Virus record (IMG/VR): IMGVR_UViG_3300025168_000103 | Span: 1-56,292 of that record | Direction: 5' to 3' (one strand) | Origin: a virus | Length of the DNA stretch: 56,292 bases | Part shown: one piece after another, positions 1 to 56,292 of the stretch | How the letters are laid out: every line of letters begins with the position of its first letter | How positions within the stretch are numbered: position 1 is the stretch's first letter | Program-made: the position numbers and the translations under genes | Notes under the pieces: model-generated | Seen by the model: the letters and a program-made list of their open reading frames with translations, nothing else | Told to the model about the DNA's origin: nothing | Database searches by the model: none

Positions 1-1
1 A

Positions 2-91
2 AGAAATAAGAAAAGACCTGGAGTTCACTCCAAGAACGCAAGTAGAAGTCAAACTAAATTTAAAAAGAAATATCGTGGCCAAGGAAGATAA
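2..91 (+). CDS. C-terminal end of small basic phage protein (partial)
   Basis: The last 29 codons of a gene that begins left of the window are read in frame from base 2 and end with TAA at 89-91. The peptide is very rich in Lys, Arg and Ser, contains RPGVHSKN near its start and ends KKYRGQGR. I recall very similar tails on short basic proteins of unknown role in other tailed phages of Bacteroidota, but could not search for them. It overlaps the next gene by 17 bases, the tight packing seen throughout this left block. Nucleic-acid binding is possible from the charge alone; no function is assigned. Confidence 0.6.
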   Translation, partial: RNKKRPGVHSKNASRSQTKFKKKYRGQGR

Positions 92-362
92 AAAACACAA
101 CAAACATTACTATGATTATGGTAGGAATGGATACTATCCTACAACAACATTAGATGATGAAAGAATACCTGAATACTATAAAGGTAAAGAAGGTTATGAA
201 GCTAGAAGAGTATGTGATAACTTTGAATTACCATATCATTTAGCCACAGCTGTAACATATCTACTGAGAGCTTACCATAAACACGAAAGTCCTGTAGAAG
301 ATATAACTAAAGCGATAGCTCATTTAGAATTTGAATTAGAAAAAATTAAAAGAAAAAAATAA
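75..362 (+). CDS. DUF3310-family protein
   Basis: This 95-residue protein contains the pattern of the phage DUF3310 family: a PEYYKGK segment at about residues 32-39, then YEARRVCDNFELPYHLATAVTYLLRA and a final HLEFELEK helix. Family members occur in many phages and are sometimes annotated as nucleotide-kinase-like, but no catalytic role is firmly known. The start is GTG at 75, inside the preceding gene. The frame is open to the window edge, but there is no ATG, and the overlapping frame holds a convincing protein end, so GTG at 75 is preferred. Its stop overlaps the ATG of the next gene as TAATG, so the two are probably translationally coupled. Confidence 0.75.
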   Translation: MAKEDKKHNKHYYDYGRNGYYPTTTLDDERIPEYYKGKEGYEARRVCDNFELPYHLATAVTYLLRAYHKHESPVEDITKAIAHLEFELEKIKRKK

Positions 363-502
363 TGCTAGTAATAATAACTTTTGCAGTTGGAATAATATCA
401 TTAATGTATATAATAACTCAAATTGAGAGGTCAATCTTTTATAATATTAAAAGAAATAAAATGAAAAAAAGATTAGAAGAAATGGACAAAAGAAAGAGAT
501 AA
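362..502 (+). CDS. 46-residue single-span membrane protein
   Basis: This short gene starts at the TAATG overlap with the DUF3310 gene and ends two bases before the next ATG. The first 19 residues are nearly all hydrophobic (LVIITFAVGIISLMYIIT) and form one membrane span. A highly basic tail follows, rich in Lys, Arg and Glu (KRNKMKKRLEEMDKRKR). The positive tail suggests the C terminus stays in the cytoplasm. The exact fit between two coding genes and the clear topology support it as real. No function is recognised; a small inner-membrane phage protein acting early in infection is one possibility. Confidence 0.6.
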   Translation: MLVIITFAVGIISLMYIITQIERSIFYNIKRNKMKKRLEEMDKRKR

Positions 503-504
503 AA

Positions 505-1368
505 ATGTTAAATACAATAAAAAAAGTAAATAGAAAAACATTTACCATAAGACCATCAGGTAGGAGCACAGATTTTATATCTCCTAGCTTTGGTCATGGT
601 TGTTTATATAACTGTTCTTATTGTTATATGAAACGTAATAAACCATATGGACTTAGTGTAGCAAAAAATACAGAAGCTATACTAACAGCTATAAATAATC
701 ACATAACTTTTGATGATACTTACAAACCTAATCAAACACATAGTGAGTACACAACATATGATATAAGTTGTAACGAAGATTTTGCTTTACACGCGAAGTA
801 TCACGAATGGGAAAAAATATTTAAATTCTTTAGAGACCACCCTAAAGCTATGGGTAGTTTTGCTACTAAATATGTTAATCCAGATTTAATTAGATTTAAT
901 CCTGAAGGTAAAATACGTATACGTTTTAGCTTAATGCCACAACACAAAGCGGATATACACGAACCTAATACGTCAAAAATTATAGATAGAATAAAAGCTA
1001 TAGATTCTTTTATACAATCTGGATATGATGTTCATGTGAACTTTAGTCCTATTATAGTTTATAACGGATGGTTAGAAGACTACAAATGTTTATTTAGTAT
1101 GATGAATGACTATGTAGATAATAAAAACAATGTTTTAGCAGAGTGTATATTTCTTACACACAACTTTGAAAGACATAAATACAACTTGGAAGATAATCCT
1201 AAGTCTGAAATAGATTTATGGGTACCAAGTATACAAGAGGATAAGATATCACAATACGGAGGAGTAAATAGAAGGTACAATCGTAAGTTAAAGTACCAAT
1301 ATATAAAAGACTTTGTTGAACTACATGATAGAATTATTCCATGGAATAAAATAAGATATATATTTTAA
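505..1368 (+). CDS. Radical SAM protein, spore photoproduct lyase-like
   Basis: This 287-residue protein carries the CxxxCxxC cluster motif of radical SAM enzymes as C33, C37 and C40 (GCLYNCSYCYMK), which would hold a 4Fe-4S cluster that cleaves S-adenosylmethionine. The lead-in, RPSGRSTDFISPSFGHGC, and the compact size resemble the spore photoproduct lyase (SplB) family, whose founding member repairs UV-linked thymine dimers. That would suit a virus of sunlit water, but the repair activity is inference; other radical chemistry on DNA or nucleotides is possible. It lies directly upstream of an adenine methyltransferase, so a DNA-directed role is reasonable. Family assignment to radical SAM is firm; the SplB subfamily is less so. 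Confidence 0.75.
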   Translation: MLNTIKKVNRKTFTIRPSGRSTDFISPSFGHGCLYNCSYCYMKRNKPYGLSVAKNTEAILTAINNHITFDDTYKPNQTHSEYTTYDISCNEDFALHAKYHEWEKIFKFFRDHPKAMGSFATKYVNPDLIRFNPEGKIRIRFSLMPQHKADIHEPNTSKIIDRIKAIDSFIQSGYDVHVNFSPIIVYNGWLEDYKCLFSMMNDYVDNKNNVLAECIFLTHNFERHKYNLEDNPKSEIDLWVPSIQEDKISQYGGVNRRYNRKLKYQYIKDFVELHDRIIPWNKIRYIF

Positions 1369-1369
1369 T

Positions 1370-2188
1370 ATGATAAGTTATATAGGAGGTAAAAGCCGAA
1401 TGGCTAAATGGATATGTGAGTACATACCAAAAAACATAGAAACCTACGTAGAGGTGTTTGGAGGAGCTTTCTGGGTTTATATTAAGGGAGATATACATGA
1501 GGGTCCAAAACTAAAAGAAGTCGTCTATAACGATAAAAATAGGTTTATGGTAAACCTTATACAATGTTGTACAGAGCCGTATCTTTTTTACAGACATATA
1601 GAAGACTCTGGAATTGAATCACAAAACGAAGAATTATTTTATAAATATCAAAAAGAAATTAATAATACATGTGATTTAGGTTTTCCAGATTATTCAATGG
1701 ATTTAGCAATGAAATACGCTTATATATCTACACAAGTATTCAGTGGTAGTAAAATAATGGAATCTAAATATGTAGATTTAAAAGGTAAATATAAATCAAA
1801 ATTTGATTCTTTTCGTGACAGATTGCTTAACTTTGATACGGTTAATCGTTTGACTAAAATTACTAAATGTGAAAATTTAGATTATATAGATTGTATTATG
1901 AAATACGATGGACCAAATGCTTTCTTTTATTTAGACCCTCCTTATTGGAAAACTGAAAACTATTATTCTAATCATAATTTTGATTCATGTGACCACGATA
2001 TGTTGTCTGTGTTGTTAAATGAAATAAATGGTAAATTTGCATTGTCTTATTACTATTTTGATGAATTAGAAGAAATGTATCCAAGAAAAGATTTCCGATG
2101 GGTGAGTAAAGAGTTTACAAAAGCAGCTGGAGCTCAGAAAGGAAAGAAACAAAACAAAGGAGAAGAATTATTAATAATGAATTACTAA
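1370..2188 (+). CDS. DNA N6-adenine methyltransferase (Dam/D12 class)
   Basis: This 272-residue protein begins YIGGKSRM, the N-terminal motif of D12-class adenine methyltransferases. The S-adenosylmethionine-binding motif follows as FGGAFW (about residues 30-35), and the catalytic DPPY tetrapeptide is at residues 189-192. Length and motif order match the Dam/M.DpnIIA group. The enzyme would methylate adenine in a short DNA site. No restriction partner is seen nearby, so protection of phage DNA from host restriction, or marking of phage DNA, is more likely than a complete restriction system. It starts just after the radical SAM gene and its stop overlaps the next start as TAATG, which places it in the same operon. 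Confidence 0.85.
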   Translation: MISYIGGKSRMAKWICEYIPKNIETYVEVFGGAFWVYIKGDIHEGPKLKEVVYNDKNRFMVNLIQCCTEPYLFYRHIEDSGIESQNEELFYKYQKEINNTCDLGFPDYSMDLAMKYAYISTQVFSGSKIMESKYVDLKGKYKSKFDSFRDRLLNFDTVNRLTKITKCENLDYIDCIMKYDGPNAFFYLDPPYWKTENYYSNHNFDSCDHDMLSVLLNEINGKFALSYYYFDELEEMYPRKDFRWVSKEFTKAAGAQKGKKQNKGEELLIMNY

Positions 2189-2517
2189 TGGATAATATAG
2201 AACCAGGAGAAATAGTTTATTGCGATATCACTTATGAATATGAAAGACCTTATCGTAATAGAACTAAAACAGAAACAGTGGAGCTTATAAATGTTGTGTT
2301 TGGTAGGGAGTATGATGATACATACCCTCTACTAAACTACAATGTTTATAAAAGAGATATTAACAAAATAAATCCTAAAAAACCTTTAGAATGTGATGCA
2401 CGTGTTGTAGATTTAAAGATTCACGCTAGAACAGGTTTTAAAAGAAAAATTAAAGGATATACTCAAGTAAAAAGAAACGAACAAATTAGAAATAAAATAA
2501 CAGGAGCTTATGAGTAA
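2188..2517 (+). CDS. Small basic hypothetical protein
   Basis: This 109-residue protein is not recognised. It is rich in Lys, Arg, Glu, Asn and Tyr, has no signal peptide or membrane span, and looks like a compact mixed alpha/beta protein with a basic C-terminal third. It starts at a TAATG overlap with the methyltransferase and overlaps the next gene by 8 bases, so it is co-transcribed with them. No catalytic motif was found. Its setting among DNA-modification genes is the only clue to its role. Confidence 0.6.
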   Translation: MDNIEPGEIVYCDITYEYERPYRNRTKTETVELINVVFGREYDDTYPLLNYNVYKRDINKINPKKPLECDARVVDLKIHARTGFKRKIKGYTQVKRNEQIRNKITGAYE

Positions 2518-2692
2518 TTACAAAAACATCAAACTAATACTTAGAAAACAAATAGAAAAAGGAGTGAAAACACTTTGGACATTTGATGAAGAAACCAATA
2601 ATTTTACAAGTATTTATAAAAGTTATAATAACGGGCTAACTATATACACCCCGTTACAACTTTTAGAATACTTAATAGAAAAAGAAAAATGA
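2510..2692 (+). CDS. 60-residue hypothetical protein
   Basis: This small soluble protein has an amphipathic N-terminal helix rich in Lys, a central polar stretch and a C-terminal helix ending in LLEYLIEKEK. No known family was recognised. It overlaps both neighbours: 8 bases with the preceding gene and an ATGA overlap (2689-2692) with the next. Such coupling is typical of this block and supports it as a translated gene. Confidence 0.55.
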   Translation: MSNYKNIKLILRKQIEKGVKTLWTFDEETNNFTSIYKSYNNGLTIYTPLQLLEYLIEKEK

Positions 2693-2826
2693 GAAGACAT
2701 AGTAAATTAGTCCCACCTAATTATAGGAAACAAGACCAAATTAGATATTATAAAAAATATTTAAGACATCTTGAAAAATGTATGAAAACTATAGATAAAT
2801 ATATTAAAGAACTGCAGAGAAGTTAA
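2689..2826 (+). CDS. 45-residue basic hypothetical protein
   Basis: This gene starts at an ATGA overlap with the previous one and encodes 45 residues rich in Lys, Arg, Tyr and His, mostly one long helix (YYKKYLRHLEKCMKTIDKY). It is the last gene of the plus-strand block. Its TAA stop at 2824-2826 overlaps the stop codon of the convergent minus-strand phosphoesterase gene. The coupled start and clean frame support it, though its function is unknown; helical packing or nucleic-acid binding would fit the composition. Confidence 0.5.
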   Translation: MRRHSKLVPPNYRKQDQIRYYKKYLRHLEKCMKTIDKYIKELQRS

Positions 2827-2829
2827 CTT
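2820..2829. other. Palindrome holding both convergent stop codons
   Basis: AAGTTAACTT is a perfect 10-base palindrome at the point where the two gene blocks meet. It supplies TAA to the plus-strand gene (2824-2826) and TAA to the minus-strand phosphoesterase gene (2825-2823), so the two coding regions overlap by four bases. I see no strong bidirectional hairpin terminator here. Confidence 0.5.
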
Positions 2830-4106
2830 AACTCTACGTTGTAATTTAATATACCTTGAAGTCCATTCTTTCTGTGAAATAGGAAAGCTTGGGCTTTTTT
2901 AATGTTTCCAATATAACCCTTACTATCATGCCAATAATCAGTGGCAGACATAGATGAAAGATTACGAATAGTGATACCTTGTAATTCTTCAATTGCTTGT
3001 AGTTTTGTAGACTTGTTTGTATGTAGATGACCTCTATGTACTTCAACGTAGTCTACATCACTCCACGCATTTTTATATCTTTGTGATATGATACCAGGTA
3101 AATCATTAACCTTACATCCATCACCATGGTCAGATACAACCATATTCTTACCATATACTAACATTTTCATAAGACAATCGTTGTTATCTACCTTTACATC
3201 TTCATGATTTTCATAATATAATTCTAGTGTATCTCCTAAATGCATCATAGATTCTCTGTCATGATTACCAGGAATAACCATTACATGTACAGGAGCTACT
3301 TCGGTTAAATAGTTAATCGCTTTAATTAAAAGTTTTCTACCCGCTCTATATATATCTATATGGTAATCAGAATTAAATTGAGGAGTGCCTTTAGTTGTAC
3401 TAGGTATTGGCCAATCACCATCTGAATTTAAAAAATCGTGTCCTGCTATAAATAATATTTTATCAACATAATATCCTTGAGCTCTGTATAGTAAATGCTC
3501 TATAGCGTCAAACAATCTATTCTCCGCAATCTTCAAGCTGTACTTATCACCCTTGATACCAATTTTCCCTAAATGTAAATCAAATGCTGATATTTCTAAA
3601 AGGTGTTTGTCCTTCTTATCGTTACGTTCTCTTTTTTTCTTTTGAACAACAGGAGATAAATTAGACAAGTCTTTTTTAAGCTGCTTTTTAACAACCTCTA
3701 TGTTAAATTCTTGAGCAATTGGTTTTAACCAAGCTTTAGTTCTATACATAGTAATTGTAATAGGGTTACGCTCTTTGTCAAAACCTGTAACCTCATAGGT
3801 TCCTATGTCGTACTTCTCTACAAACCACTTATTTAAATCTACATCACATTGCTTAAGTAAGTCATCTAAAGACTTTACTCTTGTACAATTTTCTGCTGTA
3901 ACAATAGCTTCTTTGTCTGTTTCTTGAAAATTTAAAACTTCTTTTTCTTTTGGTTCGTTATCTGGATTTAAAGCTCTTAGTCTTCTGGCTACTAATCTAA
4001 TTTGTTCGTAATTAGTTCCAAATTTCTTTGCAGTATCTGAGTATTTACTTCGTAATAAGTGAGGGTTTTCTAAAAGATATTTTTTTATTTTATCAACTAA
4101 AGACAT
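2823..4106 (-). CDS. Calcineurin-like metallophosphoesterase with N-terminal HTH-like region
   Basis: The C-terminal two thirds of this 427-residue protein hold the metal-binding motifs of the metallophosphoesterase fold in order: DLH (D176, H178), HD at 223-224 in place of the usual GD, GNHD (280-283), SDHGD (H327) and a final GHLH (359-362). Phage enzymes of this kind are often related to SbcD/Mre11-type nucleases, so a role in DNA processing or repair is likely but not shown. The first 50 residues (ending ALNPDN) include a helix-turn-helix-like segment around TAKKFGTNYEQIRLVARRLRA, possibly for DNA binding. It is the last minus-strand gene, placed after a hairpin terminator, and converges on the plus-strand block. 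Confidence 0.8.
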   Translation of the reverse strand: MSLVDKIKKYLLENPHLLRSKYSDTAKKFGTNYEQIRLVARRLRALNPDNEPKEKEVLNFQETDKEAIVTAENCTRVKSLDDLLKQCDVDLNKWFVEKYDIGTYEVTGFDKERNPITITMYRTKAWLKPIAQEFNIEVVKKQLKKDLSNLSPVVQKKKRERNDKKDKHLLEISAFDLHLGKIGIKGDKYSLKIAENRLFDAIEHLLYRAQGYYVDKILFIAGHDFLNSDGDWPIPSTTKGTPQFNSDYHIDIYRAGRKLLIKAINYLTEVAPVHVMVIPGNHDRESMMHLGDTLELYYENHEDVKVDNNDCLMKMLVYGKNMVVSDHGDGCKVNDLPGIISQRYKNAWSDVDYVEVHRGHLHTNKSTKLQAIEELQGITIRNLSSMSATDYWHDSKGYIGNIKKAQAFLFHRKNGLQGILNYNVELS

Positions 4107-4174
4107 AATTATTTTGTGTTATTTAATATGTCTATAAAATTATTATATAATTCATTGAAAATTAAACACTTAAA

Positions 4175-4197
4175 AATAACTTATGAACAGAGTTATT
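4175..4197 (-). terminator. Hairpin after the 4200-4769 gene
   Basis: On the minus strand, just past the TAG stop of the upstream gene, a 7-bp stem (AATAACT/AGTTATT) encloses a 9-base loop and runs into a short T-rich stretch. This has the form of an intrinsic terminator, though the stem is AT-rich and so weak. It would end the short unit driven from 5628-5635 and separate it from the phosphoesterase gene. Confidence 0.45.
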
Positions 4198-4199
4198 AA

Positions 4200-4769
4200 C
4201 TAATCAGTAATTAGGTATGTAATCCAACTTACATTGTTAGCAAGATAATAAAAATATATATTTCTATCTACATTATTAAATAAATCTTCTATATCAAATG
4301 TTTCACTTACTTTGGCTATTGTGTTAGTATCATTAGCTCCCGCAAAAGAATCGTAAGCCGAAAGATTTCTTCTAAACAACCTTGTGGTATTTTGTATTTC
4401 GTTATTTTCATAAAAAGTGCCAGTTCCTTCTGTAAATGACAAATTTTTCTGCTCAAGATTACTCCAGTGTAAATCAAACAAAAGAGCGGATTCTGTATTT
4501 GCAATTAAAAACTTTTTTAAAGTTTGCCCTTTCGACAATGTAAAAATATTTGTGAGTGTATTTGCTGGTACATATATTGATTTTACAGAATTAAAATTAC
4601 CTGAAGATTTACTTTCTTTTAATTTTCTTTCTTCAGTGAAATTTTGTTTTTCTCTTTGAGAAGTGTTTATTGATTTATTAGGTAGATTAGAATCTTCTGT
4701 TACACGACCTCTTCCTCTATCTCTAGCTGATAACTTTTTATACCTGTCCTTGTCTTTAATTAAGGGCAT
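4200..4769 (-). CDS. Hypothetical protein, probable virion component
   Basis: This 189-residue protein is not recognised. Its first 65 residues are charged, Lys/Arg/Ser/Asn-rich and probably disordered. The rest looks beta-rich (SIYVPANTLTNIFTL, KKFLIANTESALLFDLHW), loosely like the small beta-sandwich proteins encoded just upstream. It has no signal peptide or membrane span. It is the last gene of a three-gene unit whose other two members are paralogues of each other and of a gene in the ring-protein region, so a surface or decoration role on the virion is a reasonable inference. Confidence 0.5.
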   Translation of the reverse strand: MPLIKDKDRYKKLSARDRGRGRVTEDSNLPNKSINTSQREKQNFTEERKLKESKSSGNFNSVKSIYVPANTLTNIFTLSKGQTLKKFLIANTESALLFDLHWSNLEQKNLSFTEGTGTFYENNEIQNTTRLFRRNLSAYDSFAGANDTNTIAKVSETFDIEDLFNNVDRNIYFYYLANNVSWITYLITD

Positions 4770-4777
4770 AGTGTCTA

Positions 4778-5206
4778 TTAGTCGTCAGAAGCTATTCCTG
4801 TATCAGGACCATCACAAAGTAAGTATTGTACTTTTTGAGCTGCTGTTGTAGCGTCTATATCTAAATTTGCAGAGGCATCACCCGCTCCATCTATATGAAC
4901 TGGAGAAAAGAAACATTCACCTGGGTTAAGGTCTGCAATAACATCACCATCTGGTTTTACCGCAACAGGATAATCTGTGTCTACATTTTTAATAAATGTA
5001 TATATATGGTCTTTATTATGACTCGCTAAATTAATTGTAGTGTCTGAAGTACCATTAGTTAATATTTCACCAGTTGATATTAAAGCTGAATCTACTGTTG
5101 TACTAAGTGTAGTAAAGCTTGGTGCGAACGAAAATACTTGATTTCCTTCGGAGTCTGTTAATGAAAAACTTCCTGAAACTGTTACTGATAATGATTGCGT
5201 TGCCAT
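4778..5206 (-). CDS. Small beta-rich virion-type protein, paralogue 1
   Basis: This 142-residue protein is rich in Ser, Thr, Asp and Ala and poor in Lys, as is common for beta-sandwich head or tail decoration proteins. A segment in its second half (YTFIKNVDTDYPVAVKPDGD, then a LNPGE turn) aligns by eye with a segment of the adjacent 129-residue protein (VIYVKNLDDTNFVKIYDG, then LKPGE). It also resembles the protein at 42225-42692. The three seem to be paralogues of one small structural fold. It follows the 5222-5611 gene by 15 bases in the same unit. Exact location in the virion is unknown. Confidence 0.55.
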   Translation of the reverse strand: MATQSLSVTVSGSFSLTDSEGNQVFSFAPSFTTLSTTVDSALISTGEILTNGTSDTTINLASHNKDHIYTFIKNVDTDYPVAVKPDGDVIADLNPGECFFSPVHIDGAGDASANLDIDATTAAQKVQYLLCDGPDTGIASDD

Positions 5207-5221
5207 ATTTTAATATTTTTA

Positions 5222-5611
5222 TTATGCGTTAGCGTCTATTTCTACTGCAGCGTACTCAATTGTTACTGTCGCTGTATCTGCTTTTGCTGTTGTTGTTGCT
5301 GTTCCTCTTATAATTGTACATAAAAACTCACCTGGCTTTAATATACCTATTAAGTCAGCAGCACTTGAAGCTCCGTCATATATTTTAACAAAGTTAGTGT
5401 CATCTAAATTTTTAACATATATTACTCTACCATATCCTGGAGCAGCCATTACCTCGGAGTCACCATCATGTTCAACATCTATTCTACCTGTAGCTATTTG
5501 GTCTACACCTGTTATGTTTAATGAATATGAGCCGCTTTGTGACTGTGAATATCCAGTCCCAGAACTAGCGGACATAGATAAGGTACATTCAAAAGTATAA
5601 TTTTTTGCCAT
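5222..5611 (-). CDS. Small beta-rich virion-type protein, paralogue 2
   Basis: This 129-residue protein begins with Ser/Gly/Tyr-rich beta strands and contains YVKNLDDTNFVKIYDG followed by a PGE turn, which matches its neighbour downstream and the 155-residue protein at 42225-42692. It is the first gene after a Bacteroidota-type promoter at 5628-5635, with a 16-base A/T-rich leader and no Shine-Dalgarno site. That arrangement fits a strongly expressed late structural protein. I read it as a probable decoration or fibre component; no enzyme motif is present. Confidence 0.55.
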   Translation of the reverse strand: MAKNYTFECTLSMSASSGTGYSQSQSGSYSLNITGVDQIATGRIDVEHDGDSEVMAAPGYGRVIYVKNLDDTNFVKIYDGASSAADLIGILKPGEFLCTIIRGTATTTAKADTATVTIEYAAVEIDANA

Positions 5612-5627
5612 CGTTTTTTATTTTTTA

Positions 5628-5635
5628 CAAAGTTA
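5628..5635 (-). promoter_or_regulatory. Predicted Bacteroidota-type promoter (-7 element)
   Basis: The minus strand reads AAATTCTTAACTTTGTAAAA, containing TAACTTTG, a match to the TAnnTTTG -7 element of Bacteroidota primary-sigma promoters. It lies 17 bases upstream of the ATG at 5611, and its TAA is also the stop codon of the 5633-5890 gene. The same AATT..TAnnTTTGTAAAA context recurs at 15495-15502 and 44049-44056. No clear -33 TTG is visible. Confidence 0.55.
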
Positions 5636-5890
5636 AGAATTTATTTTATTATATACACTATCTTTAATTTTTTTTATATCTCCACATTTTTCGTATTCCT
5701 CTGTTTTAATAAAGTGATTTATTATATCATTATATATATCTTCCTTTATTTCACTTTTTTTAGAATAAGGTTCAAATGGTAAGACACATCCATTGTACTC
5801 TATTAAATCGTCCACTGATAACACTCCTGTCAAAACAAAATATGCATTTCTATATATATCTTTATAAATAATACTATCTTCTGCTTCCAC
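5633..5890 (-). CDS. 85-residue hypothetical protein, end of long operon
   Basis: This acidic 85-residue protein, rich in Ile, Tyr, Asp and Glu, has no recognised domain. It uses a GTG start that shares its first base with the TAG stop of the lysis-enzyme gene, so it is probably translated by coupling. Its position directly after the holin and L,D-transpeptidase-like genes suggests an accessory or regulatory lysis role, but nothing in the sequence shows this. Its stop codon forms part of the next promoter. Confidence 0.5.
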   Translation of the reverse strand: MEAEDSIIYKDIYRNAYFVLTGVLSVDDLIEYNGCVLPFEPYSKKSEIKEDIYNDIINHFIKTEEYEKCGDIKKIKDSVYNKINS

Positions 5891-6507
5891 TATATTAAAT
5901 CTTTACTCTCTAAAAGAGTGTATGAAAATGAATTACCCCAATGTTCTCTAGCTTCTTGACATATTCCTAAAAATTCCATCCAGTCATCATTAGATGCAAT
6001 TACTTGACATCCTGCTGACCACTTGTTTACATAGGTGGAAGTCTTACCTTCTAAAGCTGTAGCTCTATGTATATTAATCCCGAATACACCTGTGTCACAA
6101 GTTGATTCGTCAAATTCATACTTATCGTTTCTATTGTTATCTCTATATACTGTTACAGGTTCTTTCTGTCCTAAGGCTAAATATTTACCTCCATGTAATC
6201 TAAGTTTATGAGAGCCTCTGTATTGTCCAGGTTTTAAAACAGCACATCCTATTTTATCAATCCAAGGATTTTCCATCCAATCATCCCCTGGGTCTGTTGT
6301 ACATTCGTATTCGTAATAATGCCACTCTCCATTTTCATCTTTAAATGATATAGTCATTATATCGTCAAACTTATTTGTAACTTTTCCATTAGTATCAGAA
6401 TTTCTTATTCCTATAATGTTTACATCGTAATTATCATTAGTAAAGTATTTGTAACCCTTTTCTAACATAACCTTATGTATTAACTCTCTATAATATAGTT
6501 TTGTCAT
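5890..6507 (-). CDS. L,D-transpeptidase-like cell-wall enzyme, candidate endolysin
   Basis: This 205-residue protein contains IHRA at H147 and SAGC at 164-167, the spacing and layout of the HG...SxGC catalytic signature of YkuD-type L,D-transpeptidases, with C167 as the nucleophile. These enzymes act on peptidoglycan peptides. It overlaps the holin gene by an ATGA junction, so the pair looks like a lysis cassette and this is the best endolysin candidate in the operon. It has no signal peptide, so it would need the holin to reach the wall. The middle contains a YRGSHKLRLHGG segment that may help form the active site. Family call is by motif only; a related transpeptidase-fold hydrolase is possible. 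Confidence 0.6.
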   Translation of the reverse strand: MTKLYYRELIHKVMLEKGYKYFTNDNYDVNIIGIRNSDTNGKVTNKFDDIMTISFKDENGEWHYYEYECTTDPGDDWMENPWIDKIGCAVLKPGQYRGSHKLRLHGGKYLALGQKEPVTVYRDNNRNDKYEFDESTCDTGVFGINIHRATALEGKTSTYVNKWSAGCQVIASNDDWMEFLGICQEAREHWGNSFSYTLLESKDLI

Positions 6508-6896
6508 TTTTTTGTTTTTTCCAGTGACCTACCACCAAAATACGCTCCAATCACTGTAATTAATACTAATTGTAATAAATCAGTCCATTTTGCTTCAACT
6601 ACAAAGTTAATAACTCCTGCGTCAATAAAGATTAATAAAACTGTAGATATTACTAAAAATATTAACACTAATGGTCTAACATTTTTACTCAACCAAGAAT
6701 CACTAGCCATGTCAGCCGCCCATCTTGATGAGATTTCTTTTTCCATTTGAACCTCATAGTTTGCTATAAGTTCTTTTACTTTTTGTTCTGCTTCTAATTT
6801 TTCTTCTTTAGAAGTGTGTAAGTTATCTATAACTCCACCGACACCTTCTACTAAATCTTTAGCTCCTCCACTAAATATTGTTCCTAATATACTCAT
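6504..6896 (-). CDS. Holin, 3TM type
   Basis: This 130-residue protein has an N-terminal amphipathic segment (IFSGGAKDLVEGVGGVIDNL), a charged helical region, then WLSKNVRP followed by two strong membrane spans at about 76-96 and 107-125 and a short basic tail. The layout matches the phage 3TM holin family (HP1-type and gene-transfer-agent relatives), in which W..SKN.RP precedes the spans. Such proteins form lesions in the inner membrane and release the endolysin. Its TGA stop overlaps the start of the L,D-transpeptidase-like gene, which supports a lysis pair. Confidence 0.75.
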   Translation of the reverse strand: MSILGTIFSGGAKDLVEGVGGVIDNLHTSKEEKLEAEQKVKELIANYEVQMEKEISSRWAADMASDSWLSKNVRPLVLIFLVISTVLLIFIDAGVINFVVEAKWTDLLQLVLITVIGAYFGGRSLEKTKK

Positions 6897-6914
6897 AATT
6901 TAATTTTTTATTTA

Positions 6915-7127
6915 TTAATAACCTCCTTGTGTGTTAATATTATTTGTTGTAGAACTCCCTTGACTTGAACCAGCAGCTTGTCCATGTGTTGCTCCAGCCA
7001 TATATCCTGTAACACCATTATATATATGTGTGTGATATCCTACTAATCCATTACTACTACCATAGTTTAAAGCTTCTGCTGGTGTACTAAATAAAGGAAT
7101 GTTGTTTATAGTTGTAAGTATTGGCAT
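6915..7127 (-). CDS. Small Gly/His-rich phage protein
   Basis: Read from ATG at 7127, this is a 70-residue protein beginning MPILTTINN and containing NGLVGYHTHIYNG, GYMAGATHG and a Gly/Ser/Asn-rich tail. I recall the same YHTH...GYMAG..H pattern in short proteins of marine phages, possibly tail-associated, but could not verify it. A longer reading from 7154 would add nine Lys/Asn residues and overlap the preceding gene; I prefer 7127 because it has a normal A-rich leader. The paired histidines suggest metal binding, which is inference. Confidence 0.55.
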   Translation of the reverse strand: MPILTTINNIPLFSTPAEALNYGSSNGLVGYHTHIYNGVTGYMAGATHGQAAGSSQGSSTTNNINTQGGY

Positions 7128-7143
7128 AATTTTTTTATTTTTA

Positions 7144-8169
7144 TTATTCTTCATCAGTAGGAGAGCCTGGAGACTGTTCTCCTCCTCCTCCAGATTCTAT
7201 GGTTGTTCCAATTGTTCCTCCTGTTAGTGGAGTAAATCCTCCTGGTGGAGTTTGTGTTGTTGGCATACCTGGGTCTGGGTTTATTCCTTCACAACCACTT
7301 CTTAAACATTCTTGTTTAGTTTCATATTGACCTGACGCTCCATATACTTCTACGCATTTAAATCCAAACTTAGGATGGTCTCCTATTTGTACACAATCCC
7401 AAGATGTAGCATGTATAAAACTTTTACAACATGTAGGCTCCTCTTCTGGATAATTTAACATTGAATATATTGTAGCGCTCATCATGCTAGTTGTCATATA
7501 AGTACCATTCCAATAATATTGTCCTACCTGAATAGGCCAGGGTTGTGGTGTTGGATTTCCTGTTGGATTAGGAATAAGAGGATGACCTCCTATATAATGT
7601 CTTCCTACATATTCTAGACATAGTTTATTTCCTGAACCTGAACCTCCAATAGTGTTGCTCAAACACATAGGAGTTGGATGATTACTACCAACACTATTAG
7701 TCAATCCTATCCAAGGGGCTTGTTGCTCACAACAATTAAATTCTATTTTGTCCCCTACATTTATAGGCCCTATACTCTGCACCGCCCAATCATAAAAATA
7801 ATTTGTGTAATAATAATCAGTAAGTGGTAAGTACCCAGATGGAGTAGGGCTTGTTACATTATAAGCCCACGTTGTTCCAGTCCAATATCGTGTACAAAAT
7901 GGATTTCCAAAAAAAGAAAAAGGGCCTACAGTGTTAGGAGTGTAAGTGTTTACCCCAGGAAAATTACATGATGGTTTTCCTGCCCATGTAGTATTATTAT
8001 AATTTTGTGGCCATTCTGTAATTTTAAAATGATTACAAACCCTCCATATATGTAATCCCCAAAAATTACTTGGTGGATTCTTTTTACTAAATTCAGGACT
8101 TTCCCATATATGTCTAGGTCCTGGAGCGTCTGGATGACCACATTCGTAATAATCTTCTTTAAATTCCAT
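7144..8169 (-). CDS. Cys/Trp-rich protein, paralogue A
   Basis: This 341-residue protein is rich in Cys, Trp, Tyr, Pro, Gly and Asn and shares much of its length with the adjacent gene. Shared landmarks are GPINVGD, a CC pair, and a cysteine module SWDCVQIGDHPKFG.KCVEV..G.GQY.TK..C followed by NPDPGMP and a Pro/Gly/Thr-rich tail. Short modules of the type DC...C.....G.GQY.T...C are familiar to me from extracellular proteins of marine Bacteroidota. There is no signal peptide, so it is more likely a virion surface or fibre component than a secreted protein. Binding to host glycans is possible but unproven. Confidence 0.55.
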   Translation of the reverse strand: MEFKEDYYECGHPDAPGPRHIWESPEFSKKNPPSNFWGLHIWRVCNHFKITEWPQNYNNTTWAGKPSCNFPGVNTYTPNTVGPFSFFGNPFCTRYWTGTTWAYNVTSPTPSGYLPLTDYYYTNYFYDWAVQSIGPINVGDKIEFNCCEQQAPWIGLTNSVGSNHPTPMCLSNTIGGSGSGNKLCLEYVGRHYIGGHPLIPNPTGNPTPQPWPIQVGQYYWNGTYMTTSMMSATIYSMLNYPEEEPTCCKSFIHATSWDCVQIGDHPKFGFKCVEVYGASGQYETKQECLRSGCEGINPDPGMPTTQTPPGGFTPLTGGTIGTTIESGGGGEQSPGSPTDEE

Positions 8170-8172
8170 ATC

Positions 8173-8874
8173 TTAAGGTGTTGGGGGGTTTAATGTTGGT
8201 CCTCCGCCTGGCATTCCTGGGTCGGGATTTTGTGGAACTTGTTGACTACAAGGAGAGTTGATGCAATCTGTTTTTGTAGGATACTGTCCTCCTATACCTT
8301 GTATTTCTACACACTTGTATCCAAATTTTGGGTGGTCTCCAATTTGCACACAATCCCAACTTGTTTTTATAGATGTGTTAGGAAATGATTCACAACAAGG
8401 TCCTCTGTGTATATTGTATCCTGGAACAGGATTACTAGAAGGAGCTCCTAAAGTTGTATATGTTTGTGGGCTCATATAATAATGACCTTTATACACAAAG
8501 CATATTTTTGTAACCGCATAGACATTTCCAAGACTACAACCAGCGTAATTATATGCCTGTGTATCAAAAACTATCTGGTCCCCTACATTAATTGGTCCAA
8601 CTTGAGAAACAGCGTAATGATAAAACGCATCATAGTTAGAAGGATAATTTGGATTTAAAGGATTTCCTGGGTGAGAAAAAGCTCTTGGCCACCATTGATT
8701 AGGGTCATCTGAACATAAAAAACTAGTGTCATACCAACCTGGAGCAGTGTGATTACGATAATTTGGGTTAACAGAATCACTCCATACAGCGCATACACAC
8801 CATTGATGTTCAGGTCCCCATACAGAAGATTCTGACATTAATATTTTATCCTTAGATTCGTATAGGTAACTCAT
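8173..8874 (-). CDS. Cys/Trp-rich protein, paralogue B
   Basis: This 233-residue protein is a shorter paralogue of the next gene downstream, three bases away. It shares AVSQVGPINVGD, a CCESF element and the module SWDCVQIGDHPKFGYKCVEIQG..GQY.TK..C, followed by the same NPDPGMP sequence and a Pro-rich end. The pair arose by tandem duplication and has since diverged, mostly in the first half, while the C-terminal Cys module is kept almost unchanged. That pattern would suit a conserved assembly or anchoring module carrying a variable recognition part. Its start is coupled by ATGA to the preceding small gene. Confidence 0.55.
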   Translation of the reverse strand: MSYLYESKDKILMSESSVWGPEHQWCVCAVWSDSVNPNYRNHTAPGWYDTSFLCSDDPNQWWPRAFSHPGNPLNPNYPSNYDAFYHYAVSQVGPINVGDQIVFDTQAYNYAGCSLGNVYAVTKICFVYKGHYYMSPQTYTTLGAPSSNPVPGYNIHRGPCCESFPNTSIKTSWDCVQIGDHPKFGYKCVEIQGIGGQYPTKTDCINSPCSQQVPQNPDPGMPGGGPTLNPPTP

Positions 8875-9029
8875 TTTTTATAAGGAAATAATTTATTTAA
8901 TTTTTTTCTTCTTTTATCACAACCACAATCTTCACTTATTATTTTAACATATTTAGTAATACCACTTCTTGTAATAACTTTCTCTAAAGTATCACCTAAA
9001 CCTTCCGACTTTTTATCTTTTTCCTCCAT
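8871..9029 (-). CDS. 52-residue phage protein with CGCDKRR motif
   Basis: This short gene begins inside the end of the nuclease gene (17-base overlap) and ends in an ATGA overlap with the Cys-rich paralogue B gene. The product has an acidic-basic N terminus (MEEKDKKSEGLGDTLEKV), a Lys/Ile-rich middle, and ends EDCGCDKRRKKLNKLFPYKK. I recall the GLGDT.EK and EDCGCD.R...LN.LFPY pattern in small proteins of many Bacteroidota phages, where function is unknown. The two closely spaced cysteines could bind metal. Confidence 0.65.
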   Translation of the reverse strand: MEEKDKKSEGLGDTLEKVITRSGITKYVKIISEDCGCDKRRKKLNKLFPYKK

Positions 9030-9381
9030 GGTATTCTACTGCATGTCCTTCTCTAATTAATAATTCATTTAAGCTTTCTATAGTTAATTTTTCTTGTCCA
9101 TCTACCATGTCTAAAAATATTTCTCCTAAACATCTACCAAACTTACCTATACCATGAGAGTGTAATTGTATATTCTTACATCCCTCTAATAATTGTTTAA
9201 CTCTGTCTTTAGCCGCTAATCCTCTTGCTTTTTCTTCTAAATCTTTAGTTCTAGATTCTGGAGCGTTTATCCCCATAAATCTAACTCTTTTCTTTACTTT
9301 AATATCAAAACCTAAATCTATCTCAGCGTCGATAGTATCTCCATCAACTACTTTTAATACAGAAATTTTATAGTTATACAT
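9013..9381 (-). CDS. Staphylococcal-nuclease-like (thermonuclease) protein
   Basis: This 122-residue protein has the SNase fold signature: VVDGDTIDAEIDLG (D13, D15), RVRFMGINAPESR with R34 and E42, and FGRCLGEIF with R83, equivalent to the arginines and glutamate of the nuclease active site. The metal-binding Asp that usually precedes the APE segment is Asn39 here (INAPE), a change I also recall from other phage members. The enzyme would cut DNA or RNA with calcium. There is no signal peptide. It is coupled by TAATG to the outer-membrane barrel gene, so it may degrade host nucleic acid or act against competing DNA; that is inference. Confidence 0.8.
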   Translation of the reverse strand: MYNYKISVLKVVDGDTIDAEIDLGFDIKVKKRVRFMGINAPESRTKDLEEKARGLAAKDRVKQLLEGCKNIQLHSHGIGKFGRCLGEIFLDMVDGQEKLTIESLNELLIREGHAVEYHGGKR

Positions 9382-10415
9382 TATCTTATTACGTAATTAA
9401 TTCCTAATTTAAAATTATACCATTCTCTATTCCAATATTTATTGTACTTTCCTTCTACAAAAATACCTACTTGTTTATTAATTTTTTTACCAAATATAGC
9501 TCCACCTGAATAATCATACCATTGTCCTCCTATAAAATTATGATACGCATATTCGTTACCGTCATCGTAATGATAAGGCATTAAATTACCCCAAGAATGT
9601 AACCAAAAATCTTTTTTGTAATAATAGTAATCAAATCCTAATACTAAAGAATGGTTCCAAATACTATTTAATTTGTTTCTTTTACTTACTGTGTAATCAT
9701 ATAATACTTCAGGTATTACTACTTGTTCCCAAACGTCTGAAGAATAAGCAACTATATTACCTTCTGGATTATAATATATTTCGTGATACACATCTACATT
9801 GTAACCTTCTTCTAATGCTAAATATGTATAGTGTATATTACCGTTATCTAATTTCCATTCTTCTAAAGGGTCGTATCCATAAGGCTCAGATATTCTTTGT
9901 ACAGCTCCAATATTAAACGAAAGATTGTTGTTGTAACTATACCTATATCTTTGTGAGCCTTCAAAGTATTCTACATCAGCAAATCCATCTTTTAAATATT
10001 CAATTTTAGCGTTCCAGTTATCTGCTACATATCTTATAAAATGATGTTGGTCTAAATACTCTACACCTTCTTGTCTTTTATAATTTAATTCAAATAAAAA
10101 CTCCGTTCCTTTTATTTTACCTATTGTAGCTGCGTCACTATAATTAGACTCACTTCCATCGTAAAATGTATTAGCTTTGTTTTCATATCCAAATCTAGCT
10201 ATTTTTCTTACGCCTAATGTAACATTGTAATCATAAGGTGTTTGTACAGTAGTAGTAGTTAATCCTTCTGTTATAGAGAATACATCTATATCAGATACAG
10301 ATGTACCTCCATTTATAGCTCCGTAAAATGTAGAAAATTTAAATTGATTTTTTAAATTTTGAGCATTAACTATAGTTGTTAATATTAAAAATATATATAA
10401 TAATAATTTTCTCAT
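9381..10415 (-). CDS. Outer-membrane beta-barrel protein with signal peptide
   Basis: This 344-residue protein begins with a clear Sec signal peptide (MRKLLLYIFLILTTIVNAQ, cleavage after Ala18 or Gln19). The rest alternates aromatic-rich beta strands and polar turns (many Tyr, Trp, Asn, Asp) and ends YNFKLGINYVIR, the type of terminal strand recognised for insertion into the outer membrane. It should be a porin-like or OmpA-like barrel. A phage-encoded barrel could mask the receptor and block superinfection, or alter permeability before lysis; both are inferences. Its neighbours are a LamG-like protein upstream and a nuclease downstream, in one operon. Confidence 0.65.
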   Translation of the reverse strand: MRKLLLYIFLILTTIVNAQNLKNQFKFSTFYGAINGGTSVSDIDVFSITEGLTTTTVQTPYDYNVTLGVRKIARFGYENKANTFYDGSESNYSDAATIGKIKGTEFLFELNYKRQEGVEYLDQHHFIRYVADNWNAKIEYLKDGFADVEYFEGSQRYRYSYNNNLSFNIGAVQRISEPYGYDPLEEWKLDNGNIHYTYLALEEGYNVDVYHEIYYNPEGNIVAYSSDVWEQVVIPEVLYDYTVSKRNKLNSIWNHSLVLGFDYYYYKKDFWLHSWGNLMPYHYDDGNEYAYHNFIGGQWYDYSGGAIFGKKINKQVGIFVEGKYNKYWNREWYNFKLGINYVIR

Positions 10416-11222
10416 TTAATAGTCTTGTCCATTTATATAAGTATACATATCACTTCTTTGTGAATCACTCAAGGCTGTTCCTTTCCAAACAAGAACATCT
10501 TTAAATACTCCTTCTGTTGGTAATGCAGTGTCAGCAGCACACCCTATATTATTTAAAGTAAAAGCATCAGAATCTCGACGAGCAGATGCATCATTATTCC
10601 AAAACTTATCAGTGTAATTTCCTCCATGTATATGATACGTTAAGTTTCCTGTACTTCCATCTTTTCTAGTAAGAGTATGAATATAATAAGTATCAGTAGC
10701 TAGGTCATCTTCTCCTTCGTCAAATTCAATTATAGGGTTATTTCCTCCTATAAAAACCCCTACTCTTGTAGAGTCTGTCCATTTAATTACTTCTTTTGCA
10801 GCACTTCCTATTAACCCCATAGCCGTGCTAAAGTCTGTCAATTTAACTCTTATCATAATAGTAAAATCTTCATTTGCTTCAATATTATTTTCTCCCCCTA
10901 CATTTGTCACCATGTTTAAATGGGTATCAGCGGTATCATCAGGCCATACTAGTCCTCCAAAATCAGCCGAGTCAGTTTCCCAGTGCGGTTTTCTATCTGG
11001 TGAAGATGTCTGAGAAGCGTGCCTATCATTTCCTGATTGGTCGTCCCATGAATTAATATCTTCACCGTCTCGCATATTACCTGCGTCAGACGTATTACCA
11101 CTAGCAGCTGTTATACCTGTATTAACCTTAAACCAAACATCTAATCCACTTATATCAGATGGTGATACTGACCCTCCTACAATAGAAGTTTTTTTACTTA
11201 TACCTACGCCTAATCCTAACAT
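10416..11222 (-). CDS. LamG/concanavalin A-like lectin domain protein
   Basis: This 268-residue protein looks like a single concanavalin A-like (LamG) beta-sandwich: ISGLDVWFKVNTGITA, SWDDQSGNDRHASQ, then DFTIMIRVKL and a final DVLVWKG...YINGQDY. This form, with W.D.SG....A, is common in carbohydrate-binding domains of Bacteroidota and their phages. There is no signal peptide, so it may be a virion adhesin binding host polysaccharide. The first 40 residues, beginning MLGLGVG, match the start of the 46-residue protein at 14976-15116, which appears to be a truncated copy. It lies directly before the barrel gene and after the large repeat protein gene. Confidence 0.65.
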   Translation of the reverse strand: MLGLGVGISKKTSIVGGSVSPSDISGLDVWFKVNTGITAASGNTSDAGNMRDGEDINSWDDQSGNDRHASQTSSPDRKPHWETDSADFGGLVWPDDTADTHLNMVTNVGGENNIEANEDFTIMIRVKLTDFSTAMGLIGSAAKEVIKWTDSTRVGVFIGGNNPIIEFDEGEDDLATDTYYIHTLTRKDGSTGNLTYHIHGGNYTDKFWNNDASARRDSDAFTLNNIGCAADTALPTEGVFKDVLVWKGTALSDSQRSDMYTYINGQDY

Positions 11223-11250
11223 TTATTATTTTTTAATATTAATATTTTCT

Positions 11251-13929
11251 TCATCTCATATATTTTTTATCTACACTACCGTCATTATATATGTAAAATA
11301 ATAACTGTCTTTTATGTCCCGTAACTGGCCTACCTAGTATATCTGTAATCATTATTAATTCTTTATTATATCTTTTAGGTAGCGGGCCTATCCAAGTTCC
11401 TTTACAATAATTATATGTTGCTTGACATATAGTGTCCCACTCGTTTTCACAACAATATTTGTCTACATCAATCACCCAGGCATAGCAAGGGTCGTTTAAC
11501 CAATAGGGAATGCCTGGGCCAGTGATACAGCCAGCATCATAGAGACAAGAACTACTATCGTTAATATTAGCAAGAACATTATAATTAAATGATGTTTGGT
11601 CCATACACCCTTCAACAATATCCACACACGAACCATTTTCAGTATTAGCTGCTGAATCATAGTTAAGAGCAGTACTGTCGGTACAACCATACACATAATC
11701 AATACAACTAAAATCTTCTGTATTGGCTTGGGCATTGTAATTAATAGCACTAGGGTCAGTACAACCATAAATGAAAGGAACGCAAGAGTTATTGTCAACA
11801 TTAGATAAGGGATTATAATTAAACATAGAACTGTCTGTGCAACCATAGATAGGTAACACGCAGCTGAAATCATCTGTATTACATGAGTCACAATAATTCA
11901 ATGCAATTGGGTCGGTACACCCTAGTATAACGGGTACACAACTTCCATTATCTACATTTGCTAGTAAGTTGTAATTAAAAGCTAAAGAATCCATGCATCC
12001 ATATACAGGTAATATACAACTAAAATCGTCAACATTACAACTATCGCAATAGTTTAGAGATGTAGGGTTAGTACATCCGTAAATATAAGGAATACAACTA
12101 TTGTTGTTGGCATTAGCTAGAGGGTCGTAATTAAACATACTAGAGTCTGTACAACCATAAGAGTATGGTATACATGAGTTGTTGTCTGTATTAGCTAATG
12201 AATTATAATTATACATAGTAGCGTCCATACATCCATATATAAATGGTATACAAGAGCTGTCATCTGTGTTTGAGCTAGGAGAATAGTTCCACATTGTAGA
12301 ATCTGTACACCCTAGAATAACCCCTATACAACTACCATCATCTGTATTGGCAAGAGGATTGTAATTTATAGCAATAGAACTCATACATCCATATACTATA
12401 GCTATACATGGAGAGGTAGTATTAGCGTTAGGATTATAATTAAAAGCTAAGGGCTGCATACATCCTACAACTACTGGTATACACCCACCGTTATCTACAT
12501 TAGCTGTAGAATCATAGTTAAACGATAATGAATCAGTACACCCAAATAAAGCCAATGTATTACAACTTCCATCATCTATATCTGCAATATATCCTTGAGT
12601 GTAGTATGTTAAATACGCAGGAGATACACATCCTGGATTATAATAACATATATCTGATGTATTAGCACCTGTATTATAGTTATAAGCAGTAGAATCCATA
12701 CATCCTATTACCACAGGTATACATTCATTACCACAATAAGTTGTTCCTGTGTAATTATAAAAAGGTATTATTGGATTAGAGAATCCCCCAGGAACATGTA
12801 AAGTAGTGTCTCCTGAAGAACTAACTAATATAAATCCACATTCTATTGCAGTCCCACTAGCTTGAGAGTTAACAAAGAACTTAGCTTTTATTGTTTCAGG
12901 AGAATTTAATGTTAAATAAAAAGTCTGACTGCTTCCGTATCCTAAAATATAAGACGTTGTATCATCTTGCATTATGTCTAATCTACTTCCCACCCATCCG
13001 TTACCAGCTAAATCAAATAAAGTTAATGTATATGTACAACTATCTATATAATCCATAGTATTAGCTATAGAATTGTAGTTAAACATAGTTGAATCTATAC
13101 ATCCATAAACCTTTAATGTTACACAACTACTGTCGTTTTGAGTTGCTAAAGGATTATATTCTACATAATTATCATCCATACAACCTAAAATAGGTACTGG
13201 AGGAGGACATGTATCTGAGATAAATGTATGTGTAGTATCTGTACCGTAATTTGCAACATCTCCATATACCAATGTATCCCCACATTGCATAAAATAATAC
13301 GAACCATCATTACCTCCCCACAAACTACCAGACAACCCATCTCCATATGAATCATACATAGTTAGACTCACCTCTCCTAAAGGTAAACAAACATTCTCAA
13401 ATTGAGGTTCGTAATCTGGAGCTGTTGAATAAGGACCTCCTGCATACAATAAACTACCTGTAGAATCATGTATCTCCCAAGTAGTTTCGCTTTGAAATTG
13501 GTCTAAATTTATATTAAGTATTGACGGAACGCAAGTTGATAAAACTGGAGGACCGTTACATGGAGGTATAGTTCTATTAGATATTAATCCTGTTGTAAAA
13601 GATGGGGTAGGATAATTAACTATTGTGTCTCCACAAATAGAAACAAAGTAACTTCCAGGTGAAGATATGCCGTCACCATAACTATCGTATATAACAAAAG
13701 AAATATTAGTTAAACTGTCAGGTATGTATAATGTATCGGTATAAGATGAATCTGATTGTGTATAATATCCATAGTTTACCTGTCCCAATATAGTACCGTA
13801 TAAACTATCAGCATGTAACACCCATCTAGTTTCGTTAGGATACCCGTCTGTATTTATGTGTATAATGGTCTCTTTTTGGCTAAACGCTAATAAAGGTACA
13901 AATAATAATAATAATAATAATTTTTTCAT
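11251..13929 (-). CDS. Exported Cys-repeat protein with T9SS-type C-terminal signal
   Basis: This 892-residue protein starts with a Sec signal peptide (MKKLLLLLLFVPLLAFSQ). Two N-terminal modules carry YDSYGDG (residues ~85 and ~190), typical of secreted Bacteroidota proteins. Then come 17 repeats of about 26 residues, GCxDxxxxNYxxxANxDxxSC, with two Cys each; the last 13 are in tandem. One beta-rich spacer (DLAGNGW...) separates repeats 2 and 3. After them lies a Cys-rich knot (YCCENEWDTIC) and a final ITDILGRPV...LLFYIYNDGS.DKK, which strongly resembles the short C-terminal domain that directs proteins through the type IX secretion system. Host-surface display or secretion is therefore predicted. 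It could instead be a virion adhesin, but the two targeting signals argue against that. Confidence 0.75.
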   Translation of the reverse strand: MKKLLLLLLFVPLLAFSQKETIIHINTDGYPNETRWVLHADSLYGTILGQVNYGYYTQSDSSYTDTLYIPDSLTNISFVIYDSYGDGISSPGSYFVSICGDTIVNYPTPSFTTGLISNRTIPPCNGPPVLSTCVPSILNINLDQFQSETTWEIHDSTGSLLYAGGPYSTAPDYEPQFENVCLPLGEVSLTMYDSYGDGLSGSLWGGNDGSYYFMQCGDTLVYGDVANYGTDTTHTFISDTCPPPVPILGCMDDNYVEYNPLATQNDSSCVTLKVYGCIDSTMFNYNSIANTMDYIDSCTYTLTLFDLAGNGWVGSRLDIMQDDTTSYILGYGSSQTFYLTLNSPETIKAKFFVNSQASGTAIECGFILVSSSGDTTLHVPGGFSNPIIPFYNYTGTTYCGNECIPVVIGCMDSTAYNYNTGANTSDICYYNPGCVSPAYLTYYTQGYIADIDDGSCNTLALFGCTDSLSFNYDSTANVDNGGCIPVVVGCMQPLAFNYNPNANTTSPCIAIVYGCMSSIAINYNPLANTDDGSCIGVILGCTDSTMWNYSPSSNTDDSSCIPFIYGCMDATMYNYNSLANTDNNSCIPYSYGCTDSSMFNYDPLANANNNSCIPYIYGCTNPTSLNYCDSCNVDDFSCILPVYGCMDSLAFNYNLLANVDNGSCVPVILGCTDPIALNYCDSCNTDDFSCVLPIYGCTDSSMFNYNPLSNVDNNSCVPFIYGCTDPSAINYNAQANTEDFSCIDYVYGCTDSTALNYDSAANTENGSCVDIVEGCMDQTSFNYNVLANINDSSSCLYDAGCITGPGIPYWLNDPCYAWVIDVDKYCCENEWDTICQATYNYCKGTWIGPLPKRYNKELIMITDILGRPVTGHKRQLLFYIYNDGSVDKKYMR
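11530..13185 (-). repeat. 17 repeats of ~78 bases encoding GCxD...DDGSC units
   Basis: The coding repeats run from the ILGCMDD unit near 13185 down to the last SSCLYD unit near 11530. Repeats 5-17 are directly adjacent with a period close to 26 codons; repeats 2 and 3 are split by a spacer of about 110 residues. Conserved positions are the two Cys, the NY pair, Ala-Asn and an Asp/Asn-rich turn before Ser-Cys. Synonymous differences between units are large, so the array is old or under diversification, not a recent expansion. Two units (GCTNPTSLNYCDSC and GCTDPIALNYCDSC) carry extra Cys pairs. Confidence 0.8.
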
Positions 13930-14279
13930 TAGAAGTCTTCCATTAATAACTCCTCAACATATTCTTGTAATTCTTCTCTTGTAGCTGTCATTTTAAAACT
14001 TACATCAGCCTGATATCTTTTCACTTCCTCTCCATCTTTAAAAATAATAATTGTAGGTACAACTACTACTTTATGTTTCTTTTGTAATTTTGGGTTAGCA
14101 GATATATCAATATACGTTACTTCACAGTCAGTTAAATCTCCAACCCACTCAGCTTTATTTGGATTGTTCCATTCAGCATTAAAATGAGTTACTACTACTT
14201 GACTAAAAGACATTCCAGCTATTAGCATAAATACAATAATTAACATGTAAGCTGTCCATATCTTGTAAATTGGCTTCAT
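13929..14279 (-). CDS. Exported thioredoxin-fold protein lacking the CxxC cysteines
   Basis: This 116-residue protein has an N-terminal signal peptide or anchor (hydrophobic to about residue 24, ending GMSFSQ) and then a thioredoxin-like fold: VVVTHFNAEW at the active-site strand, VTYIDISANPKL, and VVVVPTIIIFKDGEEVKRY with the cis-proline loop. Where thioredoxins have WCGPC this protein has WNNPN, confirmed in the DNA as AAC AAT CCA AAT. It therefore cannot do disulfide chemistry and is more likely a binding or processivity-type domain in the periplasm. Its 3' end overlaps the start of the T9SS-type repeat protein gene (TAATG), and its start overlaps a membrane-protein gene. Confidence 0.7.
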   Translation of the reverse strand: MKPIYKIWTAYMLIIVFMLIAGMSFSQVVVTHFNAEWNNPNKAEWVGDLTDCEVTYIDISANPKLQKKHKVVVVPTIIIFKDGEEVKRYQADVSFKMTATREELQEYVEELLMEDF

Positions 14280-14599
14280 CTATTATAAAGCTTATCCTCT
14301 ATCTTTTCAAGAGTTTTTTTCATTTCTTCTACATCTGACTGTGTGGTTATAATAGTCTGACGAATCATCTGGTCTTTCATATCAAACTCCATTCTGCTAA
14401 TTTCAGCTTCAGGTATATCTTTTAGTATTTCTTCTTTAATAATATTAACGTCTACAGGCACAGGACTTTCTTTAGCTTCTTGTATTTCAGACATAAGTGA
14501 GTACCATCCACCTACAACAACAGCTATACCAGCTGCTATCATTCCCATTGTTTTAACACTCATTTTAAATGTAGTGTCTTCATTTAATTCTTTAGCCAT
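14276..14599 (-). CDS. Single-span membrane protein with coiled coil
   Basis: This 107-residue protein has a short polar N terminus, one membrane span at about 16-36 (MGMIAAGIAVVVGGWYSLM) and a long charged helix predicted to form a coiled coil to the C terminus. The topology resembles inner-membrane spanin or holin-accessory proteins of phages, with the coiled coil reaching into the periplasm. It lies between another small membrane protein and the thioredoxin-like protein, overlapping both. A spanin-type role in the last step of lysis is possible, but no outer-membrane lipoprotein partner with a lipobox was found. Confidence 0.5.
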   Translation of the reverse strand: MAKELNEDTTFKMSVKTMGMIAAGIAVVVGGWYSLMSEIQEAKESPVPVDVNIIKEEILKDIPEAEISRMEFDMKDQMIRQTIITTQSDVEEMKKTLEKIEDKLYNR

Positions 14600-14801
14600 T
14601 AAATAACATTTTTGTAACTATTCCTATTATACTTGTAAAAAACACACCTAACCATATTCTTGCAGATTTTCTAAATGAAGTGTTTTTATTAATACGAGCA
14701 ATTGTTCCATCATCAGGGTCTAATAATCTTTTTTTTATTTCCCTAATATCTTGCTTAAGTTCTACTAACTCAGCATGCAATTGTTCGTTAGTCATTTTCA
14801 T
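14592..14801 (-). CDS. Small coiled-coil/membrane protein, XhlA-like
   Basis: This 69-residue protein begins with an amphipathic coiled-coil helix (NEQLHAELVELKQDIREIKKRLL) and ends with one membrane span (WLGVFFTSIIGIVTKMLF). The order helix then C-terminal span, and the size, are those of XhlA-type haemolysin/holin-associated proteins of phages. It may add a second membrane-acting component to the lysis system, far from the 3TM holin gene in the same operon. Its start is coupled by TAATG to the preceding gene, and it overlaps the next by 8 bases. Confidence 0.5.
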   Translation of the reverse strand: MKMTNEQLHAELVELKQDIREIKKRLLDPDDGTIARINKNTSFRKSARIWLGVFFTSIIGIVTKMLFNG

Positions 14802-14974
14802 TAGATTTCTAATCCTAAATTAAATATCATTAATCTAAATCTTTTAGATGTACATTTTTTATCACAAAATAAACAAGCTTTAATTTCTAAAACTGTAAAT
14901 GTACCTAATCTAAAATTAAACTCATATTTTTGTTTTTTGTTTCCCGATTTGTATCCGTTTATCCAATTTATCAT
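14801..14974 (-). CDS. 57-residue Cys-containing hypothetical protein
   Basis: This short gene begins two bases after the stop of the LamG-fragment gene and ends in a TAATG overlap with the XhlA-like gene. The product is basic and beta-rich (YEFNFRLGTFTVLEIKACLFCDKKC), has CLFC and a further Cys nearby, and ends in hydrophobic residues (LMIFNLGLEI). The three cysteines could bind zinc. No family was recognised. The coupled junctions support translation. Confidence 0.5.
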   Translation of the reverse strand: MINWINGYKSGNKKQKYEFNFRLGTFTVLEIKACLFCDKKCTSKRFRLMIFNLGLEI

Positions 14975-14975
14975 T

Positions 14976-15116
14976 TTATTTATTTTTTATAAAATTAAGC
15001 GCAGATGTTATATTTGTATTATACTTAAACCAATGAGCTAATCCTGAGATACTTGTTATATCCCAAGCAGAGCCTGCCTTCATCGCATATACTAGTCCTG
15101 TTGACAGTCCTAACAT
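14976..15116 (-). CDS. 46-residue truncated copy of the LamG protein N terminus
   Basis: This 46-residue product begins MLGLSTGL and contains SISGLAHWFKYNTNITSA, which matches the start of the 268-residue LamG-like protein at 10416-11222 (MLGLGVGI, DISGLDVWFKVNTGITAA). It then ends after NFIKNK, so the beta-sandwich is missing. Either it is the remnant of a duplicated LamG gene or a kept N-terminal module, perhaps a virion-attachment peptide shared by both. Its start overlaps the preceding gene by TAATG, so it is probably still translated. Confidence 0.55.
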   Translation of the reverse strand: MLGLSTGLVYAMKAGSAWDITSISGLAHWFKYNTNITSALNFIKNK

Positions 15117-15472
15117 TAGTCTCCTATATATGCCATTACGATTCCAGAAGTTATATCAATTTCAGACCATCTTCCAAAAATAGTTACTCCAGCAGGAAAC
15201 TCGTCATCTACATCTACTTGGTCACCTCCAGTTCCAGATATTCTTGTAGCTGTAGACGCGTCATGAGCCGCAGCTTCTGTACCCGCGTATTCAGCATCAC
15301 CATAATTTGTGTCGGCTACCAAACCTCCTGAACTGTCTAATTTAGTAGTAGCTAAAAAAGTAATAGCCACAAATACCTTACCTGTTGGTGGGGTAATCGC
15401 TCCAGCTACACTTGTAAATACAGAACCCAATTGACCAAAACTTTTTTTATATAAATCGTCTATGTTTGCCAT
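15116..15472 (-). CDS. Small virion-type protein (first gene of unit D)
   Basis: This 118-residue protein is rich in Ala, Gly, Thr and Asp and ends GVTIFGRWSEIDITSGIVMAYIGD. I recall the closing pattern G.TI.GRW....L.SG..IAYIG in small structural proteins of marine phages. It has no signal peptide. It is the first gene after a Bacteroidota-type promoter at 15495-15502, with a short A/T-rich leader, which suits abundant late synthesis. A head or tail decoration role is inferred. Confidence 0.55.
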   Translation of the reverse strand: MANIDDLYKKSFGQLGSVFTSVAGAITPPTGKVFVAITFLATTKLDSSGGLVADTNYGDAEYAGTEAAAHDASTATRISGTGGDQVDVDDEFPAGVTIFGRWSEIDITSGIVMAYIGD

Positions 15473-15494
15473 TTTATTTAATTTTATTTTTTTA

Positions 15495-15502
15495 CAAAGA
15501 TA
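15495..15502 (-). promoter_or_regulatory. Predicted Bacteroidota-type promoter (-7 element)
   Basis: The minus strand reads AAAATTCATTATCTTTGTAA, containing TATCTTTG, a match to TAnnTTTG. It lies in the 37-base gap between the giant polymerase gene and the 118-residue protein gene, 23 bases upstream of the ATG. It would start the long unit (15472 to 5633) with the envelope and lysis genes. No distinct -33 TTG is visible. Confidence 0.6.
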
Positions 15503-15509
15503 ATGAATT

Positions 15510-18500
15510 TTATCTAATTATAGGTGTTTCTTTTTCAGAACTGCCACCATATAAACTTTTTCTTATTTCTTTATTGGTTTGACCAAATGGAGCTATTTCA
15601 TATTGTAGTTCTTTTTCCCATAAAGGAGTTCCTTCTTCTGCTAGATAAGAATCTTTACTTTGTGTTTCTCCACTAACAGCGTAGTTTACAGTATTACCTA
15701 TATTTTCAGCGGTTCCAAAAGAAGACGGTATAATTGTATAATTTTTAAATCTGTTGTAATCTGTCATAACATTTATATCCTTACTTAACTTTTTTAAGTT
15801 TCTTAAAACCATATCATCTTCTCCGTCATCTTCTAATATTAATATTAATAAAGTAACTATACCAGCTAAACTAATACCTCTTATATAAGCTCCCATTTCT
15901 TTTTGTTGGTCTTCACTTAGTTTGTCATATTGTTCTTTAAATGACTTCATAGATATTTCTCCGTTTATCATTTGTCCCCACAGTCCTTGTACATATTTTC
16001 CTGCAGTTGTATAACTACCAACTTGTACTTCTCCAAACCTATCTATATCTCTTTGTTGGAATCTATCTCCAACTAAAGTTATGTACCATTTTTTAAATTG
16101 TAAAGCAGCTCTACCTAAAGCGTATGTTCCCAGCATTCTAGAGTCTAAAGCGGTGTACCCTTCTCCGTGTAGTGTAGATATTTTATGATTTATTTGTCGT
16201 ACACGTTCTTGTGATATTTCACCAGACTTATACTCTTGTTCTGTTAACATACCTAAGAAAGCTGCTCCTTGTATATAATTTTCAGATTTATCCATAAAAA
16301 TAAATGAAGCTCTTTCTATTTTACCAAAAGCTCCTTTTTTATTATCAAGATGTATAAAATCACTAAAGCTATATTCTACAATTCTGTGTTTCTTTAATAA
16401 GTCTTGTGAATAGTTCCAGTCTTGGAAATACCTTTTTTCTCCTAAAACCATTTGCTTACCACCTCTTTTACGCAACTCTTGATACTTACCAGCTAAAACA
16501 TTACCTATAGCTACTAAAGGATTAAAACCTAAAAGCCTTAATGTAGTTAGTCTTACTAACCAATCCATAATTTTTTCTGCTGAATTTAGTTTACGTTCTT
16601 TCTTTTCTAAAAACGATTCTTTCCACCATCTAGTTAGATATTCAGCTGCGTTTTGATTACCGTTTTCTTTATTAAACTGTATTATAGAATCAACTAATAC
16701 AGACATATTTTTCATACCTACAAAAGGATTGTCTTGCATATTAATAGCATTACCATAGTTATCTCTTATAACGTCTCCATGTTTAAATAGAGTACCTCTA
16801 ACAAACTCTAACAAAGCTCCATTTAAATCCATAGACATATGTTCAAACTCTGTTAATTGTCTTCTTTTGTATTCTTCTATTAAAGCTTTATCTGCTTCTG
16901 TTAGTTTACCAGGAGGAACTCCTTCTGCCATTTTTGCAATAGCATCACCATCATTTAATAAAGCGTCTATCTCTGCATCTGTTAATGTTATCTTACTTCC
17001 ATCTTCATGTGTTCCTTTTTTCTTAAGATTTGTTGCTTTACGTTTTAGTTTCTCTAATAATGTAACACCAGCAATTCTTTCTTTTGCTGTACCAGCACTT
17101 TTTAAATAAGTTCTTATACTACTTAAAGGCATTAACACTTCTGTTCCATTTACGTCAAAATATAACTTAACATTTTCTACATTCATATTCTTACCCATTC
17201 TCATATCATATAATCCAAAAAGTCCTTCTTTTGAGAACATTTCTAAATCTCCCATTTGTATATTTTTTACTTTGTCTCCTCTCTCCTGTCTAATAATACC
17301 TCCAAACTTTTCGTTTATTTGTTGGTATAAATTCCAGTAATCATATTCTTCTTTACTTAAAGAATCTCTTTTTCTATTTATTTCCTCTCTAGACAACATT
17401 ATCACTTTACCTTCTTTGGTTCTTTGTGTAATATTGCCATAAAGTTTTTCATATCTTTCAGACATATTAAGTTTACCTTTTATTCTTTCAGATATACCTA
17501 TACCTTTCATTTTAGATTCTATTAGCTTGTCGTGTACACTATTAATTTCATTAACATACATTCTGTTTCTATCTATATAGTTGTAATAGTTTTTCTCTAT
17601 TTCATTTATCATGTATTGTATCTCAGGTCTTTTAGATGTCATATTGTTTGAACCCATCCATTTTCTTAACCAAGATATGTCATCATTTTTAGAAGGAGTT
17701 TTAAAATCATAGTTTTGTAAGTCTGCTTTTTCTTGTAAAAACTTAGTCTGTTTTTCAAAAGCTCTTTGTGCTATTTCAGTTCTAATTAAATGTTTCGCTC
17801 TATTTGTAGCTGAGCTATCTAATTTATCTAACTTAGTCATAGCGTCATATAAATACTCGTCAGTATGTTTTTGTAATTGCTCTTTAGTAAGCTTTTCGTC
17901 TGTTAAGTCTTCTGCTATATTATAATCTACTACATACATTCTGTATCTTTCTTTCAATCTAGAATATATTAAACTATCTTTTGTAATAGACTCTACAGTT
18001 ATTCCTTTGTCTTCTAACCATTCGTTAAACGACAACATATCATTGCTGTCCATATATTCCTTACCCTCACTATTATATCTGTCAAAAGCTTTCTTAGCTC
18101 TTGTAACTTCTGTAGCGGAAGAAACATTCTTTATTTTGTATATGTATATAGGAGACTCTCCTTTAATAAATGATTTGTGATATTTATTACCATTTTCTTT
18201 AATGTCCGCATAATTATCATACCCTTCACTTTGAGCCCATTTATCTAAATTACTAATTTCATCTATACTATTTCTTTTTATAGGTGGACTTATTACTACA
18301 AGAGTGTTTCCTGGTTTTATTAATTTAGTTATATCAGAATTAGTTTCGTTATAAGTACTGTAACCATGACTTATTGTTTTCTTATTTCCTAGAATTATAG
18401 CTTGTTCTTCTAATGTTTCTAGCGTCATGTTACCTTGTATATCCTGTTTTTGTTCTTTAGCTTGTTCTGCTCTTTGTTCTAGCTGTTTGTTTATATCATC

Positions 18501-21500
18501 TTCTCTTTTAGCTTCTTCTGTTAATTTAGATTCTATTGTTTCAATAATTCCTAAAGGTTTTAAATTAGAAGACGATGGTTCTTTCATAGAGTCTATAGTT
18601 TTTTCCATATACCCATTTATCTTTTTTATAAACTTATCAGAAAATAAAGGTGTAAGAGAATCTTCTTTAAATCCAAAGTCAAAAAACTTATACTCTATAT
18701 TAAACATTATAGTTTGTTCTCTTTCTGTTAATTCATTAAAGTCTTTTTTAATTTCATTAATTTCAGACTCTGTAATAAACTCATTTAATAGTTGTCTGTT
18801 TAACACAACAATCTCACGTCCCTTACTGTTTTTAACTATCTTAATAGCTTTAATAAACTTGTTGTCTGGTTTAGATTTAATTATATCTTTTAATCCATTT
18901 ATTAAACCACTCTTAGTAGATGTAGGATAAATAATACCTTCCATATTTTCTACCATTTTATCAGATATTAATTTATTTATAATCTTATTTTTTTGGTCTT
19001 TAGTTTTATATAGTAATCCTTTCTTATCGTTATAAGCCTCTTCCATTATAGATTGCATATAAGGAGTGTATCTTATATCTGTTACAGAAGCTCTCTCTAA
19101 CATACTGTCAAATAATTCTAAAGCATGTGTTAGAATAGGATTTTCAAATAAACCTCCCATATTTCTTTTAGGGTCATTCTTAACATCTTCAATCTTTTTA
19201 ACTACACCTCTTAACTCTAAAGGATTTTTTTCAATAGATTGATGCACTGTAAACGCCTTACCTATAGGTTGAGCTACGTCTTTATTAAATTGTTCTAAAT
19301 TATATACAAGTCTTAAGTCTTTTATTTCATTATCTGACATTGAGCTACTACCATAAGTGTCTTTTAACCATTTTTTAAAGTCTGAACTCTTTTTACCAGG
19401 TTTCTTTTTTGTACCTAACAGTTGCTCTATTGTAGCAGAAGAAGAAACAAATCTTTTACCATCTGTTGTTTTTTGCCATTCAAAATACTTTTGTACAATA
19501 TCAGATGTATATATATCTTTAACTTCTTGTAAAGAATACCCCAACCTTCTTAACATTACAAACCCTGCTACAGACTGTTCGTTTAATCCTAATCTATCTG
19601 CATATTGATGTTTAGCATTATCTAATACTATATTTAATAACTGAGCTAATCCAAACCAGTTTCCTACTCCGTCCTCAGCGTTTCTATCATCATAAAACTT
19701 ATCTACTTTTCTTCCGTTAATATCTACTTCAAAACCTAACTCTACACCACTAACAGAAAATATATTTAAACTTCTTTGTAAAGCAGCTACAATACCTACA
19801 AGCATTTTAGTAGGTACATTTTCTTTAAATGTTTTTGAGTCTCCTATAGGAGTTAATTGTGATTCTACTGTAGGTCTTTCTTTTCCAATTACACTCTCTA
19901 CGTCTGATACAAAATCTATGTTTGCTGTAATTTCTTTTCTTACATCTTCTCTACTAACTAAATCTACATATAAATCAAAAAATTCATTACTATCATTTCT
20001 CCAATCATCAGTTGATTTTATTTCATCTTTGTTATATTTAAAATTCATGTGAACTGAATCACCATCTAAGTCAGCTCCCCAGTACGCAGAAACTTCTGCT
20101 GGTATAGTTATCTTAGATGTAGGACTTCCTTTTAATTGTCCGTGAAATCCTTTTACTATAAATACACTTGTACTTACCTTACCGTGTGAAGGTATTCTAG
20201 TTCCTAAAAACAAATTCCCTTCTTTAACTCCTTGTTTTTGTAAATAACCAGGTACAAATGCTTCTGAAACTACAACTTTTTTACCATCAATAGTCATTTC
20301 TTCAAAAGCTTTCAAACCCATACCTAATGAAGATGACTGATAAGCGATACTTCCCTTTGTATACATCTTAGTACCCTTCTTAGCTACCCTACCATTAGCT
20401 ATAGAGTTATATACAGAATTTATTGCAGGATACCTTCCATCTATATTACCAAACATAGAAGCAATTAACTGTCCAAATACTGCTGGGTCAACAGAATCTT
20501 TGAAATTATCCATTTCATTAAACACATCTTTTGTTGTTGCCTCGGAAGATGTAATCATTCCTTCATCAAGATTTCTCTCTTTGTTAGATTTCTCCATTAC
20601 ATTTTTACGAAGTTCTAACATTCTATTAAGAGTCTCCATGTCTTTAGGAGAGTTCATGTTGTTAGCTAGATTATAAAATAATTGCGAAGGAAAGTATCTT
20701 TCTTCTTTTTGTTTATCTAACTCTAATTGTATTCCTAAACCTTTACCATCTAAACCTTTAAATTCTCTGTTAGAGTCATATCTATCTCCTTTTATAAACA
20801 ACTCATCTTGTTTGTCCATAATAAGGTCCATGTTCTTATACTCTTCTTGTAAAGATTGTTCTTCTGTAACACCATCATGTATACTACTAATTTCACTCAA
20901 GTTCCTTACATCGTATATATACTGACTTCCCTTTTCTCCGTTAATACCATCAAACCATAATTTAGCAGATGACTCAGAAGCCGCTATAACTAAGTGTCCA
21001 TGACTAAATGTATTGTCTTTTGACTCTGTGAAGTATAAAGAGTCTCTTACATCATATGTAGGTATTACTGCGTCTGCTATACGTCTATTTCTTTCCCTTA
21101 ATACATTAGCTATATTTTTATGTATCTTACTTGTATTTTCCATGTCTGGAGTCAAGACTTGTACAGCAAACTTTAAATATACGGTATTGCCATCTTCTTG
21201 TCTATAATTATATACAAACTTATATACACCTCCTACATCTTTAACTCCTCCATACTTTTCTGTAATTATTTTAGCTTGCTGTGGTAATATGTATCCTGCT
21301 GCATCATTTTCTATCCAAGCTTCTACTCCTTCAGGTATTTCGTTTTCTGTATATATATTACCTTCTTTATCTACATAATAATCTTTTGTAATAACAGGTT
21401 CAAATGTTGTGTTATGGTCATACGTAGTGTGAGAAGCAATACTTCCAGCTAATCTTTTAATATAATCTACCTCATCTTTAGCTTGTTTATGGTCGTATCC

Positions 21501-24500
21501 TAATAGTTGTTGAGCCATAAATTTATTAGCTATATAACTAGTTAAAAAGTTTTTAATTTGTTCTTCTGTTCTGTTTTGCCAAGATTTATTATTGTCATAC
21601 AAGTCAGGGTTTTTTCTTAATTCTAACATAAACTTATTGTACTCCTCGTCTATCTGTTTGATTTGATAATTACCTTTTTTATCTTTTACAATAGTATAAG
21701 GAAACACGTCACCACCTTTTATATACTTGTCTTTTAATGCTGGATTATTATATAGCGTTTCTAAAACTTTATTTCTACTAGCTACATCTGTTATAGCTAT
21801 AGACTTAACATAATATCTTCTACTCTTATCAGAGAATGTACCAATAGCTTGGTCGTATAAAACAGACTCTCCGTCTTTTTGTTTTTGTACTGTATTTAAA
21901 AAATGATACAAATCAATAGCCATCATTTCAGATGGGTCTATTTCTGTCATAGATTTAGCTCCATTGTCCCATCTCTCTATGGTTTGTTGTCCTGGAGTAT
22001 ATCTATACATACCAGCATGAACACTTATGTCAAATGGATTGTCTAGTATCTCTCCAGTTCTCCCATCAAATAATATATTCTTTTCCATTTTTTCTTGTAT
22101 CATTTTAGAATATATATTATTCTTAGGATTGAATATACTTTTCTTTCTTTTATCTATACCTAATATTTGTTCTACCGAATCATAAGCTTGATTATGTAAT
22201 GCGTTATTATTATTAAATATACTAATACCGTCACCTGTTACGTTGTCTACAATAGACAAATAGTTCATGGGTCTAGACAATACCATAACTTCTCTTAAAA
22301 CTTGTTTAAATGATTGTAAATTATTTTTAGTATAATCATAAGCTTGCGCTTGTTCATTTACTTTAGTAGTCCACTTTTCTGTTTTTTTGTTAAACAACAT
22401 CCATCTACCATGCTTTAGATTAATTCCTTGTAATCCTACTTGTGATTCAAAAAACACATCTGTTAAAAACATTGGTTTGTTGTTCCATATAATTGTTTCG
22501 TTTAATACAGCGTCTATATCTATTCTTTCAAAACCATCTGTATCTTTAAATAAAGTTTCTAATATAGCTACTGTACCTTGGTGCTTAGAAGATTCACTAT
22601 AGTTGTCTTCTGCAACTTTGTTGTATATATTTTCTAAACTAGACATTTTTTGTTTCTGTTTAGCTTTAGATAAATTAGACCAACTGTCTATCATTCTAGT
22701 AATAACACTTTGTTCTGTTGTTCTACTTAATAGCGTGTTATCTTTCCATTCATATTGTCCTTCTTTTATAAGTAACATATCTCCTTGTAATCTTTCAATT
22801 ACCATACTCTGGAATATATTAGATATTTGTAACAACTTAGCATCTGTATAGTTTTCGTTTTCAAATACTTTGTTATCTAATATAGAAAGCATTTGTTGTA
22901 TTTCAACAGAGTTACTTTCTCTTACCATCATTATAAAATCTTCTGGATTCTTTTTTACCTTTTTAGCAAGATTATATAATTGGTACATTAATTTCTTTCT
23001 TTCAAAAGGAGACTCTGTTTGTTTTACATTGTATATTTCTGCAACTGCCTTAAAAAAGTTAGTAAGAGTTTTAGGCATATTCATGTTCTTTAACTCGTCA
23101 TTATGCTGGTCAGCTAAATTTAAATCTGTTTCATCGTTAAGTTCTTGTTCCTCAAATTGTATTGTAAGTTGTTTCCCTTTTTCAGAATCAAGACCTATAC
23201 CTTTTTCTTTAAGTATTGCTTCTATTAACAATTTATCACTACCAGCTAAATTCTTTTTATACTTAGGATTAGTTGTATATAAAACAGCTCTTATATATTG
23301 TTTTAACTGGTCTTTTTGTTTTTTCTTTAATGACTTAGAATTAATTAGTCCAGACTTGTCTATTCTTTTAATTACATTATCTGCTATTTGTTCGTCTGTT
23401 AATCCCTTGCCTAACTCATAATTTAAAAATGTGTGAACTAACGAATATTCTGTAGCTTTTCTAAATGAAGCTTTTTTAGCTCTGTTAATTCCTGCGTATC
23501 CTGAATTTTGTATATCACCCTTTTTACCAAAGTTTAATAGTATGTGTTTCATTGCAGCCTCTAACGTAAGGGTAGGTACTACATCGTCTACTAAGTTTAA
23601 AAATTCCCTAGCTTCTTCGTCTGTAGCAAGTTTTTTAGTTTCTTTATAAAACTTAATTAAATCCTCTTCTAGTTGTTTTTGTACTTTACTATCCTTAATT
23701 ATAGAGTTTAAACTACCATACGTATTAGCTTCTAATGTTCTTACAAAAGACTCTTCTAGTATGTGTGTCTGTTCTAAATTAGATAGTTTTTTAGCTATAG
23801 CTCCACCTCTTCTTTTTGTAGTAAGTTGTGTTATAAGAGATGCGTATAGTTCTGCTGTTTTAGTATCATCTACACCTTCGTTCTTTACAATGTTTGTTAT
23901 AATGTCCTTAATATCACTTTTAACTTCATTACTATTATTCATGATACCTTTCTGTAACTCTACAAATGTACCTACTGTCATAACAGTTCCTCCTACATCA
24001 ATTAACGTTAGTTCAGGATATTGTATGGATGTTAAATCAAATATATCTGATTCAACTAATAATTTATTTACTCTTTTAATTAATGGAGATTCAGCTTGCA
24101 TTCTATACCAAACGTGTCCTGATTCGTGTATAATATCTGTTCCTACAGTTCCTCCTTCTGTAATTAACAGTGTACTACCTATTGCTAATGACACAGCTTG
24201 ATTACCAAAAGAGTCTAATAACTTTCCACTTACAATATAAGCTTGGTCTGCAGGTACCAATCCTTTTTTTATAAGCCTTTGTAACATAATATATTCACCA
24301 AGACCTGCGTTTGTATATACCTCATGGTTTCTTCTGGGTACAGCTCCGTCATATTTTTCAAATGTATTATCTTTAGAAGGTTTTGTTTCTTCTTGTGATA
24401 CTTTAGATTTTACTTTTTCATAAATAGATTTTATTTTATCTTTAGTCTCTTTTATCTTTTCTTTAACCGTAGTAGATTTTTTTGCTCTTGTAATGTTTTC

Positions 24501-27419
24501 GTCTTTAACATCATAGTCTCTATATTCAATAGTTCCTATTACTTGACCGTCAACTTCAGCAACCATTTTATATTGGTATAAATCATTACCAAATTGAAAA
24601 AATAATTGACCGTCTATATTAACAACATTTTCTTGACCGTCTTTAGGTAAAACTAGTTTTATTTTTACGTCTACTGTATCTTGTGATATATACTTAGCTA
24701 AAAATGTATCTACAGTTTGGTTACCTACCTTACCTTCTCTATTGTAAAATTTAATTTTACTACCCTTGCTGTCTGTTATTGTATAACTATTACCTGATTT
24801 AGTAGGAACTATAGAAGAAGCTTTTACTATAATTTCACCACCTTTTTCAGCTATAGCTTTAGCTAATTTTTTAACTTTATCTAGTATTGGAATTTTTTTA
24901 CGAACCTTTTCTGATTTAGGTTCTTCAGGTAATTTTACTTCTTTTTTTTCAGTTACCGCTTTTTTTTTACTTTCTCCCTGTTTGTTTGCCCACTCCGTGT
25001 ATGACTCTGTAATAGTTCCGTTTTGTTTACCCTTCAAATATTCTTCTGCTTTTTTATAGGTCTCTACAGATACACCAGCCATACCTTTCATCTTCTTTTT
25101 TAACTCAGTAAAAGCTCTTCTTATTTGTTGTGAAGTTTTTGACTTTTTTAATATTCTTTCAGCTCTATCTACAGCGTCAACTACATTTTTTGCGACTAAT
25201 TTTTTTGCGCTTTCTGAAACTTCTTTTGGTGTTTTACCTCTTAAGCCTTGTACTGTCTCTACACCTTTTTTAGCTACCCCTCTTACAGTGTCTGCACCTT
25301 TCTGAGCTACTCCTTTAACAGCGTCAAAAGCTCTACTTAAAAACCCCTTACCTTCTTGTTTTTTCTTAGACTCTCTGTATTCTTCTATAGACATACCAGA
25401 TTCTTTAGCTTCCCTAGCTGTCATTCTTTTTTCACCCTTCTGTGTAAATTTTTCCGTTTCCTCAGAAGTTAATCTCTTTTTATATCTTTTGTCTGCTTTC
25501 CCTTCTTTAGTTAAGACTTCTTCTTTTTGTAAATAGAAATTTTCTATCTCGTTTTTAAGTTTCTTTTCTTCTGCTTTTAATACTTCTAAAACAGCCTTTT
25601 CTTCCATCTTAATATCATTCAGCTTTTGTTTCTGATTTTCAGTAGAAACATTTTCTTTAACTTTTTTTCTTTGTTCGTTAAATATAGACTTAACTTGTTC
25701 TTGTTGTGAATTGTTTCTAGTTAATCTATTTTCTCTATAAAAAACTTGTTTAGCTCCAGCTTCTGTTAATGTAGTGTTTACAGAATGTTTATTATAGTTT
25801 TCAGTCATTCTGTCTATAGTCTGAAATATATTATCTCTTCCTTCTTCTGTTAGTTTTCCGTCTTGCACTTGTTGCTCTATTACAGATTTCATTTTACTAG
25901 CATCTCCCTCGTAATTCCATATATGGTCTGCTACTAACTCGTCAGATAAGTTTTGGAAGTCTCTCATAGATTCTTCTGAATAGCTTCCGTCTTCTGCTAA
26001 TAATCTTAATCTTTCAGTTTTCTCTATTTTTTCATCTAACATTTTTTGTCTTTCAGCAGCTCCATCTACCACACCTCTTACTCCCCCCATAGCTCCTCCT
26101 AAACCTACAGAAGTCCAAAATATGTCTCTAGCTTCTTTAGTAAAATTACCATCCGCATCTTTTATATAATCTGTATATGAATCATAACCCTTACCTTGTA
26201 CATCATTTAAGTTAGCGTATTTAATCCATTCTTGATATGTTTCTTGAACTCCTTCAGAAAATCCCTCTACTCCTGCATAAACACCAACTGTAGGTAAATT
26301 TATAAGACCTCTTTGTACTAAGGGTTTTATAACTCCACCGACACTAGCGCTAAAAGCCATTGGTTTTGGAGTTAGTCTAGCCACTCTATTTATGTTCATA
26401 GTTTTACCTAGCCCTCCAAATAATATTCCATATTGAATAATGTCTACCGCTGCCCATTTAGAGTTGTCCCAAACAACTCCACTTGCAGCACTTGCAGCTT
26501 GTTCTTTTGTTAGTCCTTCCTTAATACCCTGATTATATGTTTCACCTCCTAAATATACACCTTCAAATGTATTGGCAGCGAGACCACCTCCTATCATTTG
26601 TGAAGCATTTCTCGCTCCTTTTGTAACTATAATACCAGCTTTACCCGCATCAATAGCTAAATGTTGAGCTAGTCCAGAGCCTCCAACTCTATTTGTACCA
26701 TACAATAACTTTGAAACCTTTTCCCCTCCAGATGTAGTAGAAACTACCCTACTCATTTTTCCAACTTTTCCACTTTGAGCTAATCCTTTCATAGCCCAAC
26801 TTCCAAATCTACCACCTATCATCGCTCCTCCACCATAAGGAATCATAAACGAAGCAGCGTATGGAATTAATCTAGCAACTTTAGAAGACCACATTTCTGC
26901 TTTAAACATGTCTTGCCATGTAACATCTTGTAAGTCTTCTGATATAATTAATAAATTTTCATTTTGCAAATCTGTTCCTTTTTTCTTTAACCAATCCCCT
27001 ACAGCTGTGTTTGGTTCGGGGTCATTAGGAGATATAACAGCTGACACATAATCTATAGCATCTCCTGTACCGTACACTAAATCTCCCCAACCCGCTCTTA
27101 TAGCTCTACCTGCGTCTGATGTAAATCCTCCTATAACTGCATCTGGGTCTACCATAGAAACACTACCTGAAGCGTCTTCTTGTATAGGCTGCATAAATCC
27201 ACCCATTTCGTTTTGCAACATATTTCCTGCCGCTCTACTCTCGTAGTATTTGTCTATATTTTCTTGTTGCTGTACTTGTTCTTGCGAAGGTCCTAATAAA
27301 CTATTAAAAACATCTGTACTACTTTTTCCATCATAACTTTCAATAGCTTCGTCTGGTGTAGAAATTAAATTAGTTTCTTGTTCTGCTGGTAAATCATACC
27401 CTGTAATATTATCTGCCAT
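15510..27419 (-). CDS. Giant virion RNA polymerase fusion protein (crAss-like vRNAP)
   Basis: This 3969-residue protein holds a multisubunit-type RNA polymerase active site in one chain. AYWGADLDGDSVHMN places the metal-binding aspartates at D2450, D2452 and D2454 (DxDGD). It follows RIPSHG (R2408) and KITIPAEVSA, the order seen in bacterial beta-prime (R.PTLH ... NADFDGD). A Lys-rich KKGTKMYTKG at 2347-2356 may match the beta-subunit lysine motif. In crAss-like phages such an enzyme is packaged and injected to transcribe early genes. Upstream are glycine-rich hydrophobic stretches (about 180-470) like ejection proteins, Lys/Glu-rich coiled regions (about 540-1050) and an HExxH motif at 1098-1102. 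The last 700 residues are helical, with a hydrophobic span near 3840. It is the last gene of the cargo unit. Confidence 0.85.
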   Translation of the reverse strand: MADNITGYDLPAEQETNLISTPDEAIESYDGKSSTDVFNSLLGPSQEQVQQQENIDKYYESRAAGNMLQNEMGGFMQPIQEDASGSVSMVDPDAVIGGFTSDAGRAIRAGWGDLVYGTGDAIDYVSAVISPNDPEPNTAVGDWLKKKGTDLQNENLLIISEDLQDVTWQDMFKAEMWSSKVARLIPYAASFMIPYGGGAMIGGRFGSWAMKGLAQSGKVGKMSRVVSTTSGGEKVSKLLYGTNRVGGSGLAQHLAIDAGKAGIIVTKGARNASQMIGGGLAANTFEGVYLGGETYNQGIKEGLTKEQAASAASGVVWDNSKWAAVDIIQYGILFGGLGKTMNINRVARLTPKPMAFSASVGGVIKPLVQRGLINLPTVGVYAGVEGFSEGVQETYQEWIKYANLNDVQGKGYDSYTDYIKDADGNFTKEARDIFWTSVGLGGAMGGVRGVVDGAAERQKMLDEKIEKTERLRLLAEDGSYSEESMRDFQNLSDELVADHIWNYEGDASKMKSVIEQQVQDGKLTEEGRDNIFQTIDRMTENYNKHSVNTTLTEAGAKQVFYRENRLTRNNSQQEQVKSIFNEQRKKVKENVSTENQKQKLNDIKMEEKAVLEVLKAEEKKLKNEIENFYLQKEEVLTKEGKADKRYKKRLTSEETEKFTQKGEKRMTAREAKESGMSIEEYRESKKKQEGKGFLSRAFDAVKGVAQKGADTVRGVAKKGVETVQGLRGKTPKEVSESAKKLVAKNVVDAVDRAERILKKSKTSQQIRRAFTELKKKMKGMAGVSVETYKKAEEYLKGKQNGTITESYTEWANKQGESKKKAVTEKKEVKLPEEPKSEKVRKKIPILDKVKKLAKAIAEKGGEIIVKASSIVPTKSGNSYTITDSKGSKIKFYNREGKVGNQTVDTFLAKYISQDTVDVKIKLVLPKDGQENVVNIDGQLFFQFGNDLYQYKMVAEVDGQVIGTIEYRDYDVKDENITRAKKSTTVKEKIKETKDKIKSIYEKVKSKVSQEETKPSKDNTFEKYDGAVPRRNHEVYTNAGLGEYIMLQRLIKKGLVPADQAYIVSGKLLDSFGNQAVSLAIGSTLLITEGGTVGTDIIHESGHVWYRMQAESPLIKRVNKLLVESDIFDLTSIQYPELTLIDVGGTVMTVGTFVELQKGIMNNSNEVKSDIKDIITNIVKNEGVDDTKTAELYASLITQLTTKRRGGAIAKKLSNLEQTHILEESFVRTLEANTYGSLNSIIKDSKVQKQLEEDLIKFYKETKKLATDEEAREFLNLVDDVVPTLTLEAAMKHILLNFGKKGDIQNSGYAGINRAKKASFRKATEYSLVHTFLNYELGKGLTDEQIADNVIKRIDKSGLINSKSLKKKQKDQLKQYIRAVLYTTNPKYKKNLAGSDKLLIEAILKEKGIGLDSEKGKQLTIQFEEQELNDETDLNLADQHNDELKNMNMPKTLTNFFKAVAEIYNVKQTESPFERKKLMYQLYNLAKKVKKNPEDFIMMVRESNSVEIQQMLSILDNKVFENENYTDAKLLQISNIFQSMVIERLQGDMLLIKEGQYEWKDNTLLSRTTEQSVITRMIDSWSNLSKAKQKQKMSSLENIYNKVAEDNYSESSKHQGTVAILETLFKDTDGFERIDIDAVLNETIIWNNKPMFLTDVFFESQVGLQGINLKHGRWMLFNKKTEKWTTKVNEQAQAYDYTKNNLQSFKQVLREVMVLSRPMNYLSIVDNVTGDGISIFNNNNALHNQAYDSVEQILGIDKRKKSIFNPKNNIYSKMIQEKMEKNILFDGRTGEILDNPFDISVHAGMYRYTPGQQTIERWDNGAKSMTEIDPSEMMAIDLYHFLNTVQKQKDGESVLYDQAIGTFSDKSRRYYVKSIAITDVASRNKVLETLYNNPALKDKYIKGGDVFPYTIVKDKKGNYQIKQIDEEYNKFMLELRKNPDLYDNNKSWQNRTEEQIKNFLTSYIANKFMAQQLLGYDHKQAKDEVDYIKRLAGSIASHTTYDHNTTFEPVITKDYYVDKEGNIYTENEIPEGVEAWIENDAAGYILPQQAKIITEKYGGVKDVGGVYKFVYNYRQEDGNTVYLKFAVQVLTPDMENTSKIHKNIANVLRERNRRIADAVIPTYDVRDSLYFTESKDNTFSHGHLVIAASESSAKLWFDGINGEKGSQYIYDVRNLSEISSIHDGVTEEQSLQEEYKNMDLIMDKQDELFIKGDRYDSNREFKGLDGKGLGIQLELDKQKEERYFPSQLFYNLANNMNSPKDMETLNRMLELRKNVMEKSNKERNLDEGMITSSEATTKDVFNEMDNFKDSVDPAVFGQLIASMFGNIDGRYPAINSVYNSIANGRVAKKGTKMYTKGSIAYQSSSLGMGLKAFEEMTIDGKKVVVSEAFVPGYLQKQGVKEGNLFLGTRIPSHGKVSTSVFIVKGFHGQLKGSPTSKITIPAEVSAYWGADLDGDSVHMNFKYNKDEIKSTDDWRNDSNEFFDLYVDLVSREDVRKEITANIDFVSDVESVIGKERPTVESQLTPIGDSKTFKENVPTKMLVGIVAALQRSLNIFSVSGVELGFEVDINGRKVDKFYDDRNAEDGVGNWFGLAQLLNIVLDNAKHQYADRLGLNEQSVAGFVMLRRLGYSLQEVKDIYTSDIVQKYFEWQKTTDGKRFVSSSATIEQLLGTKKKPGKKSSDFKKWLKDTYGSSSMSDNEIKDLRLVYNLEQFNKDVAQPIGKAFTVHQSIEKNPLELRGVVKKIEDVKNDPKRNMGGLFENPILTHALELFDSMLERASVTDIRYTPYMQSIMEEAYNDKKGLLYKTKDQKNKIINKLISDKMVENMEGIIYPTSTKSGLINGLKDIIKSKPDNKFIKAIKIVKNSKGREIVVLNRQLLNEFITESEINEIKKDFNELTEREQTIMFNIEYKFFDFGFKEDSLTPLFSDKFIKKINGYMEKTIDSMKEPSSSNLKPLGIIETIESKLTEEAKREDDINKQLEQRAEQAKEQKQDIQGNMTLETLEEQAIILGNKKTISHGYSTYNETNSDITKLIKPGNTLVVISPPIKRNSIDEISNLDKWAQSEGYDNYADIKENGNKYHKSFIKGESPIYIYKIKNVSSATEVTRAKKAFDRYNSEGKEYMDSNDMLSFNEWLEDKGITVESITKDSLIYSRLKERYRMYVVDYNIAEDLTDEKLTKEQLQKHTDEYLYDAMTKLDKLDSSATNRAKHLIRTEIAQRAFEKQTKFLQEKADLQNYDFKTPSKNDDISWLRKWMGSNNMTSKRPEIQYMINEIEKNYYNYIDRNRMYVNEINSVHDKLIESKMKGIGISERIKGKLNMSERYEKLYGNITQRTKEGKVIMLSREEINRKRDSLSKEEYDYWNLYQQINEKFGGIIRQERGDKVKNIQMGDLEMFSKEGLFGLYDMRMGKNMNVENVKLYFDVNGTEVLMPLSSIRTYLKSAGTAKERIAGVTLLEKLKRKATNLKKKGTHEDGSKITLTDAEIDALLNDGDAIAKMAEGVPPGKLTEADKALIEEYKRRQLTEFEHMSMDLNGALLEFVRGTLFKHGDVIRDNYGNAINMQDNPFVGMKNMSVLVDSIIQFNKENGNQNAAEYLTRWWKESFLEKKERKLNSAEKIMDWLVRLTTLRLLGFNPLVAIGNVLAGKYQELRKRGGKQMVLGEKRYFQDWNYSQDLLKKHRIVEYSFSDFIHLDNKKGAFGKIERASFIFMDKSENYIQGAAFLGMLTEQEYKSGEISQERVRQINHKISTLHGEGYTALDSRMLGTYALGRAALQFKKWYITLVGDRFQQRDIDRFGEVQVGSYTTAGKYVQGLWGQMINGEISMKSFKEQYDKLSEDQQKEMGAYIRGISLAGIVTLLILILEDDGEDDMVLRNLKKLSKDINVMTDYNRFKNYTIIPSSFGTAENIGNTVNYAVSGETQSKDSYLAEEGTPLWEKELQYEIAPFGQTNKEIRKSLYGGSSEKETPIIR

Positions 27420-27420
27420 G

Positions 27421-29580
27421 TTATTTCTTTAATGTAAAATATTTAGACCACTTTTTGTTTGTTTGTTGGAATTTTTTAAAAGTTTCTTTATCTGTATTTT
27501 TAGAATACCAGTTCATAAATCCTTTTGGTCCTTGTTTTAAAGCTTCTTGTAGTGTTTTGTCTTTACTAATTAATGAGCTTAATCCAGACGTAGCTTGTTC
27601 AAATAATTTATTAGTTTGTTGCATATCTCCTTCTGAAGCTTTTTCTGATTCTGTTAATAGCCAGCTCATTATCATTGGTGATGTTAAGTGTCCATTTTCT
27701 GCACTTACTCCACCTACAACCAAACTAGTTTCTATATTAGACTTATATGAAGTTGCTACTTGTGGTAAAATTTCTGTATTACCCTCTGTGTATATATTTG
27801 CTAAATCTAATTCTAATCTATCTTTTTGTTTTTCATAATAAGCAGCGTTTGACTTTTTAGTTTCATATGAATTTTTTTCATTAATAACCTTACTTAAACT
27901 TTCGCTGTCTGTCATTTCATCCATTTGTTGTCTAAAAGAAACATTGTTTAAATCTACAACATCATAAAAAGCGTCATCCGCACTAAAGGTATCACTATCT
28001 ATTAATTCGTTTATCATAACTACCTCTACAGGTCTATCACCCATATTGTCTCTTATTTTTTGTAAATCGTTTTTATTTGTATTCCTAGTAATTAACATTG
28101 ATGTAGGTTGTCCTGTTTGCGGGTCTACTCCTGAAACTCTGAATCCTAAATAAGTACCATTGTATTTTAGGTCCATAGCCTCTTCTTCTCCATAAGGATT
28201 AAATCCTAGAGCTCCAAGTCCAAATCCTCCAACAGCACTAATCCCCGCTACTACTGGAGCCGCTACACCTGTTGTAACCAATCCTGCACCAAACCCTACT
28301 GTTCCTGTTGTACCTCCAACTTCTAATCCTCTTTCCCACCATGTTCCAGTTATATCATCATCTGTTACTAATACTCCGTTTTCATTGTACAATCCTTTTG
28401 ATTGCATATTATTTATTGTTCCATTTTCAGAAAAATAAGAGTCACCATACTGAGCTGTCAAAACTGCTGTTTGTATGTTTTTGTCTGTTAATATTTGTCC
28501 AGATGTATTCATTTGGTCTCCAGAACCCATCCATTTTTCATAACCTCTTGACTCTGTGTCATAACCACCTATTCCTGCCCATAATTCTGTGTATGATGTA
28601 TTGTTATTTTCAGGGTCTAAACTTTCTAATAATTGTTGGAACCCACTTATTGAACCAGTACCATGCTCTTGTTCCATATCTAAAACATCATTTACTGTAA
28701 ACCCATCTATAGAACCCTTATAATTTTGTAAAAGTTCTGGAACAGCGTCTAAGTTTTTTTCAAACTGTAAAACATAACTCGTTTCTATTGCTTTTGTACC
28801 ATACACCTCTTGGTCTTCTTCCCATCTTAAATTTTTTCTAGTCCATACTTCTACCGCTTGTTGGTTTTCTTGTAAAGTATTTCTGTCTATACCAGTATCT
28901 CTTGACATATCATTTAGTATCGCTACCTCGTTTTTAGCATAAAAATCTTCATAACTTATTTCTTGACCATTGTCAGTGTCTTCCATCATAGTAGATAAAT
29001 CCCAATCTCCTCTCATTCCCACATAATCAAATTCGTCTGTTTCTCCGTTTATAAAAGCGGTGTATCTTTCATGGTCTCCAGACATAATTAACTTTTGTGT
29101 TTCTGGGTTTTGTGCAGCTGCTGTAAAGTTAGTTAAATTAGCTTTATTATTTGTAACTCTTCTCAATATTGGATTTCCCTTAGTAGGGTCATCGTCTGGA
29201 TTATTTATATTCATCTTATATTGATTTATATAATAATCTAAATTACCATACAATCTAGCTTGTGTATAGTCTCCGTTATATTGTTGTATTATATTTTTTA
29301 TATCTCCCCATCCAGAATGTTCTGCATGCCACTTCTTCATATCGTCAACATCTTTTTGTCTACCAAAAGATGAATTTAATATTTGTGTAGCTGTATCTTC
29401 CGCCTGTTGTATTTGTTGTTGTATAGCGTTTTGTTGATTTATTCTTTGTGTTTGTTGTTGTTGCAACATTTGCATATATTGCAATTCTTTCAAAGATTCA
29501 GAATCTCTTTGACTTTTTCTGTCCTGTGCAGATTTATAACCTGTGCTCAGCGTAGACCAAAATCCATAATCTATTGCCAT
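27421..29580 (-). CDS. Cargo/ejection protein, 719 residues
   Basis: This protein starts with a Gln-rich helix (LQQQQTQRINQQNAIQQQIQQ) and is mostly polar and acidic, but contains one glycine/valine-rich hydrophobic stretch (GTTGTVGFGAGLVTTGVAAPVVAGISAVGG, about residues 430-460) that could enter a membrane. The C terminus is Lys-rich. This mix, and its place directly upstream of the giant polymerase with a one-base gap, match internal cargo proteins of crAss-like virions that are ejected with the genome and line a channel through the envelope. No enzyme motif was found. Confidence 0.55.
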   Translation of the reverse strand: MAIDYGFWSTLSTGYKSAQDRKSQRDSESLKELQYMQMLQQQQTQRINQQNAIQQQIQQAEDTATQILNSSFGRQKDVDDMKKWHAEHSGWGDIKNIIQQYNGDYTQARLYGNLDYYINQYKMNINNPDDDPTKGNPILRRVTNNKANLTNFTAAAQNPETQKLIMSGDHERYTAFINGETDEFDYVGMRGDWDLSTMMEDTDNGQEISYEDFYAKNEVAILNDMSRDTGIDRNTLQENQQAVEVWTRKNLRWEEDQEVYGTKAIETSYVLQFEKNLDAVPELLQNYKGSIDGFTVNDVLDMEQEHGTGSISGFQQLLESLDPENNNTSYTELWAGIGGYDTESRGYEKWMGSGDQMNTSGQILTDKNIQTAVLTAQYGDSYFSENGTINNMQSKGLYNENGVLVTDDDITGTWWERGLEVGGTTGTVGFGAGLVTTGVAAPVVAGISAVGGFGLGALGFNPYGEEEAMDLKYNGTYLGFRVSGVDPQTGQPTSMLITRNTNKNDLQKIRDNMGDRPVEVVMINELIDSDTFSADDAFYDVVDLNNVSFRQQMDEMTDSESLSKVINEKNSYETKKSNAAYYEKQKDRLELDLANIYTEGNTEILPQVATSYKSNIETSLVVGGVSAENGHLTSPMIMSWLLTESEKASEGDMQQTNKLFEQATSGLSSLISKDKTLQEALKQGPKGFMNWYSKNTDKETFKKFQQTNKKWSKYFTLKK

Positions 29581-32500
29581 TATTCTTCGTTTTCGTTTAA
29601 GTTAGTATTATCTTCATATTTAGAAGATATATTATATCCTCCCTGTGTATTTGCTAGTCCATTTTTAATTTGGTCTAATAATGAATTAGACCCTCTCATA
29701 CTTTGTAAAGCATTAGCAAATGTAAGTCCAGCAAATTCAGAAGCTGCTTTCTTGTTTGCTAATTGCATTTGTAAGTTCTCAGTTCTTTTAGATTCTTGTT
29801 GCTCGGAGTCAAAGTTTTCTTTAAATACAAGTAATTCGGAATATTGTTTTTGATTTTCTCTTTGTAAAGCTGCGTCTTGAGCAGATACTTCTAATAAAGC
29901 AGATGTTCTTTGAGCGTCAAATATACCTGAAGAAGCTAAATATTTTGCTCTATCTCCTGCTGTACCTCTAATACTATTCTCTAATCCTTGTTGATAAGCT
30001 TTGTCTATACCTCTTCTAATTTTTAATTCTTCTGATGGATGATACCCTCTTTTAGACAGCTCTTTTGTTTCTCTTAAGTGTTCTTGAAACATAGGGCTTA
30101 ATTTAGCTTGTTCCATAGGTGTAACATCTTTCATTGCAGCGGCTAAAGCTTTCTTACCCATAACAGCGTTTATTAAAGCGTCAGGACCTCCAAATGAATC
30201 CATAATACCATTAGCTACGTCCATCGTACCTTTTAACAACTCTTGAGCAGTAGGACCCATACTTCTCGGTTCCTCAACTGACTCTAATTCTGTGTCAAAT
30301 TCAAATGCTTCTGGATTGTATGATATTATTTGGTCTAAATCATTTTCTAAATTAGATATATCATAGTCTTCCGACTTTATCTCATCAAATTTAGCAATTT
30401 GTTCTGGACTTAAATTTATATCTGGATTAGCTCCAGTTTCAAATATTTTCTTTTTTCTATTTGCTATAAACAAATCAACTTCATCTGTACCTCCCCTATA
30501 ACGACCAGCTATTCCGTCAGGATGTCCTTTTGTTTTGTCAAAGATATAATCATTTGATAAAATATCTCTACTATGAAAGTTATTTGCTTTATAATTTTTT
30601 AACGTAATTTTTTCTTCTGGTAAAATAGTTCCATTTGTTTCTTTTTTTTCTAGTCTTTCTATTTCTTCTTCGTTTTCACTAAAACTATTTACCCAGTCTT
30701 TTAAAACATATTTACTTGTACCGTCTTTTGGATTTTCAACTAAAACATATTTATTGTTTGCAGACATATCGGTATCTGTAACCCCTGAATTTGCTACGTC
30801 CTGATTTGCTAAATCTATTATTTGTACATTTACCTTGCCTTCTTTTTCTATTAATTTTTTATCTTCTTCAAGAGCTTTTAACTTATTTATATCTTCATTT
30901 GTTGAGTTAGTCATATATAGAAGTTTATCATACTCTGAATCAAACTCTGGTAACTCGCTCTTTTGTGTTGATATGTTTATTTTTTCTAATGTCGATAGTA
31001 TTTTTTCTTTTTCTTTTTCTGTACCTTCAAAACTTCCATCTACAATTGACTTTCTTTGTGATTCTAATTTATTTATAACCGCACCTCTTTGGTCGTTATA
31101 AAACATAGAGATTTGCTGATTGTCATTATTTTCTACAGCTTCTCTAAAGGTATTAATGTCAAATACATCATCTTTATTTCCATATTCTTTTTTTAACTCT
31201 AAATACTCTAAAGCTAAATTTGTAGTTTTTATGTCTTTATCTATTTGAAATTTTTCTTCTTCTGAATCAGAAGCTTCTAAAGCGTCTTCTTTATTTTTTA
31301 AATCCTTTTTTAATTCATTTCTAAGAGCTTTCTCAGAATTAGGTGTACTAAATATTACGTTTTCGTCTTCAACTTGTACATTTGTTAATCTCCCTAAACC
31401 TTTTTCTTCGTTCTCATCTTTTTCTTTTTCTATCCTAGTATATTTTTGCTCGTCTGTTTCTCTTGTTCCGTATAACCTAAAATTTTCTTCTCTTTCTGCT
31501 TCTAATTCTTCAGATTCTATTTCTTTATCTCTTTCTTGTTGTTCTAATTCAACATTAGTAACATCTCCCTTACCAGATTCTTTATTAGCATCTTTTTCTG
31601 CTTGTTCTACTTTATTTGATTCATATAATTCATTAAGGTCGTTGTTTCCGTAACTATACATTAAGTTAGTAAGTTCAGTTTGTTCTTCTGCTGTAATTGT
31701 ATTGTTATTTTTTTTCTCTTCTAACTCGTTAAACCTAGCAGTATCACTTTCTCTTTTTGTTCTTTCTTCATTTGTTTCTAGTACTCCTGTAGCTTCTTTA
31801 TTTACTTGTCTTTGATTTTCTAACGCTACCTCTTCTTTTTCGTACATTGGTTCATACACCTCTTCATAATACCCATCTATTTCACTATATTTTTCAATAG
31901 GTACCCCTTCATATTTTGCTGCTATTTCTGGATTTTCTGCAAATATCTCATCTATATATTCTTTATTTTTTTCTAACTCTTCTATTTCTTCTTCCCTCCA
32001 TTCTTGGTCGAGTAGTTCTTGTTCATCCAATTCTTCTACTTCATCCACATCTTCTACTTCGTCTACTTCTACTTCGTCTACTTCTACTGCTTCTTCTACT
32101 GCATCTTCATTGATATCTCCCTCTAAGTCTTTTTCATCTACTTCTTCCTCTTTCTTTTTCTCATTATACTTTTTTTGTGCTTCTGCAGCTTCTCCCATGT
32201 TAATTCTGTTCCCACTTTTATCTTCTGCATAAATAAACGCATCTTTAATTCCAGCGTCATTCATAGCTTTCTTTATTGATTCTGCGTCTTCTAATGTATT
32301 TGCTCCGTCTTTTCTTTCAGCTGTATAGCTATATATTATCCCTTTATCTAATTCTTTTTTGATTACATATTCACCGCTTTCTTCTATTTTATCAAATACT
32401 GCTTGTGTTTTTTCATTTACATCTCCTTCGACAACTCCTACTTTAACTCTGTAATTTACCCCACCTGTGTTAGATATATTCTCCATCCTAATAGATAATT

Positions 32501-33872
32501 CTAACTTTTCAGCTTGGGCCATTGGAATTCTTGTTGAGCTCAATTCATCATTTTCTGTTTTCTCTGCATAGGTAAACGCGTCTACAAATCCAAAATTTCT
32601 AAGTTCTTTTTGAAGTCTGTCTGCTGCTTCTTTTGTTGTAACTGGCCCATCTTCTACCTTATACATACTGTACCTGTATAAAATTCCTTTGTCAAGTTCT
32701 TTAATTACTGTATATCCTTCATCTTCTCTTAGCCTGTTCAACAGTGATTGTGTTTTTTCATTTAATCTTTCACCTTCCCAAACTCCAACTTGAACCTTAT
32801 ATTCTAATTTAGGTAATGATGTTTCTTTATCTACCACCACCTCTTCTTCAGGAACTATCTCTTCTTCAACTACTACCTCTTCTTCTATTTCTTCTGAATC
32901 GGATTGAATCATATTTAAGTCTCTAGTAATATTACCACCTACAAAATCTTCACTATTTGTCTCTATTTTTTCCAATTCTTCACCTGCATCATTTTTTATG
33001 GAAATAGTATAATTTTTATTAATGTCTATATTTTCTGAGGTATAAGTACCATTCTCATCTGCTGTAACTACTTGTGTATTTCCATCCTGGTCTGTTATAG
33101 TTACTTTAGAATTTGGTATTATATCTCCTGTTTTTGTGTTTGTTACAACTCCACTAATTTTACCTGAAAGAGGTTCTTCGGACACTAATTCTTCTTCTGT
33201 TGATTCATTGTTTAATATTGTTTCGTTGGTATTCACCCACTTTATTTCTTCTGTGACTCCTCCTGTCTTTGGTTGTATACCATTATTATCATTTGTAGTC
33301 ATTGCTGTTAAATCTACATTTTCACCATCTTTAACAGAATTTTGATATTCTTCTGATTTATTATAATCGTTTTTTACATATGTATGTTCGTTCTTCACAA
33401 CTTGTATACCATATTCATAGGCGTCAGTTTCATGTATAGTCACTAATCTACCTTCAGTATGATATGTTGCCTCGTCTTCTGATTCTACAACGTTATCCGC
33501 TGTATCTTCTGTTACAGCTTCAAAATGAAAATGTGGTCCACCATCTGCGTTTCTTTCATCCAATATTCTTATGTTGTGTCTTTTACAAAACGCTAACCCA
33601 TCGTCAGTCATTTTTATCTTACCCATATTAGAATAATCTGACGGGTCAAAGTCTTCTCCAAAAAAGAATTGTAACATAGAAGCGTCATCACTACCCCAAA
33701 CACCTACATCCATAGCGTCAAATGAATGGTGTCTAGAACCTGGTTTACCTCGTTTAGTAGAGGTAATAGTCCATCCTAACTTCATTCCATATAACTCTTG
33801 TACAAAAGCGTTTATTTCGGAACTTAATTCTCCTCCTGAATCATTTCTTCTTCTAATTGTTGGATTTGGCAT
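29580..33872 (-). CDS. M15 peptidase / SPOR-domain ejection protein
   Basis: The first ~125 residues of this 1430-residue protein carry the zinc-peptidase M15 signature SxHxxxxAxD (S46, H48, A53, D55) and a closing HFHFE (H114, H116), as in D,D-carboxypeptidases and phage endolysins. Next is a carboxypeptidase-regulatory-like beta domain (about 236-322). Two SPOR-type repeats follow (about 356-438 and 472-552), each with Y.V.VGV.EG, KELDKGI.Y.Y and a DAF.YAE end; SPOR domains bind peptidoglycan stripped of peptides. A long, very acidic helical region comes after. The protein should be carried in the virion and cut and hold the wall during genome entry. It overlaps both neighbouring cargo genes by one base. 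Confidence 0.75.
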   Translation of the reverse strand: MPNPTIRRRNDSGGELSSEINAFVQELYGMKLGWTITSTKRGKPGSRHHSFDAMDVGVWGSDDASMLQFFFGEDFDPSDYSNMGKIKMTDDGLAFCKRHNIRILDERNADGGPHFHFEAVTEDTADNVVESEDEATYHTEGRLVTIHETDAYEYGIQVVKNEHTYVKNDYNKSEEYQNSVKDGENVDLTAMTTNDNNGIQPKTGGVTEEIKWVNTNETILNNESTEEELVSEEPLSGKISGVVTNTKTGDIIPNSKVTITDQDGNTQVVTADENGTYTSENIDINKNYTISIKNDAGEELEKIETNSEDFVGGNITRDLNMIQSDSEEIEEEVVVEEEIVPEEEVVVDKETSLPKLEYKVQVGVWEGERLNEKTQSLLNRLREDEGYTVIKELDKGILYRYSMYKVEDGPVTTKEAADRLQKELRNFGFVDAFTYAEKTENDELSSTRIPMAQAEKLELSIRMENISNTGGVNYRVKVGVVEGDVNEKTQAVFDKIEESGEYVIKKELDKGIIYSYTAERKDGANTLEDAESIKKAMNDAGIKDAFIYAEDKSGNRINMGEAAEAQKKYNEKKKEEEVDEKDLEGDINEDAVEEAVEVDEVEVDEVEDVDEVEELDEQELLDQEWREEEIEELEKNKEYIDEIFAENPEIAAKYEGVPIEKYSEIDGYYEEVYEPMYEKEEVALENQRQVNKEATGVLETNEERTKRESDTARFNELEEKKNNNTITAEEQTELTNLMYSYGNNDLNELYESNKVEQAEKDANKESGKGDVTNVELEQQERDKEIESEELEAEREENFRLYGTRETDEQKYTRIEKEKDENEEKGLGRLTNVQVEDENVIFSTPNSEKALRNELKKDLKNKEDALEASDSEEEKFQIDKDIKTTNLALEYLELKKEYGNKDDVFDINTFREAVENNDNQQISMFYNDQRGAVINKLESQRKSIVDGSFEGTEKEKEKILSTLEKINISTQKSELPEFDSEYDKLLYMTNSTNEDINKLKALEEDKKLIEKEGKVNVQIIDLANQDVANSGVTDTDMSANNKYVLVENPKDGTSKYVLKDWVNSFSENEEEIERLEKKETNGTILPEEKITLKNYKANNFHSRDILSNDYIFDKTKGHPDGIAGRYRGGTDEVDLFIANRKKKIFETGANPDINLSPEQIAKFDEIKSEDYDISNLENDLDQIISYNPEAFEFDTELESVEEPRSMGPTAQELLKGTMDVANGIMDSFGGPDALINAVMGKKALAAAMKDVTPMEQAKLSPMFQEHLRETKELSKRGYHPSEELKIRRGIDKAYQQGLENSIRGTAGDRAKYLASSGIFDAQRTSALLEVSAQDAALQRENQKQYSELLVFKENFDSEQQESKRTENLQMQLANKKAASEFAGLTFANALQSMRGSNSLLDQIKNGLANTQGGYNISSKYEDNTNLNENEE

Positions 33873-35116
33873 TATGAATACATATTATTAGATTTCCACT
33901 TCTTTATATTTTTTTCTGCTACCATAGCAATTTGTTTATCTGACATAGTAGATTTAAACTGGTCAGAAGCGTGGTCATATATACCAGCTCCATCTCCTAC
34001 CTTAAAAGGTAACGCACCTCCACCTGCGTATATACTTCCATCTGAAGTTACAGGCATTGGATTATTTTGATGTGTTTCAGGACCAGGAGTTATTCTACCT
34101 CCTCTCATTGCTTCTCTTATGGGTTTTGCAGCTTTAGAGTAATTTTTTTCAGCAATACCTTCTTCTACAGTATTTTGATTATTTACAATCAATTCATTGC
34201 CTGTAAACTCTGCTGTTACATTTTTTAAATTAACCCCTCCTGAGTTGTAATTATATTTCATCCCACTTGCTCCCATTGTGTTTTGATTTGATAAAGCTCC
34301 TCCATAAATAGTATTTCCTTTTGCTTTTCTAGATAAATCTGACATTAAATTTCTTTTTTTTCTTTCTTCTATCATGTTTTGGGAATACAAATTTTTTGTT
34401 TCTTGCTTTATCTCTTGTTCTTGTCTTTTTAGTTTTTTAGATTTTTTACTTCTAAATAAATATCCTAAAGCAGCTGCAGCGATAGGTACCCACGGAGCTG
34501 CTACTCCCGCCATCCCCATTACTGTTTTTGCAGCCATATAATCTCCTACCCCCATACCTACAGCCTCTGGAGTTTTATATGTATACGGATTGTTGTCATT
34601 TGCTATTGTGTAAGCCGCAGCTGCTATCGCTCCACTTCCCGCTGCGGACATTCCAGTGGCAGCTGGATTTGGTATTGTTGCTGGAGCTGCCCCCATAACT
34701 CCTTCTGCTCCTGCTACCCCTTTTACTCCTGCCACGTGTCCCACATCTCCTACTGGAAAATTTGGTATTGTTGCTGGAGGAAGCGCTGTCATTCCTTGAG
34801 GAAGCCCTTTATCAATAACTTTTTGACCTATTTTACCTATGGGGCTTGATAATTTATCAACCGCTGTACTAGCTGTTGATATATTACTCATTCCTGATGT
34901 TACCTTTTGTTCTATAGATGGAGATTCGTAATACTCAGAGGGAATGTATCCTTCTGGAGCGTCTTGTAAAGCTTCTCCTTGAGCTTGATTATATAAATCT
35001 CCCGCATCTTGATAAGTATATGCTGAAGAACTGTAAGGATTAGTAGGATTAAATTCTGATAAATCAGCTCTCCTTCTGTCCTGTAATTGATTCATTAAGT
35101 CTAAGTAATTTGCCAT
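33872..35116 (-). CDS. Cargo/internal virion protein, 414 residues
   Basis: This protein has a polar N terminus, then Ala/Gly/Pro-rich hydrophobic stretches (about residues 130-215, ending AAWVPIAAAALGYLF-like) and a Lys-rich basic patch. The second half contains AEFTGNELIVNN and a GG-rich segment, a pattern I associate with internal proteins of Bacteroidota phages. It ends with a helical basic tail (KNIKKWKSNN). It overlaps the muzzle-type gene and the peptidase gene by one base each, so the four are translated together. A role in crossing the host envelope as ejected cargo is inferred from composition and position. Confidence 0.55.
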   Translation of the reverse strand: MANYLDLMNQLQDRRRADLSEFNPTNPYSSSAYTYQDAGDLYNQAQGEALQDAPEGYIPSEYYESPSIEQKVTSGMSNISTASTAVDKLSSPIGKIGQKVIDKGLPQGMTALPPATIPNFPVGDVGHVAGVKGVAGAEGVMGAAPATIPNPAATGMSAAGSGAIAAAAYTIANDNNPYTYKTPEAVGMGVGDYMAAKTVMGMAGVAAPWVPIAAAALGYLFRSKKSKKLKRQEQEIKQETKNLYSQNMIEERKKRNLMSDLSRKAKGNTIYGGALSNQNTMGASGMKYNYNSGGVNLKNVTAEFTGNELIVNNQNTVEEGIAEKNYSKAAKPIREAMRGGRITPGPETHQNNPMPVTSDGSIYAGGGALPFKVGDGAGIYDHASDQFKSTMSDKQIAMVAEKNIKKWKSNNMYS

Positions 35117-38100
35117 TAGTTATATGATTTTCGGTATTTTGCAAGTATTGCAAAGATATTAAATTTATTTATACTTCTTGTCATGTATGATATATTTATG
35201 TATGTACCTCTCATTCTAGGTCCTGAACTAACAACATCTCTCAACGGAAATCTTAATATACCTTCTTGGTACTTTGCTAGTGTACTAGCATTTATATCTA
35301 TAGTACCTTGACCCGATACCTCTGTATTAAATATTGCAAGCTGATTAGTTAAATTTGCTTTAGCGTCAGGAGTCATTACAATTTTAGCGTTATCAAAAAC
35401 TTTAACATCTGAAGGTATTTCTGATATAGATTTAGTCACAGTACTCATCGCTATATCGCCTGAGGCTGGAGAAATGTTTTCGTCAAAAAACATGTTCTTG
35501 TAGCTGTGAATTTGTTCGTCCCATTTCCACACAGATAAATGATTACTATTAAACATGTAAGATGTATTACCAGGAGCTCCTGTATATGGTCCTTTTTCAT
35601 CTAAATAAATATCACTTTCTGTAGAAGTTACATATCCACCTATTGACATCCATCTTCTTGGTGTAACAGAATAATAAGATGTAAAAGCATTTATAGATTC
35701 ACTGTAAACTATAGTTCTTGATGCTGTACTAGCTATTTGATAGCGACTTTCTCCTGTACCAACACTTCTAACGTCTCTATTATTTTCAATATCTAAATCA
35801 GAACTATGCATAGTAATAATTAGCTCATTGTTTTTATAATCAAAAATACTTGTTATTCCGTTAAATTTTAAAGCGTTATCACAAATAAAATTTCTTCCAA
35901 TTTTCTTTTTACTGTCTAAATTTCCGCGAATAGAATTGTCAAATCCCTTAATAATATTTTCAAAAGCGTTTCTTTGTCCTAAATCGTCAGATAAAACTTT
36001 TAAAGTCTCTCCTGTATACTGTATTAGTTTTGCATAAGTATTATCTATATAATATATAGCTTTTTCTGTAGAGACAACACTTTCCATATGTCTTGTTCCA
36101 AACTTAGTTGATATATATAGATGATTTTCAACTGTTTCTCCTGTACCTGTAAATAGAGAAGACCCTAATTCATCCGCTATCATAGATATAGGATTTACTA
36201 GCAATTTTGACATTGCTGACTCTTGCAATACATATATATCATTTTTCCATTTTGCTAATCTTGTAACTTCTCCATACTGACTTTCCATATCATGAAAAGA
36301 AAACTGTTTAAATACTTTAAAAGAATCCTCAGATTCTCCAGATATTTTTGTTTCAGAATATACAATTTGATAGGGGAGGTCAAGTGATTTACATGTTTGT
36401 GTTTCATCTATAGATATTGCTGATTTTAAATTGTTCTCTTGACTATATACATCATTAATCTCCCAATCATTAGTGTTTATTAATATCTCACCTGCGTCAC
36501 TAGTTATTGAGGAGTCTCCTATATTTGTATCACCAGCTCCTAAATGATAACCTAGTCTCATGTCAGTATTAGTTTCTGATTCTACAGGAAAAACTTGCCA
36601 TCTAGCATATGACTTTTTTTCTATATCACAAGCTGTTTTTTGATGCGAATAAAAATTAACAAACGTGTCTCCTCCAAAAACTTTAGATAAATGATTTGCG
36701 TCTGAGTCTCCATTCGCATCTTTTTTAATAGGATGAAAATTACCAGCAGGTATATATCTTGTTGATACAATAGAATTTAGACCTGGTCCTCCATAAGGTA
36801 TTATGTTCCTTACTATTGAACATAAAAATTTATATGGTATATATGATGGACCTCCAAATTGTCCATGTGCATTGTCTATACCAGTGTTACTAGTACTATA
36901 TGCTCTATCATTAACTTCATTAGAAATTTGACTCATACATCCATGAAAATCCCCACGTCCTACATTTTGACCTGTATTCCAACTTCTGTTTTCTAAAACT
37001 GCAGATAAGTCTCTAGGGTTTAAAAGTCCTCTTTTTTCTCCCGCTACTCCATCTCCATCTATTTGTATAAGAATACTTCTTAATCCTGTTTGTACTGTTG
37101 ACTTTGTATCGTAAGTTCTACAAGCGTCATCTGGACCACTAGCACCTGTGTATTTTACACCCTCTATCATAGAAAATAAAAACGATGTACCTCCAGAAGA
37201 TTCTTGTTTATGACTTCCAGATGTAACCGCCTCTCTTCTTGCTCCTGAATAAAACCCTAATGTATTATTAGAAAATCCATTCATACTATTGTCTGCGTCA
37301 GATTGACTACCAGGTGTAGCGAAAGCTTTTTCTCCTTCATCTATCATCAACACACCGTTTTTAAAGAATGATTGTGACACTACCTCTCCTTCTTCTAATT
37401 CTTTAGCGTTTAATATCTCATGATGATAAACATCGTGAAATTGACTAGCTCTATACTGAGTATTAAACGTACCTCCAGGATTGTTATAAGCTTCACTTAT
37501 TTGTTTAGTTGAATGACCAGAAGCGTATCCAGCTCCTCCGTCAATAGACATACCTATTCCGTAATATGTATCATATATATAATACTTTGCAATTAAAGCT
37601 CCGTATCCGTCATCATCACTACCTATATCTATTTTTTTACAATATCTTAATGTGTTATCTTTAGATAATTCATCATTATGTGGATGCCAACTTTTACCTG
37701 TTGTTGCATTAAAATTATTCTGTATTCTATGTAAACTATCAGGTGTTCCATCGTTAGTAACAGCTCCTGGTTCTGCAGTAGGTTGTGGTCCAAAAGAAGT
37801 TCCTGAATGATTCCGCATACCAAAAGGACTTCCGCTAGGGCTAGAATTTGACTCTCCTGTTGTTTTTAAGTCATAAACCAACTTCATTATAGCGTCTACA
37901 CGTACTTTATCTCCTGTTCTGTGAGCATATGGAGACATTCCAAAAGCACTATCAGGACTGTCTAATGTAAATACACTTCCTTGTACAGCTTGAGCGGAAG
38001 CTCCCTTTAAATAATGTGTATGGGTATTACTAGATAAATTATGTCTATTAACTGGAACAGTCATTTCTTTTACATTAGGCATTACCTCATAACATCCAAA

Positions 38101-41100
38101 ATAAGCACTATGTCTTCTCTTTGGGTCTGGGGTAAAAGGAGTTCTATGACCTGTTAAAGATGTGTAATCCATTGGGTTTTGCCAATATTGAAAATTACCA
38201 TTATTTTGAACCATCGCTTCTTCAAATTCATTCCAAGCAAAAACTAGGTCTCGTTTATTAGAACCACTAGGCAATAAATTGAAATTTGAGTTTGTGTCTG
38301 CTGTAAAACCTAAATTTGAATTTTCCGCTAATCCAATATAACCATTTAAAACACTATCATATGTTTCGTGTATTGTTTGGTCTGATAAACCGTTAATAAA
38401 CTGGTCTCCATCTTCTTCAGAACCTATTCTTTTGTTTGAATATCCTTTCTCTACACTATTGTGACCATAAGCTACTGTTTGATTAAGTATACCTTGTTGC
38501 AAAATACTTTTATCTGATTCTTGTCTTTCCGCTCTTACTACTCTAAAACCAGATATTTTGTCTCTAACATTACCAGGTATTCTAAATTCAAAATTTACAA
38601 ATAAATCTAAAGCATAATGAACATTATCGTAATAATTAGGAAATACTTTATAATGAGCAGGTATTTGTTTTACTGTATATTGAGAGTCTAAATAACCAGA
38701 GTGTCCTACAAGAGTATTAGGACTTATAAAACCACTGCCACTCGAACTAAAATTCACCTGCCCATTTGAACGAGCATAAGCTGCGTGCAAATCTAATCCT
38801 GCTCCAGTATTAGTAGTAGTTGAAGCTGTTATATTGGTTGGGGGAAATACGTTGTAGTCGTAACTAAATTCTCCATTTTTAATATATCTCACTGTTGGTC
38901 TAGAAGAAAAATATCCTGCTGTTTGATTAAACCAAGAAACATCTATAGAAGGGGTTGTACATCCATATATAAAAGAAGTTTTATGGTCTCCCACCCTATC
39001 TAATGTTCCAAACAATCCTTCATCAAATAGTGAGTCTGTTCCGTATGTAGGCATACCAGGATTGTAATCTGAGTCATCTGACCTAAGTCTTCGTAAGGGG
39101 TCATTCATTTCTGGCATTTCTATATCGCCTATCCATAATACGTTTCCTGCTCTACCTTTTTTATCGTAAATTTGTACACCAAATCTATACATTTCTCCTC
39201 TACGATATCCTTTAAAGTTTCCTGTAGATGGGTCTTTACTTCCCCCTAAAGACATACTAGCTATAAAGTCTGTATCAGTATTATCTGTATTTAATAAACC
39301 TGTATCATCTCTAGATATATTATCTGTTTGTAAATCTGTTATAGGTCCAGCTTGTATAAAGGGTGACGAGCTTACGTTGTTTTGAAAATCAACTTGTCTT
39401 TGCTTTAAATCAAAAGTTAATCTACATCCCCCTAATTCGTTTTCAGAGTAATCATAACTTTCTCCTCCTAGTGTTAGTCCATCAGATAAATATCTATATT
39501 CATGTGATTGTTTTTTTTGGATATTTGCCCTTCCCTTATCTTCAATAACATTAGCACCAATAGTTGTAGTGTCATCTCCTTTATATGTTCTCCACTTTGG
39601 CATTCCGTTTGACCACGTTTCTCCTAATGAAGGTGTTACTATACTAGGTTCTGTAGCTACCGAGGCTATTTCATACTCTAGTATTTGCGAATCATTTGAT
39701 GTAATAGTTCCTGTAATACCGCTTCCGCCTTCATTTATAATATTATATCTTCTAACCTTAACATTCCATTCTTTTTCAGATATTGAGTTATCTAGTCTTT
39801 GTAAATTACCAGCAAGTAATATATTATCTTTTATAGCTATGTCTTTACATACATTCCAAGTATTAATATCTATTAATATTGAGTCTATACCTTCAGATAA
39901 ATCTCCATTCCAGTTAGTATGATAAAATGTTGTTGTATCAGCGCTGCTTGAAAATTGTTGACTACCAACTAATGAAACTCTTATAGGTCCGTCATTTTGT
40001 ACGTGTAATATGGAATACAATTCAATAATATCAAAGTCATTGTCTAAATCTTTAATTGTAATTTCAAAACCTTGAGAACTAACATCTAGTATAGGGTCTC
40101 CTGATGTGCTTCCGTAGTAGTTAGAAAAAGTAGAAAAACTATGTTTGGATGTGTGATACAAATTACTAAAAGGACTCATTACTGTTTCTCCCCCATTAGA
40201 AGAGGTGTATTTATAACAATATTGTAGTTGACCTACAGGTAGACTACCATTTATAGTTTTTGTTAAAACTGGTTGAGAAGGAGAGTGAAGTGGAGTTAAA
40301 TCTAAAACATCTGGCGACAATCTATTCAATCCTGATTTACCTAAATTTAACGACCTAAGTGGATTTATATTATCTGTCCAAAATATTCTAGATATACATT
40401 CATTTTCTATAATACCCTCCATTCTTATAGGAGTGTCAACCTTCATGTTTAAATCAGGATATTTATTATTAGCTCCAACGTGGTCATAACAAACCATTAA
40501 ATCATATACCATTTCAATTCTAAGATTGTTATCAAATTTTACATCTAAAAAAATAGTTTGTGATTTATCTGGGTCAGTAGAAAAATCTACATGAGGCTTT
40601 ACAATAACAAAGATTACATTATTATTATATGAGTGATATCCAACTATACTAACTTCAAAAGATTCTACGGTTGTAAATGGTCCTGTAACTGAAGTACCAA
40701 AAAATGGTATCACTCCAGAAAAACTACCTATTTGATTGTTATTAGGACTTGGAAAAAAATCTCCTACTTCGTTACCATTACCGTCTGTTGTAGAAGGATG
40801 CATGTATATTTCAGAAAATTTATCACCAGCTGACGTAGCTCCAGCTTTAGTAATTACTCTTGTTCCTAAAATACCTTCTGTAAGACCTGGGTCATGTGTT
40901 TGTTGGCAGATGTCATTTAAATTAAACATCCTTCTGTTTCCTTGAATATTCTCTATAGTAAATGTACTTTGATTTTCGTTTGACAATCTTACATTTAGAG
41001 CGTCTCTATAACTTCCTGTAGGCTGATATCTTGGGTCTGGGTCTGAAATCATACCCCCAGTAAAACCCTGAGCTTGTGATATATATTTATTAGAATTTTT

Positions 41101-41121
41101 TTGTTCTTGTTTTTTAGCCAT
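35116..41121 (-). CDS. Muzzle/tail stabilisation protein
   Basis: This 2001-residue protein begins with the pattern of crAss-like tail muzzle and phage stabilisation proteins: SQAQGFTGGMISDPDPRY...GSYRDALNVRLSN, where GG...D.DP and the A.NVR strand start a beta-propeller. The rest is beta-rich, Asn/Ser/Gly-heavy and without membrane spans, and ends in a basic, aromatic helix (AILAKYRKSYN). It would close the end of the short tail and keep the genome and cargo inside until contact with the cell. It lies between the ring-protein genes and the cargo genes, the usual place in Crassvirales. Confidence 0.75.
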   Translation of the reverse strand: MAKKQEQKNSNKYISQAQGFTGGMISDPDPRYQPTGSYRDALNVRLSNENQSTFTIENIQGNRRMFNLNDICQQTHDPGLTEGILGTRVITKAGATSAGDKFSEIYMHPSTTDGNGNEVGDFFPSPNNNQIGSFSGVIPFFGTSVTGPFTTVESFEVSIVGYHSYNNNVIFVIVKPHVDFSTDPDKSQTIFLDVKFDNNLRIEMVYDLMVCYDHVGANNKYPDLNMKVDTPIRMEGIIENECISRIFWTDNINPLRSLNLGKSGLNRLSPDVLDLTPLHSPSQPVLTKTINGSLPVGQLQYCYKYTSSNGGETVMSPFSNLYHTSKHSFSTFSNYYGSTSGDPILDVSSQGFEITIKDLDNDFDIIELYSILHVQNDGPIRVSLVGSQQFSSSADTTTFYHTNWNGDLSEGIDSILIDINTWNVCKDIAIKDNILLAGNLQRLDNSISEKEWNVKVRRYNIINEGGSGITGTITSNDSQILEYEIASVATEPSIVTPSLGETWSNGMPKWRTYKGDDTTTIGANVIEDKGRANIQKKQSHEYRYLSDGLTLGGESYDYSENELGGCRLTFDLKQRQVDFQNNVSSSPFIQAGPITDLQTDNISRDDTGLLNTDNTDTDFIASMSLGGSKDPSTGNFKGYRRGEMYRFGVQIYDKKGRAGNVLWIGDIEMPEMNDPLRRLRSDDSDYNPGMPTYGTDSLFDEGLFGTLDRVGDHKTSFIYGCTTPSIDVSWFNQTAGYFSSRPTVRYIKNGEFSYDYNVFPPTNITASTTTNTGAGLDLHAAYARSNGQVNFSSSGSGFISPNTLVGHSGYLDSQYTVKQIPAHYKVFPNYYDNVHYALDLFVNFEFRIPGNVRDKISGFRVVRAERQESDKSILQQGILNQTVAYGHNSVEKGYSNKRIGSEEDGDQFINGLSDQTIHETYDSVLNGYIGLAENSNLGFTADTNSNFNLLPSGSNKRDLVFAWNEFEEAMVQNNGNFQYWQNPMDYTSLTGHRTPFTPDPKRRHSAYFGCYEVMPNVKEMTVPVNRHNLSSNTHTHYLKGASAQAVQGSVFTLDSPDSAFGMSPYAHRTGDKVRVDAIMKLVYDLKTTGESNSSPSGSPFGMRNHSGTSFGPQPTAEPGAVTNDGTPDSLHRIQNNFNATTGKSWHPHNDELSKDNTLRYCKKIDIGSDDDGYGALIAKYYIYDTYYGIGMSIDGGAGYASGHSTKQISEAYNNPGGTFNTQYRASQFHDVYHHEILNAKELEEGEVVSQSFFKNGVLMIDEGEKAFATPGSQSDADNSMNGFSNNTLGFYSGARREAVTSGSHKQESSGGTSFLFSMIEGVKYTGASGPDDACRTYDTKSTVQTGLRSILIQIDGDGVAGEKRGLLNPRDLSAVLENRSWNTGQNVGRGDFHGCMSQISNEVNDRAYSTSNTGIDNAHGQFGGPSYIPYKFLCSIVRNIIPYGGPGLNSIVSTRYIPAGNFHPIKKDANGDSDANHLSKVFGGDTFVNFYSHQKTACDIEKKSYARWQVFPVESETNTDMRLGYHLGAGDTNIGDSSITSDAGEILINTNDWEINDVYSQENNLKSAISIDETQTCKSLDLPYQIVYSETKISGESEDSFKVFKQFSFHDMESQYGEVTRLAKWKNDIYVLQESAMSKLLVNPISMIADELGSSLFTGTGETVENHLYISTKFGTRHMESVVSTEKAIYYIDNTYAKLIQYTGETLKVLSDDLGQRNAFENIIKGFDNSIRGNLDSKKKIGRNFICDNALKFNGITSIFDYKNNELIITMHSSDLDIENNRDVRSVGTGESRYQIASTASRTIVYSESINAFTSYYSVTPRRWMSIGGYVTSTESDIYLDEKGPYTGAPGNTSYMFNSNHLSVWKWDEQIHSYKNMFFDENISPASGDIAMSTVTKSISEIPSDVKVFDNAKIVMTPDAKANLTNQLAIFNTEVSGQGTIDINASTLAKYQEGILRFPLRDVVSSGPRMRGTYINISYMTRSINKFNIFAILAKYRKSYN

Positions 41122-41122
41122 A

Positions 41123-42220
41123 TTATAAATCTAATAATCCCCTAGTGCTTTTAACAGGCACCATAGTATTCCATATTTTTCCTATTTGTCTTAGTTCTTC
41201 TGCAGTAGGCATATTATCATCTCCTCTTGCTTTACCACATAAAAAATACCATCTTTTTTCTAAATCTTTTACAACGTACATGGACAACCTTCCGTTAATA
41301 TAATCTATATTTTTATGTTGCCACATAATATATTGAGCTACTGCAGTGGTATGACTATCTTTTATCATTGGATATCCTCTATCGTCTACAGGGTACGTAG
41401 AACAAACTACAGTTATTTCAGTAATTTGGTCATGCTGAATATTAAGTCTATTGCCTTGTATATAGTACCTTAAAGCTCTTTGTTGCGTGTCTAAAGCGTC
41501 CTTACCAACCCTTTCTTTGTGTACTGCCATTGGTTTTAACAACTCTGAATGACGAAAACTTGAGTCTCCTGTGCCAGCTCGTACCCCTAATACCCTTACC
41601 ATGTTGTCTGGTAATCTTAATTGTTGGTTTAAAAAAATACCTTTTCCTCCTGTTAAATGAGAGCCACTGCATTCTGCGTTTGCATTATCAGACGATAAAG
41701 TAAAGTTATTACCATCAAAACCTATAGCATCTTTTGTGATAGTTAAAGTGTTTCCCCCACTACCAACAAAGCTATACCCCTCTAAAGATTCTGTAAAATT
41801 AAGACCTGGTGTTGTCTGAGCGGGAATACTCGAAGAGACCACAGTACCATTTAATGAGGATACCAATGCCGTCAGTGTAACAGATAGACTACCACCTATT
41901 ATTACTTGATGAGGTTGAGCGTTTGAAAGACCAGTAATATTTGTACCAGAACCACCACTAGTGTCTATAAAAATAAGGTCTACACCATTTACAGATATTT
42001 TATCTCCATTAGAGGGGTTTGCTGAAAATGTTATTGTTCCTGTAGCTTGAGCTCCTGTAGAAGTGTATGTAAACTCTCTTTCTTCAAATGTATCTCTACT
42101 TCCAATTAACAACTCTGCTTCAAAAGCCCATTCTGTCCAAGAGTTAATATTATTACTATAATCTCTTAAACCAAGATTACGACCTACTGTATTATATATT
42201 CTTTCTATATGCGTATACAT
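41123..42220 (-). CDS. Ring/connector protein with inserted Ig-like module
   Basis: The N terminus (residues 1-45: IYNTVGRNLGLRDYSNNINSW) and the C-terminal ~170 residues (from RLPDNMVRVLGVRAG to the end, including AVAQYIMWQHKNID and RWYFLCGKARG) look like a tail ring or head-tail connector protein. Between them, about 48-195 form a separate beta module (TGTITFSANPSNGDKISVNG...TLTITKDAIGFDGNNFTLSS) of a type that recurs in phage tail proteins. The insertion would project from the ring. Assignment to the ring complex rests mainly on position directly before the muzzle gene. Confidence 0.6.
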   Translation of the reverse strand: MYTHIERIYNTVGRNLGLRDYSNNINSWTEWAFEAELLIGSRDTFEEREFTYTSTGAQATGTITFSANPSNGDKISVNGVDLIFIDTSGGSGTNITGLSNAQPHQVIIGGSLSVTLTALVSSLNGTVVSSSIPAQTTPGLNFTESLEGYSFVGSGGNTLTITKDAIGFDGNNFTLSSDNANAECSGSHLTGGKGIFLNQQLRLPDNMVRVLGVRAGTGDSSFRHSELLKPMAVHKERVGKDALDTQQRALRYYIQGNRLNIQHDQITEITVVCSTYPVDDRGYPMIKDSHTTAVAQYIMWQHKNIDYINGRLSMYVVKDLEKRWYFLCGKARGDDNMPTAEELRQIGKIWNTMVPVKSTRGLLDL

Positions 42221-42224
42221 AATT

Positions 42225-42692
42225 TTATACTGATGCTATAAATACTTCTAGTTGTTGGTTTGCTATACCTTTTACTTTTAATGCTGTAGCATTATCCATT
42301 GTAGAACCTCCATTATCACCCTCACAAGTTACTCCTGTATACATGATACTACTGTTTGCAGCAACAGATGTATAGGCAGCGTCAGAAGCCTCATCATCTA
42401 AACCAACTTGCAGGGCATCTGTTCCGTCTAAATTAGTAACTCTAATATATCTTACATCTCCCCTTATAAACATTCCGTTATTTACATCATCATTTGAAAA
42501 GGTAACTATCTCAACTAAATTACTGTTAACTAATTTTATAATTTTTTTAGTTGAATTTAAAATTCCTGTATATGTATGAGTACAAGTTTGTGCAAAATCT
42601 CTTGCATCTGAAGTGCCTGTATCATGCCCTATAGCTAGGGCTTCTGTTATTGTTACCACCAAGTCGGCTGCATTTAAATCCGTATCTGCCAT
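42225..42692 (-). CDS. Small beta-rich structural protein, paralogue 3
   Basis: This 155-residue acidic protein is rich in Asp, Ala, Thr and Asn and contains RYIRVTNLDGTDALQVGLDD followed by an SSIMYTG turn. This matches the YVKNLDDTNFVKIYDG...PGE segment of the proteins at 4778-5206 and 5222-5611. The family is probably one small beta-sandwich used in several virion places. It sits within the ring-protein gene run, four bases from the next gene, so here it is likely part of the tail or neck. Confidence 0.6.
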   Translation of the reverse strand: MADTDLNAADLVVTITEALAIGHDTGTSDARDFAQTCTHTYTGILNSTKKIIKLVNSNLVEIVTFSNDDVNNGMFIRGDVRYIRVTNLDGTDALQVGLDDEASDAAYTSVAANSSIMYTGVTCEGDNGGSTMDNATALKVKGIANQQLEVFIASV

Positions 42693-42698
42693 AATTTT

Positions 42699-43094
42699 TT
42701 ATTTTATATTGTTTATTACTCTTTTGTATATACCTAATGGCATAATTTTACAATTCTTATATTTCTTTGGTCTCACCCATACTAGTTTATGATAAAAATC
42801 ATCAAGTATTGGAACCTTATATTTTACCAACTCTCCTGTTTCTTTACTAGCTTTTTGGTCTATTCTAACATGAAAAGCTCTTGTATGTTCTCTTTTGTCT
42901 AAATATACATATCCCATATTGTTTGGTAAATGTATTTTTTCTTCTCTAACAACTAAATCTCTTAAAACAATTTCAAAATATCTTTTAACTATATTATAAA
43001 ATGTACTGTAGCTTATTTTTTTAAGTAAATTATTTTTTACGTTATTATAAATCTCTCTTACTTGCGTATATTTATATTTGTATTTACTACTCAT
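42699..43094 (-). CDS. Basic structural-region protein, 131 residues
   Basis: This strongly basic protein has a helical first half (YTQVREIYNNVKNNLLKK, TFYNIVKRYFEIVLRDLV) and then IHLPNNMGYVYLDKREHTRAF, a beta segment of the form LP...G.l.i.k. A similar layout occurs in short proteins encoded among the ring genes of crAss-like phages, sometimes compared with IHF-type DNA-binding folds. The high charge suits contact with DNA near the portal. It overlaps the ring-protein gene by one base. No firm family is claimed. Confidence 0.5.
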   Translation of the reverse strand: MSSKYKYKYTQVREIYNNVKNNLLKKISYSTFYNIVKRYFEIVLRDLVVREEKIHLPNNMGYVYLDKREHTRAFHVRIDQKASKETGELVKYKVPILDDFYHKLVWVRPKKYKNCKIMPLGIYKRVINNIK

Positions 43095-44032
43095 TATTGT
43101 GCTTGTTGTCCTCCTATATTTATTTTAGTAGTATCTACATTATCTTCTATTAAATCTTCTGGTGTTTTCATTATTAATGTCATTTCTACTTCTGCCACCC
43201 TACTTATCAACAAAGGTATATCTTCATTTGACATAGGATACGAATCTGATGAGTCTAGGTAGGGGTAGATTGGTTTCGGTATAAGTTGATTATTTGATAC
43301 GATTGTTTCCCACTCCCACGCAATTGAATCTGTTGGATTTTGTAAAATTCCATACACTTCTAATCCGTATTCGTATATGTAAGTATTAGAATCTCTATTC
43401 GCTCTAATTCTTAGTCCTCCTACCTCTAATTTTGTTTGACTATTATAATTATAAGGAATAGCGTACGGAGTTTTAATTTTGGTAAATCTATTAGCCCAAG
43501 CGTATTGAGCTTCATCTTTTGTTTTTATAGGAACAGGACTCCATCCTGTAAAGTGTCCAGGTGCACTAACGTCTAGAGAGCTAGTAGTTCTTCTTTTAAT
43601 TCTTGCGTCTGTAATACCATCTCTATTACCTACATTTATTGTATTTGGTATTGTTTCGGTGTATAAAAAATAATCATTATCATTATCGTCTAAATAATTT
43701 TTTCCATAATATGTGTTGTTTGTCCAAGCTGCTTGATATTGTTCATTCATCCCAGATACGTTATTCAACGGTAAGGTATTTTGCGCAGTTTGAGATATGT
43801 AGTAACTAGGATAATTATAATGGTCTGCAGGATAAATTCTAAACGCTTTAATTGGTTGTATCCAATTTCTATCTAAGGGAGCTCCTGATAATAACTTTTC
43901 TTCTATTATCTTTGCTCTATGATAATGTATCCAATGTTTTATTTGTCTGGTACTAATATTTTGCTCTAAAGTTTCACTACCTCCAGACATTAATTCTTTA
44001 ATGTTGTATGCTATTTCGTTTAATGTCGCCAT
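43094..44032 (-). CDS. Tail ring protein (first gene of unit C)
   Basis: This 312-residue protein begins LNEIAYNIKELMSGG and ISTRQIKHWIHYHRAKIIEE, the opening helices typical of a crAss-like ring protein (NEIAyni..l..G...d..is.RQi.fWI...RA.li). The middle is beta-rich and aromatic, and it ends with a helix and IGGQQAQ. It probably forms one of the 12-fold rings below the portal. The gene is the first after the promoter at 44049-44056, with a 16-base A/T-rich leader. Family assignment is by pattern recall, without a search. Confidence 0.65.
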   Translation of the reverse strand: MATLNEIAYNIKELMSGGSETLEQNISTRQIKHWIHYHRAKIIEEKLLSGAPLDRNWIQPIKAFRIYPADHYNYPSYYISQTAQNTLPLNNVSGMNEQYQAAWTNNTYYGKNYLDDNDNDYFLYTETIPNTINVGNRDGITDARIKRRTTSSLDVSAPGHFTGWSPVPIKTKDEAQYAWANRFTKIKTPYAIPYNYNSQTKLEVGGLRIRANRDSNTYIYEYGLEVYGILQNPTDSIAWEWETIVSNNQLIPKPIYPYLDSSDSYPMSNEDIPLLISRVAEVEMTLIMKTPEDLIEDNVDTTKINIGGQQAQ

Positions 44033-44048
44033 ATAATTATATTAATTA

Positions 44049-44056
44049 CAAAATTA
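44049..44056 (-). promoter_or_regulatory. Predicted Bacteroidota-type promoter (-7 element)
   Basis: The minus strand reads AAAATTCGTAATTTTGTAA, containing TAATTTTG (TAnnTTTG). It lies 17 bases upstream of the ATG at 44032, directly after the tandem hairpins at 44079-44135, so it would start a new transcript for the tail and cargo genes. The surrounding AAATTC and TTTGTAA bases match the promoter at 5628-5635. Confidence 0.55.
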
Positions 44057-44078
44057 CGAATTTTATTCCAATTAAACA

Positions 44079-44135
44079 GAAATAGGCCCGCACAAATTAA
44101 TGATTAGACCTATTTCATTTGCACAGGGAGCAAAT
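44079..44135 (-). terminator. Two abutting hairpins between ring-protein genes
   Basis: In the 119-base gap between 44032 and 44152 two inverted repeats lie end to end. On the plus strand these are GAAATAGG (44079-44086) with CCTATTTC (44109-44116), loop 22, and ATTTGC (44117-44122) with GCAAAT (44130-44135), loop 7. On the minus strand the larger hairpin comes second and is followed by TGTTTAATT. They probably stop or protect the 3' end of the capsid transcript before the next promoter. Confidence 0.5.
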
Positions 44136-44151
44136 ATCTTTAGATGTGTAT

Positions 44152-44754
44152 CTATTGTTGTTCTTCGTTTGCCTGTACAGTATAATTAGAGCTTTCTATG
44201 TTTCCTGTCATTTTTCTCACAGTTATATTTAAAATATCATGTTGATATTGTTCTGGAATACGGTCCCACTCAGTTACACTTAGATGTCTTAAATATCTTA
44301 TATTAAAAGTGTCAGCAGCAGTAAAATCTAGAGTACCTCCATTATTAAAATAAAGTCTTTCCTCATTACCATTTTGTGTTACCGCGCATATAGGATTATC
44401 ATCATTTACAGTTTTAAATGGATTATTAGTCATTATTAAAGCGGTTAGTTCGTCATCTGATACAATTCTGCATTCAGCTCCGTTTACAGCAGCGTATGTT
44501 AGATGGTGAAAGTTATGTTGAAAATCAACGTAACCAGGACCAATTGTAACCCCTGCTGAATTTTGATTTGCAGATTGCCTAGCTCCAATCATTTCCTTAT
44601 ACTCTTGATTAACTCCCATTAACTCATATCTTTTATTTAAAAACTCTGTAATAGATAAATTTATAAATATATCTTTTTCAGTATTTAAAAAGTATGGTTG
44701 ATTTGCTTTATCAATCATTAAGTCTACATATTCATACGCTGCAGCTATATTCAT
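44152..44754 (-). CDS. Probable tail ring/connector protein
   Basis: This 200-residue protein starts with helices AAAYEYVDLMIDKANQPYFL and INLSITEFLNKRYELMG, in the style of the crAss-like ring and adaptor proteins, and continues as a beta-rich domain (GVTIGPGYVDFQHNFHHLTYAAV) with RYLRHLSVTEWDRIPEQYQHDIL at its end. It is placed between the head genes and the promoter of the tail unit. It may bind directly under the portal. Its end is set apart from the next gene by tandem hairpins. Confidence 0.55.
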   Translation of the reverse strand: MNIAAAYEYVDLMIDKANQPYFLNTEKDIFINLSITEFLNKRYELMGVNQEYKEMIGARQSANQNSAGVTIGPGYVDFQHNFHHLTYAAVNGAECRIVSDDELTALIMTNNPFKTVNDDNPICAVTQNGNEERLYFNNGGTLDFTAADTFNIRYLRHLSVTEWDRIPEQYQHDILNITVRKMTGNIESSNYTVQANEEQQ

Positions 44755-44757
44755 TAT

Positions 44758-45501
44758 TTATTGCTTTTTAATGTCCTCTATTTCTTGTTCTATTTGTGAT
44801 ATTGCAGAACCAGCTCTCATTGAATGTTCTTCAACTTTTTCTACTGTTTCTTCTTTAGATTTTTTAGTCTTACCACCTCTAAGTTCTTGTTTTAATAAAG
44901 CGTAAGTATCACCATTTTCTTTTAACCATACAATAGCTTGGTCTTCAGTTAATCCAATGTTTAATGTATTGTGTTTCCATACACCATTAACTTTATTTAA
45001 AATTTTCTTATCGTAAGCTTTCTTTAAGAATACTCTATGCTCTTTATCTATATCGTCTACATAAGTTAAGAATTTTTCTGAGTTTGAACTAGCTAATTGA
45101 ATAATCTTTGCTCTTAATAATACACTTTCTATCGTAGTGTCTAAACCCATAAGTAGTGATATATCGTTTACTTCTTTTTCTTTTAATGTAGAAGCTCTTG
45201 TAATTGCTTCTGCACTTTTAATTGAATCCGCAGCATTTTGTTGTTCTTGTTTTGAAACATCTTCTATAATAAATTTTCCTTTTATTAAAGGATGGTTTTT
45301 TAAAAATGTATATAGTCTATTGTCGTACTCTTTGTCTATATCTAATGTTGTTATAGCTTGGAACATTTCATATCCACTTACTTTATTTCCATTAATATCT
45401 ACTAGTTCTTTTAACCTACCTTCTTTGTTTGTGTAGGTACCAAATTTACAATAGTTAAACTTCTCTGGTTTTTTTGACTTAATCATTACAATGTGACTCA
45501 T
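44758..45501 (-). CDS. Hypothetical protein in head-tail region, 247 residues
   Basis: This protein begins with a compact region (IVMIKSKKPEKFNYCKFGTYTNKEGRLKELVDING) that may be beta-rich, then becomes largely helical and charged, with a Lys-rich segment (GGKTKKSKEE) and a coiled-coil end (ISQIEQEIEDIKKQ). No family is recognised. It is three bases upstream of the ring-type gene and shares its transcript with the head proteins. An assembly or internal head role is possible. Confidence 0.5.
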   Translation of the reverse strand: MSHIVMIKSKKPEKFNYCKFGTYTNKEGRLKELVDINGNKVSGYEMFQAITTLDIDKEYDNRLYTFLKNHPLIKGKFIIEDVSKQEQQNAADSIKSAEAITRASTLKEKEVNDISLLMGLDTTIESVLLRAKIIQLASSNSEKFLTYVDDIDKEHRVFLKKAYDKKILNKVNGVWKHNTLNIGLTEDQAIVWLKENGDTYALLKQELRGGKTKKSKEETVEKVEEHSMRAGSAISQIEQEIEDIKKQ

Positions 45502-45530
45502 CTTTTTTTGTTTTTAGTTAATACTCCCTG

Positions 45531-45734
45531 TTAATATTTAGGTATTGTTTTACCTTTGTTTTCTTTTACTAGTGTGTTTCCTTCCACCCATGTTTTATTA
45601 GCTGACTCTGTTTTCCATTTAAATCCAGACTGACCTCCAATATTAAATCTATCTTTTTTACTTTTATCGTATTCTTTAGCGGCCCTTTTTGTATGACCTG
45701 GATTTAAGTTATTTAAAAAATCTATAAAATTCAT
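45531..45734 (-). CDS. Small basic head-region protein, 67 residues
   Basis: Read from ATG at 45734 (MNFIDFLNNLNPGHTKRA), this basic protein has no recognised domain. A longer reading from 45767 adds eleven residues encoded inside the hairpin region, so the shorter start, with its A-rich leader just after the hairpin, is preferred. It contains RFNIGGQSGFKW and ends in Lys-rich sequence. Its place between head decoration and ring genes suggests a minor head or neck protein. Confidence 0.45.
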   Translation of the reverse strand: MNFIDFLNNLNPGHTKRAAKEYDKSKKDRFNIGGQSGFKWKTESANKTWVEGNTLVKENKGKTIPKY

Positions 45735-45756
45735 TTTTTTATTATTTAAGAATAAT

Positions 45757-45775
45757 GGAGGGGACAAGCCCCTCC
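45757..45775 (-). terminator. GC-rich hairpin after the head decoration gene
   Basis: A perfect 7-bp GC-rich stem, GGAGGGG (45757-45763) with CCCCTCC (45769-45775) and a 5-base loop, lies 27 bases past the stop of the 45802-46302 gene. On the minus strand it is followed by ATTATTCTTAAATAAT and A/T-rich sequence without a clean T run. It may be a terminator or a stabilising 3' end that limits read-through from the abundant head protein. Confidence 0.6.
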
Positions 45776-45801
45776 TCTATTCAAATTTACATTACAAGTT
45801 C

Positions 45802-46302
45802 TTAACCTGCAGCAGTTACTGCACCAATAACTCCTTGATGAGCGTACACATACCAGAATGAACCATCAGCTACACACTCAATTCGTTCTCCTCCTATAGC
45901 AGCAGCTTCAACAGTAAAACTGTCAGCTAAAAGATTTGTAGCACCATCAGCGCCAGCATCAGCAGAAGCTGCGAATACTATTGTATCGGCAGTTGCAGCA
46001 GTAATTACAATATCACCTGCGCCACCTGGAGTAGACGCAACGATAAACGTTAACGTTCCACCAGCAGTAGCAGGAGGTAAAGTAATTGCTGAGTCAGAAC
46101 CACCTGATTGTGTTAAGAAAATTACTTTTCCAAAATCATCGTCTTTTAAGACAGTTGTTTGAACAACACCAGCAATAGCCATCGTTACTGGAGCTATTTG
46201 GATTTGTGGAATGTGTAATACTTCTTCACCAGCTACATCTTGTGCTTTTATAAAGCCAGATACAGCTGTTCTAAATTTGTTAAAACTAAATTTTAAAGCC
46301 AT
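45802..46302 (-). CDS. Head decoration/fibre-type protein
   Basis: This 166-residue protein is rich in Ala, Gly, Thr, Val and Ile, with beta strands such as GKVIFLTQSGG, AITLPPATAGGTLTFIVA and GDIVITAATADTIVF and a final GERIECVADGSFWYVYAH. That composition fits a trimeric head fibre or decoration protein. It uses more G/C-ending codons than most genes here, as does the capsid gene, consistent with high expression. Hairpins lie on both sides of it (45757-45775 and 46327-46350), which would give it its own mRNA segment. There is no signal peptide or membrane span. Confidence 0.6.
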   Translation of the reverse strand: MALKFSFNKFRTAVSGFIKAQDVAGEEVLHIPQIQIAPVTMAIAGVVQTTVLKDDDFGKVIFLTQSGGSDSAITLPPATAGGTLTFIVASTPGGAGDIVITAATADTIVFAASADAGADGATNLLADSFTVEAAAIGGERIECVADGSFWYVYAHQGVIGAVTAAG

Positions 46303-46326
46303 TTTTTTATTTGTTTTTGTAGTATT

Positions 46327-46350
46327 GGGGGGTTTTAATTTTTACCCCCC
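46327..46350 (-). terminator. G6/C6 hairpin between two head genes
   Basis: GGGGGG (46327-46332) and CCCCCC (46345-46350) form a 6-bp all-GC stem with a 12-base A/T loop in the 114-base gap between 46302 and 46417. On the minus strand it follows the stop of the 102-residue protein gene. Runs of six G are rare in this AT-rich genome, so selection is likely. It could be a terminator, a processing site or an mRNA stabiliser. Confidence 0.6.
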
Positions 46351-46416
46351 TCTACCAAGTTATTTATTGAGGTACTTATGCGCATAGGCTATCTATTCAC
46401 AAATACCAGTTAATTA

Positions 46417-46725
46417 TTATACAACAGCGTCTATAATAGTTGTAATAGAAGTACCGTAAAAATCTTTATCTACAGTGACTAAATCACCTTGTGATGCAGA
46501 GCCAATTCGCTGACAAATCATATCAGCAATTTTTAATGAATCACCACTAGCACACGTAATTGTAATTGTATCAAAAGCAGAAACATTAATACCTGTACCC
46601 AATGTATGTAATATTACAGTAGTTGCGGTTGTTTCAATGTATTCCATTTTTGACCAATCTAAGTAATAAGCTACACCAGTATCATTAACACTAGAAGCGA
46701 CCTTTACAAATTTTATCATATTCAT
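46417..46725 (-). CDS. Small head-region protein, 102 residues
   Basis: This protein begins MIKFVKVASS and continues as beta strands with small residues (YYLDWSKMEYIETTATTVILHTLGTG, DTITITCASGDSLKIADMIC), ending DFYGTSITTIIDAVV. A small protein of this kind follows the capsid gene in several marine phages I recall. It is 25 bases after the capsid gene and before a strong hairpin. Decoration or capsid-stabilising roles are possible; no enzyme motif is present. Confidence 0.55.
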   Translation of the reverse strand: MNMIKFVKVASSVNDTGVAYYLDWSKMEYIETTATTVILHTLGTGINVSAFDTITITCASGDSLKIADMICQRIGSASQGDLVTVDKDFYGTSITTIIDAVV

Positions 46726-46750
46726 TTTTTTATTTTTTAAAGGTTAATAA

Positions 46751-48289
46751 TTACGATACACTCAATATACCACAAGACAATGGGTTTCTAACAACGATTC
46801 CAGTTTCTGAAAGCACGTGGCATTCAAACTTGTCATCAGCGTTAGCACTTAACATTGATTTTTGGTCATAAGGGTTTACCATTCCAGCTACATACTTCTT
46901 AATCATACTTCTGTTTACTCCTTCAGCTCCTTTAGTAACTAACTCTACGTTAGAAATTCCAGAAGTTTTTCCGAAGTCCATAAACACCATCTTAGCAGAT
47001 TCTTTAAGTCTGTTGTCACCAAAAGCATTAGTTCCACCAGCTGAAGAGTGAATGTTAGGGTCGTCAAATACAGGACAATGAGCAACAGTAATTTTGTTAC
47101 CTAATGCACTATATGAAGAAAAGTTGGCTCCTAAATGAACGTCACCAGCTACACCTTTCATAGAACCACCAGTCATTGAGCCAGAAGGCGCAACAATAAG
47201 GTCTTTCATAGCTCTGTGGAATGCTAATCTACCTTCAGTACCAGTGAATACTACCCACTCGTTACCTTCAGCAGAAGTTGCGTTTAATGAAATCTTAGCA
47301 ATAAACTCAGTAATAATATCTTCTGTTAAAGACCCCATAGAATACGAAGCTTGGTTAGAAGAATCAATTTGAGCTAATAGACCGTCTCCAGTTACAACTG
47401 AACTTCCCATAGCACCTGAAGTTCCTAATAAAGAAGATGTAATAGCTCCTGGTCTTGCAACTGTTGTAGTTTCATTTGTAATAGATTTTCTACCATACCA
47501 TCTTTGTAACTCTTGTTGGTACATAAATTCATCCATCATTTGTTGTTCTCTTGTAAAGTACCATAATCTTGAACCATTATTTTCAATCCAAGTAACGTCA
47601 GTTAAATCTTTACCAGTAACTGAACATTTCTTTCTCATTGTAGTTAAGTAGTTCTTATGTGTAGTTGGATAAGAGAAGTTTTCACCTACATCAGCTCCAT
47701 CAGAACCGTTAGGGAAAGCTGAACCAATAGAAGCTATAATTGCTTCATCAGCAATATCTGCTGGTAAAAGAGCTTGAGCACTAGCGTCAATCATCTCAAA
47801 TTGAACTATGAAGTCTGTTGCAGCTGCTGAAGCTGAAGTGTTTGCAATAGGGTCTGCAACAACTACCGCAGTAGCTCCTGACTGAAATCTAACCATATCC
47901 CATTTGTTCAAAAAGTTACCAGTTCTACCAGTAGCTGTTCCATCAGTGATTAAATAAAATACATCACCATTTGCATCTGCGTCATCTATTGTTCCTCCAG
48001 TTGCTGTTACAGAACCAGCCGCTGTAAATGATGTACCATTAGTACCAAAGAATCCTGTGTTGTAAGATGGACGATTGTATCTACCCATTACTTTCCATTC
48101 AAAAGAATTATCTCCTAATACTTTTTCTGAAGCGAATCTTCCTGTTCGCTCTAATAAATACGTTGCTGCATATCTTGGGTATTGCTGAATCAAAGTTCTA
48201 GCAATCTCTGGATATTGCATCAAGGCCGTATTCAATGCGTTTTCGGCAGTAGTTCCACTACCATAAACGTCTGTTGATAAATTTGCCAT
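46751..48289 (-). CDS. Major capsid protein
   Basis: This 512-residue protein is in the expected place, between scaffold and small head genes, and has the size of HK97-fold capsid proteins of crAss-like phages. It starts with a helical N-terminal arm (TAENALNTALMQYPEIARTLIQQYPRY), then VLGDNSFEWKVMGRYNRPS, a glycine/threonine-rich beta part and a C-terminal domain with KGAEGVNRSMIKKYVAGMVNP and the closing RNPLSCGI strand. Codon use is richer in G/C than neighbours, suggesting strong expression. It begins 84 bases downstream of the scaffold stop, the longest leader in this unit. Confidence 0.8.
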   Translation of the reverse strand: MANLSTDVYGSGTTAENALNTALMQYPEIARTLIQQYPRYAATYLLERTGRFASEKVLGDNSFEWKVMGRYNRPSYNTGFFGTNGTSFTAAGSVTATGGTIDDADANGDVFYLITDGTATGRTGNFLNKWDMVRFQSGATAVVVADPIANTSASAAATDFIVQFEMIDASAQALLPADIADEAIIASIGSAFPNGSDGADVGENFSYPTTHKNYLTTMRKKCSVTGKDLTDVTWIENNGSRLWYFTREQQMMDEFMYQQELQRWYGRKSITNETTTVARPGAITSSLLGTSGAMGSSVVTGDGLLAQIDSSNQASYSMGSLTEDIITEFIAKISLNATSAEGNEWVVFTGTEGRLAFHRAMKDLIVAPSGSMTGGSMKGVAGDVHLGANFSSYSALGNKITVAHCPVFDDPNIHSSAGGTNAFGDNRLKESAKMVFMDFGKTSGISNVELVTKGAEGVNRSMIKKYVAGMVNPYDQKSMLSANADDKFECHVLSETGIVVRNPLSCGILSVS

Positions 48290-48373
48290 TTTTTTTTAAA
48301 TTTATTAATTAAACATTATTGTTATTTTGCTCAATTAACTTTCAACTATATCAGACTTTGTCTTACTTTTTGT

Positions 48374-49369
48374 CTACTCGCTCATGAACGCTTTTGGGTC
48401 AAACGCATCCCCCTTCGGTTGATATGGATTACGACTTTTCCCATTGTTAAGGTTTGGTGATTGTATAGAGTCCATTAAACTTTTACTACCTTCATTTCTA
48501 CCTTGAGAACGAAGAATGTCTTTGATTTGGTCTTTATATAGCAGAAACATAGCAACGTCAGCAACATTGGCATGACTTTTCCATAATTCATTCGCCATAT
48601 CTTTAGTAGCAAATCTATACACCTCTTCCTTCTGTTTTTTTGTTACTTTACCTCCCATGAACCTATCCATTTCTTTTAAGTGACCTTGTAAACCTTCTCT
48701 AGCTTCACTTATTTTTTTATTTTTTTCTTCTACATTTTGTTGTTGTGTAACAGATAAATTTTCTTTAGCTTGTTTTATAGCTCCCTTTATATTTCTTTTT
48801 ATTTCTCTACCTTTAATAGCAATTAAACCATTACGCTGCATTTTATCAACAGTATCGTCTATTTCAGATTGAGTTAAGCCGTCTGCCTTCAATTCTTCTA
48901 TTACTAACTCTTTATTAGAATAATCTAAGTAGTTTTGTAATGTAGAAATTTCTGGACTTGTGACTTCTTCTTCCTGAGTGTCTTGTTCTGTATCTTTACT
49001 ATTCATAGCTTTCATGGTTTGTCTAATTTCTTCTTTAGAAGCATTAGGCATTCCTAATTGTTTAGCTACTTTACCCCAGTCTAAATCGTCATCTTCTTCT
49101 ACTTCTGATTTAGCTTCCCAGTCATAAGACTCTTCCGACTCTGTTTCTTCTTCTTCTTCAATGTTTTTTTCCCATTTCCATCCATCTTCATTAGTAACAG
49201 GTTGTCCTTTATCATCCTCATCTGTCGTAGGAGTATCTGGACCTAACCCTTCTGTAGGAGTGTCTGATGCAAATGCTAATGGATTGAATGATTCTGTGTT
49301 TTCTTTTGTTTCATTAGAAGCTGATTCACTAGTAACCTCTTCTACTAAACTTGATTTTTCTTCTGACAT
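48374..49369 (-). CDS. Scaffolding protein
   Basis: This 331-residue protein is highly acidic in its first 135 residues (long runs of Glu, Asp and Ser), then helical and charged, with coiled-coil segments (KQAKENLSVTQQQNVEEKNKKISEA) and a basic tail (GKSRNPYQPKGDAFDPKAFM). Acidic N terminus, helical core and basic C terminus, plus position between portal and capsid genes, are the usual features of phage scaffold proteins that guide capsid assembly and then leave. No protease motif is seen. It is the first gene after the promoter at 49400-49407. Confidence 0.7.
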   Translation of the reverse strand: MSEEKSSLVEEVTSESASNETKENTESFNPLAFASDTPTEGLGPDTPTTDEDDKGQPVTNEDGWKWEKNIEEEEETESEESYDWEAKSEVEEDDDLDWGKVAKQLGMPNASKEEIRQTMKAMNSKDTEQDTQEEEVTSPEISTLQNYLDYSNKELVIEELKADGLTQSEIDDTVDKMQRNGLIAIKGREIKRNIKGAIKQAKENLSVTQQQNVEEKNKKISEAREGLQGHLKEMDRFMGGKVTKKQKEEVYRFATKDMANELWKSHANVADVAMFLLYKDQIKDILRSQGRNEGSKSLMDSIQSPNLNNGKSRNPYQPKGDAFDPKAFMSE

Positions 49370-49399
49370 ATTTTTTTAATTTATTTATTCCCTATTTTG

Positions 49400-49407
49400 C
49401 AAAGATA
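49400..49407 (-). promoter_or_regulatory. Predicted Bacteroidota-type promoter (-7 element)
   Basis: The minus strand reads AATTTGTATCTTTGCAAAAT, with TATCTTTG matching TAnnTTTG. It lies in the 42-base gap between portal and scaffold genes, 30 bases upstream of the scaffold ATG. It would start the head-protein unit and allow capsid proteins to be made in larger amounts than terminase and portal. It is one of the two best matches of the motif in the window. Confidence 0.65.
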
Positions 49408-49411
49408 CAAA

Positions 49412-51706
49412 TTATTTTGTAACTTTATCCTTTGCTCTTAATTTATCCTCCATTGTAGTAGGAGACTCTCCAGTAAAACTATTTTTTTCTTTTTCAGAAT
49501 TACTAGTATCTTTATTTATTTCATGGTCAGCTAATTTTTTATTGAAATCTGCGTCTTGAGCTGAGTCATGTATATCTCTCTTGTCTTCAGACTGTAATGT
49601 TGCAACCGCCATTCTAGATTCAGCTTGTATTTCCGCCACTTGTATTTTAGTGTCGTTATCCATTTTCTTAAGCTCTGCTTCTGCTTGAAATTTAGCTTGG
49701 TCAGATTCTTGTTGAGCTTGCATTTGTTGCATAACTTGTTGTTGTTCTTCAGCCGCTTGTTCTTTCATTTTATCCATACCTTGTTCTAAAACTTTTTCTG
49801 CTTCAGTCATAGTATCTGCTTTAAGTACTTTTAAAATGTTAAGTAAGTCAATATTACCTGCTTGTAATGCAGATTGAGCTAATTGTTGTACTACTTGTTT
49901 CATAGCGTCGTCTTTACCACTATCCCCAACGTGAACACCATAATCTTGTAAAGCAACTGAAGGCATAATGTTTAAAAATTTATAAGCTCCATCTCCTAAT
50001 ATCATTGCTGCTTTTTTACCACCCGACCAAGCAATCTTCATATTATTACACAAACTTTCTAAAACTCTTTGTTTTACTTCTGCGTGTGAATAAAACCAAG
50101 ACTCTGTAATAGTTGATGATTGAACTACACTTCTTTGTACGTTACCTACATATTCATACTGTTCTACCGCACCTTCTCTTTGTCTAGTAACTCCAGAAAG
50201 TTGACCAGCCATATCTTCTAACATAATTTTTAGATTAATTAACTGTTGTACAGATTGTGATAATGTAAAATCAACTTGTTGAAATTGATTGAAACTACTC
50301 ATTTGACCACCTTCATCTTTTGAGTTAATAGGTATAATACCATCTGTCTTTAAATGATACAATACAGTTTGCATATCCATACCTACATTTGTTGGTATTT
50401 GTGACGTGTCATATACTACCGCTTTGCCACCAGAACGAGCCATAGCTAATTCTATTTGGTATATTACAATATTATATAACATCTGTGTATTAGCTAATAT
50501 ATCTACCATTGAGTTTGGATGTCCCGTAGTATTACCTTTTATACATCCAATATAAGACAAACTAGTTTTACCTGGGTCATCTACACTTCTAACTTGGTTG
50601 TCTCTTCTTTTAGCTTTTACTAATATTTTGCCACCAATTTTTGTAGCTTCCCATATGTCATCTACCCACTTAGTTTCTATAGTATCACCTTTTCTTTTTT
50701 TGTATGTGTCTCTTACCATTTTTCTAAATGGTCTATCTGGGTCATATTTATTAGGAGATATTTTAAACTTAATAGCTCTTAATGATTTCCATTCAGCTGT
50801 TACTATACGAATACGATTTTCTTTACCATGAGCACTATCCACCCATAGTAATTGATTATTATAATCACTCATATCTTGACCATAAGAATTTCTCATTTCA
50901 TCTAATAAAAGTAAATCATCTTTTGTTAAGTATTCTTTGAACTCGTCATTTATTTCATTAACAGATAACCATCTTTCTTCTCCCACCCAAGCTGCGTCAT
51001 CTAAATAATCAGAATGTACAGACGTATCATATATTACAGAACGTGGGTCTACCCTACGTGCGTGAGGGTCTCCGTTTACTATGTCTACTTTAAAAAATTC
51101 TTTACCAGTAACTAATAAATCTCTAAACCCTTCTTTAAATTTATCTTTTAAATTATATCTGTTTAACACATACTCTAGTCCGTCTTGTGCATTCTCCTCT
51201 ACCATTTCTCGGTAGTTATATTTCATATATATACCTATGTCATCTGGCACTGGCATTCCTTGACCTTCATCTGTTATAGGAGCTCCGTATGTTTCTTCAA
51301 AATCTTTATGTATATCTTCCAACAACGATTTCATTTCTATAGCAACCTTATGGTCCAACTTCCTTATTACAGCTTCTTTATTTATAGTAGACACCTTCAT
51401 GTCTATAGGTCTTTTTAATTCTTCACCAACTAATAAATCAATTTTAGGAGTAATAATAGGATAATTAACTAATCTTGCAGGATATGATAATCCGTATTGT
51501 TCAGTAATATAAGCGTAGTCACCCTGATTAATATTTCCATTGTATATTGAATAGTTATTGATGTCTCTTGTTCTTGAGTCTCCATATGAACTTTCGTTAT
51601 ATGACATATAACTAACTATTGAACCTAAAACAGAATTACACCATTCGTCATTCTTTTCTTTTTCTGATACCATCATTGATGGAAATGCACTGTACTCTTT
51701 ACTCAT
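49412..51706 (-). CDS. Portal protein
   Basis: This 764-residue protein directly follows TerL with a one-base gap. It has the composition and order of a phage portal: a helical N terminus, a region with RVDPRSVIYDTSV and DDAAWVGEERWLSVNEI typical of P22/crAss-type portals, a central stem region (SMVDILANTQMLYNIVIYQIELAMARSGG, SGVTRQREGAVEQYEYVGN), and a very long C-terminal helix rich in Gln, Glu and Ala (EQAAEEQQQVMQQMQAQQES) that resembles the barrel helix of podovirus portals. It would form the 12-subunit ring through which DNA enters and leaves the head. Confidence 0.8.
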   Translation of the reverse strand: MSKEYSAFPSMMVSEKEKNDEWCNSVLGSIVSYMSYNESSYGDSRTRDINNYSIYNGNINQGDYAYITEQYGLSYPARLVNYPIITPKIDLLVGEELKRPIDMKVSTINKEAVIRKLDHKVAIEMKSLLEDIHKDFEETYGAPITDEGQGMPVPDDIGIYMKYNYREMVEENAQDGLEYVLNRYNLKDKFKEGFRDLLVTGKEFFKVDIVNGDPHARRVDPRSVIYDTSVHSDYLDDAAWVGEERWLSVNEINDEFKEYLTKDDLLLLDEMRNSYGQDMSDYNNQLLWVDSAHGKENRIRIVTAEWKSLRAIKFKISPNKYDPDRPFRKMVRDTYKKRKGDTIETKWVDDIWEATKIGGKILVKAKRRDNQVRSVDDPGKTSLSYIGCIKGNTTGHPNSMVDILANTQMLYNIVIYQIELAMARSGGKAVVYDTSQIPTNVGMDMQTVLYHLKTDGIIPINSKDEGGQMSSFNQFQQVDFTLSQSVQQLINLKIMLEDMAGQLSGVTRQREGAVEQYEYVGNVQRSVVQSSTITESWFYSHAEVKQRVLESLCNNMKIAWSGGKKAAMILGDGAYKFLNIMPSVALQDYGVHVGDSGKDDAMKQVVQQLAQSALQAGNIDLLNILKVLKADTMTEAEKVLEQGMDKMKEQAAEEQQQVMQQMQAQQESDQAKFQAEAELKKMDNDTKIQVAEIQAESRMAVATLQSEDKRDIHDSAQDADFNKKLADHEINKDTSNSEKEKNSFTGESPTTMEDKLRAKDKVTK

Positions 51707-51707
51707 T

Positions 51708-53525
51708 TTAATTTAATTTAATTGGAGTACCATTATGACCCCTTGTATAATATTTTAGACCTATGTCTATTGACTCTTGCTTTTCTTCTACTCTCATTCT
51801 ATAATTATCTATATTATGTATTAAGCATATACCAAAAGCCATCGCTCGGTCAGTATTCTGTAATCCATAATTTGCTAATTCATCTATTAAATCTAAAAAC
51901 CAAATCTCTTTGATATTTTCTCTAATATAATCATCTATCAAATCTTCCAACAAAGTCTTCACTTGTTTGTTCATGTGAACACCGTATTGGTTTCTTGTTC
52001 TAGAGCCTGGATTATGAGCAGACTCTGGTTTTTCTTTTAAATATTTTAACGCATTCATACGTTTAAAATAATCTAATATACCTATCTTTGTATATTCTAC
52101 CAACATCTTACTGTTATAGTATACTGCTAATTTCAAACATCCGTCCCAAAAATCTTCTTTTTTCTTAGGTCTGTCTGTATATTCAGCGACAACATAATCG
52201 CTTGGTATATTTGTATTTGCAAATCTACGATAAATTATTGCACTTCCCAAAGAATCTGACGCTCCTGCTTCATCTTGGTCGTAAGAATCTATTCCTCCTA
52301 TGTCAATTCCTTTATATTCTGGCATTGGATGTGATAAAATTTTAAAGGGTCCAGCAGGATGTGGCCTCCACATAACCTTTAATTCTTGGTCATCATTTAG
52401 CACCCAGTCTAAATATCCTGACTGTATTTGATTCTTATAATCTTTACTTGCAAGTATTCTTGACCTTTGTGCATTAAGTAAGGATATGTCAAATCTACTT
52501 TCTTTAGTGTTTAAAAACGCTTCTTCAATTGTTAAGGGGTAGTTTTGTATATGTAAATTATAAGCTTCATTATCTCCAGACTTTCTAATTATTTCTCTAT
52601 CCTCACTAAGCTTGTCTTTAGCTCCATTAATATCCTCTACTCCTGTTTCTATATCAAAAAATCCATAGTAAGCTTTTGACGCTGGTATAAACATAGGTAT
52701 AAGATTATAAGCGTCGTGACTGTAATACATATCCATAAAATCTTTAGAAGCTTTAGATATATCACCACCTGTACCTCCAACAATAGGAACTCCAAATTGT
52801 ATATCACCATCCATGAAACACGCTTTAGATGACATGTATGCATTTTTCAAATGCTTAAATTCCCCCGCTTCTTCAAACACCATTAAAGAAGTTCTTTCTC
52901 CTTTAAATACCTCTGGATTATCCATTGTTCTACATATAATTGTAGATTGATATCCACCAATTTCCCACTTACCGTCTTTGTTTTTTTGTTTGTAGCCTGA
53001 ACGTAATATACCATCTGTGTCTTTTAATACTGAATGTTTAAAGTTAGGGTGTATACCATTTAATCCTTTTTTAGTTTTATCAAAGAATGCGTCAGCAGTT
53101 GCTTGTAATCCTGCCGCTACACCTATATCATTATATGGGAAGAATGTATATTCATGAGCAACCATACCAGAGTTCATATAAGAAAACCCTTTGTCCCTGG
53201 CTTTTATAACAATCATTCCCTTTCCTTCTTGTTTGCACGTTTCAAACAAATTAAAATATTCTCTATCCATCTCTCTATACCACGGATGTATTAAAGATTT
53301 TCTTCCACCTTTTTCTCCACTGTTACCTAGTATATAATAAAAATTTAAATAAAAATAATACTTACCAGATATCCAAGGCATACCTTTTGGTTTAAAACCA
53401 TTAATACATCTTTCTTGTTGCTCAGTCCACCACTCTTGATATGAAACAGAACCGTGTTCTAAATCAGGAAACCCTTTATTTGGTATAGGTCTATATCTTT
53501 GTGGGTCAAATTTAATCTTACCCAT
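51708..53525 (-). CDS. terL: Terminase large subunit
   Basis: This 605-residue protein is the DNA-packaging motor. A Walker A-like segment, KARDKGFSY (108-116), is preceded by GMIVI, and Walker B with the catalytic glutamate is SLMVFEEA (213-220). Motif SKASKDF and the coupling region follow. The C-terminal RNase H-like nuclease is marked by GIDIGGIDSYDQDEAG with D413 in the first metal site and by later acidic residues. Length and motif order fit TerL of crAss-like phages. It overlaps the small basic gene upstream by 8 bases and is followed by the portal gene. Confidence 0.9.
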   Translation of the reverse strand: MGKIKFDPQRYRPIPNKGFPDLEHGSVSYQEWWTEQQERCINGFKPKGMPWISGKYYFYLNFYYILGNSGEKGGRKSLIHPWYREMDREYFNLFETCKQEGKGMIVIKARDKGFSYMNSGMVAHEYTFFPYNDIGVAAGLQATADAFFDKTKKGLNGIHPNFKHSVLKDTDGILRSGYKQKNKDGKWEIGGYQSTIICRTMDNPEVFKGERTSLMVFEEAGEFKHLKNAYMSSKACFMDGDIQFGVPIVGGTGGDISKASKDFMDMYYSHDAYNLIPMFIPASKAYYGFFDIETGVEDINGAKDKLSEDREIIRKSGDNEAYNLHIQNYPLTIEEAFLNTKESRFDISLLNAQRSRILASKDYKNQIQSGYLDWVLNDDQELKVMWRPHPAGPFKILSHPMPEYKGIDIGGIDSYDQDEAGASDSLGSAIIYRRFANTNIPSDYVVAEYTDRPKKKEDFWDGCLKLAVYYNSKMLVEYTKIGILDYFKRMNALKYLKEKPESAHNPGSRTRNQYGVHMNKQVKTLLEDLIDDYIRENIKEIWFLDLIDELANYGLQNTDRAMAFGICLIHNIDNYRMRVEEKQESIDIGLKYYTRGHNGTPIKLN

Positions 53526-53808
53526 ATCTTAACCTTTTTGGTTTATCAAATCCAAATAAATTTTTACCTTTCATTTTATTAATTTCCTTACCCTCCATCC
53601 AATCTTTTAAATTTGTATTATAATTATCCAAAGCGTATTGATTGTATTCTTCTGCTCTTTCCCAATTATTTCTTTTGTAATGATAAGAGTATCGTCCTTT
53701 TAAGTATATAAGATTATTCTTTTTTTTAATCGTATTAGTTGTTCCTTTCCGATTGACTTCAATAGGTTTCTTTCTTAATCTTATAGGTTTTCTAATACTT
53801 TTATTCAT
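53518..53808 (-). CDS. Small basic protein upstream of TerL
   Basis: This 96-residue protein is extremely basic, with Lys and Arg making up about a third of its residues (RKPIRLRKKPIEVNRKG at the start, KGKNLFGFDKPKRLRYG at the end) around a short aromatic helix (ERAEEYNQYALDNY). It overlaps TerL by 8 bases and the upstream gene by one. DNA binding during packaging is a reasonable guess. It does not look like a typical terminase small subunit. Confidence 0.5.
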   Translation of the reverse strand: MNKSIRKPIRLRKKPIEVNRKGTTNTIKKKNNLIYLKGRYSYHYKRNNWERAEEYNQYALDNYNTNLKDWMEGKEINKMKGKNLFGFDKPKRLRYG

Positions 53809-54338
53809 TACATTTCTTTTATTTTTTTACGATTCTCTAAGAAAGATAACCCTTTGTTACCAGCGATTTTTTGTCTTTCTCCTCTTCTTTCAATAGAGTC
53901 TAATAAAGATTGCCTTGTCTTTAATATTTTTTCTACACCTATCATAAGTTTTTGTAATAACTCTGCATTTTCTTCATTTAAAAACATACCGTCAATCAGA
54001 TTCGTAAACTCATTAATCTTTTTATTAAAAGCTATAAGTTGTTCATCTAAAGGGTCAAACTGTAATTCTTTATACTTATTTGCCGCAACAATCATTTCTG
54101 GTTTTTTATATCCAGACCATGTATAGCTTTTGTATAAATCCATAGAAACAGCTTTTACTCTTTCTTTTTCTGTATAATGTCTATAGGGACTTTCGTAATC
54201 ATATACCATTGCAATCCACTTCATTGCGTATTGTCCTAGTTTTTCCGCATCTAAAACTGCTTTAAATTCTGGTACAAGAGTTACTCCATTATCACCTTTT
54301 ACTATGTCTCCCTTTTTATCTATTTGTAATAAATACAT
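53808..54338 (-). CDS. Helical protein next to TerL, possible small terminase
   Basis: This 176-residue protein is mostly helical, with EAVLDAEKLGQYAMKWIAMVYDYESPYRH-type sequence near residues 28-58 and a coiled-coil region around 110-150 (NEENAELLQKLMIGVEKILKTRQ). Its basic C terminus (KIAGNKGLSFLENRKKIKEM) could bind DNA. Position two genes upstream of TerL in the same operon makes a packaging role, for instance as the small terminase subunit, possible, but no helix-turn-helix is clear. I recall homologues beside TerL in other Bacteroidota phages; this could not be checked. Confidence 0.5.
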   Translation of the reverse strand: MYLLQIDKKGDIVKGDNGVTLVPEFKAVLDAEKLGQYAMKWIAMVYDYESPYRHYTEKERVKAVSMDLYKSYTWSGYKKPEMIVAANKYKELQFDPLDEQLIAFNKKINEFTNLIDGMFLNEENAELLQKLMIGVEKILKTRQSLLDSIERRGERQKIAGNKGLSFLENRKKIKEM

Positions 54339-54339
54339 A

Positions 54340-54603
54340 CTATAATGTTATGTGCATTAATTTAAAGGTATTTTTAAATTTTACTTTACTAGTTTTTTTT
54401 CTGTATAATTTATCTAAAGAATAGTTTGGGTTTTTACAAATTGAAACTTTATTATCTAAATATATAAAATTATTATCTTCTATTCTATCTATAAGTTTTT
54501 CTTCTTCTTTTAATAGTAAAAATATATCATCATAGTTTTTTTCTAAATAAAAAAAATTACCCTTCTTTATTATTTTTCCTTTTGCATTATTCATAATATT
54601 CAT
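54340..54603 (-). CDS. Small hypothetical protein, first gene of unit A
   Basis: Read from ATG at 54603, this is an 87-residue protein rich in Lys, Asn, Leu and Phe, with a helical central part (DDIFLLLKEEEKLIDRIED) and a basic end. No family is recognised. A longer reading from TTG at 54618 would begin inside the promoter motif and is rejected. The ATG lies only five bases after the predicted -7 element, so the mRNA may be leaderless or begin at the inner ATG at 54594. Confidence 0.5.
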   Translation of the reverse strand: MNIMNNAKGKIIKKGNFFYLEKNYDDIFLLLKEEEKLIDRIEDNNFIYLDNKVSICKNPNYSLDKLYRKKTSKVKFKNTFKLMHITL

Positions 54604-54607
54604 TTTA

Positions 54608-54615
54608 CAAATATA
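54608..54615 (-). promoter_or_regulatory. Predicted Bacteroidota-type promoter (-7 element)
   Basis: The minus strand reads AAATTTTGTATATTTGTAAAATG, with TATATTTG matching TAnnTTTG in the same AATT...TTTGTAAAA context as the other sites. It follows the terminator hairpin at 54649-54671 and would start the terminase-portal transcript. Its closeness to the start codon is unusual. Confidence 0.45.
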
Positions 54616-54648
54616 CAAAATTTATTTGTATAGTTTTAAAAAACAGAA

Positions 54649-54671
54649 AACCCCTTTTTGATAAAGAGGTT
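54649..54671 (-). terminator. Intrinsic terminator after the lysozyme-like gene
   Basis: On the minus strand AACCTCTTT pairs with AAAGGGGTT (one G-T wobble) around an ATCAA loop, followed directly by TTTTCTGTTTTTT. Stem, tight loop and T run together make this the best intrinsic terminator in the window. It lies 51 bases past the stop at 54722 and just upstream of the promoter for the terminase unit. Confidence 0.7.
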
Positions 54672-54721
54672 AACTGAATGAAAACATGGAAAGATAAAGA
54701 AGTTACAAAATTACAAAAAAA

Positions 54722-56287
54722 TTATTTATTATAAGGATTTATCATATTAAATATTTCTCCAGTTTTTTCTTTCACTTGATTATCGTATGCTATTTCGTCA
54801 ACTTCTTCTTTTGTAATTAATTGATTTTCATCATATATGCTGTAAGTCCCCCCGTCTTCATATCCGTAAAGATTAGACTCCGAAGGAGTCAATTTTTGGC
54901 CCATGTCTTGAGTGGGCGTAACATTCATCCCTTCCGTGGGAAGTACTTCTGTTTCTTCCGTGGGTAAAACTTTTGGCTCTACATAAGTGGCGTCATAATA
55001 TGTAAGTGATTTTTTGTCGCTAGAACCCTGATTTCCTAAATCATTCACATCTATAGTGTAATATTTTGTTTCATCATGTTCGTAATCTTCTCCTAAAGTT
55101 CCTAATGAATAGTTTAACTCTTTGTTCCATCTATTAAAAGTTGCGGATTCTTTTCCTGGATGAGAAACATCAGTTCTAACTCCTATTCCTCCTTGGTCGT
55201 CTACTATTTTATCAGTTTGATATATAACATTATGAAACTCTTCTGATGATAATTTACCATCATATTTATTCATTAAGTCTGCAATAGTAATTTGTAAAGC
55301 TCTTTTTGTAGAAGCGTTTTTATTTCTATCGATTGTTCTGTTGTCATCATCGTAATGAGAGTCTCCTGTAAAGTGTACTACAGAAGATAATACAGTAAAG
55401 TCTTCAAAGTTTGAAACTTTATTAAATAAGTCGGAATTATTATTATAATTCTTATCTACAGACTTACTGACAATCTCTGTTTGTGTTGTGTTACTAAATT
55501 TAATCTTTTCTACATATTCCTCAAGTTTATCATCATCCCAACCAAGGTCAGCTTTAATGGTCTTAATACTTTTACCAGTCATATCGTAATTGGTAAAACC
55601 TCCTTTTCCATCAGATTTTTTATATTGCAGTCCTTTTATAATAGATTTAGCGTCTTCCTTACTTATTCCGTGCTTTATTAAAGATTTTTCTGTTGTTACC
55701 GCTTTCACATCTATTCCCGAACCAAATGTAATTCCTGAACCATCAGTTACTAGATGTCCATATGGATGATATCCTTCAGTTTTTGAGAAATGTGTTAGTA
55801 AAGATTTTTGTTGTTCTGGTGTTAGTTTGTCAAAGCTTGTGTATTTAAAGTCTTCTTTAGTTACCGCTTTTTTTTTACCTCCGTCAAAATACATTTTACC
55901 TCCTTTTTTAAAAGAAGTAACTTTTGGAACTACAAGAGGGTGATTTATAGATTTACTTCCATACGGAGTTAATCCTTGATATCCACTTCCTGCTCCTCCT
56001 CCTCCAGATGCTAATGAATCGTCACCCATAAGAGAACCAGATTCTCCAGTTAAAAGGTTACCATCATCACCCATTGCTCTATTATAAGGCTGGAATTGAC
56101 GTGGTGTACCCATTCCTCCATCTCCACCATCAACCGCAGTAAACCATTGTGGAACTAATTGACCACTACCTGTACCTCCTTCTACATATTCAGGAACTTT
56201 ACCTCCACCATAATATTTATTATAAGCATTATCAGGATTTGCTAATACTTCAGGTACGTGTTTAAACTTACCTATCATTTCTATCAT
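54722..56287 (-). CDS. Lysozyme-like (pesticin/T4-type) protein, possibly partial
   Basis: The first ~140 residues of this 521-residue reading are Gly/Ser/Asp-rich and end in a basic GGKMYFDGGKKK segment. From about 150 to 400 the sequence fits a glycoside hydrolase muramidase of the pesticin/T4 lysozyme type: THFSKTEGY with E171 as the general acid, then GSGITFGSGIDV with T187 and D193 spaced six apart, as in pesticin. The C-terminal part is polar and Glu/Thr/Pro-rich. A lytic enzyme carried in or on the virion, near the packaging genes, is inferred. ATG at 56287 is only five bases from the window edge, so the real start may lie outside. Confidence 0.65.
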   Translation of the reverse strand: MIEMIGKFKHVPEVLANPDNAYNKYYGGGKVPEYVEGGTGSGQLVPQWFTAVDGGDGGMGTPRQFQPYNRAMGDDGNLLTGESGSLMGDDSLASGGGGAGSGYQGLTPYGSKSINHPLVVPKVTSFKKGGKMYFDGGKKKAVTKEDFKYTSFDKLTPEQQKSLLTHFSKTEGYHPYGHLVTDGSGITFGSGIDVKAVTTEKSLIKHGISKEDAKSIIKGLQYKKSDGKGGFTNYDMTGKSIKTIKADLGWDDDKLEEYVEKIKFSNTTQTEIVSKSVDKNYNNNSDLFNKVSNFEDFTVLSSVVHFTGDSHYDDDNRTIDRNKNASTKRALQITIADLMNKYDGKLSSEEFHNVIYQTDKIVDDQGGIGVRTDVSHPGKESATFNRWNKELNYSLGTLGEDYEHDETKYYTIDVNDLGNQGSSDKKSLTYYDATYVEPKVLPTEETEVLPTEGMNVTPTQDMGQKLTPSESNLYGYEDGGTYSIYDENQLITKEEVDEIAYDNQVKEKTGEIFNMINPYNK

Positions 56288-56292
56288 ATCTT

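Follow-up and report, generated by a model that had tools for sequence, protein, structure and literature searches.

A very divergent relative of the crAss-phage virion RNA polymerases in a 3969-residue fused protein

A single gene at positions 15510..27419 (minus strand) of a 56,292-bp virus contig, a complete IMG/VR record that was analysed at its full length and is here called the window, encodes a 3969-residue protein that contains a very divergent relative of the RNA polymerase carried and injected by crAss phages. Judged by the features that we tested, the giant protein belongs to the crAss-type virion RNA polymerases and would work as they do. We hold it to be very probable that its residues ~1826-2745 (19185..21944, minus strand) are a single-chain DNA-dependent RNA polymerase with two barrels, which is of the crAss/phi14:2 gp66 type and predicted to be catalytically active, that this enzyme is fused to cargo-like and gp49-like parts, and that it is packaged, ejected and transcribes the early genes.

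This kind of polymerase is already known, and what is newer is its divergence, its fusion and the separate lineage of ~66-67 kb genomes that carries it. The crAss-type injected polymerases are thereby extended to a lineage whose enzyme is missed by the Pfam and PHROG libraries and by PDB sequence search. Residues that stay invariant at ~13% identity help to tell catalytic positions from lineage-specific ones, and a compact genome with a one-chain architecture would make a simple system for studying how a ~450 kDa polymerase passes a narrow phage tail.

Several crAss-like parts in one chain

The giant open reading frame has 3969 codons and an ATG start, and the plus strand of 15510..27419 is closed by many stops. 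Full-length relatives of 3.8-4.0 thousand residues are encoded by the related contigs L002 and L033 and genomes G002, G004, G007 and G020. From its N-terminus to its C-terminus, the chain consists of a cargo-like region, an HExGH motif, the RNA polymerase core and a gp49-like region. The N-terminal stretch at ~208-394 (26238..26798, minus strand) resembles the part by which the crAss-type polymerase protein of locus L107 is extended at its N-terminus (E 6e-8 over residues ~200-390). The C-terminal stretch at ~3756-3886 (15762..16154, minus strand) resembles crAss001 gp49, an RNA-polymerase-associated virion cargo protein (PMC10172136); a profile of residues 3000-3969 matches gp49 with E 5e-8, and also matches the C-terminal extensions that other crAss polymerase fusions carry. 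An earlier reading, made from the sequence alone, had described both ends of the protein as ejection-like, which agrees in part with these two stretches. That reading had recognised the polymerase, but missed the gp49-like C-terminus and the zinc-protease-like HExxH motif (HESGH, residues 1098-1102; 24114..24128, minus strand). The latter is conserved as HExGH in 13/13 sequences covering the position, and HExxH is also present in crAss001 gp47, in p-crAssphage gp45 and in many crAss polymerase fusions. An AlphaFold2 model of this region, of too low a quality (pLDDT 60) to bear out a zincin fold, had no PDB match.

Because the HExGH motif and the gp49-like C-terminus occur in the same chain as the polymerase, the giant protein is best read, on sequence grounds, as several crAss transcription and cargo proteins joined together. 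One gene appears to hold what is spread over three neighbouring genes, g067-g066-g065, in phi14:2: sequence similarity establishes the fusion for the polymerase and the gp49-like part, and the N-terminus would correspond to g067 by position alone. Fusions of crAss polymerases with further parts are already known in kind (PMC7886860).

It is conceivable, if rather unlikely, that the chain is a polyprotein, which its own HExGH domain or another protease cuts into cargo, polymerase and gp49-like subunits, leaving a working enzyme of fewer than 3969 residues. The homologues of these parts are separate genes in crAss001 and phi14:2, the HExGH motif within the chain is invariant, and the stretch at ~2990-3100 is poorly conserved, all of which speaks for such processing. 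However, fusion into polymerase proteins of 3-4 thousand residues is common at crAss-type loci, proteins of up to ~6000 residues have been reported (PMC10136315), and no cleavage site is known.

The polymerase core

The sequence-only reading had placed a DLDGD motif at residues 2450-2454, behind R.PSH and a short strand, and these positions are exact; the reading frame, for which it had named no strand, is on the minus strand. R-I-P-S-H is found at residues 2408-2412, and the short-strand stretch between it and DLDGD is SKITIPAEVSAYWGADLDGDSVHMNF. Together they form a DPBB-A segment (20022..20207, minus strand) with a predicted metal-binding catalytic loop (DLDGD at 20058-20072). D.DGD alone is expected ~0.07 times in a protein of equal size and composition and was present in 6.5% of 3000 residue shuffles; it is weak evidence, and we judged reasoning from the motif only to be insufficient. 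When R.P[ST] was required no more than 60 residues upstream, 0/3000 shuffles had the pattern. A scan of IMG/VR for WGADLDGD retrieved 28 viral stretches, 27 of which belong to the same giant protein family, and DLDGD is present in 19/19 aligned family sequences, both sets being motif-selected. It is also carried by L002, an 84% relative that was obtained without using the motif. Across 84,980 prokaryote genomes, WGADLDGD had 52 matches, none of which fits the polymerase profiles, and so no host was assigned from that scan.

Searches of the giant protein against Pfam, PHROGs and PDB sequences recognised no polymerase, and a match to DUF5382_N (E 0.005, under the curated cut-off) was put down to chance. 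With tblastn, residues 1500-3000 found crAss RNA polymerase genes among phage genomes, with E values as low as 1e-4 and the alignments falling on the motif region. The best BLASTP match of the giant protein was crAss001 gp50 (26%, E 2e-8), with further matches to p-crAssphage gp44 (E 7e-7) and cr115_1 gp52 (2e-4).

We built a family profile from 19 sequences (residues 1826-2990) that were found by their WGADLDGD stretches, and assembled crAss-type loci with a GxDFDxDKL scan. The latter yielded 115 ORFs, nearly all with an R-I-P ... GSDFD[IV]DKL segment, and 60 crAss-like polymerase cores were used in the profile comparison. The two profiles aligned in hhalign with E 1.5e-29 over 634-820 columns, while reversed and block-shuffled control profiles gave E 0.06-0.2; the two halves of the core, aligned separately to the crAss set, gave 1.5e-13 and 1.7e-18.

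Since both sets had been fished by the motif loop, we compared residues outside the loop. At 9/9 positions outside DxDxD where the crAss set shows 100% conservation, the window family has the same residue, invariant: K1988, R1989, D2039, K2083, K2153, G2356, R2408, P2410 and D2600, whose phi14:2 counterparts are K893, R894, D962, K1027, K1065, G1235, R1322, P1324 and D1612, respectively. K2083 (21171..21173) and K2153 (20961..20963) are presumably the catalytic lysines of the DPBB-B active site, and D2600 (19620..19622) lies in LDNAKHQ, all three on the minus strand. A second lysine within PSQLFYNL, which aligns with the crAss 'GTQxxK', was dropped as a candidate, the K there being Y here; both 100%-conserved lysines lie elsewhere and were kept. 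In comparison with the crAss segment [YF]R-I-P ... GSDFD[IV]DK, the window family keeps the R, the P, the G and the three aspartates, but has changed F to L, I/V to G and K to S throughout. The loop is DLDGDS in the family, as opposed to DFD[IV]DK in most other crAss polymerases examined.

The predicted fold points in the same direction. An AlphaFold2 model of the core reached pLDDT 74 and pTM 0.61, with part of the active-site loop below pLDDT 60. In a Foldseek search of the PDB, the single match at E <= 0.001 was 6vr4_A, the phi14:2 virion RNA polymerase (E 7.9e-14), and RDR2 and QDE-1 ranked after it. VIA aligned 808 residues of the model to residues 632-2007 of 6vr4_A with Z 15.5 and an rmsd of 4.7 Å, compared with Z ~5-6.5 for QDE-1, RDR2 and gp62 of phage P74-26. 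Taking hhalign, Foldseek and VIA together, we regard the core as homologous to residues ~632-1750 of phi14:2 gp66. Among predicted viral structures there were 27 matches at E<=0.001, and the strong ones with organism names are almost all from crAss-group phages, phi14:2 among them. The model thus bears out the similarity to two-barrel polymerases that the sequence-only reading had proposed should be sought by structure prediction, and, with the profile match and the invariant residues, upholds its placing of a crAss-type polymerase within the giant protein. As judged by alignment of the whole model rather than by barrel-by-barrel tracing, the predicted fold has both barrels in one chain, in which the DLDGD metal-binding loop would belong to the C-terminal barrel and K2083 and K2153 to the N-terminal barrel.

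The metal loop DLDGDS is unusual for the group, and the confidence of the model is moderate, which could suggest a polymerase-like domain that has lost its activity and is retained for a structural or ejection role. We consider this improbable, since relatives that are 43-83% identical to the window keep the three aspartates, the two lysines, R-x-P and D2600 without variation, and the loop resembles the DFDGD of cellular enzymes.

The phage, its lineage and its transcription programme

The window encodes, all on the minus strand, a terminase large subunit (51708..53525; phrog_6681, E 8e-96), a portal protein (49412..51706; phrog_6547, E 4e-116), the Crassvirus major capsid protein (46751..48289; Crass_capsid, PF23898, E 2.7e-38), crAss tail ring protein 1 (41123..42220; CrAss_Ring_1, PF24228, E 1.5e-20) and the crAss muzzle protein (35116..41121; crAss_MUZ, PF25731, E 1.3e-130). 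Between the muzzle and polymerase genes lie, on the same strand, those for a 414-residue protein (33872..35116) with weak similarity to crAss001 gp45, cargo protein 1 (E 7e-6 for the best domain and 0.011 for the whole protein, among 12 proteins compared), a 1430-residue protein of the cargo block with a CarboxypepD_reg domain (29580..33872), and a 719-residue protein (27421..29580) that is likely cargo by its position and whose orthologues in relatives are 26% identical. The CarboxypepD_reg protein is strongly variable in length, ranging from 554 to 1430 residues among relatives. The order ring-muzzle-414-1430-719-polymerase recurs with orthologues in G002, G004, G007 and G020, and the wider order terminase-portal-capsid-ring-muzzle-cargo-polymerase agrees with phi14:2 and cr115_1.

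By the sequences of its terminase, portal, capsid and muzzle proteins, the phage belongs with the Crassvirales. The sequence-only reading had called it crAss-like on the strength of DxDGD; the assignment holds, but the motif is a poor marker of it, as most crAss-type polymerases examined read DFD[IV]D. The window terminase has a best identity of ~30% to any record in the phage collection. In a terminase tree, the window and four relatives form a separate clade (support 96/98) outside the sampled Steigviridae, Suoliviridae and Fipvunavirus, a placement that is provisional because some reference rows were shortened by in-frame stops and the tree was made without Intestiviridae and Crevaviridae. 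The ends of G020 (L168-L171) overlap by 130 bp with at least one mismatch, giving a genome of ~67.1 kb, and those of G002 (L176-L179) overlap by 98 bp, giving ~65.8 kb, which suggests complete circular or terminally redundant genomes. Both are small for crAss-like phages, p-crAssphage having 97 kb and the zeta and epsilon groups 145-192 kb (PMC10136315). The chances are about even that these phages make up an undescribed, family-level lineage on the branch of the Crassvirales. Its genomes would be compact, at ~66-67 kb, and circular or terminally redundant, and its whole transcription cargo (cargo-like N-terminus, metalloprotease-like motif, two-barrel polymerase with a DxDGD loop of the cellular type, and gp49-like part) would be one chain of ~4000 residues that takes up ~18% of the genome.

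Small genes make up the early block of G020 (L168:8557-15574, plus strand), and their products include a DnaB helicase, a Rad52-like protein, GP88 and a DUF3799/PDDEXK nuclease. Among the ten larger G020 genes that we scanned, flanking and within this block, none was found to encode a DNA polymerase. On the strand opposite to the virion genes, the window encodes at 505-2188 (plus strand) a radical SAM protein that resembles spore photoproduct lyase (PF20903, 1.8e-25) and, after it, a D12-class adenine methyltransferase (3.8e-19), for both of which there was no match in the four relatives compared. At 11251-13929 (minus strand) it encodes an 892-residue protein with a signal-peptide-like start, LLLLLFVPLLAFSQ, that is ~50% conserved in relatives and has no family match.

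TAnnTTTG is the -7 promoter box of Bacteroidota. In four relatives this box is over-represented before late genes (0/300 shuffles in each) and its reverse complement is not. Before early genes there is a weaker excess (2-20/300 shuffles), the early regions of the four relatives being akin and thus not independent samples. Strand-specific enrichment before late genes was seen in G002, G004, G007, G020 and the window. The enrichment suggests a Bacteroidota host, and boxes upstream of late genes are expected if the host polymerase transcribes these genes. The earlier reading had further implied that the injected enzyme uses promoters of its own; we found no support for this, as a k-mer search of early upstream regions found no phage-specific early promoter, and host-type boxes occur in both early and late blocks. 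In most cases the top enriched early k-mer, AAATAATTA, coincides with the start codon or adjoins a host-type box, and we therefore claim no phage-specific promoter from it.

We infer packaging into the virion and injection because the phi14:2 and crAss001 homologues were found by mass spectrometry, and from the gene order. In a model drawn from these two phages (PMC10172136, PMC10136315), the giant protein would be made late, along with the structural genes, and then packaged as cargo. It would be ejected, partly unfolded, through the portal and the muzzle tail, ahead of or with the DNA, and could then refold in the cell and transcribe the early genes, after which the host polymerase would take over the late genes. 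The distribution of TAnnTTTG is compatible with this proposed early/late division.

Some phages have a second two-barrel polymerase that is not a virion protein, such as P23-45 gp64 (PMC10770324), and the window enzyme might likewise be made after infection to transcribe middle or late genes. There is little to recommend this, since the gene stands in the virion block, right behind those for the muzzle and cargo proteins, and is fused to cargo-like parts, its homologues are virion proteins by mass spectrometry, and -7 boxes of the host type are over-represented before late genes. Another reading would make the giant protein nothing more than a large ejection or 'polyvalent' structural protein in which DLDGD is a chance or unrelated motif. 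In its favour, the motif alone is expected ~0.07 times in such a protein, the Pfam, PHROG and PDB sequence searches were blank, and giant ejection-like proteins without a polymerase do exist. It is nevertheless extremely unlikely, being refuted by the profile match (E 1.5e-29, against controls), by invariant residues beyond the motif and by 6vr4 as best fold match.

Comparison with known systems

One giant ejection-like protein with no detectable polymerase is gp18 of Elemovirus elemoE (L184/L189), whose genome has 60 kb and whose terminase sits on a neighbouring branch of the tree: this structural protein has 3694 residues and an HExxH motif, but as a negative control matched neither polymerase profile. 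QDE-1 and RDR2, the next-best PDB folds, are cellular polymerases of eukaryotic RNAi and match weakly (Z ~5-6.5).

Compared from the literature alone, Thermus phage P23-45 gp96 is similar in that a virion polymerase, with the loop DFDGD, lies inside a giant virion protein with a metallopeptidase domain (PMC10770324). It differs in that this clamp-less polymerase is at the N-terminus, is fused to the tail tape measure protein, and belongs to an unrelated long-tailed phage (PMC10770324). Azobacteroides phage ProJPt-Bp1 likewise has a giant protein in its structural block, PJPA_041 (3481 residues), with a DxDGD loop (DNDGD), but its similarity to our profile is very low and no HExxH was found in it.

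In p-crAssphage (Carjivirus communis), KP06_gp44 also joins a polymerase to an extra C-terminal part, in 4070 residues. Its loop is DFDVD, and the HExxH motif is in the neighbouring gp45, whose annotation names a fusion with a zincin protease, whereas in the window a single chain holds both the HExGH part and the polymerase. The gp50 core of Bacteroides phage crAss001 is the best BLAST match, its gp49 resembles the C-terminus of the giant protein and its gp47 also bears HExxH. All three are virion cargo proteins detected by mass spectrometry (PMC10172136), but are encoded by three genes in a 103-kb genome, and the loop is DFDVD.

The closest structural counterpart is gp66 of Cellulophaga phage phi14:2 (6VR4), with which the window polymerase shares the core fold, the order of motifs, the nine invariant residues and the place of the gene after tail and cargo genes. 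A passage in PMC10136315 describes the phi14:2 polymerase as driving rifampicin-resistant early transcription. The two differ in that they are ~13% identical and that the phi14:2 loop is DFDID rather than DLDGD. Moreover, gp66 has 2180 residues and is flanked by gp65 and gp67 as separate proteins, from the three adjacent, co-oriented genes g067-g066(polymerase)-g065, all of whose products were detected by virion mass spectrometry, whereas in the window a single chain of 3969 residues is found in their place.
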